DNA of 64,000 bases, from contig CM038917.1 of assembly GCA_021904315.1 (NCBI GenBank), forward strand, positions 9,842,041 through 9,906,040, in the 5' to 3' direction. Numbering within the stretch: position 1 is the stretch's first letter; the number at the start of each line of letters is the position of its first letter. This stretch comes from Sphagnum magellanicum. Lineage: Eukaryota; Streptophyta; Sphagnopsida; Sphagnales; Sphagnaceae. The notes under the pieces are model-generated. The model made no database searches and was not told the origin of the DNA. It saw only the letters and a list, made by a program, of their open reading frames with translations. This document shows positions 1 to 64,000 of the stretch, in pieces. The position numbers were made by a program, and so were the translations under genes.

Positions 1-1010
1 CAAATTTTTTAGATTTCTCCTTTTTAAAATCGCCATATTTAGCCAATAGGTTCTAGTGGTTCCCCCAACTTGTAGTAGGATTCCTAAATTTGGGGATGAT
101 TTGGGCAGATTTTTAGCTTCTTTTTTTGAAATTGTCATATTTAGTTAATATCTAGCGGTTTGCCAACTTATAATAGCATTCCTAGAATTCTTTATTTCTC
201 CATTTTTTTGTAGCCAGATTTTGGCTAAATCCTTTTGTGGCTGATTTCTACTTTTGGAGCAACGTGAGAGAATTGAAAAAGCCAACATTGTTTTCTTTTT
301 TTCTTTTTTTGGTGATATTCAAAATATGAAAGTAGACAATCTTTAGGGACCCTTTCATGTTATATTGTAGGCAATTGTGGTGGATTTGGTGATTTTAGAA
401 ATTTATTTTGAAAAAGGGTAATTATGTTCCTCACAGACTATTTTCTGCAAAATGACGAAAATTTACTCCAAAAATCATGCGTAGTAAAGCAGGCAATTTT
501 TCGCCAAAAAGAGAAATTCAAAACTCAAAAATTCAAAAGGAATTATTTATTTAAATATTTTTCTCCCCCCTTCCATTTTCTCATGTTGCTCCAAAGGTTA
601 CCAATCAGCCACAATCGAATTTAGTCAAATCTGGCTACAAGACAAATAGAAAAGCAAAAAATCTAGGAATCCTTATTACATGTTGGTGAATCACTAGAAC
701 CTGTTAACTAAATATGGCAAATTTTTTTTTTTAAATCTAGAAATCTGCCCAAATCATCTAAACTCTTGGCAATTTCAAAACATTTTTCCTCAAAATGTGG
801 CAATTTCTTTTGGGAATTTCCCAAAAAGTTCCCTTCACCATGTTGTTTGGGACTTTTAAAAAAATAAAAACATGGTGAATTTTCACCACAAAAAAAAATC
901 ACTGGCCAGAAGTGAGACCTCCCAGAAAAGAAAAAAAAGAGAAAAAAAGGATAGCCAAATTTCTACATCTGGTTTCAATATTTAGCCAAAAAGGTAGAAA
1001 GATGACAAAA
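1..1010. repeat. Cluster of hAT-like foldback/MITE sequences
   Basis: The stretch is built from direct and inverted copies of one T-rich repeat. A segment near 29-105 (CGCCATATTTAGCCAATAGG and following) recurs directly near 125-200. It recurs in inverted orientation near 660-720, where TGTTAACTAAATATGGCA is the reverse complement of the same motif. Phrases such as AGCCAGATTTTGGCTA near 214-230 also occur in the MITEs at 33400, 46309 and 49188, so one family is involved. Poly-T and poly-A runs break the copies up, and I could not define element ends or target duplications here. Small open frames in this stretch are low complexity and not credible as genes. Confidence 0.6.
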
Positions 1011-1084
1011 GATTTCTGGCTTCATAAATGGTTTATACCCATTTCTTGTCCAGGTTGTTAAAGTAGGTCATCACTGTGAATACA

Positions 1085-1297
1085 CCAGAAAGTACTGGTG
1101 GTATAGCACATAGTGGGATGCTGGGACCTGAGAAAAAGAGGTTCTGGGTTCAAACCCAGTGGCGTGCAGGAGTTTCCAGCTCCTCTGCCATAGAGCTTGA
1201 CTTTGGATGAGGTTTTTGCCCAACATCTTGTCAGGTTGGGTCGGCTGTTGTGGGCTTCAAAAGAAAAGAAAATAAAAGAAAAGAAAAAAGAAAATCG
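1085..1297 (+). mobile_element. SINE-like unit with pol III promoter boxes and A-rich tail
   Basis: A B-box match GGTTCAAACCC lies at 1147-1157, about 35-45 bases after an A-box-like stretch (TATAGCACATAGTGGG, near 1102). The spacing is typical of tRNA-derived SINEs. The unit ends in an A-rich tail (AAAAGAAAAGAAAATAAAAG and similar, about 1258-1293) just after GTTGTGGGCTTC. No clear target-site duplication could be fixed, so the ends are approximate. A chance tRNA-like promoter next to an A-rich microsatellite is the alternative. Confidence 0.5.
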
Positions 1298-1438
1298 CCA
1301 CCACCACTGGATGGAACCTTCCTTCCATGGATGAACATCATCTCATTAGTTACTAGTGGGGTTCACTTGTGGAATGGATCCGGTTGGGTCGGGTTCCACA
1401 AGGCGGAACATGGTAAGCCCAGTTCACACTAGTCGTTT

Positions 1439-1502
1439 GCTGGTTCACTCTAAGGTTTGCTGTGCTAGGTATTTGACCCAGCACCAGCCAGAGTGAACCG
1501 GC
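1439..1502. repeat. Hairpin with 13-base arms
   Basis: GCTGGTTCACTCT at 1439-1451 pairs with AGAGTGAACCGGC at 1490-1502 (12 of 13 bases). The loop contains a second, shorter pairing. The arm shares the core CTGGTTCAC with the foldback repeats near 30.06 and 30.24 kb, so it is probably the end of a related MITE. Confidence 0.5.
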
Positions 1503-1592
1503 ACCCACTAGTGCATCCATTCACTGGATGTATATATTGAGTGTGAACCACCACCCACTAGTGCATCCATCCACTGGATGTATATATTATGA
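1493..1592. repeat. 50-bp tandem duplication
   Basis: Two copies of a 50-base unit start at GTGAACC (1493 and 1543). Each contains CACCCACTAGTGCATCCAT followed by CACTGGATGTATATATT. The copies differ at a few bases, so the duplication is not very recent. The second copy runs into unrelated sequence near 1590. Confidence 0.7.
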
Positions 1593-1619
1593 CTCACGGT
1601 CATGCCACACTATAAGCAT

Positions 1620-3830
1620 GGGTCGTGAGTGATATGGAGGCGGCCTATATCACTAAGGAAAAAGAATTGTCTTTTGCAACTTGTCTTATGTAATTATATG
1701 TGTTATATGCAACTAAAAAATTGTAAGAACCATTTTAGGGTTAGGTGTGTATTATTTTTGATCATCACACAAATGGGAAATAACTGAAGGAAAAACAAAT
1801 GGGGAAGTTGGTAGTGTCACTTTTATTTATCTAATTTTTGTCAACAATAGATAAGAAACAATTTTGGAATGCCCCATGGTGAAAAGTCAAAAAGTCTAGA
1901 TGAGTTGGTCTCACAAAGTTGAAGTGACCATACAAGGGAAAGGCTAAATGTGTGGATTTTCTCAAGAGTGTTGCCATGAAATATTATAAACTTGGGTTTA
2001 CTTGAGTGTTGGGTGGTTTTAAAAAATTTCAATGGTTGGTTTTTCATGTTTTTTCCATTTTAAAAAACCGACCAGGTTTGGGTTTGGTTTTTTTTTTTTT
2101 TCAAAATTAAAAAATTGTTGGATACAAGGGTTTGGTAATGTTGAATGGTGGTTTTTTGGGTTGATGTTTTGAGAGAAAATCGACCAAGTAGGTATATGTG
2201 GTGGTTTTGAGTTAAAGAACTTAAATTGTCTACAATTTGTTGATTATTATAACATCCCATGGTTATTATTCAAAGTTTGCATTACACATTACATTACATA
2301 TCAAAGCCTCCATACAACTAACTTTCTTTCAATTGATTCACAAGGAACAACTCACATGAACATTCATATTACAAATCCAAAATGGTAGGTTGTTTCACAA
2401 GTATGTGAGGGATTACAAATATCCCAAACAAATGCATATTACAATCAAGAAGGAAGAAGAAACATAAAGCCTAAGGGACTACAAATGCCCCCAACAAATG
2501 TATATTGCAATTTAGAAAGAAAGAAAACATAAAAAAGGATCACAAAAATTCAAGAAAATTTTTCATTCAATTTCATTTCCAAATTTTGCATCAAGTTTTT
2601 TTTGGTCAACTTTGGTTTAGATTGGCATGCACTACAAGGTCAAAAAGCTTATACCACCCAACTTGTAAATCACATGACCAATTTTTGTCAACAAAATTAG
2701 TTGGTCAACATGGTCAATTTGCAATCAACAACTACAAAGTGTAATGAGGATTCTTATGACTGAAAAATTTCTTTTCATATGAATTTTGCTATTTAAAATT
2801 TCAAAAATTTGTCAAACCAATATAATCACAATTGGAAACCTTTTCTCTTTTTTACACCATTAGGGCAATGGATAATGCACACTTGCATTTGCACTTGTCT
2901 ACATCAACATGGTATACTAGATTATGGAACCAAATAGGTTCAATAGTTTTTGGTGGTAGAAATTTTTTGATCACAAACAACATGATATTAGTCACAAACC
3001 ATTCTACGTTTCATGGTCTTTTAAGAATGGATTTGCAATAAAAGAAAAATCTAGAGATGACACTTGGGGTTAAATTGCTTCATTTATTTGGCGATAACTA
3101 CTCAAAACAACCTTGGGGATAAGCATTTGCCTCTTTTATATACCTTTTAAAATTACCTTCAAAATAAACTTGTGTGATTTTATTCTGCATGTTTATTCTT
3201 GATTGTTTAACATTAATGTTATGCTAACAATGAAACATTTCTAACACCTTATTCATAAGGCCAAAACCTTTAGTTGATCATTTCATTGTGGCAAATTATG
3301 AATCACACGATTTGATCGTATTCAAATCAACATGTTAATTTAATATTATTCACTTTGAAGAAAGTTTAAATGGTCAAATTGTTGTGGTGAGGTTTTCAAG
3401 TTTTAAACTATTTTGAGGTTCAAGTTCGCCCAAAACAAATTAGATGCAATCTTTACCCTATATTTTGATTCATGAACATTAATGAATAATAAATGGTCAT
3501 ATTTTGATGTATGATAACTTAGACCACCTTAAATCTAAACACATTAATATCATTCATTTTGTATCCATGTTGATTGTGAAACCTAACTAATAAATGTGAA
3601 AAAAAAAGGGACTACAAATGGTTGTTGTGACAATTTTTTTGGCACACCTTAAAAAATTGAACCATTCTTCAAACTTTTTAAAAGTACTGAACATGCATGA
3701 CAAGGTTATGACCATTATTTTTAGGGTGCTATCATTTTGCACTATTGGTCATAATGATATTATTATTACCATATCTTGTAAAGGCCTTGGGAACAACAAA
3801 TACCTAGTTGATGCTTGGTCCAAGTTACAT
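1620..3830. other. AT-rich intergenic DNA, no recognisable gene
   Basis: I see only AT-rich, low-complexity sequence here. Open frames of 60-80 codons are scattered on both strands but show no family resemblance or coding-like composition. It is most likely decayed transposon DNA. Confidence 0.6.
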
Positions 3831-3837
3831 GTTTACA

Positions 3838-5248
3838 TTAGCATTTGAAGTTGTTGATTCTTTGAAAGCAAGAACTAAAGGAATTGAAATCATGTGAAAC
3901 AAATATGAGAATTATGTGAAAAGTAGTAAAGGAAGACTCACAAGTTAAAAAAAGAGAAAAGCAAAGAAATTCCATAAAACTAGCCCATGTTTCTTCTTTT
4001 GGTACTCTTTGAGGTGCATAAATGTATTCTATTATAGACCATCCAAAATTACTTAATTGACATAATCTTATTTGAGCTATGTTTACGATAATGACCTCTT
4101 TTAATTTTCCTTCTCCTTGAATGATCATAGACATTGTTCACCATCATTCATGCCAACCTTGATAGACATCATTATAGTAATTTATTATTAATTTTGATTT
4201 TGCCATGGTTTGCTCCTAATAATTAAAGAAATTGGAGTACATAATTATGTATTTTGCTTTTTCTATAGTCATTTTTAAACAAGTTACCACTTCTTTCCTA
4301 AGTTAATATATTCCATAAAAATATTTAAGTCCACATGGAAAAAAAGCTATTAAAATGTGTAAATAACAAAACTCTAAATCAACTTCATATACTTTTATAA
4401 ACATTTCTTCAGCTATTTATAGTAATAATAGTGGTATTTTTTTTCTTTTGGTGGATAATTCTTGAAAAAAATATGATTCATTTCCATAATTATATGTTAC
4501 CAAATCCTTGATCTATCTACATCATAATTGTAACAAATCAAGAGGTATGCACCATTTAATTAATGCATTAATATTTGGTTTTAAATATTCTTTTTCATCT
4601 CTCATACTTACAATATGATTAGTTGTTGTTATTTTGTCCACTCTTGTTAAGATAATAACACAAACTATTACAGGCAACCATTTTTTGTATTGACATAGTT
4701 TTGCACTATCAATGTATAGAATATAATTTTGTAATGACCATACATTTGTTTTTCCATTTAATTTTTGTAAAACTAATTCCTAGATACCTATCAATAGTAA
4801 TTTAAACCTATCAACAAATTCATTCCAATCGCCTTTTGTGAACATGATCTTGGGGTATATAAATAAGCATGTAGTGTCCACCCATACTTACAATGACCTC
4901 TAAGTAATTGTTTTGCCTCCTCTATTGGTACTGTAAATTTTTCCCAAGGAACAAGATTATACCCTCTTATCATGTTTATATATCATTTTTGAGTCTATAA
5001 ATAAAACATTCTTTAAGATACATTTCTCTTGCATGGTATTGTTCAACTTTTGAAAATAATCCAGAAAAATCTTGGACATAGTTACCACCTTCTATCAACA
5101 TATCTTCTAACATACAACCAGGTTGATTAACTTGAAAGGCTTTTAAATTAGAATAACATTTACCCCCATATTGTAATCGTATCCATTTGCTCAAAATATA
5201 AACAACACAAACTCCTACATTTATGAAATATATTTTTGCATCTTCCAT
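3838..5248 (-). pseudogene. Unidentified decayed coding-like tract with an internal repeat
   Basis: Three minus-strand open stretches (5248-4976, 4973-4791 and 4134-3838) have protein-like composition rather than the low complexity of their surroundings. Two of them resemble each other. Near 4870, KYGWTLHAYLYTPR in a frame starting MIRGYNLVPWEKF aligns with NFGWSIIEYIYAPQ near 4030, and both are preceded by a similar stretch about 15 residues long. This suggests a tandemly repeated domain or a duplicated gene broken by stops. I do not recognise the family; a transposon-encoded protein is likely given the setting. Confidence 0.3.
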
Positions 5249-5249
5249 G

Positions 5250-7080
5250 ATGAATTGATTTTATTAAATAATTCCCCAACATGGTTACCAAATGTTAATG
5301 ATGGTTTTGATGCGGCTTGGGTGTTCATCATTGATGGGTTCTTGTTTACCAAACTACACACAGTACCATATACCTGAATAATTAAGACACGTTACAAGCT
5401 ACAAATTTCTACCAACAAACAATGTGAGAGATGGAACATTCATGCATAAAACATCTTGTGAAACTATTCCCTGCCTCCCCTTATATCTCCATCCTCCTCC
5501 CTATCTCTTCAAACCTTTAGATAATTAAGCCTACATCATTTTGGTAAACCCATGAGTTCAGCACATAAATGTGTTAACAACTGAACCTAGTAGGTATTGC
5601 TAAATATTGGTAAGGTGTTTACCCTAGATCGATTATAGTTCAATTTGGTAGACAAACTATTTCATTTCAACAAGGCCCTTACTGAAACTTCTACAACTAC
5701 ACATTATTCCCTATTCCATAAACTTTATATTCCTAATAGAAAATGGGTGACTAACAAGGGGTTGACCACCAAGCCAACTCCAAGTTAATCCAACACCATG
5801 GAATTCAAATTTGCTCACTTGAAGGTTTTAGTTACAAAAATGGTGGCCTAAATGAAATCCAATGTACCTAAGGTAAGGGAAATCAAAGGAATGAAAAAAC
5901 ACCCCATCTTTTAGCTTGGATGTTGACCTCAAATTTTTTGTGAAGTCAAATTTTCAAGCCCATTAACCCCATAAGAAAGGATGTGTAATATTTTTGGATA
6001 TTATGTGTTGCAAATAGCAAATGGAACCCATGTTAAAGTTTCAAGTTCAATTACGGTGCTTTTGATGGCTACACTAGTGACAAGAGCAAATATTCAAACA
6101 TTGGAACCACAAAGCACCAATGAAAGATTGAATCCTGAGTGTGGGAAGCTTAATGTTAGGTACATTTACCCCAATCATTTGTGTCAGTAATCATAATGCC
6201 TAACCCAATGGGGGCATTGACTTTTGGTGATATGTCAATGATGTTGAGGAACAAGCCTATTTCCATTTTTGAAACAAGGACATTAAACATTTTGTCAAAG
6301 GCCACCATGGTAGTGTACAAGGCACCATTATTTTCCATTAAAACATTCATTATCTTTGATGTTCAACCAACAATAGTGTTCCACCTTGCGATCACTTTAT
6401 TTGTAAGCGGGGGAACAAAAACATGGGAGTTGAAGATTGGCTTAGTGGTTATAAGAGGTGAGATGTGTAAAACAAGACAACTACTACATGATCACATTGG
6501 ATGCTTTACCTTAACTTTAAAGAATTAGGCCAATTGAAAAGATGAAAGGTTTGAATCAAATTTGAGCATGATAATCCAAATTTTAAGCGACCTTACAAAC
6601 TTAATGAAGCGGAGAAAACCTTGGTTTATGCCCAAACAACCAGATGTTGGTTTAGTAAAATTGTCCACTTGAATGAATATGCTTCAATAATAATGATGTT
6701 AACCAAAAATTTGACATTTTTAGCAATTGGACAAAATGTCATGTGTGGAGATTATTGTTTAATGAACAAGTGGATGCATTTTAACAAATATGCCATGCAC
6801 CTACCAAATGAGATTTTTGACACCTTTGGGTAGGCCAATGTTTTCAACATTTGGACTTGTGGTTTAATTACCATTAATTGCCACTGAAGGAGGGTGACAA
6901 GGTCAAAATGACATTTTGGGGGATATATTTTCATGGGAAGGATTTTTTATAGCAAGTGTGGTTATGCCCTTGCAAATTTCGAAAGGACCATGGATTAAAT
7001 GTTGGTAATTCTTGATTTTTCCAAATGTTACATAAATAATATAATTGTTTTCAATTTGATTCTAAGGGATTGTATGAAAC
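5250..7080. other. AT-rich DNA, probably the 5' part of the Ty3/gypsy element
   Basis: No confident gene. An open frame of 115 codons at 6181-6528 (+) lies in the position expected for gag/protease of the downstream retroelement, but it has no motif I recognise. No LTR boundary, primer-binding site or zinc knuckle could be found by eye. The sequence is heavily decayed, like the reverse transcriptase remnant that follows. Confidence 0.35.
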
Positions 7081-7435
7081 ACATGTAGGAGGTGTTTGAA
7101 AGGTTGAAGGAACATAACCTTAAGCTTCATATAGACAAGTGTTGGTTACTTCCACCTGAGTGTGGAATATTTGAAACATATGATTTATCCAAGTGGGTTG
7201 GAGGTTTAAAAGATCAAGGTTGAGGTCATTCCACAAGTTCCCATTGGATGTTAGCTAGTTGCAAACATTTTTGGGCTTGTGTAATTATTATTAATGGTTT
7301 GTCAAAGGATTTAACAACATCACCAAAGTGTTGACTTGATTAACAAGGATTTACCAAAAATACATTTGGGGTGAGGCACAAAAGCATACCTTTCAAGAAT
7401 TGAAGGCCCAACTCACATTTATGCCCATTTTACAA

Positions 7436-7575
7436 CACTAGTAGAAATCCCTTGATTTACGACTAGTGTTTACGACTAATTTTTAGTCGAAAGCGACATT
7501 TTACAACTATTTTGCTGTTAGTCGCGTAAGACAAGTTGCAAACGACAAATAGTCGCAAACGACAATTACATCAGC
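7436..7575 (+). repeat. Left terminal and subterminal repeats of the Pack-CACTA
   Basis: The terminus CACTAGTAGAAATC is followed by repeated short motifs GACTAGTG, GACTAA, TAGTCGAAAGCGAC, TTAGTCGCG and AATAGTCGCAAACGAC in both orientations. These are candidate transposase-binding sites. A related but C-to-T decayed version of this block is visible in the CACTA at 23546. Confidence 0.8.
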
Positions 7576-7911
7576 ATGACGTCATCAAATGGTGGATGGA
7601 GCCTAAATGTAGTATATACGGTTTCATTCGATGGGGCCAGTATATACATTATGTATACAAGGCATCATTTTGTATATATTTTGTTTTTCCTGATCGTGTG
7701 GGTAAGGAGTGGCCATGTTTTTTCCGATTAACTAATGGGTTGTTGCCACATGGCATGGTTTCTAGTATTTGGGAAACCGGATTGTGATTTTGAATTTTTT
7801 AAATCAAATGGCCAAGAAATGGCCACGTCTTTTGTGTTTGGTTAATCGAAATGTGCCACATGTCTCAATATGAGCATTTTGAAAATTTGAATCGCCATGT
7901 GTCACATGGTC

Positions 7912-8062
7912 CCACTATTAGGGTTAGGGTTAGGGTTTAGGGTCCCACTTTTAGGGTTAGGGTTAGGGTCCCATTATTAGGGTTAGGGTTAGGGTTTAGG
8001 GTCCCACTATTAGGGTTAGGGTTAGGGTCCCATTATTAGGGTTAGGATTAGGGTTTAGGGTT
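7912..8062 (+). repeat. Telomere-like minisatellite
   Basis: Runs of TTAGGG with interspersed TTTAGGG alternate in a higher-order pattern. A 33-base unit (GTCCCACTATTAGGGTTAGG and rest) and a 26-base unit lacking the final TTTAGGG alternate about five times, each starting GTCCCA(C/T)TATTAGGG or a variant. The block lies inside the left arm of the Pack-CACTA, not at a chromosome end. Confidence 0.85.
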
Positions 8063-8359
8063 CATCTGCTTTGTTCAATGTGCTATCTAGAATTGCCAAG
8101 AGTGCTTGTCAACAACAGATCGATCAACAAAACTCTACAATCACTGAGAAACACATGCACAAGGCAAAGAACTACATATTCCAAAAGGAAAGTTACAAAA
8201 TTGTGGGAACATTTTCCAAGGTTCAGCAATAGCAAAAAAACATTGTGCAACAGAAAGGTGATTTTCAGGCCTCGACTACCAATTGATGCCAAAGAAGAAA
8301 ATGTCTGCAATGGCCTGGCTTGAGTGCTATCCCTTTTTCCCTGTCTGGGTTCCCGAATT

Positions 8360-9300
8360 CCAGAACACCCTGAAATTCTTGAAGACTCCAGGGCATAAGT
8401 GTCGCGCTCCCAAATTCCTCGTAGACCCACTTGAGGGTCTAGGTGTGTGGCAATACGGAAGGAGTTGGAACTTGGGGCACGATCCCGACTTCCAGCACTA
8501 GAGGGGGTGAGAGGGGCGTGCTAGAAGTCCCGGGAAAGACTAGGAAGAATTGACAAGCTTACTCACTCACACGGGCCTGCATGGAACCACACAAAGTGGT
8601 TAGAACTCATTCTGGATCCCTTTGGTGTTAGGACAAGCCACGGGCAACACGGACACACAAGACTCACCACGGCCCGGACCTTGGGGGAAGCCACCACTTT
8701 CCCCCTTATAGTATACTTTGTGACTCGTCGCGGGGGTGGCATCCAAATGGCCATTTTGTCCCGGGACTCCCGGGACTCCCGCGTGGGAGTCTCGAAATCG
8801 CGCATTTTCGGGACTCCCGCGACTTTGAGGCTTCATAACTTTCGGAGCAGACCTCCGATCGACTCGACGTCTGAAGCAAAGTTGTAGGTCTCGTCGAGAC
8901 CTTTCCAACGGTATGTCGCACGTTTTCTGCAGCCAAGTATTTCGGGTCGATTCCCGACTTTTAGTGGTCGGGAGTCAAAACTGGCGGAATCCCGGGAGTT
9001 CGACTCCCGGGCCTTCTTTTGGCCATAACTTGTGTTTCAGATGTCCAAATGAGCAATGCGAGCCCATTTTGGACATCTACACTTCAAAACCTTTCCATTG
9101 ATATAAAGAGCGCAACCAGCCATGGAGTTTTGACTCCTCAAAACGCTCTCTGAAGTTTTGGGAGTCCTTTTGGGACTCTAACTCTCATCAACTCCCAACA
9201 TGGGAGTTCACTTGGGAGTGTGAGGGTTCATTCCCTCACACTCTTTGCACTCCCGGGAGCATGTGATATGACTCCCGGGTCTACTTATAGGCCCGCAACC
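8360..9300. mobile_element. GC-rich LTR-like block inside the Pack-CACTA
   Basis: This segment is far more GC-rich than the rest of the window and is saturated with variants of GGGACTCCCGGGAGT. A stretch at about 8828-8930 (CATAACTTTCGGAGCAGACC, then TCGAGACCTTTCCAACGG) is the kind of sequence I associate with plant Ty3/gypsy LTRs (the 'ataacttt...tccgatcga...tttccaacgg' pattern). CTTATAGGCCCGC near 9285 and CTTATAGTATAC near 8704 could include TATA-type promoters. No paired LTR, TG...CA ends or internal pol region was seen, so a solo LTR or LTR fragment carried in the CACTA is the best guess. Confidence 0.4.
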
Positions 9301-10024
9301 TTGCAACCCCCTTGCCTTGGTCGCGAGCCAAGGCTAGGGTTGCGACAATAAGACTGCCCCCACATGTTCCTCTCTTGCAAAACCATGAGCTCAGGTGATG
9401 CTTGATTGCGCATACCTGATCCTCCTATGTAGTTGCAAGACGAATGCTGGGCAAATTGAGTCTGTAGTCTGTGAGACTGGTACTTCCTACAGTTTTTCAA
9501 GTCAGCCTGACCTATACTTGTTGGAAACTGCCTGTGCTTTTCTTGAGCCACCTGATGTGAGGGTGGAACAAGTATAATTCTGGGGTGTATGGGTTGATGT
9601 AGGGTTCTCAAACTCTCCGGTGTTCTCTGAAGTGTCCATTGAAATGCATTGAGAGCATTGTGTTGCTATGGACAGAGCACTGAAAGCAAAGCTTGCACAA
9701 AGATGAACACAAACAGCTTATCAAAGATGTTTCCACTGTAGACTTGTGAGTGTAGAGCATTAGACAAACATATGAAATTGCAGCTGAAGATATGAGACAT
9801 CTTCACAGTCAGAGACAAGTACCCAGTCAGACACCTATGCAAAAAACAAGAATTCAAAAAGCTATAGCACAAAGAAGGAAAGTCTTTTCCTGCTTTATCA
9901 GACCAGGCACACACACAAATCTCACATGGAAAAGATACAAACCAAGCCAAGGTTGAAAGAAGCAGGAAAGAGAGTAGCCTAGACCTCAACAATGGAGCAT
10001 AAGCATAGATAAAGTTGAGCTTAC
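9300..10024. other. Unassigned interior sequence of the Pack-CACTA
   Basis: Composition here is gene-like (about 45 percent GC), but no exon could be recognised. The NSF exon expected after the one ending at 10025, encoding the start of the second ATPase domain after the P-loop, is not visible on the minus strand. The captured NSF segment therefore appears to end at or just beyond 10025. A stretch near 9640-9660 resembles one near 10350-10380 (GCATTGAGAG). Confidence 0.4.
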
Positions 10025-12571
10025 AATTTTAATGAATGGAAAACCACTTTCAATTCCAATAATTGTTGCCAATGCTGTCTTACCACTGCAGGCAAGTAAA
10101 AAACATGTGATAGTATACATGTTACTTCTTATGCTAAAACTGAAAATCATTGCCACTTATTCTGATTGCATGAAGCAAGTCAAACAAGCAGAAATGCCTC
10201 TTCACATATGGATATTTGCAACTTGCTCATTATGAAAGATGAAGGAAGGAGAAAACACATTTGAAGCATGACTCTGTCCTTGATGCTTCAAGCATTTTCT
10301 AAGCAAAAGCACCAGCACAAAACTCATAGCAACTGCCCTTAGCATGGAACTCTTGCAGCCTCTCACAATGCATTGAGAGGATTGCACCCAAAAAAAGATA
10401 TGTACCTGCCACTAGGCCTTCAAGGAGGCAAGTGAGCAGAGGTGTTCTTTCACTTTGAATGATACTTGCTCCACAAAAGTCATGACTGTTCTTTGAATAT
10501 GTGCATGTCTTTCTCCACAATCCAGCATCCCATTCAATCTGTAATGCCCAAACTGAATGAGTAATCCTGCTAAGGTACAGTGCTGCAGTGCTTACATGAC
10601 ATCCCCCCAAGACAAATGAGAGTGCCATAAGCAATAAAATCTTTACTGGCTGTTAGACACAAAACCAATTTGAAAGCAATTTGTTTGAAAACAGTCAGGA
10701 AAGATGAACCTGCACATTTCGGGAGTGTTGATGGCTGCACCAAATGCAGGTTTCACCTCATTGAGAGTTGACATGAAATCATCCATGGTCACTTTGATGT
10801 TGTCCTCAACTATTTCCCTTGAAAGGTTTGCAGCATTCACTTGCCTGAAGCAATCACAAAGCAGGAACTGGGCTTAGCAGAACAGAAAGCAACCATGAAT
10901 TCAAGAGTGTCTGCAACTCTTGATTACTTGCTTCTTTACATTGTCAGACTTAGTGTATAATCCAGGCAACCAACTAGCTTAACACATGAGAGGTGTGGTA
11001 AAGGTAGCATGGACTGGTTTGCTTCTAATTTCAATTGACTGGGTTGTTGCTGGTACTGTTAAGCTAGAGCAAGATAGGCTTGGAAACACATTCTTGATTT
11101 TGCCAAAATCTAAATTTCCCAAAATAGAAAAGGATGTCACTTGAAAGTTACAAAACCTGTTGAGAGCAAAAGATGTTGCGCTTTTAACCAGCCCTTCCAA
11201 CTCTGCTCCACTGAAATTCTTTGTTTTTGATGCTGCACAAACCAGAATGCTTCATAACCAGCTCACCACTTCCTAAACAGCAACTGCACAAGTATAGAGG
11301 CCTCTGAAAAAAACATCAGCTTGATTGAACTAGCTTCAATTTGGTCTAATAATTCCTTAACAGTGTGCTAGATGAAACAAACCACCTGTAGTCAATGAAA
11401 CAAATGCATTGAAATTTCAACCCACACAAAATTGCCAGATTGACCAACAAAGGAGTCTACCAAGTTCTTTCAAGTTAACATCAGCACTGAGAAATGAGTT
11501 CTCTTTCATCTTGTTAGAATGGATGCTTAGGATCTGGAACCGCCCTTTCTCATCTGGCAGTCCAATCTCAATTTGCACTTCCATACGACCTAGCCTGCAA
11601 CAAAATATAGGGTCAAACCAAAACCCAATGTTGCTCTACAAAGCAATAACATCTTTGAATTCATGTGGATGCCCATCCCTGTTCCATTCAACATACAGCT
11701 ATCCTGTTGCACAACAGTAATGCTGTAGAGTCTCTATCCATGAGAAATGAAAACTCAAATAAGCATATTTACCGTAACAGAGCCTCATCAAGGAGGTCCT
11801 TTCTGTTTGTCATTCCAATGAGCAAAATGTTGTTGAGGGCTTCAACACCATCAATCTGTCTAGCAATTCCAAGATTTGAACACTCTGCCTTAAAATTAGC
11901 AAGTTTGAGCTCAGGATTAAGAAGACCTGAACAACTAGCACTTGAAGATTTCTAACTGACCTAGGGGTCTCCTATAATGTAGCAATGGTAACACATGTCC
12001 ACATTATGTGTGTACCTTTGTAAGCAGCTGATTGACAATGCTGTCATGCACTCCTGTTCCATCCCTTGTAGAACCTCTAGTCTGTGTCCCAAAGAAATGT
12101 GCACATCAGTTTTGGCAACAAGATCCTCAAAATCGCCAACTATGTAGGGGAGTGAGTACCAACAATTGACTCTCAACTCTATGACTTGTAATATGTCCAA
12201 AACACCACCCAGAACCATGATGCCAGTGTTACTACTGATAGAGGGGTTGGAAACTTTACCCAGCCCCAGAAACCAACATTCACATAATTTGGTCAGGACA
12301 ACGTCCAAGAAAACCATGCTACACATTTTACTAGTGTTATGCAATCCTGGCATTGCACAAAATTAGGGACTTGGATTGTATTATCTGGGGGAAAATAACT
12401 CATTGCATCTGAGTAGGAGATCAGGAGCTTCAAACTACAGAGGTGCTAACCAGGAAGTGATTGCTGTAACAAAACCATAATTTCAAGACTGCAAAATGGC
12501 TCCAGAAGGACATACCTTACAAATGGCATCAATCTCATCAAAGATTATGATATGTAAATCACTCTGGTCAC
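10025..12571 (-). pseudogene. NSF (N-ethylmaleimide-sensitive factor) gene fragment, captured by CACTA
   Basis: Eight minus-strand exons with plausible GT-AG borders encode the middle of NSF, the AAA ATPase that disassembles SNARE complexes. Exons: 12571-12516 (Walker B, IIIFDEIDAIC), 12081-12016 ([20 protein letters not shown]), 11855-11773 ([20 protein letters not shown]), 11594-11462 ([19 protein letters not shown]), 11232-11157 (KNFSGAELEGLVKSA), 10845-10710 (IKVTMDDFMSTLNEV), 10538-10406 (NGMLDCGERHAHI; TPLLTCLLEG) and 10085-10025 (SGKTALATIIGIESGFPFIK). This is roughly a third of a ~740-residue protein; the N-domain, D1 Walker A and most of D2 are missing. Exon 10538-10406 carries an indel between about 10443 and 10470 and a 1-base loss near 10415 that destroys the D2 P-loop frame. 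The arginine-finger RPGR has become RLGR. Introns are retained, so it came from genomic DNA, not a processed mRNA. Confidence 0.88.
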
Positions 12572-12599
12572 CTACAACCCACAAAAACATAATTTCAGA

Positions 12600-13470
12600 G
12601 AATATCAAGATGGAATTAGTGGCATTCGGCTATCACAAGCACATTACAGTGCCTGATCCATGCTGAACATGGTAGCTTCCACAAGCTGTGATATAATCAA
12701 ATTGCAGTTCCAGAATCTCCCAACCAAGGCTTCAAGCATTGTTGATTTTCAAATTTAAGATCCCCCATTGACATACTTGTGAATAACTAGGAAATATCCT
12801 TGCAGCGCACACTTTTGTGACCCAAAAATGTACACTCACCTTGTTCTTGACCTGGACTGTTCAAGGCCAGTGTGCACACAAAACCTTGAGGCTAACATGC
12901 ATCTTCCAGAGAACTTTTTAACTACGTCTCATGGGTATCACAAAAGGGAGATGTGTAAACAGCTCAAACAAGATATCAATCTTTAAGCAGATAGTGAAAA
13001 TGGAGACACATGTGGGAAATGCATTTCAGCAATGCCTCAAAAGATGTGTCGCTCGCCTCAGCCATAGCAGATACTTTCGTGAAAGATGCTTTGAAGTCTT
13101 GGAAATCTTAACTCCTGCTCTTGGTGTTAAGACACATGCATTCATGACAACTGATTGATATGATTCAAAAGAACAGAACCAGATTGAGATTGCAGCAAAT
13201 AACTCACACAAGAATATCTTTATATGTAAAGATAGGTAGAAGAGAGTTGTGGAGAAACACCTTCATCAGATTCTTTATAATGAGCCGACTGTTGACTGCA
13301 ATCAGGATAACAAGGCACAGATTGAACAGCCATGCGTGATTCTGCTCCAGTTATTGCCATGCCCAAACACCAGATTGTATAGATTCCAGAATTGGATTCA
13401 GACAGAGAGTATATGGATGCAGGATACAGAACAGGAAGAAAGAAGCATATTAGGCACCCAAAGATATACT
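12600..13470. other. Unassigned interior sequence of the Pack-CACTA
   Basis: This lies where the upstream NSF exons would be expected on the minus strand, but I see no Walker A motif or N-domain sequence. Open frames on both strands (for example 12931-13158) show no family resemblance. It could be NSF intron sequence or the junction to the next captured gene. Confidence 0.35.
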
Positions 13471-14823
13471 AATAGATGATAGAGAACAAACAAGAAACGC
13501 CAAAAGAAGAAGAAACAAGAATTTGGGCTTGCCTGGTTGAAGATTGCATCTGAACTAAGAAGGCTTTTTCGGATCTGAAAGTGAGATGGTGTGCTTGCAG
13601 GCTGGGTGTGTTTCATTCGGCTATGTGCAGTAGCCTTAGGCTCTGACACTTTTTGCACTCCGTCGCTCTCACGCACAGCAGCTGAGAGAAGGCTACTATT
13701 CGCATCGACTGACATCATCGTCGCTAACTTTCGAGATCTTAGGTGAAGTCCAGAATTGATGTTGCTGCTAATGGTGCTCTCAACTTCCTCAGAGGTGCTA
13801 TCTAAGTCCTCCGCCGAAATAATCTTGGAGACTTGAGCTGAATCAGACTCACCTTCTGCAACGCCCCCTCCCAGAAACAGTCTAAGATAAAACTGCCAAA
13901 GTCGGTGCTCTGCTAATTTGCTTCTTTTTGTTGTTACCACCCATTGCCCTGGGCGAACTCGTTGTTGCTGTATCTATTATGCTGCTGAACCCTAACCCTA
14001 ATGCCTTATTACCTCTTCCTCCGATGACTGCGTCCGTTCGTGCTTGTACCACTTGAAAAACTGCTGAAGATGTAGCGTTCACATCACTGCCCTTCGCAGG
14101 TATGATGCTCGAATCCTCCAGCTGAGGCAGTCCACGTTCCGAAGATACTTCTTCTCGAACAATTGGACCCCGAAGATGTTTCTTCGACTTGATTGTTCTT
14201 CCTGTAAATCTCGATTGTTCTTCTTCTTGGACATCTGCTACAACAGGCCTTACATTAGCAGGAAATTTTTCTTTTCCCATGGACGTTGATGAAGGCGATT
14301 TCTGAAGAAGAAGGCTTCGGCTTCTTCTTGTTCTCTCTTCAGCAGAAGAAGAAGGTGCGGTAAGCAACAGCATGCTTCGAGCACGTATGCTCTCTTCTAT
14401 CTGCACACGGAGTAACCTCGATCGATCTGTAGAACTCTTTTTCCTCTTCCAGTTCACGCTTCTCCTCTTCGATCCTTACAATGACCTCTCGCAGACCCTC
14501 GATCGCTTCTTGATCGTGCATTGACTTCTGTTCCACCACCTGCTGGAACTGTCTAGCTTCCATCAGCACTGCGGCTTTTTCTTCTTGGAGACGCGCAATC
14601 ATTCCCATGGCTTCGTTTGCCGCCGTCACGGACGCATTTCTCTCTTTCTCCAGTTCCAAATACATCGCAGCCAACGCCTCCCGCTCGGTTTGCGGAAGCG
14701 GTTCCTCTAGCTCCTCATATTGTTTCGTGTGCAATTGATCACCGTCTTCTTGTTCTTCTTCTTCTTCTTCAGCAGCTTTTTCGCTTTTAGTAGCATTGGT
14801 GAGTTCTTCTATTGGTCTTCAAC
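13470..14823 (-). pseudogene. GTD-binding (DUF593/zein-binding) coiled-coil protein fragment, captured by CACTA
   Basis: The minus strand is open from about 14823. An acidic run (about 14780-14740, mostly Glu) leads into a clear GTD-binding domain at about 14700-14420: EREALAAMYLELEKERNASV, then AANEAMGMIARLQEEKAA, then DQEAIEGLREVIV and EKEFYR. In plants this domain occurs in proteins that bind the myosin XI globular tail, often membrane-anchored. After EKEFYRS the frame changes near 14400-14420 and continues as an open Ser/Arg-rich stretch to about 13885. It changes again near 13885-13940 and stays open to about 13540. The two frame changes, the missing N-terminal membrane region and the CACTA context indicate a broken fragment. 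The extent beyond the domain is inferred only from open frames. Confidence 0.75.
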
Positions 14824-14939
14824 GAGCATCCCTTTCGCCAGTTTGTTTCCAAGAACTCTCTCTCCTCTGTAGCAGCAGATATGTAGGTAGAACCTCCTCT
14901 ACCCGCGCACAACAAGAGCTGCTGTTGTTATAACACACT

Positions 14940-15088
14940 ATGTCGATCTTCCAGAACTTAAGAGTGAAAGTTTCAATTGGTGAAGGGAGTATTCATGATA
15001 ACAAAAATCAATTGGATGGAAGGAAAGCCATGCTTGTACAGAAGCTTTGCCTGCCCCTCAACAGAGACAACCAAGTAGCCACAGATGG
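14940..15088 (+). other. Candidate captured exon, family unknown
   Basis: An ATG at 14940 opens a frame of about 49 codons (starting MSIFQNLRVKVSIGEGSIHD). It reads in frame to GATG followed by GTGAGT, a good splice donor at about 15088, with a stop just beyond. Codon use looks more gene-like than the flanks. I do not recognise the family. It could be the 5' exon of a fourth captured gene, an upstream exon of the HIR fragment, or a chance frame. Confidence 0.3.
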
Positions 15089-15543
15089 TGAGTGATTCTC
15101 AAATGCCTATTCCTTCTCACATATAGATAAGTGGATTGCTACGAGATTGATACAAAAGCAGGAAGGATTGATGATCCCTTTTTTTTTGTCTTCACCCTTT
15201 TTTGAGTGCATCATGGATTCAATACTTGCAAATTGTTGCTGATTGAGTTTCTAACTAATCTGCTTCAAGATTTCTTCCTTGGGTTGGAAGGAAAAAGTTC
15301 GGAATCTTGTTTCCTGCCAAAGGAAAGATAGACAGAGACTGTGTCGGACTTCTTTTTGTCTTTGGGTGAAACAACAGCCTTTGGGTTTTATCGCCTGCTA
15401 TTTTATTTTCTCTTGCTTTGTTGGGACTGATGTGGTTTACAGTCTTCTTACTTATGCCAGATTTTTGTGCATCATCTGAGTGTTGAAAATGGGTTGTTGT
15501 TGTTGTGTTGTGCAGATCTCAGACCTGGTGGGGTGAAGGAGAC

Positions 15544-16250
15544 ATGGGGCAGGTGTGTGGTTTATACCAGGTGGACCAATCCATTGTTGCTGTCAAGGAA
15601 AAATTCGGAAAATTCAGTACTGTGCTTAGCCCTGGTTGCCATTGTGTCCCATGGTGCTGCGGTGTCAATGTTGCAAGTGTTCTGTCCCTTCGCATCCAGC
15701 AGCTTGATGTCCAATGCAAAACCAAGAGCAAGGTCTAGTGTTGTTTTTTTTCCCCTCTCCCCCGCCCACCCACCTGCCTGCCTGCTTGGATCTTTTATCA
15801 GTGGTCTTGTGAGGATGAATCAGAGCTCAGGGGTACGAATTGTGGGGTTTGTGTGTCTGTGATGTTCAGGACAATGTCTTTGTGACTGTAGTGGCATCAG
15901 TGCAATATCGAGCACACATTGAGACTGCTGAAGATGCCTTCTACAAGCTCACGAATCCACAGGAACAAATCAAATCATATATATTTGATGCTAAGTATAG
16001 CAGTCCTTGTTACAAACAGTTGATGTGATCGGTATCAGATTTCAATGAGTAGGCCTTATGTTCAAGCAAAATGGCAACTATATAGACATATATATATGTG
16101 TTCTTCATGTGATCAGGTTTCAATTCTGAGCAGAATGTTGTTGTTTGTTTGTGAGCAGTTGTGCGGGCTAGTGTACGAAGGATGCTTCTTGATGATGTTT
16201 TTGAGCAGAAGAATGACATTGCAAAGAATGTGGAAGAAGAACTTGAGAAG
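15544..16250 (+). pseudogene. Hypersensitive-induced reaction (HIR, SPFH/Band 7) gene fragment, captured by CACTA
   Basis: Three + strand exons encode the N-terminal 134 residues of an HIR protein, a membrane-raft SPFH/prohibitin-domain protein linked to plant defence. Exon 1 (15544-15732) starts [20 protein letters not shown] and includes PGCHCVPWC and QQLDV. Exon 2 (15870-15990) has [15 protein letters not shown] and [18 protein letters not shown]. Exon 3 (16159-16250) has VVRASV and LLDDVFEQKNDIAKNVEEEL. Phases join exactly (189+121+92 = 402 nt). The intron after exon 2 begins CTAAGT where GTAAGT is expected, so the donor is mutated. The remaining half (the usual protein is about 285 residues), starting at the AMSAYGYEI-type segment, is absent after 16250. 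The N-terminal Gly-2 myristoylation context is retained. Confidence 0.88.
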
Positions 16251-16303
16251 GTCAATTTTCTTTATTCCTTTCTGATAGCAACCATTTTTGTTTCACCTGG
16301 CAG

Positions 16304-16399
16304 CAGTTTGAGGATGCTTTCAGTTCTCCAACCCTAGCTGGAGTAATGGAAGAAAATGATGATGTTGATTTGTCTATTCCAGACACAGTTAAGTCATAA
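16304..16399 (+). other. Candidate captured exon downstream of HIR, family unknown
   Basis: After a CAGCAG acceptor-like sequence at 16301-16306 the frame FEDAFSSPTLAGVMEENDDV and DLSIPDTVKS runs open to a stop at 16397-16399. It is acidic and protein-like but does not match the HIR segment expected next. It may derive from another gene joined to the HIR piece. The ORF is only about 31 codons, so chance cannot be excluded. Confidence 0.25.
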
Positions 16400-17164
16400 A
16401 ATTCGTTTGGGAATGTGCTTAGGTTTGGATATACTGTTTCTAGCATCTGGCAGGCCTGATTTTGTTAAAAGTCTTCATTTTCATCTATATTACTCAGGTT
16501 ATATTCGAACTAGTTGGAGCGCTTGTGGGCAGGGCTAATGTGCTACATGGCCTGCTAGAGTTTGCTAAGTTACTTAGAATTGTGTAGAATGTTACATTTA
16601 GTTTTTGTAAGCATCAAATTGATGTACTACATGACATTCTTTTTTGAGCCAATAAAATCACAAAAATTTAGGATTGAAGACTTAAATGTTTGGATTATAG
16701 GAGTAGAAATGTAGGTTTTTTTCCCCTATTAGATTGCAACACTTAAATCTGGGCAAATATATTGGAACACTGATTTGGAAAACCACATAAGGCATGTAAT
16801 ATGACCTGGGTATAATCTGTATATTATTTTAAACAAATTTAACATAAATAAACTAGACAAAAACTAAGGTGATGTATGCAATACATATTCAAGTATGCTT
16901 CAAATACAACTTACATACAATTTAAATACAACCATTATATATAACCAGTAATATATGGGTACATCTTAGTATGTACCCATATAAAATAACGAGTAGAATA
17001 CATTCAATACACAATTGTGGACCCCTTATGCCTAAAATATGTATAATACATTTGGAATATTCATAGGGCTATGACTCATTTGGTGACATTTGCAACTAAT
17101 GGTAGGTAGAGGGGTCTTCTTGGATGGAAATTGTAATGAAAGCTATCCAAATGAAAGGATGAAA

Positions 17165-17317
17165 TAATCCATTAGTCGTAAGTTAGTCATAGAGTAGTTG
17201 CAAGCGGCTTCAAATGCAAACAGTAGTTGTAGATATAACCAATAGTAGTTGTAAATGTCAAATAGTCGCAACTAGTCGCAAATTCGTTGGTTGCAAAATC
17301 ACAGATTTCTACTAGTG
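17165..17317 (-). repeat. Right terminal and subterminal repeats of the Pack-CACTA
   Basis: Motifs ATTAGTCGTAAGTTAGTC, AGTAGTTGTA (twice), AATAGTCGCAACTAGTCGCAAA and TTGGTTGCAAAATC precede the terminal GATTTCTACTAGTG. They mirror the left subterminal block in inverted orientation. The block ends exactly at the CAA target duplication. Confidence 0.8.
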
Positions 17318-17480
17318 CAATGACCTATTTGGGGGTGACCTTTCCAATTGCATATGGATTGAAAATACATTTGGGGCAAGGCACAAAAGCATGTCTTTCA
17401 AGAATTAAAGGCCCAACTCACTTCTATGCTCATTTTGCAATAACCCATTTGGGGGTCACCTTTCCAATTGCATGCATGGA
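17318..17480 (+). repeat. 120-bp tandem duplication in the Ty3/gypsy target
   Basis: Right of the CACTA, CAATGACCTATTTGGGGGTG (17318) recurs as CAATAACCCATTTGGGGGTC (17438), a period of 120 bases. The sequence AGGCACAAAAGCAT(G/A)(T/C)CTTTCAAGAATT(A/G)AAGGCCCAACTCAC occurs at about 7375-7420 and again at about 17381-17421. With the CACTA removed, two tandem copies of this RNase H-adjacent segment are seen, so the duplication predates the CACTA insertion. Confidence 0.75.
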
Positions 17481-18646
17481 TTGAAACACTTTAAGGTTAA
17501 ATGTGGTATTTACCCAACTTAACAATGATGCTCAAGAATTTGTGATGGGTTATATTAATTGAACCAACAACAAGATGGAAACAAAGTATAGTTCATATGA
17601 AATGGAGGCCAATGCTTCATTGTTGTCTGGGTTGTTTCATCATTACAATGTTTATCTTTATGGTAGTTTGTTCAAATTGGTTATAACAAACTACTGGAGC
17701 CATTCAAGTTTTTAATGGAATCATATTGTCTCGTAGAAAAATTAATTAGGCGGGCCTTTATCCTATGGGAGTATAACTTTGACATTGTTCGTTGGGCTAG
17801 AAGGGTTAACTAAGATGTCCATAGATTAAGTCAAAATCCAAGTTCTAATGAAGAGGATACCACTAAGGCTTGTTGGCATGGTGATGTCGATTTGGTGGTA
17901 CTAAGGTGATTTTTTAAACATATTTATGTACCTTTTTGGGGTGTTTTAAAGATGGATTTCAAATTACCATGTTAATGAGGATTCTTGGGATGTAGACATT
18001 AAACTAAAGGGTGATGGTGCCTTGAACATATATGAGGATTTACATGTTATTGCATATTTATAAACAATTGAATTTCTAATTAAATTGACACCCAAGGAGC
18101 ATGATCAAGTTGTGCATAGGGAAAAACAATTCAAGTGGGAAGGTAATTTCCTTCCTATAAGTGTGGACAAATGGATGAATGTGATTTTTGTTTTGCTCAA
18201 AACAACATGAGGGCCTTATGTTGCATGTTTATGAAGAGTTGGGCCATTTTGGTGTCCAATGGAATTACAATTTGTTCCAAGCATAATATTGGTGGTGGGC
18301 GATGCAATTGCAAGTTCAACAATTTGTTTCTTATGGGTGGTGTGTGGCCAAGTGTGAGCATCATTCAATGCACCTACATTTCATTTATAACCATTGCCCA
18401 TAATGGGGATTGGTTATTAATGTAGTTTGGGTTTTGCTAGCCCATTGAATTTCACAATGCAACATAACTAATACAATTAGGTTATGATCGAATTTTTTTT
18501 AAGTGGCTAGAATTGGTGCCATTGTTAAATCATAACAAACAAAGTGTTGCCTATACATTTTTGGACATGGTATTTAATAGGTTTAAGGCTCCAATTGAAA
18601 TACTAGTCGATCAAAGTACAAAATTCCATGGGGAATTCTAATAATT

Positions 18647-21600
18647 CATTATGAGAAATAGGGTGAAATATGATTGGGATTGCAACTTGGTTTTTGAGTT
18701 GCAATGACCACTTGCAATCCAACATTTCTATGCCATGAGTCCTATTTGACAAGTCGCATGAGTTGTAACAAATGCAACTCATGCGAAACAACTTCATTAT
18801 AATTTCATAGTAACAACTTCTATGCAACTACAAATGCAACTAATATGCAACTTTATTGTAATTCTAGGTGTAGGGGGAACATATTACAAATTGGAATTGC
18901 ATTTCCACTTGGTGACAAATAACTTATGCACATTGGAGTACATGTATGTAACCACAAGTTCATCACATGGCAACTACCTTGAAATTGAAACTATGGATGT
19001 CTATTGTTAAATGATTATTAAACAACTTCTTCCTTTCACCATTTTTGTGCAATAGTTGTTTCATAGTTATCCCATAATTGGCCCCTAAAACAATAGGCAA
19101 CCTCACAATTAAATTACCAAAGAGCTAAACAAATTTACAATTATGTAATTTTTTCAAAACAACTATAGTGATACTATTGTAGTATTATTTAATAACTACA
19201 TTTTTTACACATAATGGCATTTTCGCAATTAAAATAGAACCATGGGGTTCACCATAATTGCCATGGAGTTGAAAGATTACAAGGGGCAACTATTGAACTA
19301 TTATGTAATAATGAACTAGTAGGGCTATTGCAATTAAAAAATAACTATTGTGTTCATATTGAGCACTACTCTATATCTATATTCCCCAACAAATGGACAT
19401 TGGTTTACAACTATAGATGTTATATTATTAGGTCCATATAGTTGTAAAGTAGTTGTTTAAATTACCAACTATCACTAAATGACAATTACTTATAACTTAA
19501 GAACAACAAAACTTAAAGCAATTGAACATCAACCAATGTTTTTTTCAATTACAACTATGTGCATATTATTTAACATTGGTTTGGAACTTAATATAATCCA
19601 TTGAACTATATATAAACATATATGCATTAACATTCAAGGTTTAGGGCAAAAAGATGTTCCTTTTGATTGAAATATAATTTAATTATAAATTTAAGTATAA
19701 TGCCCAAGCTAATTATGGCAAAGGTTTCCTTTTCCCATACAAAGGGTCATCACAAATACAATGAGCCACAACAATCAAATATTGTTGTTTATAATTCTTA
19801 AATTTTATTTCCATTTAATTTGTGAGATTTTTTTTTATTTTGTTGAAATGGAACTTAAAACACAACTTTTTCATTCTACTTTGTCTACTTGAAATTTGTC
19901 ATATTATGACAGTTAATGATGTGAAATGAGGTTAATAACATATGAATAACATTGTAATGTTGAAAATATTTATATGTCCATATTTCAAACCTATATGAAA
20001 TTATTTTACAACTATAGTGACACTAACTTTGCTCTAATAAAAAATATACATAACACATTATGATTTCATTGTAATAACATTAACATAATGCAATTACAAT
20101 GTCATTAAGACTCACATAATGTGACAATAATGTCACAAAATATCATTTGTAACTCTAATACATATTAAACTACAACTTGCATTCATACATAATGATAATT
20201 TTCAAAATAAGATGCATCACATAATTGGAGTATCAAAGTTAGACTTATCATATTTGGTTTCTTGTTTCACCTTTGTTGTTTTACCATTTGTCCTACATGT
20301 TTTGGTTTGATTCACTACAAATAAACAACACATTTAATGACATAGTTATTAACAAATTAGCCAAAATGTATAATATCACTTGTGCATGTTCTTCTACTTA
20401 ACTATATATTTTCAAACACAACCACCACTTCTTTTTGAAAAAACCTTACCTTTTATGTACAACTTTGATTTTGTTACAATCAAACATTATCAATAAAACC
20501 CTAATAACACCCCAAAAAACCAATGAAAATTTAAATAGATGTAGAAACTGGTTTTGTTTGAATGAGCGAAAAAGCACGTTGGACAACCGCCAAAACTTTA
20601 TAAAAATTGTAATTTTGTTAGATATATATTTTTGGTGCCACTTTAATGCCATGTTAATCATGGAATATAATGATAAATGACTAATATGAATGTTGAAGAA
20701 TTCAAAAAAGAAATTAAAAAAAAATATTTTGGTTTTTGGTTTTAATAAAGGACATTTGAACTTGAGCAATAGTTGTATCAAAAGAAGTCAACTTTGTAAA
20801 AAACTAAGCTAAATACTCTTTTTATAAAGGAATTTTGATGAGTGAAAAATTGAGTTGATGTTACTTAATTATCCACATTCAAAAAGCACTCACAATTTGA
20901 AAGTTGTGAAATTTAAAACTTTAAAAAATTAAAATCTATTGAATAGAAATTTAAAATTTCAAGAATCTTTTACCACATGTAAATGGGGTGTAATGTACAT
21001 GACATCTAAAACAAAGTTGTAGTTTATGAAAAAAATAATTAGAAAAAAAAACAAATTTTCATACAATTTGAAATTAATATTTTTTTTCAAAACGAAAGAT
21101 AAAATTTGGTAGAATATGTACATTTTTCAAAAATAGTTATTCTTGAAAAGTAAATATTAAAAAATTGATGTATTTTTAATAACATATTGCAACAGATTTC
21201 ATCTCAAAAATCTTTTTACGAGAAAGTGAAAATGACCACAAAAGGACTGCAATCCTTGAGTCCTTCACCATCGTTGGCTTATTTGATTGTGATCGCACCC
21301 CTTTTGTCATTTGCTTAGGAGGTTTTCACCCAAATTTCATATTCTCAAATTTCTCCAAGTTGAAATGTAATTGCATTCTAGTTGTTCACAATGACCACAT
21401 GTATGATTTAACTAACATGAGTGACTTGGCTAACATGTCAAAATTGGTAGATTTGGTTGTTTTGATTCGCATGTCTATTAGATGTTGGGTGTTAGAAAAA
21501 TAAACCCCATCTCTTTTCTAGTTCATCATAATTTTCTGAAGAGTAGGCATAAGCACATGAAGGTTGTTGATGTAGAAAGGGATATCTATTAAATTATTAT

Positions 21601-22321
21601 CACATGCCATTTGCTTTTACATATTTTCACATTTCAAATTTCAATTTGAAATTTACTTGCATATTAATTGTTCATAATAACCATGTGTATATGTGAATTT
21701 TTTTAATAACATTGGTAATGTAATGTGCATTGTAATGGGATTGATAATACAATGTAATGTTGCTTCAATCTCATTTAAGAACTACATTTTCAATTAATTA
21801 TATAGTTTGCATGTCTGATGTGATATTGTGGGTTGCAACATAATTGACACTTGTTAGTTGTATCATTGTTGAATAATTGTCCCAAAATAGTTAACAATAA
21901 TCTTCATATAGTCAAAACTTATGCATTGACATAATTAGTTGTAAAATAGTTTCAACTACCAAATTTAATTGATGATGGCAATGCATACATGTCACATGAT
22001 CGTATCTATTAAGGCCATACACTGATTGCAAAGTTATCATTGATGGGGTTTTACATTTACCATAATTATAATGTTATTGTCACATGCAATTAAAATGCAA
22101 CTTGCCAACAAAATCAAACATGGCTAACTACAATTATATTTGTAATGCATACAAATGTCCATTTTGTAATTACAGTATGACTCCTTGATTTTTTAATGTG
22201 ACATTTTATTTATTAATTCGTCCTATTTCCATGGGATAGTTGTAGTGTAGATGTATATTAATTGTTTTGGAGCTTTAGTTACAATGCAGTGTAGTTGTTG
22301 TTGACATGATTTTTCATAGTG
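18647..22321. mobile_element. Second CACTA element, non-autonomous, 3,675 bp
   Basis: Left end CATTATGAGAAATAGGG (18647) and the reverse complement of the right end, CACTATGAAAAATCATG (right end 22321), are diverged CACTA-type termini. Flanking trinucleotides are ATT (18644-18646) and GTT (22322-22324), one mutation apart. Removing the element restores the integrase frame: left flank GAATTCTAATAATT plus right GTGTGAGAAA gives a GEFxxLCEK-type reading followed by INHRTTS. The interior is AT-rich with many TTGCAACT/GTTGCAA motifs near the left end. It has no recognisable transposase or captured gene; the longest frames are about 110 codons and low complexity. Confidence 0.75.
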
Positions 22322-23110
22322 GTTGTGTGAGAAAATATTAATTAATCATCGCACAACTTCATAAGACCATCTTGAGGCAAATGGATTGATTGAACGAATG
22401 GTGCAAATGGTAAAACAAAGTTTGCAAAAGTATTGACTCTAAAAAATCCATATTAAAGATTAGGATCTATAATTACCATGGTTAGTTATGGGGCATAAGT
22501 TTAGTCAACAAACTTTTCTTGCATCATTGTTACCATATTTTTGGTTATTTGGTCATGAGCTTGAACTATCAACCTCAATCTGACAAAATGAGATGGCAAT
22601 AATCATTATTTGGATGATCCAAATGTGTGACTTCATGTGAGTAACAAGCAACCTTGTTCCAACATGTAATATGCCAATGACTATGGAAAATTTGATAACA
22701 ATTCAATGCTAAAATACATTTTATTATGCCAATATCCATGGAGGTGGTTATTAACTTTGAATCCATGGATTTGAATCATGAGATTATCTATACTTGTGGT
22801 AAACAACACCAACTATGTTAGATGTGATTGCATCATGTGTTATTTTGTGTGTGCAAAAGGTTTTACCTTTTGCAATGTTGTTGTTGGGGGTTGAGATGGT
22901 TAGACATGGAAGGACCACATGAGTAACCACCATTGTGTCATCTTTTTAATGTGGATGGGCAAATTGACTTGTCCCTAACGATGGTCCCTATTGGCCTATG
23001 GTGTATGTTGTGCAAACAATTTTTAGGGGCCACCATTATGCTGATTTGTCATCCTTTTTCCTAAAGGTGGAACATGGGATGTTTTATGCCACCATTAAAA
23101 AAGATATAGG
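22322..23110 (+). pseudogene. Ty3/gypsy integrase C-terminal half with PHD-finger-like tail
   Basis: Frame-broken translation gives CEKILINHRTTS, then DHLEANGLIERMVQMVKQ (integrase core end), LPWLVMGHKFSQQTF, PMTMENLITIQ, and DYLYLW with KVLPFAMLLLG (the beta-rich C-terminal region). At about 22990-23090 a Cys/His pattern follows: WCMLCKQFLGATIMLICH, then RWNMGCFMPPLKK. Its spacing resembles a PHD finger (C-x2-C ... C-H/D ... W-x3-C, then PPL). Several codons have turned into stops. It is the 3' coding end of the Ty3/gypsy element. Confidence 0.65.
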
Positions 23111-23545
23111 TGTAGTTGCTAATTAATATGGTAACTACATGACAATTGTCAAAATTGTTAATTTTGGGGCCTATTTAAATCATAACTAGGTTAGTAATAA
23201 ATTAAATTAACATAATCAATTGCACTTTAACTTGGAACTAATTCATGTGTGAAAGGGGTTCAAACTATTTAATGTTTGGGATATAATTTGAAGTTCCAAA
23301 ACACATGGTGTTATTCAACTTTGCTATTTTTATTTGTTTTGTAAGTTTTCTATTGTCCATGGTTTTGTGTGTTGTGGTTTTCCATATTATGTATTGGGCT
23401 TGGACTTTTGTTTGTTGCAAGTGAATCTTTATTTTCTTTAAGTATGATGCATTAATTGAAGTTTTTCAAGTTATTTTGTGTGGTGTGTGGACAACAATAG
23501 GTGTAGGTGTTGATATGGTAACGCACATCATGTTGGAGCTATTTT

Positions 23546-24672
23546 CATTGAAAAAAGTCTTAGTTTGTGATTATAATTTGCAATTCAAAATAAGCTACAT
23601 ATATAATTAAAATTCCATTAATTACATAAGTGAAATTGCATGCAACATCTAGTCACAAATGATGATTTATAATGATGTCATCACATTCCACACGGATGTT
23701 GTATATGGTCAATATTTACACCCTCATCCATTGACCATATGTATAAAGTTTGCAACTAATCACCATTATTTGCAACTATTTTATAACCCAACAAAGCGCT
23801 AGATGGCAACATAATATTTTGTTAAAATTATGTTTTAAAAATACTTAATGGATCCTCATTATCTATTTTAAATGGTGTTAGATCATGCCATGTGGCATGT
23901 TAATTGAGACTTGGCCATAATAAATTTAAATCAATATTTAGATAGGTAGGACATAAGTGGGTATGAAAGAAGGTAAATAAGATTATATGAGTTGGTAGGT
24001 AGGACTAGGTAAGGTAGGTGGGTAGTTAATCCAAAAGGTAGATTTGTAAATATTTTTATTTTATTTTAGGTTTTATAAATGTTTTCAATATAAAAATTTA
24101 AGGCAAAACACCTTCTTTACATACTTTTACAAGATGGAAATGGAAGAAAAAAACATATGTAACTATGTATAACAAATTATTACTATGAACTAACTAATTA
24201 CCTTGTAATGAATAGGAGATATTATTCATAGTAAATATAAGAATCAGTTTTAACTAATTAATAATTTACTTACCAACTTACTTAACCTACATAGGCACAA
24301 TATATATATATATATAATATGCCCTAAATATAAGATAATTAAATTAATGAATATATAAATATACTTTTAATATATTTCAAAACACTTTAATTTACACCAA
24401 AAGTATATGTGCATCATATAAAAATAACCAAGTTGTGATTACTTTTGCAACTAATTGAATATATAAACCTAATTGAATGAAAAGTATAAAAAACTAGTCA
24501 ACATGAAAGGATGCAAAACTTAATAATCGTTAATTAGTCACACCATAATAATAATAAAAGATTGAAATGAATAGTGACTAATTATAAAAATAACAAAATA
24601 TACTTGCAAATGACATTTAATCACATATGATCACAAATTAAATGGTTGCACAATACACAATTTCTTACAATG
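23546..24672. mobile_element. Third, decayed CACTA element, 1,127 bp
   Basis: The left end CATTGAAAAAAGTC (23546) and right end CAATTTCTTACAATG (ending 24672) are flanked by TTT on both sides. The last 65 bases align with the right end of the 9.9-kb Pack-CACTA, with TAGTCGC changed to TAATCAC and similar C-to-T/G-to-A shifts. A left internal segment (TGATGTCATCAC near 23673) aligns with TGACGTCATCA near 7577. It is a short non-coding relative that has been decaying longer. Confidence 0.7.
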
Positions 24673-24675
24673 TTT

Positions 24676-27204
24676 TACAAGTTATGGCCTTTCATTATCT
24701 TGTTGATTGTTAGGCTTGAGATTTCAATGTCCCATAAACAATGGGAGCCCCCTTTAGGTTGCTCTTTCATTAATGTAATGACCATTGGTGAGTGAATATT
24801 ATAAACAAGAACAAACCCCTGATGATTATCAAGGTGGGTTCTTAAGATTCGTAATTGCAAGTTTCAAAAAATTCAAAGATTTGGGTTTAGTATGTAAGCA
24901 TGGTTGTCAATTTATTTGGAAAAATCAAATAATCAGCCATAAAATTGTCAACTCTTTATCAATTCTTTGATAAAATCCACAAGTTTTTAAAGGTTTTTGA
25001 AATCATTAGGACCAATTGTTCTTTGATTTTGATTTTTCCAAAAAATCAAAGTTAATGGTTGTTTAAAAAATCAAATCACCACATAACACTAATAATGACC
25101 TTATCAATGGGCATTGAAACATTGTCCAGTGCAAGGCATGCTAATATAGTGTAACATTCCACTTGTGCAATAGAAAATCATTTCAAACACCCAATTTTGA
25201 TCAATTCAAATGTAGATCTTGAATCCAAAAGATTATTTCTCTTCATTTAAATTTGTTAATGTATTTTGGATTTGGATTTTGTAGGCCTTGAATGAAAATC
25301 TGAAAATCATAATATCATTACAAAATGACAATGGTCATAATTAACCAATTTTGGCCTATGAACAAATATATTTTTGATTAACACATTCAAATGCATCCTT
25401 GGCTTTTTTGTTAGAATGGATGCACATAAGGTGCCAAAGGGCAATTTCTGGTGAAATTGGAGGTATGAGGAAATGTTTCGCACATCTACCTATTTCAAGT
25501 ATCTTTTCCAAGAAATAATTTCGTCTCCCATAATGAAAATATGAACATTTGTTTAGAATATGAAGATTTAGCTCACCCTAGAACAATTTTACAAGTTTCT
25601 TTTTGATATTGGAATAGAAGTTCTCTTACAAATGAACTATTCACCTTAGTCACCAATGAAGTGGAATTCGGGAAAAAGAAAAAACATGAATTATTATGAA
25701 GTTGGAAAAACTGAAGTGTTCACTGAACCAACCTAAACAATGATGACACCAACTTCTTTTCTAGATCTAACTTATGCTTGGATCACGATTTGAGGTTTAA
25801 AATTTTATGTTTTCTCAAAATTGTTTACAATTTGATGAAGGTTGAATTTTTGCCAAGTTTTGCTTTGGCTATATTTGACTAGCCCTGAGGGCTGAAATGC
25901 TTCAAGATTGATCATTCATCAACATGTGGATTTTTGAAAATTGGTTGCTATGGCAAAAAACCAATACCACCTTTAAGAAAATTGTTGATGTATTTGAATA
26001 TAACTCCATCACTAGACAAAATATAGTATAGAAATGTCATATTAATGGTGGGATTTGTTTTATCTTTTCATTGTTTTATAGGTAAAATATATGGCATCCA
26101 TTGCTATTGTATGACATCTTTTCAATTATCCTTTCATCCACCCAAACTTGGATGTATGTTGGGAGGAACTATTGGGCTTTGTTCAAGGGATTGAATGACA
26201 GAAAATGGCCCTTAGATTCATGGTCTTAATGTGTTCATATTAAAAAATTTAAAGTGATAGAACAGATTTAATTATTACATTTACATACTTTTATCATCAA
26301 ATACTTTTTATATTGCAATCATTGAAATGGCCCATCCTTGTGACCTTTGAATTATTGCTGATTTTTTTCCAAAGTGCATTTGTTGTCCCTTGCATAAAAC
26401 ATGAACATTCTCAAGGCCCACTAAATTTGATTGTTTAAGTATACCATCCATTTTGCCAAGGTTGGTGTTGGCTTGTGTTCCAAACTGCACATAAAGGTCA
26501 TAGGGTCATGATTTTGATTCCTTGTCGGCTTTGTTCTCTGTTAGTTGTGCATGTTCTTAATCAGCTTTGTTTATTTTGTTGAAATGTACATGAGGTTGAA
26601 TTGTATTCAATAGAACTTTGGTTTTGTTCACGTTAATGCACTATTTTATACTTCACTTGACAATAACAAATTGTTAAGTGTGCCAATGGGACCAATCTTT
26701 CATACTTTCCTTTTTAAAAACATTTTCCTAACAAACTGTGTAACATGCCAATATTCCTAGTCTATGTGATGGCCTAGTTCATTACGGCATTTTGATAGTG
26801 TTTTGAACATTATATTTTATACATTTGTTCTTTCACGAATACCAAACTGTTTCCATCAACTCAACTATCACCACATACGCTAGGTTTATTAAACCCACAA
26901 AAATAATAGACTAACTCAGGCTAGTGAGATTTGTAGTTCCTTTCCCACTAAAATGAATCCAAGATCAATGACTTTTCTTGGAGGCGCTTTACAACATCTG
27001 CAAGTAATGCTATATTTTAAATTTTAAAGTAGGCTTTGGATCTCATCAGTTCAAATAAGCTTTTGATTGAAAGTGTTCTTAAACAAGGTATTTGTTACGA
27101 GGAGGAATTTTTAAATTTTTTTTCCCTTGCAGACTTTCCAAATTTAGAAATATGTGCTTATTCAAATAGATTTAGCAAACACTATGTACATTTCTTCGGT
27201 TTAA
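24676..27204. other. AT-rich DNA without recognisable genes
   Basis: No family resemblance was found in any frame. Multiple stops and AT-rich low complexity suggest old transposon remnants, possibly the 3' portion or LTR of the Ty3/gypsy element, but no LTR-like feature could be fixed. Confidence 0.45.
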
Positions 27205-27485
27205 TTTGGCTACTAAGAGACCTCACCTCACTCAAGAAGGTGAAGGTATGGGTATGGGTGCTGGTTTCCCCCAGACCTCCTGTGCATAGGTTATGTCCAT
27301 TCATATTCCAATTGACATGACGTAGTATAATGGGTACATGTACTATAGTAGTATGAATAGATAGCCTGTTTATAGTAGATTGTCTCAATCTGTGCATGAG
27401 TATAGGTTCCCAGTTCATGACCCCAGGGTGGACCAGCACCTACATTAGTACCTTTACCTTCTAGAATGAGGCTCTTAAGGTCCAT
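27205..27485. mobile_element. Foldback MITE-like element
   Basis: The left arm (about 27217-27275: AAGAGACCTCACCTCACTCAAGAAGG, then GGTATGGGTATGGGTGCTGG) and the right arm (about 27425-27482, reverse complement TTAAGAGCCTCATTCTAGAAGG, then GGTACTAATGTAGGTGCTGG) form an imperfect inverted repeat of about 60 bases. The loop is about 150 bases. Another arm-like copy (CACTCAAGAAGGTGAAGGTA) lies at 29350-29370. No clear target duplication was found. Confidence 0.6.
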
Positions 27486-29640
27486 TCATACTGAAGGGGT
27501 AAATGGAATAAAAAGAAAAAAATGAACTATAACCCTCACGCTATCCCATCCACATCAAAGGGTTAAAGTAACATCAAGAAAGGTGACATGTGAGCCTAAA
27601 GAAGGAACTAAATGCTCGGTTAGACTTTCACTTTAATGAGTACGATAGCTTACAATTTCCTAGATTCAGTTGCAAATTAGGAAGGGATAAATAGTTTAGT
27701 TTAATCCCTTGGAATTCATGGCATCAAATTTTCCTTCATGTTCCCAAGAAGTTCTAATTTGTAATTCTCCCCAAAAGACTCCCATCCCAACAATTTAAGT
27801 TGTTTTTCTCCTTCTCCTGTGTCTCTTGTTGTGTTGTTTTAGATTTCTTGATTCTTTTGGGGGTGTGACTTGCTATTGGTGATGGTGCTACCACAACCGC
27901 AGTTGCAACTACAAGGCACTATGTAACTGGGTTCCTTTGTTTTATTCAAGCACTTTTATAGGCACTTTCTTTTGTGAGACATGCAGCCATCTGCTGGCTC
28001 CACTTTTGTTGTTGTTTGGTTTTTGCTTCACTTTTGGTGTTGTATTTGTGAGTTTTAATGTGAATCATTGGTCCAAAAGACTTTACATTTTGGAATAAAC
28101 CTTGGAAGAACCCCTTACCACTTAAATGAACGGCAGCTTACCCTATCAGGCTTGCCCTGTTCCTGGGCGGAATAGGTCCTATAGGGTCCATTCCATAGTA
28201 CGTAGAAGTGTGCTATTGGTTATGTTCCTTAAATTATTGATGATGGCGTGAAAACTATTATGATGGGTGGTGCTAGTATTTGAGGATATTTAAGGAAGTA
28301 GGGTTTCAACAACAACAAGAGCATTTGTATAGGAGAAGGTCCTGCTATGAGGGCCTTCCAAATTTTCGCCCTCCTTTGGCCGACATTTTGAATGCCTCAA
28401 TGCAAGATTCAATTAACGCTATCATTTTATTTTATCAATTCCTTTTCTATGAATGGCACACGGATTAATTCACTCCACAAACTCTAAATGACTTAAACCC
28501 CCCCACCAACCATAGGTTAAATACAACAATAATAGATCTCTTATCCCTAAAGGCCCCCCTCAACTCTTTAGAATTTCCCTTTCATTTGTTTTGGTGTCAT
28601 GATTTCTTTTAACCTTCATAGCTTTTCATGGGAGGATGCTACCCCTACCCTCTATAAACTTTGTGGGTGTCAGTGCATAGAACTAGTCTGCTGATTTTAT
28701 TCCTGGTGCTCTAACAATATGGTCACATTTGCACAGTCGCTGCAAAGAGCAGGACGTGAACAATCAAATGTTTTTCATGCTGTACCCCTTACAAAATCAT
28801 CCAGTCTGTGCAGTACAATGCACTGACACCTGCAAACTTTGTACTGGGTGTTTTAACATCATCCTCTGGTTTTCATCAAGAGCAACATAAAATACAGCTA
28901 GGAGAACAATGTACCACAGTAGAAGTACCTGAACCGAGGCATATAAATTAAATTATTTTTCGTTTTGTCAAATTTTTGAAAAATTATTTAATATTTGTGC
29001 TAAAATTTTAATAAAACCCAAAGTTCATCTTGTCGAGGTTTGAATCAAAGACCCACAAATACTGAGTACTAAAAACTGAGACAGTATGCACAGACAAGAC
29101 TACTCCATAACCTTGAAGGGAAATCGTTTATTATTTTATATAACCATTATTACCTGCCAAAAATTTCAGAATTAAAAAACCAAGTGCCGAAGTTAAGATT
29201 TAAATTTTAATTAATTATTCAGCAGTTTGTTGCTAAAATCGTTCAGGTACTATGGTAATCGTGCAACTGACATGGTGTAGAGGACAGAGGGGGCTTTTAC
29301 TGTGGTGCTTGTGTAGGTGCTGCTGGTTGAGGTAACAAGGCTAATTTGCTCACTCAAGAAGGTGAAGGTACGAGTGAGTGAAGGTGACTGATGTAAGTTT
29401 GCCAACTTTATTAATAAAAGCATCAACTGCTGATGCAACCTTGCCAACTGTATTAATAAAAGCACCAATACAGAGAGAAAATGGAGGTACAAAAGAAATG
29501 CCAGGGTATATTCACATCTCCTATTAAATTAGATGATGTGCCTCCCAAGTTCAATTTGTTTTTGCAACGAGCCAATTTGATTGGGTCATCACTCAAAAAA
29601 AAATGAAACTATGGAAGTTTCCTAAATTAGAAGGTTCTAT
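27486..29640. other. Intergenic DNA with repeat fragments, no recognisable gene
   Basis: The sequence is mixed AT-rich and moderately GC. A piece near 29263-29370 shares motifs (GTGCTTGTGTAGGTGCTGCTGGTT; ACTCAAGAAGGTGAAGG) with the foldback at 27205. No protein family is recognisable. Confidence 0.45.
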
Positions 29641-29960
29641 TCTGAAGAATAGAGTTCTTCCCCTTTGGCCCACCTATATAGGTGAAAAGAGGACAACATT
29701 TGCCAAAGCATATGGGATAAAATTAAGGTGCTATAGAGAACATGTTGGGGAACATGTTGGGAACTCATTGAGAACTTAAAGGGAACATAGTGGGAACACA
29801 TTGGGAGATAGGGAATTTAAAAAAAAATCCCCCGGTCTGGCGCCCTCCCCTCAAAAAGCTTAAAAGACAAAAAAGCAAGGCATGCTTGGGTCTTCCCATT
29901 GACTGCATGAAATTTCTCTTCCCTAAAGAGTTGGTCACCATTCTTGGCCTGGGCCTGCAA
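29640..29960 (+). repeat. Dispersed repeat copy A, with TATA-like motif
   Basis: The segment begins GAAGAATAGAGTTCTTCCCCTTTGGCCCACCTATATAGGTGA and continues GAGGACAACATTTGCCAAAGCAT. It aligns with 34500-34800 in the same orientation, including a run of GGGAACAT-type repeats and a final TTCCCA(T/C)TG(A/G)(C/T)TGCATG. The CTATATAGG resembles a TATA box, so an LTR or other pol II promoter-bearing repeat is plausible. Confidence 0.6.
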
Positions 29961-30061
29961 AGAACAACCTACCTATTAAGCTCAAAAGATGTTAGATTTG
30001 AACTCAGAGGCCCTGCTTTTTGTAAGCACCAGATAATTGTTTAAATGAATTTTGGGATTTT

Positions 30062-30250
30062 TACCGTGGTACCAACGTGGGTGCTGGTTCACCTAAGGCC
30101 AAAAGAACAGTTCCTAAGTGCAAGCTGAATTGTTATCAGTCAGATGTCAAACACTAAGGATCCTACCTCAACTGCCAACTGCTTGTATCAAGTGGGCAGT
30201 GGGAGTCAGAGGTGGCCTTGGGTGAACCGGCCCGCTGGCCATGAGAGGTG
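30062..30250. mobile_element. Foldback MITE-like element
   Basis: GGTGCTGGTTCACCTAAGGCC near 30080-30101 is inverted at about 30212-30235 (GGCCTTGGGTGAACCGGC). A third end-like copy (CGGTACCAGTGCAGGTGCTG, then CTTCACCC) is at 33156-33183. The shared core links it to the repeats at 27205 and 1439. Confidence 0.55.
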
Positions 30251-30593
30251 CATCTGGACAGCAGGAGGTGGCTAAAACTCATCCCTGCACACTGGCATAT
30301 TTTGAAGTCCTTTTTTACCCTAGCCCACCAAATCTCGAGCTAGCCTACATGAAAAAAAAGAAGAAGGAAAAAATACAATTTGGTGTATATTAGAGTTATC
30401 CGTAAAGCCATGCCATCTTGGGCCTGTGTTGCACCCCTCATTTGATGCTTCATCCCCGCAAAGTAATGAAAATTTATTAAATAAGGGTATGAAATACCGA
30501 GACTCAGGATTAAATGCAGGAGGCGCGAGAACATTTACAGTACACAAAGCAGGAGCAGTGATTGGTTGAAGGCGTTCAGGAAAAGAAAGGACA

Positions 30594-30644
30594 GGGCAAA
30601 CTCAGTTTAGCACCGAATTTGCTGCTAAACTGAGTTTCATGCCC
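30594..30644. repeat. Strong hairpin
   Basis: AAACTCAGTTTAGCA (30598-30612) and TGCTAAACTGAGTTT (30623-30637) are perfect reverse complements around a 10-base loop. An outer GGGCA/TGCCC pairing has a small bulge. It stands inside an otherwise non-coding stretch and is probably the core of a short MITE. Confidence 0.75.
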
Positions 30645-30849
30645 CCGTTGAAGCCCAGTGTACCTTTTTTTGTTCCTGTTTTTTGAAATCTCATACCCTA
30701 TGTGACCAAACAGGCGGGTTCCGGTGCCGTCTTTTCCTGACTTTACAGATAACTTTAATAAACTAATAAAAAGTTAAAAAGTAATATTAGAGCTACCCTT
30801 ATTGTAGTGATATATATTAAAAAGGCGGTAGGTACCTACTTGAATAGGT

Positions 30850-31650
30850 TGTTTTCATACGTTCCAACTTGGATAATGTAAGTATGGCCACATGTCAGCT
30901 GATGAGGCTGATGACTTTGAAAGGCCTGTTTGAGGTGTCTTGATGAACAAGTGGCTTATCTGATAACTGCAATTTGCATTGCCCCCCTTCATGGCAACTT
31001 CAAACCAGCAAGGGTTACCTAAAATAGTAGGAAAGGTTTCCTTGAAATTATCCAATAAAAGGAACTCACGTCTCATAATGAGGGACCAAGTGAACTCTGC
31101 AAAGTTGTGTCCCTAGACCCTACCCCATATGACATCCACATGCTTTTTGTTTTGTACTAGTCTCTCCCGGAGAGGGGCACCACTGACAAATACCTCATTG
31201 GCCCTAAATACAGTATCTTGAGGACAATGGATTCAATAAGACAAATTGAGCACAATGACTCCTGACAACCTCATCTTTTTGTCCCAGTCCTGGTAAAGAG
31301 TGGAGCTCACATCCAAAAGCATCTCAATAAACCCTTTACTGGTTGAGAACTGGGCATCCACCAAATCACAAGATGTTATGTCCACCGATCACAATTTGTA
31401 GAGATGTTTTTAAATATAAATAAGGTGGAGGTCCCAGTCTTGGTAAAGGCTGGAGCTCACATCCAAAAGCATCGCAATAAACCCTTTACTGGTTGAGAAC
31501 TGGGCTTCCACCATTTCACAATATGTTATGTCCACCAATCTCAATTTATAGAGATGTTTTAAAATATAAATAAGGTGGAGGGGGTTCAGGAACTTGTTGT
31601 TCGCCCTCTTAGGTGGTTCATTTGTCTTCTTGAACGTAGGTCCTTCCATT
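30850..31650 (-). pseudogene. Unidentified protein remnant with internal 50-codon duplication
   Basis: A single minus-strand frame with a few stops reads through about 800 bases in protein-like composition. It includes VEAQFSTSKGFIAMLLDVSS, DTVFRANEVFVSGAPLRERL, HVDVIWGRV, GHNFAEFTWSLIMRREFLLL and TFPTILGNPCWFEVAMKGGN. The upstream part contains the 150-bp tandem duplication, so 50 residues occur twice. I do not recognise the family; it may come from a transposon or a host gene. The stops indicate a dead copy. Confidence 0.5.
31281..31580. repeat. 150-bp tandem duplication
   Basis: GTCCCAGTC(C/T)TGGTAAAG starts at 31281 and again at 31431. Each unit is 150 bases and ends TATAAATAAGGTGGAG (31430 and 31580). 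The copies differ at about ten positions. The length is a multiple of three, and the minus-strand frame stays in phase across both copies. Confidence 0.9.
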
Positions 31651-33390
31651 TTGTTCCTTGTTTTTCCCCTTTTTTGGGTGCCTTGGTTTATTTATGGTTG
31701 GCTGGTTTTTTTTTTCCCTTCTAAACTCTATGAATGATATGAGTTTTTCATTGGAAGATATACATGTCACAGGGAATGATGATGTAGAATCATCCAAGGG
31801 TCCTAAATGCAGGCAGTACAAAAGTATTGCAACGTTTCTTTTTTTCACTGGCTGCCCTTAGTCTGATTCATATTCAAAAAAAGATGGGTGGTGTGCTTGG
31901 GTGGGCCGAAGTGCTGCCAAGACATATTTGGGCGCGTGTTTATGCACAAATCTTTTGAGTGTGTAATGGACACTAGGAAGCATAATATTGTCTGGGCAGC
32001 AACAAGATGTGTCTGGGCTTCACCATACTCATCTTAATCAGGTAATTGGCCAAGCAACGAGCAAAAATACAAGAGTACTTGTCTTCACCAGACGCTATCT
32101 AGCCACCATCCAGGTCTGTCCGGTGCCCTTTCTGGGCCTGACAATGCAGCCCTGTGTGGTTCTGCTGCAGGGTTTTCAAATTTTCTTCATTTATTGACTG
32201 TTGGTATTCGATAAATATAAAACAAAAAACATTGTGCCTAGTGCTAAAATCTATGCCAGTGGTTGGAGCAAATCTCTCTTAAGATTAATGGACTTGGTTA
32301 TGAACCTGGTACACAACTGCAGAACGTATGTGCAGAACACTGGGAACGAGAAAATCATGTCCCTGGTTTTTGCAGACATGTAAAATTAAAAATCATGTTG
32401 TTTGGTTTTAACAAGAGAGAGAGAAAAACATGTGCAAGAAGACAAGCTAAACAAGCATCAGACAGAGATCGTTGAGGGGTAGATAAGGTCTCACCTTGTG
32501 TACTGCCTGTATTTAGGACCCTTGGCTTATTTGAGGTCTTCCTCCCACATTCACCACGTTTTGTTTGTCAAGACTGTTTTGACGTTTTCTCAGCCACCTT
32601 TCCCTTTTCTCATGACCCTGCCATTGTTTTGTGCTCATCAGCTCAGTCGCTAATCCTCCACATCAGTCAATGGCTGACAAGCTTGGTGGCCAGGCCCACC
32701 TAAGATTTGCATATCTGCAGCCTTTCGGCAGTTGAATGTTCTTTCTCCGGATTGGTGACAATATTGAACCCCAGAAATACTAAATTTGGACCTAGAGATA
32801 TTCATTTTTCTTTTCTAACGATGAGATACCAATGTTTATTAGGAGGAGATATATATATATATGGATTTTCTTACCACCTTTGGGCGGTTCTCTCTCTCTC
32901 TCTCTTTCAAAGACAGGATGAGAAAGGTCCTGGGTACACTAAACCCTGACTGGTGGTTCTCAAAGAAAAGGATCAGTTTCGACTCCAAATCATGGTTCTC
33001 AAAACAATCAAAGAACTAATGAAAGAACCGGTGGTTCTTTTGTCGATTCCATTAAAGAAATCTCCCCTGACCAATTGGAACTTTTCAAAAACCCAGAGAT
33101 GGCAACTATAACAAAATTAAAGAACCGCCCAACACTGGTCTCTATATTTATACCACGGTACCAGTGCAGGTGCTGCTTCACCCTGACCGACAGGCTGGTG
33201 CCAACAAGAGAATGGCAAAGTAAGGAATGACGCTGCACCCCGCCTGTCAGTAAAAATTCCTCAGAAAATCTGCTCCTTGTCAGGTTCACTTTCCTCACAA
33301 AAAATGTGCGTATTGCGTACCATACCTCCCAAGGACAATTGGCAGTTTTTTGTTGAATAGATAATTACTTGAAATTCAAAAAAATTCCGC
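31650..33390. other. Intergenic DNA, no recognisable gene
   Basis: It contains microsatellite tracts (ATATATATATAT near 32851, TCTCTCTCTCTCTC near 32890) and a repeat-end-like motif at 33156-33183 shared with the foldback at 30062. No protein resemblance was seen. Confidence 0.5.
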
Positions 33391-33399
33391 AGTCCCAAT

Positions 33400-33703
33400 G
33401 ACGGTGTTTTTTTTTTTTTTTTTTTCAATTTTGTGATGTAGCTCCACTGGCGATCATCCATAAGATGATGATATAGCCAGATTTGGCTACAGACTAGATA
33501 TGAAAGAAAGAAAAAGAAAAACAGGATCCTTCTTGGCTACCTACTGGAACTTATCATAAAAATCTGGCAATTTGGAAACTTTTTTCTTTTTTGAAATCTG
33601 GCGAATTTGGGCCAATTTTTTCCATGGAAAATCCTTTGTACAGGTGGAAATTATATTTTTCAGGTCGAAATTTGGCGAAATTTCGCCCCAAACAAAAACA
33701 CCG
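33400..33703. mobile_element. hAT-like MITE, 304 bp, with perfect 8-bp target duplication
   Basis: The element is flanked by GTCCCAAT at 33392-33399 and 33704-33711. Ends are GACGGTGTTTTT on the left and, reverse-complemented, CGGTGTTTTTGTTTGGGG on the right. Internal markers TTTTGTGATGTAGCTCCACT, GGCGATCATCC and AGCCAGATTTGGCTA link it to the copies at 46309 and 46930 and to the cluster at 1-1010. Eight-base duplications point to the hAT superfamily. No coding capacity. Confidence 0.85.
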
Positions 33704-34499
33704 GTCCCAATCTGAATATTTCAAATTTTCCACCAGATACCTTACCCTAAGTTCAGTTTAGTCATTAAATTATCTTCAAAATAGTGAAATGAATTTTTGT
33801 GAAAATATGAAGTTGACATGTTGAAAATCATCATAATTATAATAAGCTACACTCTGAATAATTTCACTACTCACATGACAATATCATAATAGATCATGGA
33901 AAGTTCAATCATTTCAATTTTTAAAAAAAGTAATTATTCATTTTGTCAATGTGAAAATTGATCCTAGGCTATGGTATGTACACTGCTGCATACACATGCT
34001 GTATAATTAATCTGCAGAGCCTTTTGCCAAATCCTTGTACGAAAAGTGCCCTTTGAGCAAATGGCTCACCAACAGCCACATAGCCTGCAGATTGTGAGAA
34101 TCCCAATTGGTATAAATATATTGCAAGATTTTAGCCTATTGTGGTACTTCTGAATATTATAAATACATGGCCCAATGTTAGGGTTTGGGAGTCCAAATTT
34201 TAACATTTGGTGGGTTAAATATAGTGTTGTGAGGTTAGCCTCTAAAATGTGGTGACCATACTTACTAGTATGGTATTAGTATTGTATAGTGTGATTTATA
34301 TGAATTGGTTAGGGGAGGTGGGGCTCAAAGTACAATTTTATTTTATAATAAATTGATTGATGGGCCAAGAAGGGAAAAAACCTTTCTCAAAGTCAAAAGT
34401 CTGGACAGTCCATGAATGAAAATTTCCATTCCCGTATGAAGTGGGAGTGATATGGAAAAAATAAAATTCAGGGGACTGTGAAGTTGTAACACTCCTCAA

Positions 34500-34800
34500 A
34501 CTAGAAGAAGGGTAGTGTTCCTTCCCTTTGGCCCATCTATATAGGTGAGAGGAGGACAACATTTGCCAAAGCATGTGGGATTTTAAAAAGGTGCTATTGG
34601 GAACATGTTAGGGAAAATAATCAGAACATGGGGAATAAATTGAAAACCTGATGGGAAACCAATGAGAACTTGATAACACTTTGGGAACAAGGGAAAATGT
34701 AAAAAAACCTCCCCAAGGGAGAGCTTCCCACTGGTTGCATGCAATCCCTCTTCGCAAAACTGTTCATCACCAATTTGGCCTTAACGCCAGGGGCAGAATT
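34500..34800 (+). repeat. Dispersed repeat copy B, with TATA-like motif
   Basis: Direct-orientation relative of 29640-29960. Shared are CCTTTGGCCCATCTATATAG, GGAGGACAACATTTGCCAAA and the GGGAACA-rich tract that follows. Divergence is moderate with small indels. The 4.5 kb between the copies shows no retroelement coding region, so they look like independent solo copies rather than paired LTRs. Confidence 0.6.
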
Positions 34801-34809
34801 TTGTGGACA

Positions 34810-35100
34810 TATTACATATTGACCCACTATTATATGTATAAATGTTAATCATTTTCATACAGCTTGTAAATCTCATGTAAGTGTAAATGATTTACAATTC
34901 CATACCCAAAATTTTTACACTTACACTCTTATCATGAATATATTTTTTACATTTACAAATGAGTAATGTAAATGTTTGTCAAAAAACCTTACAAGTTGTG
35001 TGCAAATGTTTAGCAGCATGCAAGTATATATAAAATATATCCTTAGTGACTATAATTACTCACAGTCCATAAATTAATTAGTCGGTGGTGCATCCCGAAG

Positions 35101-35133
<33 letters not shown>

Positions 35134-37530
35134 ATAGGTCACTTTGATTGGCCTTTCACAAAAAAGCCTAATAATTTTAATATTCTTCAAATAGAAGCAT
35201 TTTCTATCAATATGGGACTATAGTAATGCTTTGTTTTAGCCACTTACATACAATACAAGAGCAAACTTTCATAGAAAGAATAGGTATAGAACAAATTGTG
35301 ATGCTATTTCAAGAAATATTTTGGATGCACATTAGTAAAGTGCATTTTGCCCCATCTCCTTGCTTCAGTAGAATTTTCATTCCTAACCTTGTTCATCACC
35401 ATTTTTGTAGTTAAGCTTTTACAAGAGCTTATTACTTATTGTGATTCATATTAATTAGTTGTGGTGCATCCCAAAGCACAAATGTTTTTAAAGTTTGAAA
35501 CCCTCCTAACCCCCCCTCCCCCCCAAGTGACATGTTTTTACATTTTTTTACATGGCTGTGTAAAACCATATAAGTGTATTTGTTTTACTAGTACACTTGT
35601 TTTATATTATTACACTTAGACACTTTTACACCAGAAATTAGCCCCCCTTATAGTGATCTTAAGTATAGTTGTGGAATATCATTTGCTGAACTGTTTTGCT
35701 AACTTCAATTGTTGTGTTTCTCAGGTCAACTTTGCCAAATCAGTAGGTCCATGGTGCTATTTGGCTATTTAGCTATTTTGCCAAATTCACACTACCTGTT
35801 TGCCAAATTGCAAAGTCCACATTGCCATGTCCCACATTCCCAATTCACCATCTCCACCTTGCTATTTCGCTCTTTGGCTATTTTTGCCAAATTGCCAAGT
35901 CCACTTCACTCTGTGGAATCCCCCAATGAGCTTCAAGCTCCCCTCAAATTAAAAATTTTCTGAGGCTATCTTATCTTGTTACTGATTTTTTTTTCCAGCT
36001 GACAAAACTTCTGCCCCAAGAAACCAGATTGCCATTGATTTTTTTGGTCCACAGCTTGCCTTGCACAGGGATAACTTCATCAAGTATCAAGTGTGAAGGA
36101 GAAAATTATAAACAAAAAATGAGATGTAAGGACGACCAAGTAATATTGGTATTTTCCAAGTTCTATTGCCTACACCCTTGGATGCATGAATTTCATCCAA
36201 GCTTGATGAAGATTCAATGATGCATCAAACAGGATGTTAGATAACGTGCGGTCATTTGTGACTTGTTAATAAGTCTTGATTCTCGTCGAACCTTTGAAAT
36301 ATGAATGGGGATAACAAAGTGTGGCTTAAGGGGGGGGGGGAGAGGGTAATCTCAATTGTGGCTAAATTTTTTATCATGGATGACATCCATTGATCATTGT
36401 CCATAGAACACTTATAAAAGGCAAGTACAAGGTTTTCATTCATGTGATATTGCAAACATTCATATGGACAAAATCAGTCATTATTGTTCAGAAATCCTTA
36501 TTTGATTAAAAAATTTCCCCATAAAAATTCATTTTTCTTCCATAATTGATGAATTCCATCAATATCATCATTCAGGAATCTGGATCCGCAAAAGATGAGT
36601 TCAAAAGGGTTTTTTGGTACCATGGACTTTAATGGAAGGCTCTAAAGAAACTTCATAAGATGTCATCTCCATACAGAATGAGTGAGTGCTTGAATGAATG
36701 AATTGATTATGAATGGATAGATGAATGGATGAATGCTCATGAGTTCCTATGTCAGGTTTTGAGGATGGTTTTCACCAGTGTTGGTTGGTTATGGAGTTTT
36801 GACCTGGTTAACCTACCAGCTGGTTCTTGATTTTTAGTAAGTGGTTAAATTGATAATCACTTGGTATTGAATTTTCAAAAATCTAATAACTTATCTAGAT
36901 GACTTGATTATCATCCAAGTATGTTATGAATCTTTAAACACTAATATAAAAAAATGATTTAAAAAAATAATAATAACTTCAATTTCAATTTTAAAAACCT
37001 TATAATCAGCTAATTAACCAGCAGGATTACATATAGTAAAGGACATCGTGAAGCATCATTTCATTCATCTGTCTTATCATCCATCCGTCTGGTCATCCAT
37101 CTGTCTCATCACAGTCTGTTTACTCTGATGCCATAATTCTTTATTATAGTTCAATGGATGCCAGAGCAAGCAGCCGTTAAGCACACTTTTATTAGATATT
37201 GACAATTTCAAGGCTTGCATTTGCCATAATAATAATGGCATTGGATGTCAGTTGCCATTTTAGCACACAAACTTAATAGATATATTGGTAATTACAATGA
37301 TCAGATTGCCCAGAAAAACAATTTTGCCAATAATAATAATATGCTGGATGCCAAAGGTATTATTATGATGCATGTGAAAATTGGCTGCACCAGAAACCCT
37401 AACCATTATGAACAGGGAGGGGGTCTGGATACTGGAACTTATCAACATACAAAAACAAAGAAAAAAATTTCAACAGATTGATACCTACTAAATAAGTAAC
37501 TTACTACTTACTTACAAGTTGAACAACGTT
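34810..37530. other. AT-rich intergenic DNA, no recognisable gene
   Basis: Contents are a CT/AT microsatellite at about 35101-35131, a short direct repeat (TTAGT(C/T)GGTGGTGCATCCC near 35080 and GTTGTGGTGCATCCCAAAGC near 35458), C- and G-homopolymer tracts near 35515 and 36330, and TCATCCATCTGTC-type repeats near 37080. No protein resemblance in any frame. Confidence 0.5.
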
Positions 37531-37660
37531 GGGGTATATTTGCCGTCTCTGGTCTATTCCCATGGTCAGCTGGGGTATATTTGCTGTCTCCAGTCTATTC
37601 CCATGGTCAGCTGGGATATATTTGCTGTCTCCAGTCTGTTCCCATGGTCAGCTGTATTTT
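37531..37660 (+). repeat. 41-bp tandem repeat, about three copies
   Basis: Units starting GGGGTATATTTG lie at 37531 and 37572, and GGGATATATTTG at 37613. Each contains TATTCCCATGGTCAGCT or a close variant, and a partial fourth unit follows. Copies are about 90 percent identical. No role is evident. Confidence 0.85.
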
Positions 37661-38581
37661 GCTATCTCACGAGTCACTAGCAGTGCAAACATCAAGATTT
37701 TCATTGGCCGGTTCCTGATGGATACATGCGGAATGTCGTATATAAAGAGGTTTTGGAAATGTAATTTGTAATTGTAGTTTTGTAATATGTATCATCAAAT
37801 ACACACACACCTGTGCATTAGGCACGGGGTTCAAACTAGTAACATGCAATTACCAATCAGCTATATGATAACCCACCCTTATGCATAATCAAAAAGTTGG
37901 TAACCTACTTGGGAATCAATTTTTTTGAAATATTGATAACCTGTGTGGTCTGAAAAGCATTCTCCAAAACTGATCTACCCGGCGGATGTTTAAAAAAGAA
38001 ATAACCGGCCAACCCTGGTTTTTGACCGCTCATGGGGACACGCCCATTGACGCAAAGCTGCTGAAATGCCGCCGTTGTTGCGGGCAGGTGAGTTCGTCAC
38101 TTGGCGCTGGTCTGCCATCGCCGACCTGCAACAGGACGAGCAACCAGTCCCTGGAGGGCTGGTGGTGGAGCCCGTGACGAGAGGACGACAAAAAGCGGGA
38201 GAGCTGCAGGCGATGTAGGCTGCCTACGGACAAGCTCAACTTGCAGAGAATCGTACAAGCCAGAAATCCCTTTTCAACGATAAGTTTTAGATGCCACATC
38301 AAATTGTCCCTGTTTTTCTTCTCCCCTAGATCGCTACTCTGCCGGCTGCACGCTCCCATTACCCAATTACATACACCCAAATCCTTCATAGCTCTAGAGG
38401 AGCCCGTCTTCTGCTTCTATACTTCTTATCTGAGTATATGGATTGAAGAGAACGCAGCTCCTGTCAGCAGCATAATCAGCACTAGAAGAAGAACCCCCTC
38501 ACATAACCAAAAAAAAGAAAAAGAAAAAAAGAAGATTTCCAGCTGAAGTTACAAGCCTAGAGACAGACAGTTCCTTGGAAA

Positions 38582-38602
38582 ATGGTGAAAGTTGTTGTAT
38601 AG
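38582..38602 (+). promoter_or_regulatory. Short upstream ORF in the putative 5' UTR of the MFS gene
   Basis: ATG GTG AAA GTT GTT GTA TAG gives a six-codon frame ending 69 bases before the chosen start. If the transcript begins upstream of it, this uORF could lower translation of the main frame. The transcription start is not visible in the sequence, so this is only a possibility. Confidence 0.35.
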
Positions 38603-38671
38603 TTATTAGAGGGACACGTGAACAGGAAAGCAATCAGGAAGTAGAGTAGGGAGACTTGAGGTAGAAGAGAA

Positions 38672-41018
38672 ATGAAGGAGATGATGAACGAGGGGGAAGG
38701 AGGAGGAGGAGGAGGAGAGAACAAGAACAAGAACATGATATGGAACAACAGATGGTTTGTGTTGGTAGCCGCTATTTGGTTACAAGCTTGTGCAGGGATA
38801 GGATACATGTTTGGAGCCATTTCGCCAGTGATGAAAACCTCGCTGGGCTACAACCAGAAACAGATCAACAGGCTCGGGGTGGCCAAGGATATTGGTGATA
38901 GCGTTGGCTTGCTGGCTGGCTTGCTTTGTGATGTGCTACCGACATGGGCTCTTCTATTTCTGGGCGCGTTGCAGAATTTCGTGGGCTATGGTTGGATCTG
39001 GCTCATTGTTACCGGTCGCACACCCACTCTGCCCTTTGCACTGGTAAAGCTTTTTTTGTCCATTGTCAAGTCCCTTGAGAAAGCTCTCAATAAGCAGCGC
39101 AATGAATTCCAGTTCAACTTTTTTGTTGTTGGGTGAGTGTGTGTGTGTGAGCTCGTTCAGAATTGTACCCAGTTCTTGTGTTGTGGATGTTGCTGTGGTT
39201 GCAGGTATGTGTGCTGATATGCGTGGGAACCAATGGAGAGTCATACTTCAACACAGCAGCTCTGGTAACTTGTGTCCGCAACTTCTCTGAGAACAGAGGT
39301 CCAGTTGTGGGCATACTGAAAGGCTTTGCTGGACTGTCAGGGGCCATCTTTACACAGATATTCGCGGCAACATTTGCTCCTGACCAAGCTTCTGTTATCT
39401 TCATGGTTGCAGTCTTTCCCACATCGGTGGCCCTAATGGTTATGTCTGTTCTACGACATGTGCCGGCATTTGACGATGGATTGAAGAATGCTGCAGCAAC
39501 GCGGTCACAAAACTTTCGGTTTGTGTATGGAGTTTGCTTAGCATTGGCAGCTTATCTCATGGCCACAATCATCATCCAAGATATGACACATGTTAGTGGC
39601 TCTGTCAATATTGCATTTGCTTGTGGTTTGCTGTTCCTTCTTTGTCTACCTTTGGTGATACCATTGTGGCCAGCAGCAGGCTTTTGCAAGTCCTTTTCTG
39701 TTTCTGTTCATGACATTCTCATTCCTGAGCCAACAGCAACAACATCTGAAAAAGATTTGGAGTCACCATTGCAAGCTCCATTACTTGGGCATGACAGAAT
39801 GCACTCAATTGCCAAAGGTCAAGTCAATGACGGGGTTGTTGTTCCAGATCATTGTAGTAGCATCAATAATAGCAGCAGCAAACAAATTGTGTCTGTAGAG
39901 AACGGAAGTCATTTGACTGCTGCTGATGTTAGGAAAGTTCACAGTCCAATACACAAAGATGAGATTCTGTTCAGCGAGTTGGAAGATGAGAAAGAAACAT
40001 GGCCGGAGAATGTGAGGCAGCAGCGGATGGAGCTTGCCACTTCTCGGTTGTTCCGTGCAGTAGCTGAAGGTGCTGTCAAGATCAAGCGGAGAAAAGGACC
40101 ACGACGAGGCGAGGATTTCACTATGAAGCAAGCTGCTGTCAAGGCAGATTTTTGGTTGTTGTTCTTTGGTCTTTTTTGTGGGGCAGGATCTGGTCTGATG
40201 GTTATTGACAATCTGGGTCAGATCAGTCAGTCCCTTGGATATGCCAATGCTCATATCTTTGTGTCCATGATAAGCATCTGGAACTTTCTTGGCCGCCTTG
40301 GGGGTGGATATGTCTCAGAGATCATTGCCAGGTATTTATTTGTTTTCCTTCTGGCAATCAGATTTCTGATGATCCTGCTCGTGCCTATTTGCAGTGCACA
40401 ATGATGCATCCAGGACCCACTTTGAAGTGTGCTGTTTGTTCATTTCCAACCAATGCTGTTTATGCTGCTGCTCTTCATGGAATTCTTGGTTGTGGCAGGG
40501 ACTATGTAAAGCCACGGCCAATTCTTATGGCTGTAGCACAAGCAGGAATGGCACTTGGGCATGTTTTGCTTGCCATTGGATGCCCAGGCTCCCTGTACAT
40601 AGGCTCACTACTGGTGGGTTTTGGTTACGGGTCACACTGGTCTGTTATTCCAGCAACTGCATCAGAGCTTTTTGGGCTCAAGAATTTTGGTATCCTGTAC
40701 AATGTCCTCTGCATTTCCAACCCTGCAGGATCACTTATATTCTCAGGACTGATTGCTGGAACACTATATGATTATGAAGCACAGAAGCAGAGGGGGCTTG
40801 AGACCCTGGCAACCAGCTTCATTGCCAGTGACCAGTTGGCCATTGAATCTGATGAAGTCTTGCTGTGTAAAGGAGCTATCTGCTTTAGGGAAACTTTGTT
40901 CATCATGACCGGAGTCTGTATAATCGGTATTGTGCTGAATTTGGTGCTTGTTGCACGCACCCAGCGTGTGTATACCATGCTCTATGGAAAAACAGGGGGA
41001 AGAGGATCCAAGGGGTGA
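38672..41018 (+). CDS. Nodulin-like (NFD4-type) major facilitator superfamily transporter
   Basis: Three exons, 38672-39043, 39205-40331 and 40499-41018, join in frame (372+1127+520 nt) to give 672 residues. Introns are GT-AG, 161 and 167 bp. The N-terminal half is a Nodulin-like domain: RWFVLVAAIWLQACAGIGYM (first membrane helix), LGYNQKQINRLGVAKDIGDS, then ALVTCVRNFSENRGPVVGIL and KGFAGLSGAIFTQIF. A hydrophilic loop of about 145 residues (roughly 285-430, Ser/Asn and charged) separates the two membrane bundles. The second half opens KADFWLLFFGLFCGAGSGLM and VIDNLGQISQSLG, with GRLGGGYVSE, PGSLYIGSLLVGFGYG and ASELFGLKNFGILYN. Arabidopsis NFD4 and relatives are multi-pass membrane proteins whose substrates are largely unknown. 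The acidic Gly-rich N-terminus precedes the first helix, supporting this ATG. No stops or frameshifts; it looks intact. Confidence 0.93.
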
Positions 41019-44000
41019 AGAGATTGAAAGCATCAACCTCTATTCACAAGGGCAAAGCTCAAGGATTTCAGGGTTGAAATGTGTCATCTTCGAAATGTCT
41101 GCAGGAGCACTAGCCCTTGTAAGGAAATTTTAAAAGTCAAAAATCAAGCTGAATTAGTGATCACTGAAATGGGTTTTCAGCTTGTGGGTGGTACCTACAC
41201 CACAATGACCTGTTGGGTCCATATACCACAAAGCCCAACCTGATGCTAATTGGCATATTGAACCAATTTTTGCAACCATTTTTACATGTCTCTGCTTATT
41301 GGTAACCATAACAATTAATTGTATTTGAAGAGTCCCCTTTGGGGACCAACATTTTTATTCCTTACATGCGGCTATTTTTTAAAAGTTCTCCCCTACTGAA
41401 TTTTAAAGAGTGTGCCTAATGCATATAAACAAATGATCTTTTGTTGTTACATAAATCAAACACTGAGCTTCTTTTTGTTGTTATATAAATTCAACACTGA
41501 GCTTACTTCTGACTGTCCATTTCCAAACTGTCATAGTGACAGTTTAGAATTGTTTTCTGGCTGCCTTATTGACCGGAAAACCCATGACATTAGATTTCAT
41601 TGCAGAGTGGGTGTTTTTTCACACTTGAGATTCAGAATGATCCCAACTTCCAAGTACCTTATGTGGTAGGTAAGGCCCACAGAAAGGGTGTTACCAGAAT
41701 AAGGCACCTGCCACCGAGGGCAGCACTGAATTCTGGTAATGCGCCCGTTCAATGGCCTTACTGTGTGTAATGACTGCTCAGCAGTTGATTGCATGTGCGA
41801 CGCACGAACAACAAACACAAGATGATCTCTGCCAGGGGAGAATCTTATGGATGCAAAGCACCCTCCTAATGCACTGCAAAAAGTCTGACAGGTCATTACA
41901 GGAAAACTAGGGCATACTGCATGTGAACAGAACTGAGTCAGAGGGATCCTGGTATCCCTGGATTAAATACGCTTTCTTAAGCTGGGCTCAAGGTACACCA
42001 CCTTGGACATGTGGGAAAGCCTTGGACCAGGTTTTAAATGTGGACCATGTGTGAGGTGGCTGCATTGATGAAATGGATTTCTAAATGTCTCCAAGGCCCA
42101 AGTGACAGAAGACTATAAACAAAAACATGATCCAACCAGAAAACTGTAGGTTTGGTGGCTGCAAGTGCCTAGTACTCCCAAGGTCAACAAGTAACATGCA
42201 CGTTTCTTTCCCTAGCTTTGAATTCACTGGATGGAATACCACAGCTGAGAAAAAAAACAATTGTTTATCAACGGAACACCAGTTGAACCCTGCAATATTC
42301 TCCAATTCCCCACACGTTTTATTTGTCAGACATGGTTCAACTTGTGTTAATGCATGTTTTAGACACATTTTACTTCTCACACAAGTTCAACTTGTCCTCC
42401 TCTCACACAATTGTTATTTGTCATTAAAGTTCAACCAGTGCAACTTTACATTTCACTCACTATTTTATGAGTCAGAAAATATTTTATCCTTCACTAGATG
42501 CCATGAACATGGAAACAACAAGAACAACAGAATCAGTACAAATCATCCAGCCTCCCTGTAAAAGGGGTGCAAGACAAGATTGAATTGCCAAGAGTTGCAT
42601 AGAACAACAATTGCATGGACTACCATAGCAAGGAAATTTACAAGCACCGAAAAACCTCAGACACATAGTAGCAAACCAACACAAACTTTATGTACACACC
42701 CACACAAGTATCTATTATCTACAATACTGTTGCTAGATCACTTCAAAATTGAAATCAAATTTAGAAAAACTGAAATCCAAATCTGACCGTGTTCAATTTA
42801 GAAAACAAGTTGAAAGTTTTTGAAAGAAAAATCTTGTTCCATTTGCCTCCTCTGAGCTACATACTGCATAGTCAAAAACAAAAATAAGTTATGCCCTATA
42901 CACCTCTCATCACTTTGCCTGTGTCCACTATGGGGTTTGTGACAACAATCCCAGGCAATTAAAATTTCTCCCAACCACAAAATGAAGTTTAGAAAGGCAA
43001 TTGATCCCATGTCATAAGAGGATAGTAAACAAAATTTAGTGTTGTGTCTTTTCCACTCCACACAAGATCAATCAAACTCATTGTGGGATGAAATTTGCAT
43101 TCTCATGTTTTGCAAACCATTCCCAACAAATGCAATAGTTTTAGTCATGATCAATAAATATTTGAAGTTTGTATCATTGACCTTGGGAGGACTTTGGTTT
43201 GTGTTAGAGGATATCAATGGCAAAGAGGGTGTAGGAGCATGGATAAAAGCAAATGCTTCCAAGGTTAATTTGAATTTGGTGAAAACCTTCCCACTTGACA
43301 TAGACTGAATAGATCTGAATTGATCAATATCTAAAATAGCAATCAGAAAAGTATTGTTTTCTGCATGGAATTTTCATTCCAAGGGGATGTTTTCTTGACA
43401 ACTTGGAATATAAGTGGTCTGCTTTTTCTCATGCAAGAAAAAGGATCAACTAACACTATAAAATTGTTTTCTAACAAACAAAATCCAGATGGGATAAATA
43501 GACATTGCAATGTTGTACTGGGAGGCATAATCATAATAATATGTATCCATGGGAAATAAGACAGGGGTTTTTGAGATTGTTTAACAGGACAAAACATTGA
43601 ATTGAAAGGTGTGCAGTTTGGAGATGATAAGAGTACCTGTAGTAGCATGTCATTTTGTTGATTTTGGTCAATCCTCAGTAATGATCTTAGTATTGAACAC
43701 TTCACCAAATTAGCAGACTGCAAAGAACATCAGATGTGGAAATTATTCAGGGAACTTCAGAGGAAACATCAAGTTGAATGGGAATGGGCACTCAAAACAG
43801 AATTGTCACATTCTGACTGGTGGATCAGCAATGGGTGAGATTTATTAGATGTCCTGAAAGCCCAATCCCACCACTCACATGGCTTTGAGGAAGACATGAG
43901 TGAGGGAGACAAGGAATCCATCAAGTTTACAAGAATCAAAAGCTTAACAAATGTTGAAGTTCAACTTAGAGCCTGTGACTTGGTCGAGAATCATCAATGG

Positions 44001-44029
44001 TTTGCACAGGATACAACAAGTCTGGCGTT
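41019..44029. other. Region between convergent genes
   Basis: About 3 kb separates the stop codons of the + strand MFS gene and the - strand RbfA gene, so both 3' UTRs and terminators should lie here. I could not pick polyadenylation sites with confidence. Frames such as 42127-42561 (+) and 43723-43343 (-) have no family resemblance. Codon patterns look non-coding. Confidence 0.5.
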
Positions 44030-45699
44030 TCACTTGATAAAGATGATGTTTTCATCCTCCCCGAAGTTAAGATCCTTAAATTCATCACTGTCCCAGTTGA
44101 TGTCATCCTCCTCTTCAACCAACTTTCTGGAAGTAGCTGATGCTGAAAACTTTACTTTTGACTTCCTCTTCACTTGTGCCCTCACCACTTCATCTTCCTC
44201 CTCATCTTCAAAGTCATCCTCAGCCCCTACATCATCTGCTAACGAAGTAGTTGACTCATTTGGTTGAATTTCCCTCCTCTCCTTACGTTCTCGCTCCTTT
44301 TTCACCTTGTCAAGAAGTTCAATCACCTGTATGCTCATAGTCCATGAAACAGTCAGGTGAAAGCAATGGATTCTGTCCATGATGTGTACATACATTGAAG
44401 ACAGATGAGACTCCAGACATGCCCTCATATCCCACATTTTACTTTTGTAAACAATTCATCGTACTGTGGGCATGGCACTCAACCAGAAATGCCCTAGCAT
44501 TTCTGCACAAGCAAAACATATATAGACAAAACCTAAACAAGTGGCAAGCTGCAGCATTATCCTTCAAAAACTGATGCCTAATTGAACATACACACAGAGA
44601 GAGGGAGAAAGAGAGAGCCATACCCTGCTTCCTCTCTCCAATGATTCATCCTTTATGAATCGCACCTCTGGGGTCATGCGCAAGCTCATTCGCTTGCCCA
44701 ACCCCATGCGCACATACTTGGCCTTTGCCTTTAGCCCTTCTAGTGCTATGTCTTGTTCTCTCTCATCACCATACACGGATATAAAGACTTTTGCAACCTG
44801 CAGGTAGCAGCAATCATAAGCCTATTATTGAACACGGACTGCCATAGAAATGTGAGTGCTCCAAGTGCACACATGCGCAGTAATGGATTGGTTTCCTACA
44901 CTTGGAAATGTAGCAGAAAGAGTGATTGTAAATCTGGTGCCAATTCAGACTCAGCAGTGACCAAAGGTACTAGAACACCAAAGGTGTGGGAAGAAAGGAC
45001 CTGTAAGTCTTTGGAGATTTCGACATCACTAATGGTTGCCATTGAGGAGAGGTACATATCAGCTCCCAGTGCAGCTTCAGGAAGCACAGCTGCTTGGAGA
45101 ACTTTGTCATGGAGTAGCATGTCAGCCAACTCTCTCTGTATTTGCTGTTGCACCATCTTCACCCTCCTTGGATGGGCCATGCACACTATCTGCCACCATC
45201 ATCAACATTTCCTCTAAAGTGTTGCTCTAGAGTCTCAAAGGAGGAGATTCTGCACAGAGGCTTATGAAAAAACTTCACAATGTTCATTGAAGGAATGACA
45301 ACACCCTAGATAACTCTGTCCAGACAGAAGAAGCTTTTATTTTCTTGGCAATTCTGAGCTTGCTTCCCCAGATTGCACAGAGCTTCCGTAGAATAACAAG
45401 CACCGAAAGGAGTTCAGAACAAATGGAAAAGGAGTAATGTCAAGAGTGCTACTGACCTCTCTCGACCTACATCTGCTGCCGGTCTTTATGGAAAGCAGCA
45501 CGCTGTCTTCACCGCTGCAAGAAACGTCCGAGGATACAGAAGTTGATGGGCTCAATGATAACCTAACTGACATACTTCCATAAAAATGAGCATTATCAGT
45601 AGCTGCTCTGCAACACGATGGTTGAGATACCGAAGCCTGTGCCCCCGGCAACACCAGAGGTGCCTGCAATAATACTCCTTGCACCACGCTGGCTGCCAT
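44030..45699 (-). CDS. RBFA: Ribosome-binding factor A, predicted chloroplast-targeted
   Basis: Four minus-strand exons, 45699-45457, 45189-45001, 44797-44624 and 44326-44030, are all phase 0 and GT-AG. They encode 81+63+58+98 = 300 residues. RbfA binds the small ribosomal subunit and assists 16S rRNA 5' maturation. Residues 1-80 are Ser/Arg/Val-rich with few acidic residues, as in a plastid transit peptide. The KH-like RbfA domain follows: MAHPRRVKMVQQQIQRELAD, LPEAALGADMYLSS, TISDVEISKDLQ, VAKVFISVYGDERE, LGKRMSLRMTPEVRFIKDES and LERGSR. A lysine-rich linker and a very acidic tail (EDDFEDEEEDE) extend beyond the bacterial length. The exon 2 acceptor CAGATAG has two nearby AGs, and only the first keeps frame. 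The start is the first ATG of the transit-peptide frame. It looks intact. Mitochondrial targeting is less likely but not excluded. Confidence 0.92.
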
Positions 45700-46300
45700 A
45701 ACCCGGCAGCTGATCTACATGAAACGTTCCAAAGAAGCTTTTTTTCTCTCTCTCTTTGTTTGTTCTCTTCAAAAAAATTCGCTGTTCTTGATCTGCTCAA
45801 ACACTCCAACAAACTTGCATCCAAAATATTCACGAATGACCGACCGCACGCAATGCTTACACAGTAATCCTTACACTTCGCGACGATGATGTTACACGCA
45901 CCGCACCAAAAGCTACAAAATCAAAAGCCAATTTTTCTTTTAAAAATTTCTGAAAAACCGCTGAAAAAATGTGCCTTCAAATCTATACAAACTTCACTGG
46001 CAAGCTCGGGAGATTTTACGGCGCTCCGAACAATTGCTCCCGATTTTCTTTTGTCGCCGAGTGTCCACGCTCGCTTTGCAAAAGCTTGGAAGACGGAAGA
46101 AGGTAGCGAAAACGGTGAAAGACGAACGCTCAGATGGATGAACAGAAAACCATGATCCTGGATGAAAAGACAATTCTAGCATTGAGTATCCATAATGTCG
46201 GTTAGGATTGGATGAATATCGTGTTCTCATGTCCGCACATTTGGGAATGAGAACGGGGAACTCAAAGAGCGTGTGGTGTGAGAACCTTATCCAGATTGCT
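45700..46300. other. Upstream (promoter-side) region of the RbfA gene
   Basis: This is the 5' flank of the minus-strand RbfA gene. The sequence is moderately GC-rich near 46000-46100 and includes a CT-rich tract (about 45745-45765) that could be a pyrimidine-rich 5' UTR element. No TATA box in a convincing position was identified. The MITE at 46309 lies about 600 bp upstream of the start codon. Confidence 0.4.
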
Positions 46301-46308
46301 CCCCAGCC

Positions 46309-46575
46309 CAGTGTTCTTTTTTTTTCCCCCAATTTTGTGATGTTGCTGCACTGGCGATCAACTACAATTGGAGATTTAGCCACATTTGGCTATAGACCAA
46401 CTATTTAACTAGAAATTTATTAAAATCCTTTTATATCCTGGCTACTTGCTTGAAAAATGTGTAGAAACGTGGTGATTTTTAGAATTTTTTTTCCCCAATT
46501 TTGGCGATTTTTTTTCGAAAAAAGAGAATGTTTCACAGAATATTATTTTTTGAATCGCCACAAAAAAAAACGATG
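46309..46575. mobile_element. hAT-like MITE, 267 bp
   Basis: The left end CAGTGTTCTTTTTTTT follows CCCCAGCC (46301-46308). The right end, reverse-complemented CATCGTTTTTTTTTGTGGCG, precedes CCCCAGAC (46576-46583), so the target duplication matches at 7 of 8 bases. Internal TTTTGTGATGTTGCTGCACT, GGCGATCAACTAC and AGCCACATTTGGCTATAGAC place it in the same family as 33400-33703. Confidence 0.75.
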
Positions 46576-47020
46576 CCCCAGACTGGGTTTTTTTTTCCCA
46601 ATTTTGTGACTGCTGCCTTTTTTAGGAATTTTTTTTACTTTAATTTTGAAACAATAAAAATCGATTTTTATCCTTCTTCATTTCTCACTCTTCCTTTAAA
46701 CTTTCTTCCTACAAAATAATCTGGACACCATTTTTTTTAATTCCTTGAAAATTAAAGCAATCCCTTTAATGCAGTTTTTTTTTTGTGGTAAATGTTTCTT
46801 CAAAAAAATGATATTTGTCAAATGTTCCTTTTCTTTTTTTTAAATTGACAAAAAAGAAATTTAATCTTTAAAAAAGCCATGTCTCAAGACATTGTTCAAT
46901 CAAGTAGCCAAGATAGAAAAGGATTTTAATAAGTTTCATAGTTGTTTTATAACCAAATGTGGCTGAACCTCCTTATGGATGATCACCAATGTGACAACAT
47001 CACAAAATTCACTATAAATA
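46576..47020. repeat. Further copies of the hAT-like family, including an inverted copy
   Basis: Directly right of the MITE, GGGTTTTTTTTTCCCAATTT, then TGTGACTGCTGCC starts another end-like copy. At about 46870-47010 an inverted copy is clear: its reverse complement reads TTTTGTGATGTTGTCACATT, GGTGATCATCCATAAGG and AGCCACATTTGGTTATAAAA, then TATTAAAATCCTTTTCTATC. Together with 46309-46500 this forms a large inverted repeat. Confidence 0.7.
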
Positions 47021-49187
47021 AATAAATAAATAAAACTTCAATGATTGTAACTGGAGATTTTTTTAATGAAAAATTTTCACCAAAATGTAGATAAAAAGGG
47101 AATATTATGTAACAAGTTTTCTTTTCTCTAAAAAAAATTTTTTTTTTAAAAAAAAACTTTGCAAATTTTTGGAAAAACAAATTGAAAACTTTTCACCACA
47201 TTTTGGACTTTGACTCTAGTTTGGTGGCAATTTTTAACTATGAGACAACCTTAAAAAAGGAGTCTTGCCTAGGCATAGAGGTTGCATTGGCTATCAAAAA
47301 TATGTTATTGGTATGTAACATCAAAAAGTTGTAGACAAAACATAAGGTTACCCTTGTGAACAAAACTTCCATCCCCAATGGCCATAAGTCCTCCAATAGA
47401 ATCGACATTGTGCCTTTCACAAAAACCTTTATCAGGGTGTGCATTGTTCGCACAATTGTGGGTCAAAAAGGCGTCAAACCATGTTGTTATCTTTGGTACT
47501 TCGATTATATCAATGAAGTTAGTAGTTATAACAATGAAAAAGTTGCTACCCTAATTATCGTAGTACCTTGGCAATTTCAACACATGTCTATCGGATAATT
47601 AATTAATATTTAGGAATTTTTGAAATTAAATTTTTGAATAAAATATTCCTAAATATTTATTATTATCTTTCACTTTTTATTTTGATTTGGAAGAAATAAT
47701 TTCTGAAAAATTTTAATTTTTTGAAAATAACATAATTAATGTTGAATTGGCCAGGGTACTAGGGTATTAATTTGGTCCCTAATTCCCCCTTCCTCCATCC
47801 ATTTTGAATTTCAAGATGTGTCAGGATGTGAGCAAGGGAGGAAGAAGAAGAACATCAACATCAAGGAATGTGAAAACAAAATGTCATGGAGCTAGAATGT
47901 TATGATGCCAATGGCTAGGAGAGAAAATCATTTTTAATGGAGTTAAAAATGACAAAATTTATCACCAACCTGTCATGACGTGTAGTGTCGTGACGTTCGG
48001 TGTTGTAAGGGTTTAGGGTTTAGGGTTGTAAATCCATAGTAAACTCTACTGAACAAAAAGACTAAAAATAGTCAAAGGTAGAAACTAATCAACCAAAAAG
48101 AAATGCATGAACATATATATACAATGCACAAAACGAAACTGAGATGAAATTCTCATATATTATTAAATTGAAAAGAAGGAAAGAAAACATAATGTATATA
48201 ATAAACGGTGACCATGTAGTAACCATCGTGAGCATCTAGAAATCTAGTTTGACTATGGAGAAAGTTCTCCATGACAAAGGAATTTTATAAAAACTAACAA
48301 GAGAAAGGAAGAGTTTGACCTTTTATACAACCTTCAACAAAGCTAAAACCCTAAACAAGCCATAACCTTAAAACACCTAATAGCGTATAATAACCTAAAA
48401 ATGTATATTAACCCTAAAAGCGTAACCTTAAAGGCATGATTGGCATGCCCGCAAATGGTCGTCATGTATAAGGCCATGCATACGAGCATGACAAACCCAA
48501 TTACATGTATTTTCATATTTGCAACACCCATAAACAAATTGCTGATTATTTAAATGCTTAGTGAGTTTTGGCCATCACCATGTTTTAACCAGTGTGATTT
48601 GCCTTCCTTCCTTTGTCTTCATCATCTCCCAAACTCCACAACAAAGGAGGCAAAAGAGATGATGCAATGAAAAATAGAAAATTATGCTCACATACATGAC
48701 AACCTTCATTTTCACCAAGACCATGGGGAAAATTGATGGTGAAGATTGAAAACCAAAAATCTTACTTTGCTTCCATTGGTGAACAAGTTTCATCACTCCT
48801 CTACCCTACCCAAGAAGTCATGTGGCTTGCCCTTTTGTACCAAGTTTCACCTCCAAGTTTTCATTATTTCCTACTTGTTTATTCAACATATATTTTAAAT
48901 AACCTAAGAAATTCAAATTAAAGTGACATGCTTTAACTAATATCCTCAGTTAACTACTTCTATTTATAATTGTTTATTCTTATTTGTAAAGTTATTTTAA
49001 AGTGATGTCATTTTCTAAATAAAAGGTCTTTTTTTCTTTCTTTCTTTCTATTATAAACACAAGTACGGGTGCTTGATTTATGTTCATTGCCATGATTGTT
49101 TCAAAATTTGAATTGATATTTCACACCACTAACAAACTAGTATAATTTCGTCATTAAAATAAAATAGCGATTAATTAATATTATAGT
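47020..49187. other. AT-rich intergenic DNA, no recognisable gene
   Basis: Only low-complexity AT-rich DNA is seen, plus a short telomere-like piece (GGGTTTAGGGTTTAGGG near 48008). A phrase near 47560-47605 (CGTAGTACCTTGGCAATTTC, then AACACATG) also occurs near 58460 as GTAGTACCTTGGTGGATTC, so both lie in copies of one dispersed repeat. No protein resemblance was found. Confidence 0.5.
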
Positions 49188-49658
49188 TAGGATTTTTTTT
49201 TGTTCAATTTTGTGATATTAAAAACTTGGCAATTTTTTCCAAAAACTTAGTAAAATTAGTTGAATTTACACTAAAAAGAACAAAAGTTTCCATTTTTTGG
49301 GTTGAAGAAACAAAAGTTGTTGCAAAAAATCACTGAAATTTGTAGTCTATTGAATTGATTAAAACAAGACAAAGTTAACACTATGAATTAATTAAAATGT
49401 CAAAACCATGAATAGGCCTATTGAAATAAAACAAACTGATCTATGGATCTAGGCAACCCATAATAGGGAATGGATTAAATCTTCACAAGTGGTTTGGAGT
49501 TTTCATATTACTCTGTGGTAATCTTTTTAAGAAAAAAATTGCATTTTTTTACTAAAACATTTAGGAAGATTTTGCAATAAAATCAACTTATTTTGCTAAT
49601 TTTTGGAAAAATACACCAAGAATTTGATATCACAAAGTTGAAAAAGAAAGCCCCCCTA
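49188..49658. mobile_element. Foldback element related to the hAT-like MITEs
   Basis: The left arm starts TAGGATTTTTTTTTGTTCAA, then TTTTGTGATATTAAAAACTTGG and TTTCCAAAAACTTAG. The reverse complement of the right arm reads TAGGGGGGCTTTCTTTTTCAA, then CTTTGTGATATCAAATTCTTGG and TTTCCAAAAATTAG. Arms of about 65 bases are roughly 75 percent alike. Flanks ATTATAGT and ATTACAAT agree at 5 of 8 bases, a weak target duplication. Confidence 0.65.
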
Positions 49659-50099
49659 ATTACAATCAATGATATATTTTACAAATTTTTTATGCTATTC
49701 CATTGGCTAGCATCCCAAAATAGATTTAACATTAAATGGTGATAATCAGAAGTTCTTTTATATATAGGACTTAATAGTTATGATGATATCTGAAGGTTGA
49801 AATTGTAATGTTATGTAATGGAAAGGTTGCAAAAGAGGATGATGGTTGCAATTCTAATGAACCTTTATCTTAATTGTCTTAAGGATGTGCTAACACAAAT
49901 TTTGCATTAATTTTGTTTATCGGGATTGCTTGTACATTTTGGATTTTCATTTTCATATTTTTTATTGTTGAGGACAATTTTGGGGAAAATAGCTTGGAGC
50001 AATTAGAACACCACAAGCCATGATGCACATTACAAGGACATATTGTCAAAGATGCCAAGTGATGGAGAAAGGGGATTAAGGAAACTAAGGTGGATGGTC

Positions 50100-50335
50100 C
50101 CATGAATTTATTGATTATTTGAAATCTTGTGTTTTCTTAGGTGGTATTTGACAAGAGGTTCGGTTTTTTATGCATCGATGTGTTCTAATGCAAGTTCCAT
50201 TGCATCCAATAACCAAACAAATGTATTAAATTTACAGAAGTATTATGTGTCCCTCTCAATGGAGGTAAAAATATCTATAATTTGTGGTGATGGAAATAAG
50301 GTGGAAAGTTCACATGGGTGGTCTAATTAATCAGG
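50100..50335 (+). repeat. Divergent single copy of the 57-kb tandem repeat unit
   Basis: Shared phrases with 57055-57740 include GAAATCTTGTGTTTT, GCAAGTTCCATTG, ATTATGTGTCCCTCTCAATGG, GATGGAAATAAGGTGGAAAG and GGGTGGTCTAAT. It is one unit-length match with further divergence. It indicates the tandem unit also exists as a dispersed repeat. Confidence 0.65.
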
Positions 50336-50734
50336 AATGTTATCTTGTGAGCATGTGAGCATGAACACATGAACATCAATAAGTGAGCCCAAGCGAATCT
50401 TTTCAAGAATATTTTGTTGACATCGATGGAATTTTTTTTGACACATGGGTTGGAATATTTTGTGACATGGCCATGGATGAACGATATTTTTGGATGAAAA
50501 AAATGATTGATAAATAAAATGATTGAACTTTTTTTTTAAAAAAATGGATGCCAAACCTATGAAAAATCATTGATGAGCCATTATCTCATTCATATAATGT
50601 GGAATAATTTCATGTTGATTTTATCTTGAAAAATACAGCACATGAAACATTGAGAAATACTTCAAGTTGTATTACATATTTTCATAATGTGAATTTCTAC
50701 AACATCTAAACCATTTAAAATTTAAACTGAATCC

Positions 50735-50940
50735 AATTTAGTGGCATATAAACTTGTTGACCCACCAATAGGTATGTGCCAATCTATACACTACTTGTTC
50801 ACCAACAAGAGACAAGTGCCCATTAAAAATTGAAACAATATGCTACTACAAGCCTATTGACCCACCAAGAGGTATGTGTGGATCCATACAATACCCATTC
50901 ACCACGAAGAAGAATGTGCCCATTAAGGATTGAGACAAAA
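50735..50940 (+). repeat. Two-copy 100-bp tandem repeat
   Basis: TTGACCCACCAA(T/G)AGGTATGTG recurs at a 100-base spacing (GACCCACC at 50759 and 50859). Each copy is followed by CCATACAATACCCATTCACC or a variant and by GTGCCCATTAA. The copies are about 80 percent alike. Confidence 0.7.
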
Positions 50941-53900
50941 CCAACTAGCCATTAAAACTTTACATTGTTTATAACCTTTTAAGTTATTTGTTATTTTCAT
51001 TCACATTATCAACCTCTTGCATCTAGCACCATTCATGCAACTTGTATAATCAAATTGCATATTCCCCTGTATATTACTAATTTCCCCGACTTACTTTAAT
51101 TTGCATTTACTCCACCTTTACTATTTAACTGCATCCTTTATTCTATAATGGAAAGAAGAAAATTAACACCAAATGTCACACCTAACAGTTTGGAATCAAT
51201 GATTGAATACACATTAATGTTAAACATACTAAATAGAATATGTGAAATGACAAAACCATTGAATGGTTAGCATGGCGATGGGCTAATGCGAAGATAAACA
51301 AAGAAAGTATTGCATTGATGAAATAGATTGCACACATTTAAAAAAAAGATATGGAATACAATTTCACAATGTTTACACATGCCATGGATTTTTTCAAAAA
51401 ATGCACAAGTTTGAAGAAGCTAGTTCCAAATCTTTTTTTTACAAGCATCATGAACAATTTGTCCACATAGGATTTGGTAACACTTGGCAACTTGCTCTCA
51501 ACAGAGTTCATGAAACCTTGAAGACGATTATTTATAACTCCAAGATGGTGAACTTGGGTGCCACATGAACTAAGGAACAAAGTGTTAAAATAGTTGATGA
51601 ATTGTTGAATGATAAGGCCAACCCCAAAACCATGAGGTATGTATGATAGTCAAAAAAGGACGTTTCAACAAATGATCGAATGACCAAAATCCAATTATTT
51701 CCATTACATTGTGGTTCAAAAGACCTAATAAACAAAATATATTCAAAATATGTGAATTGAAAATAGAATATTAACTTTTTTTTAAAAAAATGAGGGTTGA
51801 CATTGAACGTTAAACAAATCCATAGTGGCTTTTGAAACAAACAATCACATTAGAGCATTAATTGTGAAGCAAATACTTGTTTTTGTAGCAATTAAAACAC
51901 ATGTAATTATTATGTCATTGAATGAATCAAATGTTCTATGTATGCATTTGTAATTGGTAATCATCAAAATGAGAAGAAAGTAAATGTGTTTAGAGTTAAA
52001 GATTTAGAAATCTATGAGAATGACTTCCAAACTCAAAGAGAAGAATTAGCATTGCACCCCACACTTTGAAACATCTTGTAACAATTAGAAATCAAAAAGA
52101 AAATCTCTACTATGAATAAAGAATAAAATAGTAACTGATCAAATAATGGAATGTTAATAACTAACATACAAAGTCTATGCCATAGTGATACGAATGTTCA
52201 ACCTAGTTTTCATGAACAACTTGCAACAAGCTCTCGGTGACAATCCGTGGCCAACCGAACCAATAAACCGTAATTACAAGACCCATTTATTACACCAAGC
52301 AAAATATCTGTTGGGGACAAATGGAGTAAAGCAATATTCATTGGTGGAAGCCTCACACAAAAAATGGCCTGAAAATAGAAGTGATCCAAACAACAACGAA
52401 TATGAGTTGCCTATTTTAAAATACGATGCAAACCAAGACAAACTAGTAGAGTAAAAAAGAGAAACCGCAAAGGAGGAAGAAAAAGGAATCACAATGGAAA
52501 ATGAAAAAGAGCCAAAACAACCATCACAATTGGCATATGAAGAAGGAGAAGACTTTAAAAGTTCAGATAAGAAATGTTACAAGTCAAACAACGGAGCGAG
52601 TGTCGAATTGCAGCATCAAGAGGAATGAGAGTCACCATCATATGTCCATCATCATAGGCACACTTACAAGTAAGGACCGTTAGCAAATTTGTAAATATGC
52701 CATTTCTCAAAAGAATTTGAAAATGTTCAAGAAACAACATTGGACATTGCTAAGAAACTAGAGTCGATTGAAGTAGTTTCGAAATATTGATTTTTAGTTT
52801 GTGGAAATAATCAACATAGGAGTCCAAGGAATGTAATTGTCTTGATGTTTGTATCGAGGAGTATGCAAAACCAAGAGGGCGGGCCTAGGTTGCACAACAT
52901 GACAAAAACAACATCCTTCAACTAAATGTGAATCAATGGATGATTGGATTGCCACCAAACCAATAAAAATGTGGGACAAAATCATGATTTTTTAGATGTA
53001 GAAATTAGGTGTAATGAATGGATAATATATGGAAATTAAATGGATTCAATTTTGATTATGGATAGACACATGTATTTTACTTATAAACATTTCAACAAAA
53101 CTAAAAGGACATACATCTATGAGGACAAAAGAAAAAGGAAACATGATCCAAAATGTATACTACAATTATGAAGAACTAGAGCAATAATGAATGAAAAGTT
53201 TTGCATATGTGTATGCAATTGCTACTTTTCACATTAATAAGATAGTGAATGTGTTCAAAGTGAAAAAACTATAAAAAGTTATAATGTCCAATCCCAAGGA
53301 GATGAACTAATGCCAAGTGGCAAATTTATAAACATCTTGCATAAATTAGAAATCATCATGTTTGATGATTTCACCTGTCGACACAAATGCTCACAAAAAA
53401 CACTATACCTTACAAATATCAACCTTGGCAAAACATTCCTTGTTAACGTACTAGGTAGCATTATATCTTGGTAAATATTCATGTGCAAGGTTTTTAAAAA
53501 AAAAATAGCAATAATGAAAATGAACCATTGTTTACAATAGCATGAACACCCTTACCATCAATGTTAGTGCATAAATTCCCAATAGAGACAATCGTTTTTA
53601 AAGAAAGGTTGAATAAAATTTTTCCAATTTGCAAAGTTTCATACAAAGAATGCATAAAAAGGACAAAATGCAAGCAACAATCAAACTCAATATCCTAAGG
53701 GAAAAAAAGAGTCCGGAAAGATGTTCAAAAAAATAAACAATGAAAAGTTATTTATTCTGCCAAAAAGCCTTCAAAAAAGTGATGTGGAAAGGCTTACTAG
53801 AGATAATGAAAAGAGAACGATGACCACAATCAAAGACATAATAGAATAGTTTACAAAAATTTCAGTCTTTTTCATTCTAAAGAAAGGAAACGTCCAAAAT

Positions 53901-56900
53901 ACAATGTAGTGCACAATGAAGAGACCATGACAAATGGTGTCATCTTAAACGTTTTAAACAGCAAGGAAATCAAAGACGCCAAATCATTTAGTGAAGAATA
54001 TGAAGAGGAGATCTTCATCATGACAGAAAGGGACATCCGAGAATTTAAAGATAGACAAATGATGTACTAAATTTCTCCATATTCGAGTTTGTCAAGCATT
54101 TTGACATCCAAAATTTTTAATCCAAGTGATAATGATTTGACAATACAAGAAGGCAAGTTTTAGATAATATCCTAGTAGCTATATATATTCCATGTTGTAA
54201 TTTGGATAATTCATGCTTGCTTGTGATTTTCTTTATCACCATCACCTAAATGCAGGTTAGGGTTTATGTACCCTCCCCTATTGTTGGCACCAACCATAGG
54301 GGGACTATTTCTAGGAACAAACTCTAGATAAAAAATCCATTGAACTACAAATGGAAAAAGAGATGGAATAATGAAATGTGGTAATCCAAATTGATTGGAT
54401 AATTGAATTTGATGGAAATATTAATTTGGTGTATAGAATAGACTGCATCTAAAGAAACAAAATTATGTTGTCACCATTCTTAATAATCAAACATTTCAAA
54501 ATAGGCATGTTCTCAAATGATATTCATCACAAAATTGCAATTTTAGATTATGAAAATTGCACTAGGACATATAAATGTAGACAATATTTGTGCAAAGATT
54601 TCAATTAAATATGGGAACAAAGATTACAATGGATTTTTGCAACGCAAGGACCAAAGAATCGAGAGTTTTGTCCTAAGATGAACCAAATATGTGTATGGAA
54701 AAGATGATGCAAACATCATAGAGAAAAAAATTTAATTATGATAATTCAAAATAAAGTTGCAGACAAAATTTGAAAGTAGGAGAAAGAGCTAAAGAAAAAG
54801 TTCATCCAATCAGTTATCTTCCAATAAAAGATCTAGTCCAAATTTTCAATTGCTTCATCATCAATGAATCTTAGTATAAAATTGCCATACTTCCTCTTAT
54901 TACTAGAAGATGGAGGCGTGGAATAGGCGGCCATTTGTCGAGCGATGCCTTCTGCATATTCAAGTAATGACATGTGGGAAGGGGGATCAAGAAAAAAATC
55001 ATTCCAAGCATAGAATGGAACAAATGGAGATGAAAATGGTTGGGTATCTTTATAAAACACACAAAATGTCAATCTTAAGTGTGAGACTTGAAAAAAGATA
55101 CAAACAAGTAAACAAACAACTAAATTACAATAAACCTAAACTTACTCACAATTGAGATTCACTCTTGATTTCTTCTCAGGTGGGAAATTTGAGGGGCCAT
55201 AGGTAGACATCATAGGATCGACCTGAAGTCTAGCTTCTTATAGAAGAGGTTTGACAACCTCTTCATAAACATCATCATCTAGTTCAAGAACAAAAACATG
55301 ATAACCAAAAGACTAGCATGTGTGAATACAATTTCATGTGAAGACAATGGCATATCATAAGAATGGGAGATTACAGAGAAAATAGAATAAAAAACAAGGT
55401 TCCAAACATATTCAAACAAGCTACATGTGGAGGAATTCATGCCAATGACCAAAAAACCTTTAGAAGAACAAGCTTGGATCAGAGCCCCTAGTGTGGAGAC
55501 ATGGATTCCTATCCTCCTCTAAATGGAATTCCTATAGAAGACTTCTACATTGAATCAATGTTAATCATGTTGTATAAGATATCATCCTTTGCCAACGACA
55601 ACCCAAGCCTCACCATGTTTGGGTGAATTTACTGAAAGTTGAAACCACCCATGTGGCAGACAAGAAGAGTGGCCCAGCTTAATTAAGTCCACAAGTATAA
55701 AATTACAAACATTAGATATGGACAATGAATGTTTTGAATCAACAGGACTTTGAGGGGAAAACAAATAAAAGCTTACCATTTTCCTTCGTAGTTCATTGCT
55801 CATTCATGGCATAGTGTTAATTACCACCTACCTCGACTAGATTTTATATCCATTTCCTTCCAAGTAGGATTTGATTTTCTTGAGCACATGAGGATCATCA
55901 ACATGGAATACAACAACCGCACTGTTGAGACGGAGGTACTTATTAACAAAACCAAATACTCCATACACAATTTTTTATATGTTGATTCCAAAAGGGGACA
56001 TCAATCGTGTGTTTTGACACAAGAGGAACCAGTAAATTGGATGGGATTTTGGCAATAAACAGAGTTGGCATCCAACATGCAGAATCATGTACATTGGCAA
56101 TAAGAAGAGTTGGCATCCACATCCATAATCCACTACTATTAGTGGTGGAGATTATGATGTACACCTACACAAACGTGAAATTTAATTGAAAAATTCATTG
56201 AGAAAGTACCTTCATTAATGATCCATTCAACTCCTGGTATTGAGATGGTTGGAAACCAGAGAATGATTTTTTTCTCACAAGATTGGGCCAAGAGAGGTGA
56301 AATGCTGAAATTGACGGTTGAATCAATAAATCATTGGAAAGATCAAGGGCTATGTGAGTGGGACCTTGAAGGTTCTCCAAGCTTAAATCTAAGCTCATGT
56401 TATGGAGGTGCCTCTATATCGTTGGTGTGTTAACTGTGCGATCATGTGTGACACCCTCATCTCCATTGGCCATTGTTTCAACAAAATCCTCGGTATTTGG
56501 ATTATCATTAAAAGGTCAAGCCAATTACTTTTTCAACTTTTTTACTTTCTTTACACTTTGGTTCTGCTTGACACCCCTTAAGTTCAAATTTGTTGAAGTA
56601 GCTTTCTCCAAATTAGCTTCCCCAAACGTGAAAAAAAAAATAGAAAAATTCAAAACACATCATTTTTTTTTTAGAATATAACCTACAACCAAAAATAGGG
56701 CAATATGACATGGTATATACAACCTTAGCTAAGGTTCAATTCTTAAACATCTACATCAAAACTATAACTATCTTGAAATGGCAACGTCCTTCCTTTCAGG
56801 TCTTTGAGAAGAAAGGCCATGTCAGAAGCTAATTATCTTATGCAAGCATCAACAAAAGGCCTGATAAAACCAAGTAAGGCAGCCAAGCATGGCTAATAAG

Positions 56901-57050
56901 AAATTCCCCAATAAAGCTATTATTACCTTTCCCTTAAGTTGTAAATTGATTGCCCACCAGGCATTGGTTTTTGTTTTTGTAGATTAGCTTAGATAATTTG
57001 ATTACATTCTTCTTCTACCATGGCAAGATCATGTCTATTTTTGTCATGTG
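50941..57050. other. Long AT-rich tract without recognisable genes
   Basis: Many frames of 60-100 codons occur on both strands, but none resembles a known family or shows sustained coding composition. Examples I examined and did not accept are 51840-51532, 52185-52454 and 55072-54833. The sequence has the look of old transposon DNA eroded by C-to-T change. No element borders were found. Confidence 0.5.
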
Positions 57051-57054
57051 TCAT

Positions 57055-57745
57055 GCTACTTGAAATCTTGTGTTTTAAATACATGTGATAGTTGACATGT
57101 TGCGTTTAGGACATGCATAGATATAGAAGCAAAAATTGCCACCATAAAGTAGGTGTGTTTGGTACATGCATCATGTCTTACATTGGCTCCAAGTTCCATT
57201 GAGTCTAACAACAACAAAAATTGTATTGAGGTTGCATAAGGATCATGTTTGGATGTCTCAAAATGTCTCAAATTTAATGATGGAAATAAGGTGGGAAGTT
57301 CAAGTGGGTGGTCTAATGAGTTTACATCTACTTGATTTATTTTTAAAATGATAACAAACAAGAATTTGCATTTCTAACATGCATAGATACATAGACAAAG
57401 TTGCCACCAAAAATAAAGCATGTTTGATACAAGCATCATGTCTTTTACATGGGCTACAAGTTCCATTATGTCTAATAACAAAACTTTTTTTTTGAAGCTG
57501 CATAAGGGTTATGTGTCCCTTTCAATGGAGGTAAGAATATTTCAAATTATGTGACAACAGAAATAGGATGGGAAGTTCAAGTGGCTAGTTCCATGAATTT
57601 ATAACTAATTGGCAAGTGTTGTGTTTTTTTTAAGTGGTGACTAATGGGAGGAATTTGGGTTTCTAATATGCATAGATATGTAAGTAAAAGTTGCCACCAA
57701 AAATAAAATGTGTTTGGTACAAGCATCATGTCTTACATGTTATTG
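57055..57745 (+). repeat. Tandem repeat, period 266-289 bp, about 2.5 copies
   Basis: ATGCATAGATA marks the start of comparable positions at 57113, 57379 and 57668. Each is followed by a run reading (A/T)AGTTGCCACCA, then GTTTG(G/A)TACA(T/A)GCATCATGTCTT and a (G/C)AAGTTCCATT phrase in full copies. Copies are 75-85 percent alike with indels, so the array is old. Confidence 0.75.
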
Positions 57746-58788
57746 TCTACCAAATCAAAAATAAAAAAGAAAAAGTAAAAAGAATACTATTGGAGAATCT
57801 ATTACACATGCATTTATATTTTTCAACATGTCCATTTGGGAGATTTTGATGTTAAAAACCAAATTTGTGGAAATTTATAAATAGTATTTTGCATTGCCTA
57901 TCTATCAAGCCTTTGTACTTGTATTGAATATTTCAAACCTTATCTCAAGCCTTGCCTTCAACACTTACTAAATTATATTATAAAATGTTGAATATGCTGC
58001 TCATCTATGAATACCAAAATTTGGAATACAACATGTTCTTGTTAGTGAATACCAAGAAGATAAAATATTAAGCCATTTGATTTGAATTAAAAGGGAATAC
58101 CAAGTCACTTGACATGTTCAATCAATGCCCTTGAAGCCCAAAAAATTTGGTCTTTTGTACTTTGTATTTATTTAAAGAAATTCAAGTAGTATACCTCTCT
58201 AATCCATACAATGACATGACTTTCCAATTGATTGGCAACATGTTTAATTTTTCTTATATAATTCACTTTTCTTTTGTTTCAAGGTTAAACATCCAAATCT
58301 TGAGACTTCACAATGCATGTTTGAGAGATTGAAACCTTTTTATATAAGGCACTTGAAGGAAAGGATCCAACATCTATTATTGTATGTTTATCATTCTCAA
58401 ATGGGAAGGATATGCCAATGAAGGCATCAACATCAATATTTCAGTATATTGTGAGTGTATTGTAGTACCTTGGTGGATTCAACACATGAATGTCGAATAA
58501 TTAATTTAATTTAAGTTTCATGGTTTAGTGCATAGGTTTTTAATTGTGAAAATTTTGATAGTAAAAAATAAAATTGTTGTAAAGTACATATATTGCAAAC
58601 AAGTCGAGTTGTATCAATGGTCAAGTGGATTTTTATTTAGTATCTTCCCTTTGAACAAAACAACAAGAGTTCAAACTTTTACCCTTGAAATATATTTTTT
58701 GAAATTTCAGCATATTAAAAACTAATTTAATTTATGCCGCCATCAAGGTATTATGATATTGTGAAGCTATTTGGAGGTAATGGATATG
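57745..58788. other. AT-rich DNA, no recognisable gene
   Basis: Nothing coding was recognised. A phrase near 58455-58510 is shared with 47555-47610, indicating a further copy of a dispersed repeat. Confidence 0.5.
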
Positions 58789-59426
58789 GGGCAAACCCAT
58801 CCTTGGGTGGTACTACTAGGAACCACCTCAAGGAATGGTTAAGGAACTAAAAATGACCAAATCATTTTTCTAGGCCTTTTTCGTTGATGTTTTCAAAACA
58901 ATAAACTATTTTTTTAACGTTTATTAATTACATATTCTAATATATGGCTTGAATTTTATTTGGGAATTTTAAAAATTAAAAATTATAATATTTCTATATT
59001 TCAAATTAAAATGACCTTTTAAAAAATTGATAGCCTCAACTTTGGAAATTCATAACTAAATCATATTTAATAAATTAAATAAAAACCTAAAAATATAATG
59101 ACTTTCGAATTACCTTAGAAAAAAATCCATAAAAAAATCTCAAATCATGTTTCAAATTTGTGTTCCTGACTAAAAAGTTCAAAGGGAAAAACCAACATTA
59201 TGTTCTTTATTATTTTTTCTAAATGCAATGATTAGAAACATCAAAATACACAATATCTTTTATATTATTTGGTTTTCAAAATCTATGGAACCTAATAAAT
59301 GTGTTCATAAAAATTAATTATGAAAATTTTCATTTAAATGTTTCTTATGATTTTTCAAAGTTTGATAGGTCCAATAAAATCAAGGTGTGATGTTCCTAGT
59401 GGTACTTCCCAAGGATGGGCTTGCCC
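58789..59426. mobile_element. 638-bp terminal-inverted-repeat element with 4-bp flank duplication
   Basis: The left end reads GGGCAAACCCATCCTTGGG, then TGGTACTACTAGGAACC. The reverse complement of the right end reads GGGCAAGCCCATCCTTGGG, then AAGTACCACTAGGAACATC. The first 38 positions match at about 30. TATG flanks both sides (58785-58788 and 59427-59430). The interior is AT-rich and non-coding. The termini do not fit the CACTA or hAT-like families of this window. Confidence 0.75.
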
Positions 59427-59430
59427 TATG

Positions 59431-62233
59431 GAAATGGTGATTAAATGAATTGTGAAGTTTTGTTTTATTGTGTACAAAGGGGTTATGTAGGTGTTTGCCA
59501 ATCATTCATTTGTCCAATTTAAATGAATTTTAGGAGTGATACAAGCAAATGTTTGATGGGGACTTGTGAAGTAGACTTACTCCTTTTATGCCCAAAAGAA
59601 GACAACCCAAATCATGATAGTGAAAATAAGGACTTCAATTTTGATTGACCAAATAATACAAAAAAGTCAAAATAAGTGTATCAAGAGCAAGGACTAATCA
59701 AAAGTGCAACATGGTCACCCCATCTAAAGCACCCCAAAGGTATTTGTGAGGTTTTTCAAGAAAGTGCTTTGAAACTTCATTACACATAATTATGTAGCAC
59801 AATGGCAAGACCATTGATTCAAAGAGTCTTGTCCAAGGATATGGTGTTATTAGTCATAGATTTTGTTGAAACTTACACAATTTGAAAGCAAAATAAGGTG
59901 AGAAGCACCTATCAACAGTAATCAAATATTATAATCTTAGTGCACAATATTTGTATTAGTTAAATTTAGTTGCAAATATCAAAATGATTGGCTTTTCTTG
60001 CATTAGATCTAATACATGACAAATGGTGGCTTCACTCCATGGAACATTATATATGATTTGATGAATGTTTAGGCTAATTCAAGTTCGTTCCACCATTTTA
60101 TTTTGTCTCCCAAGGTACCCAAATATTATAGGGGGATGTGGCTGAAGGTAGAGATATTGATGTTAAGATTCAATTCTATCTTCAAAGGAATGTTTTAGTC
60201 ATCGACAAGACATCCACAATAGGAGTACATATAATGTTGTGGAACCACAAGGTCAACTACTATTAGGAAAACCTTATCCAACTAATTGTGGAATTGAACT
60301 GCAATCATGAAGAAGCAACTACAACATCAATTTAGTGGTGAAATTGTAGTATTACAAGGGCTTGGAAATAGACATGTCATGCCAAAGGAGTTGAACAAGA
60401 TGAACTTCAATGCATGTATGCATGTTATGGCTTGGGCAAAGGTGAACATAGAAGAGGAATGAGTCAAGAATCCAAGATTAGATTAGTTTATGAACATGAA
60501 CTACTCTAGAATCCATCTAATACCTTTGATGTGAGAAATAATTTGTAACTTCTATTATGTCACAAAATCAATGACTTGTCAATGGCCATGAAATGAGTTT
60601 GACAACATAGAAATAAGAAAGCAAATGTAAAAGTTGAAAATGTTATATAGGTTTAGGTTCATAAAGTTAAGCTTCAAATGCAAGTTAAAATGTGTTATTT
60701 TTCTATAGTTTAATATTGGTTTCTAGGGTCATGACTGAAGTAGATAGGATGCAAGGAAGTAGATAGGCAAGAGGTTGTGGACATATGTACATTGTACGTG
60801 AAGAGATGCACAAGATGGGTGGCTAGGGGAAGGTTAGTGAAGAACCTTCATAACCAACCTTGGAAAAGAAAAAAAATCTTTTATTTGATCAATGTTTTAA
60901 GGACATGTATGGTCTTTTATACATGCCATAATCGAACACTTTTGAAAGCATACACCTTCAATTACAAGGGCTTACTAAAATCAATTTGATCTTCTAGCAA
61001 AGATTGAATTATCCTCAATAATTACCATCATCCTTGTAAGAATTAACACCTATGAATTCCCTATTCTTCTACCAACCAAAACCATTTCCATCCAAATTAC
61101 TTGTATTGAATATCCTAACTAGTATTCACACCTTCAAATCTTTCATTTACTTGAGTTCAAACTTCTTTATCCTTGGATGTTGGTTATGATGGTCAACATA
61201 TATAAATCAAAACTAAATATAACACAATTGATAACCTTCTCCTTAGGAAGTGACAAAGTCTAACTACAAGGAACGTGTATGATTATGTGGCATTGGGAAT
61301 GATGTTATCACAATAGTAAGACATTTTTATATTCATCATTTATGTAATTTTGATGAAATTGATAGATATTGCTTGTGATCAAAATTGGTTCTCCATTTGG
61401 AATATGCACAACTAATGTAATTGTAAAGTTGTCATCTTCACTTGTCATACTTTAATGACTTTCATTTGAGGTTTGTGAAAGTGGCGAATGGTGTTCCCAT
61501 GCTCTAATGGTCGAAAGGGAGAGTTATTTCCAAATGATTTTGGTAGTCCCAAATGTTCCGCAATGTATACATTTGGCCTTGATTCTACTGTTGTATTTGG
61601 CCTGTGCATTTTGCACCATCATATTATATAATTGTCACATGGCTTTAAACATCATTTGCACATAAGAAACATCATATGGCAATTGAATCATTTAAGGATA
61701 TTTAGTATTGAAATGTTGTCGTGTCTTTTGTTACTAAGCATTGAGGCCATTGAGATTTTTTCTTGATCTATCAAATTGTGGGAAATCTCCTTAACACAAA
61801 CTAGTAATTGATGCATGACATGAATGCACTGTTATATTACAAGGTTGTAGTTTCTTCACTAGAAACAATGTAATGAAAACAATAAAGGAAACAAACAAAA
61901 ACCATAAAGAAATACTACCTTGACCTCCTATTGCTTTGAGCTATCTCTTCTTTCTCATGTTGCAAAGCTTCACAAATAACATTTAATTTGTGCATCACAA
62001 CAAATTGTCTCAAAAGTGCATTCCAAGCCTTTTCCAAGTCATTTGTTGGTGGCTGTGCAAAAAGGTGAGTGTATTCACAAAATGAATATAAGTCATTTGT
62101 CCTTAGTTTGGTTTAATAAAGGAAACATTATAATCATTATATGCACATTCTTTCTTAAAGTACTCTAAGTACTACATATAAAGATCACTTACACTAAGTT
62201 CAAATTCCTTTACAACAAAGCAATGTAATGTGA
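59431..62233. other. AT-rich DNA, no recognisable gene
   Basis: Frames on both strands were read without finding a known family. Composition is uniform and AT-rich. A degraded retroelement is possible but no motif supports it. Confidence 0.45.
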
Positions 62234-62575
62234 TGCCTAGCTAGAACCCATGTGCATGGTTTAAAACTAGGGATTCATAGAGGATAAATTTGCAAATATG
62301 AATCCAAGAGTTCAAGATTTTACTTCTCCATTTTCAAGGTGTATAATGGCCTTGTCAAGATTCAATTGTGCCCTTTCCCTTTCTTGTTTCACACTAATTG
62401 TTATTGCCTAGCTAGAACCCATGTGCATGGTTTAAAACTAGGGATTCATAGAGGATAAATTTGCAAATATGAATCCAAGAGTTCAAGATTTTACTTCTCC
62501 ATTTTCAAGGTGTATAATGGCCTTGTCAAGATTCAATTGTGCCCTTTCCCTTTCTTGTTTCACACTAATTGTTAT
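62234..62575 (+). repeat. Perfect 171-bp tandem duplication
   Basis: TGCCTAGCTAGAACCCATGT starts at 62234 and again at 62405. The two 171-base copies are identical base for base as far as I can read. After the second copy TGCCT restarts at 62576 and then diverges, which marks the crossover microhomology. Complete identity in such a decayed setting indicates a very recent event, or an assembly artefact. Confidence 0.93.
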
Positions 62576-62579
62576 TGCC

Positions 62580-64000
62580 TACCATGTTACACATTTGCCT
62601 AAATTAGTTGGACACAATCCAAAATGTCACCCATCATATATTTTCAAATGGAAATGTAGATGCATGCATGTTTTATTTATCAATATAAAGGTTGAATGAA
62701 AAGTATTTTGCATCATGGATTTTTTAATATAATATAAAAGACACCATGTTTCAATCTTTGTCTCAATTGCAAATTGAAATTAAATCACACAATGCATATT
62801 TATCAAAAAAAATTATTATGTTTTCATGAATGTGATGTAGAATTTTTGGTTTGTTATAAGTAACCTAAATTTTGTTATATGTTTATTTGAGGTGCATTTC
62901 TTACTTGGACAAGTGACAATTCAGAAATTGTGGCCATAATTTGACGTGTGACCACATTCATTTGGTAGAGGTAGAAATTCATCTGTTTGCCAACTCTAAT
63001 GCTTTTATGTTGTGCAAGGGTAGCCTTCCGTGTCAAATCTTCTACTAGCATCTTGACCTAGACAAACAAACCCAATAGTATGAATGGTTGCATCAAACTT
63101 GAATTAGGACATATAAATAGACAATTTATCATGCCCTAGGTTTCAAATAAAGAAACAAACAACTTTTTCTAAAATTGATGTGATCATAAAACTTATTTCC
63201 ATGATTTTGTCAAAATATATGGCATGAGGTTGGATAAAAAATAGTTTGGAAAAATAAACCTCCTCAAGAGTGATATCTTTTTCATATGTTTGGTCTTCCT
63301 TGGTAGATAAAAACTCTTCAATGGCAAGAGCTTTCTTGTAAGTTCATTAGTGGTATTGCCTCGACCGAGCAAAAGGTGCCACCTTTCCAAATTGCTAGGC
63401 TTCTCTATTAGCTCCGACAATATCGAAACATCTTTACATGCTTTCTCCATCTTTCATCCCCTCCCCCCCAATCCATGGATTCATATGTCCCCATCTCAAT
63501 TTCCAAACATGACTTGACATAAAATATTCCCCCCTTGAACTTAGGTATCTTTTCAATATCAAAAAAAATATGAATGAAAAACTCACATTTGATCATTTGT
63601 GTCACAATCACATTCCCTTTCTAAATCAAGCTTTAGTTTGTTTCAAACATAGAAATATGGTGACACAATTTGATTCGTATTAATGCCAAATGATATGGCA
63701 ACCTTTAACATGTTATGAATTGTAGTCAAGCAAATAACTTGTTAAGCCTACAAACAAAAGAACTCCTAATTTCATTTATTAAGATCTCATAAAAAAATTG
63801 TGAAGTGTTATTGTTTGAGAGAGGATGGATGAGACATAGAATAATACTTGTTCTTTAAGACTAACCAACTCCATGTAAACAAATTTAGTGTTAGGAATGG
63901 TTTTGTGTTGGGTTAAAATAAAGTTGTGTGCTAGTTGGCATGTCAACTTCAAAAATTTGATCTCATCCACACGCTTTGCACTCTCCACATTTGAATGCCT
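62580..64000. other. AT-rich DNA with weak minus-strand coding-like stretches
   Basis: Minus-strand frames at 63611-63408, 63450-63193 and 63988-63779 have fairly protein-like composition (for example SELIEKPSNLERWHLLLGRG). They may be parts of one decayed gene running off the window end. I do not recognise the family and the frames are broken by stops. Confidence 0.3.

Follow-up and report, generated by a model that had tools for sequence, protein, structure and literature searches.

Positions 7436 to 17317 of a 64,000-nucleotide window (the whole stretch of Sphagnum magellanicum DNA that was analysed) are a complete CACTA insertion of 9882 bp, confirmed by its terminal inverted repeats (TIRs), its target site duplication (TSD) and a neighbouring empty site. 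It is very probably a non-autonomous Pack-CACTA transposon bearing acquired genomic pieces of NSF, GTD-binding and SPFH/HIR-like genes, inserted by cut-and-paste.

Termini and insertion site

The left TIR, CACTAGTAGAAATC, lies at 7436-7449 on the plus strand, and its exact 14-bp inverse at 17304-17317 on the minus strand, while alignment of the flanks places the duplicated CAA at 7433-7435 and 17318-17320. An earlier sequence-only reading had proposed both the exact 14-base repeats and the CAA duplication; both are present, and a matching empty site can be added. In the window, the only other match to CACTAGTAGAAATC at up to two mismatches is a single two-mismatch site at 243, and no other CACTA-tipped inverted pair of at least 8 bp, at a spacing of 0.3 to 20 kb, has a flanking 3-bp duplication. 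A second copy of the element was not found within the window.

The existence of gene-like exons between the repeats would also agree with chance inverted repeats flanking an ordinary gene-bearing region. However, a 14-bp inverted CACTA pair with a TSD arose in 0/300 random first-order Markov sequences (shorter pairs with a TSD arose in 6/300 at 10 bp and in 73/300 at 8 bp), and neither the NSF piece nor the HIR-like one is a complete gene. An uninterrupted duplicate of the target is moreover found outside the element, at 17362-17483 on the plus strand, and comprises a 79-bp copy 88.6% identical to 7357-7435 and a 38-bp copy 92% identical to 17316-17353. When the two flanks are joined with one CAA retained, they align with this neighbour over about 120 bp, the junction being gap-free and a single 2-bp gap lying further right; the alignment scores best when the duplication is set to exactly 3 bp (164, vs 150-159 for 0-2 and 4-7 bp). 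Because this empty-site alignment fits the joined flanks, the chance origin is refuted, and we give it practically no credence. The insertion site itself looks like one copy of a duplicated stretch resembling decayed retroelement DNA.

Subterminal repeats are located at 7457-7567 on the left (TAGTCGCAA and TTACGACTA variants) and at 17090-17281 on the right. The window contains 22 matches to the consensus TAGTYGYAA, vs 2.2 expected; nine of these, from both strands, cluster within 200 bp of the tips (binomial P of about 7e-15, for a motif picked post hoc), and two lie deeper in the element. With the TIRs left out, aligning one end to the inverse of the other with gaps allowed gave a score of 16, not above 500 shuffles (mean 12.1, maximum 18). 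Since this alignment is at chance level, the mirrored subterminal repeats of the sequence-only reading are upheld as short motifs and not as a long inverted repeat. The other half of the motif matches (11/22) sits outside the element, an observation that we counted against our best explanation.

CACTA-starting TIRs, a 3-bp TSD and short subterminal repeats in both orientations together place the insertion among the CACTA (CMC/EnSpm) elements, and the host gene fragments between its TIRs, with no transposase Pfam domain, place it among the Pack-TYPE elements as a Pack-CACTA. This absence of a Pfam transposase was established in six frames of the element, with stops read as X; the element therefore looks non-autonomous, as far as Pfam shows.

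Gene fragments in the interior

As had been proposed, the interior holds intron-containing fragments that derive from three unrelated gene families and differ in orientation: minus-strand for the NSF and GTD-binding pieces, plus-strand for the HIR-like one. The NSF fragment (10025-12571) was delineated by an exon map, three-frame reading and homology, and consists of eight exons on the minus strand (12571-12516, 12081-12016, 11855-11773, 11594-11461, 11232-11157, 10844-10710, 10538-10406 and 10085-10025). They keep the gene order and give one open frame of about 200 codons, with two frameshifts in exon 7. All eight acceptors are AG and all eight donors GT, a regularity that is partly by construction, as splice signals guided the manual choice of exon boundaries. 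The fragment matches residues 323-570 of the vesicle-fusing ATPase chain 9olo (E=6.6e-79) and the Pfam AAA family (E=1.1e-18); it spans the end of D1 to the start of D2.

The GTD-binding fragment (13401-14818, minus strand) carries a Zein-binding domain near 14441-14692 (PF04576, E=1e-26). Its open frame starts near 14818 and is preceded by a stop codon. Apparent frame breaks occur in this piece, and the open frames 14475-13885 and 13973-13401 probably represent one exon interrupted by them.

The third piece (15080-16250, plus strand) comes from an SPFH/Band-7 gene and covers its 5' part; the name HIR is our assumption, based on plant sequences. A 5'UTR exon ends at 15087 and is followed by a UTR intron; the ATG is at 15544, and the coding exons are 15544-15732, 15870-15990 and 16159-16250. 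One of the eight splice sites of this chain is lost, the donor after 15990 being CT, not GT. The Band_7 match (PF01145, E=3e-18) was obtained after the exons had been connected by hand over the broken donor; by itself, exon 1 reaches 18.2 bits vs a Pfam cut-off of 23.6, and exons 2 and 3 searched alone give no Band_7 match in Pfam. The piece also matches HflK (E=9e-6). In NCBIfam, the HIR-like and NSF pieces have only matches below the cut-off, and the GTD-binding piece has none.

A possible terminal exon of 31 codons and a stop (16304-16399, plus strand) lies in phase with the HIR-like exons, the end of exon 3 being in phase with an AG acceptor that ends at 16303, and an AATAAA is present downstream, at 16651. 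With the hand-joined frame of 165 codons being open, this arrangement would suit a working chimeric gene, in which splicing would link the HIR-like 5' region and exons, in phase, to a novel last exon followed by a poly(A) signal. Nevertheless, exon 2 has the CT donor, retention of intron 2 leads to a stop after 115 codons, and the 31-codon tail has no recognised relative in Pfam or PDB, so that we consider such a gene highly improbable. A broader version, a gene factory caught midway that yields a truncated SPFH protein from this in-phase junction while the NSF and GTD-binding pieces are silent passengers, seems to us even slightly less probable. If it were true, the truncated protein (115 codons, intron 2 retained) could disturb the defence-associated HIR oligomers of the host.

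Assembly of the element

The introns kept in the fragments imply that the captured source was genomic DNA. In the Pack-CACTA explanation that we favour, an ancestor of the element would have taken up genomic DNA, introns included, from NSF, GTD-binding-domain and SPFH/HIR-like genes, whose presence is established by homology and whose acquisition we infer. Later, as its tips, TSD and empty-site neighbour show, the element inserted by cut-and-paste within a copy of the duplicated, decayed-retroelement-like DNA and generated the CAA duplication, a transposase from elsewhere presumably acting on the TIRs and on the TAGTCGCAA-type subterminal motifs. The captured pieces would be passengers decaying without protein function and, if transcribed, may serve at most as cassette exons or as a source of small RNAs.

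The number of captures could be smaller than three. The GTD-binding piece on the minus strand, from about 14818, and the HIR-like piece on the plus strand, with its 5'UTR exon ending at 15087 and its ATG at 15544, stand head to head and at most a few hundred bases apart, as if a single captured segment had taken in parts of a divergent gene pair together with the upstream region common to both, with NSF acquired separately. Against this stands the stop preceding the GTD-binding open frame, which bears on whether the gene start lies within the piece, and we regard this single capture as possible though rather unlikely.

The GC content along the element is uneven (0.50 at 8063-9380, 0.47 at 13401-14900, with 0.37 at one end and 0.31 at the other), which could point to delivery of the gene pieces by a Helitron or a Pack-MULE nested in the CACTA element rather than by the CACTA element itself. 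In contrast, no long interior repeat pair is present among the matches listed in an ungapped search of 6800-18000, and such a carrier is in our view unlikely. Of 66 inverted pairs, the 25 longest were listed: one arm of the longest (31 nt, 74%) falls beyond the element, and the longest wholly inside it measures 28 nt (71%). Of the direct families, which number at least 60, the 20 largest were listed, and the longest interior one besides the minisatellite described below is 28 nt. As the listing shows no long repeat pair, nested TIR or LTR elements were rejected as interior features; no support was found for the LTR-like cargo that had been suggested.

CACTA-end remnants are absent from the interior at up to two mismatches, which leaves the tandem-element model of capture without direct support; at three mismatches there is one interior TIR-like site, at 14801, and the window holds eight such matches vs 6.6 expected by chance. 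The remaining interior includes GC-rich cargo at 8063-9380, defined by composition (50% GC), in which Pfam finds no domain, and a 59-bp (26+33) compound minisatellite at 7908-8061 on the plus strand. The latter does contain TTAGGG and TTTAGGG words, as expected for the telomere-like cargo noted earlier, but it is built of 26- and 33-bp units and is not a plain telomere tract. Self-comparison of the window retrieved no other copy of the cargo at E up to 1e-4, the flank duplicate alone showing up, and neither Rfam families at the gathering threshold nor tRNAs were found in the window.

Relation to known gene-capturing elements

The closest parallel is Tgm-Express1 of the soybean wp allele (Zabala and Vodkin), a CACTA element of 5.7 kb that carries five fragments of unrelated host genes, with intron and exon regions (PMC1947982). 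It lies within F3H, in intron 2, and chimeric transcripts made from it have been observed (PMC1947982), whereas the Sphagnum element is 9.9 kb long, has three recognised families and is sited in decayed-retroelement-like DNA. According to Gisby and Catoni (PMC8903248), maize Pack-TYPE elements, Pack-CACTA most, often contain more than one locus, while in rice the multi-locus share is significant for Pack-Mariners only. Judged against these examples (PMC1947982; PMC8903248), the earlier view of the Sphagnum element as an unusually rich example is not supported. Gisby and Catoni describe the Pack-CACTAs of Arabidopsis, rice and maize as non-autonomous and CACTA-tipped, with target duplications and gene fragments, as here, although the Sphagnum tip starts with CACTAGTAG and CACTACAA was used for Arabidopsis (PMC8903248).

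Jozin CACTA elements of Chenopodium are reported to have captured gene fragments and a tandem-repeat array (PMC8978399). They resemble the Sphagnum element in the first 12 bases of the TIR (CACTAGTAGAAA in C. pamiricum, C. iljinii and one C. quinoa element) and in a 12-bp subterminal motif of C. pamiricum, TATTTGTAACTA, similar to TTTACAACTA/TTTGCGACTA here; in contrast, the Chenopodium elements encode a transposase, and the tips of C. sosnowskyi and C. vulvaria diverge within the first 12 bases (PMC8978399). Termini so short do not prove membership of the same family, and the string CACTAGTAGAAA also turns up in an archaeal paper. The papers listed on CACTA elements with hypersensitive induced reaction genes, or on CACTA gene fragments in ferns, showed nothing pertinent.

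The element is a sound but ordinary case of the well-documented shuffling of gene fragments by plant transposons; it raises no new question, comparable elements having been documented in several plants. Nevertheless, if the boundaries of the element were overlooked, NSF, GTD-binding and HIR genes could be annotated at this locus by gene finders, and a well-bounded example of capture with its empty site in the same window is a useful worked case for annotation.

Boundaries and target site of the insertion

The CACTA element has CACTAGTAGAAATC as its left tip, starting at 7436, and a perfect inverted copy of it finishes at 17317, confirming the exact 14-base terminal inverted repeats (TIRs) proposed in the sequence-only reading, and both ends are bordered by CAA. 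It was the single pair in the window recovered by our script, which sought inverted repeats of at least 8 bp with CACTA tips, a 3-bp flanking duplication and a spacing of 0.3-20 kb. Random first-order sequences held a qualifying pair in 0/300 cases at 14 bp, 6/300 at 10 bp and 73/300 at 8 bp.

The strongest evidence for the boundaries is a local duplicate of the flank: 7357-7435 is present again at 17362-17440 (88.6% identity), and a second copy of 17316-17353 is found at 17436-17473. Joining the flanks with one CAA retained and aligning them with 17362-17483 left the junction ungapped; the alignment has a single 2-bp gap, to the right of it. The score peaked at a 3-bp duplication (164 versus 150-159 for the remaining lengths in the range 0-7), in agreement with the CAA target duplication suggested earlier. 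Therefore, an uninterrupted copy of the target adjoins the insertion. In the plus-strand frames of the right flank (17318-20000), RNase H is followed by integrase zinc-binding, all below Pfam cut-offs, which is consistent with a decayed Ty3-type retroelement and a possible pol; those of the left flank (5000-7435) matched no family. The duplicated stretch that received the insertion adjoins this possible pol. Elsewhere in the window, tandem duplications occur at 62234-62581 (171 bp twice, 100% identity and therefore recent) and at 31281-31581 (150 bp twice, 92% identity).

Counting both strands, the motif TAGTYGYAA has 22 matches in the window against 2.2 expected, with nine at most 200 bp from the tips, two deeper inside the element and 11 outside it; the binomial P of about 7e-15 for the nine tip-proximal matches concerns a motif picked after inspection. 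Comparing the element ends past the TIR revealed no long inverted repeat above chance, and the mirrored subterminal repeats first described are thus reduced to this short clustered motif. Of the 11 matches outside the element, eight (TAGTTGTAA/TAGTTGCAA sites) lie at 19405-24445, where there is only one TIR-like site (22308, three mismatches) and no CACTA-tipped pair with a target duplication was found. Large imperfect palindromes at 95-758 and 46331-47009 (self-complementarity of 66% across 690 aligned columns for the first and 64% across 716 for the second) are perhaps MITE or foldback-type elements, and portions of the latter are repeated at 33379-33608.

Gene fragments inside and beyond the element

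The intron-containing NSF fragment expected on the minus strand is present at 12571-10025 as eight exons in gene order. They match residues 323-570 of the vesicle-fusing ATPase (E=6.6e-79), which we take to run from the last part of D1 into the first part of D2, and the mapped piece includes neither gene end. All eight acceptors have AG and all eight donors GT, signals that also guided where the exon ends were set. After about 200 codons of open joined frame, a three-frame reading shows the homology changing frame twice inside exon 7, indicating two frameshifts, and exon 8 proceeds in the third frame.

The minus-strand GTD-binding piece was likewise recovered, as an open frame at 14818-14342 matching Zein-binding (PF04576, E=1e-26), presumably the GTD-binding domain of myosin-binding proteins. 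Two more long open frames, at 14475-13885 and 13973-13401, had nothing in Pfam above cut-off; we infer that they are the remainder of the Zein-binding exon with frame breaks.

Plus-strand coding exons at 15544-15732, 15870-15990 and 16159-16250 encode a 134-residue SPFH segment; they follow a UTR intron and a 5'UTR exon whose last base is 15087. A hand-joined 165-residue chimera matched Band_7 (E=3e-18); exon 1 by itself fell below cut-off, exons 2 and 3 searched alone gave no Band_7 match, and a PDB search retrieved HflK (E=9e-6). Eight splice sites were examined in this chain, including the acceptor of a putative last exon at 16304; seven are canonical, and the donor following 15990 is CT. 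Retaining the intron after this donor closes the frame at 115 codons; joining all exons would leave 165 open, the last 31 with no recognised relative in Pfam or PDB. The SPFH/Band_7 exons of the claimed HIR piece stand, and the name HIR for the segment at 15080-16250 is provisional, based on known plant sequences. As this piece and the GTD-binding piece are arranged head to head, they could be one captured divergent pair, which would mean fewer captures.

Outside the element, a Nodulin-like/NFD4 major-facilitator gene at 38675-41018 (plus strand) is split among several open frames, by either introns or breaks in the frame (Pfam Nodulin-like, 1.4e-40 and 2.7e-43; NFD4_C, 3.9e-8 and 5.2e-13).

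Other cargo, autonomy and known systems

The telomere-like cargo at 7908-8061 does carry TTAGGG/TTTAGGG words, but it is a compound minisatellite that combines 26-bp with 33-bp units and not a plain telomere tract. GC-rich cargo (GC 0.50) at 8063-9380 has no Pfam domain. LTR-like cargo was not upheld, with no long direct-repeat pair among the repeats listed and no Pfam domain; a solo LTR may lie inside the element.

A Pfam scan of the whole element in six frames (stops written X) yielded Zein-binding, AAA-lid and AAA (the latter two below cut-off) and nothing further, with no transposase domain. An ordinary long transposase domain should appear in such a scan; a transposase with small exons could escape it, as did the short exons of Band_7.

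Soybean Tgm-Express1 contains intron and exon regions from five genes within 5.7 kb, and its exons enter chimeric transcripts by splicing (PMC1947982). Aberrant excision of adjacent elements is described as a capture route in a 2026 review (PMC13317346). Among the Jozin-type CACTA elements of Chenopodium, some tips match the first 12 bases of our element, the subterminal motif is similar, and gene fragments and a tandem array are likewise present (PMC8978399). Given these precedents, the element belongs to an already documented kind.
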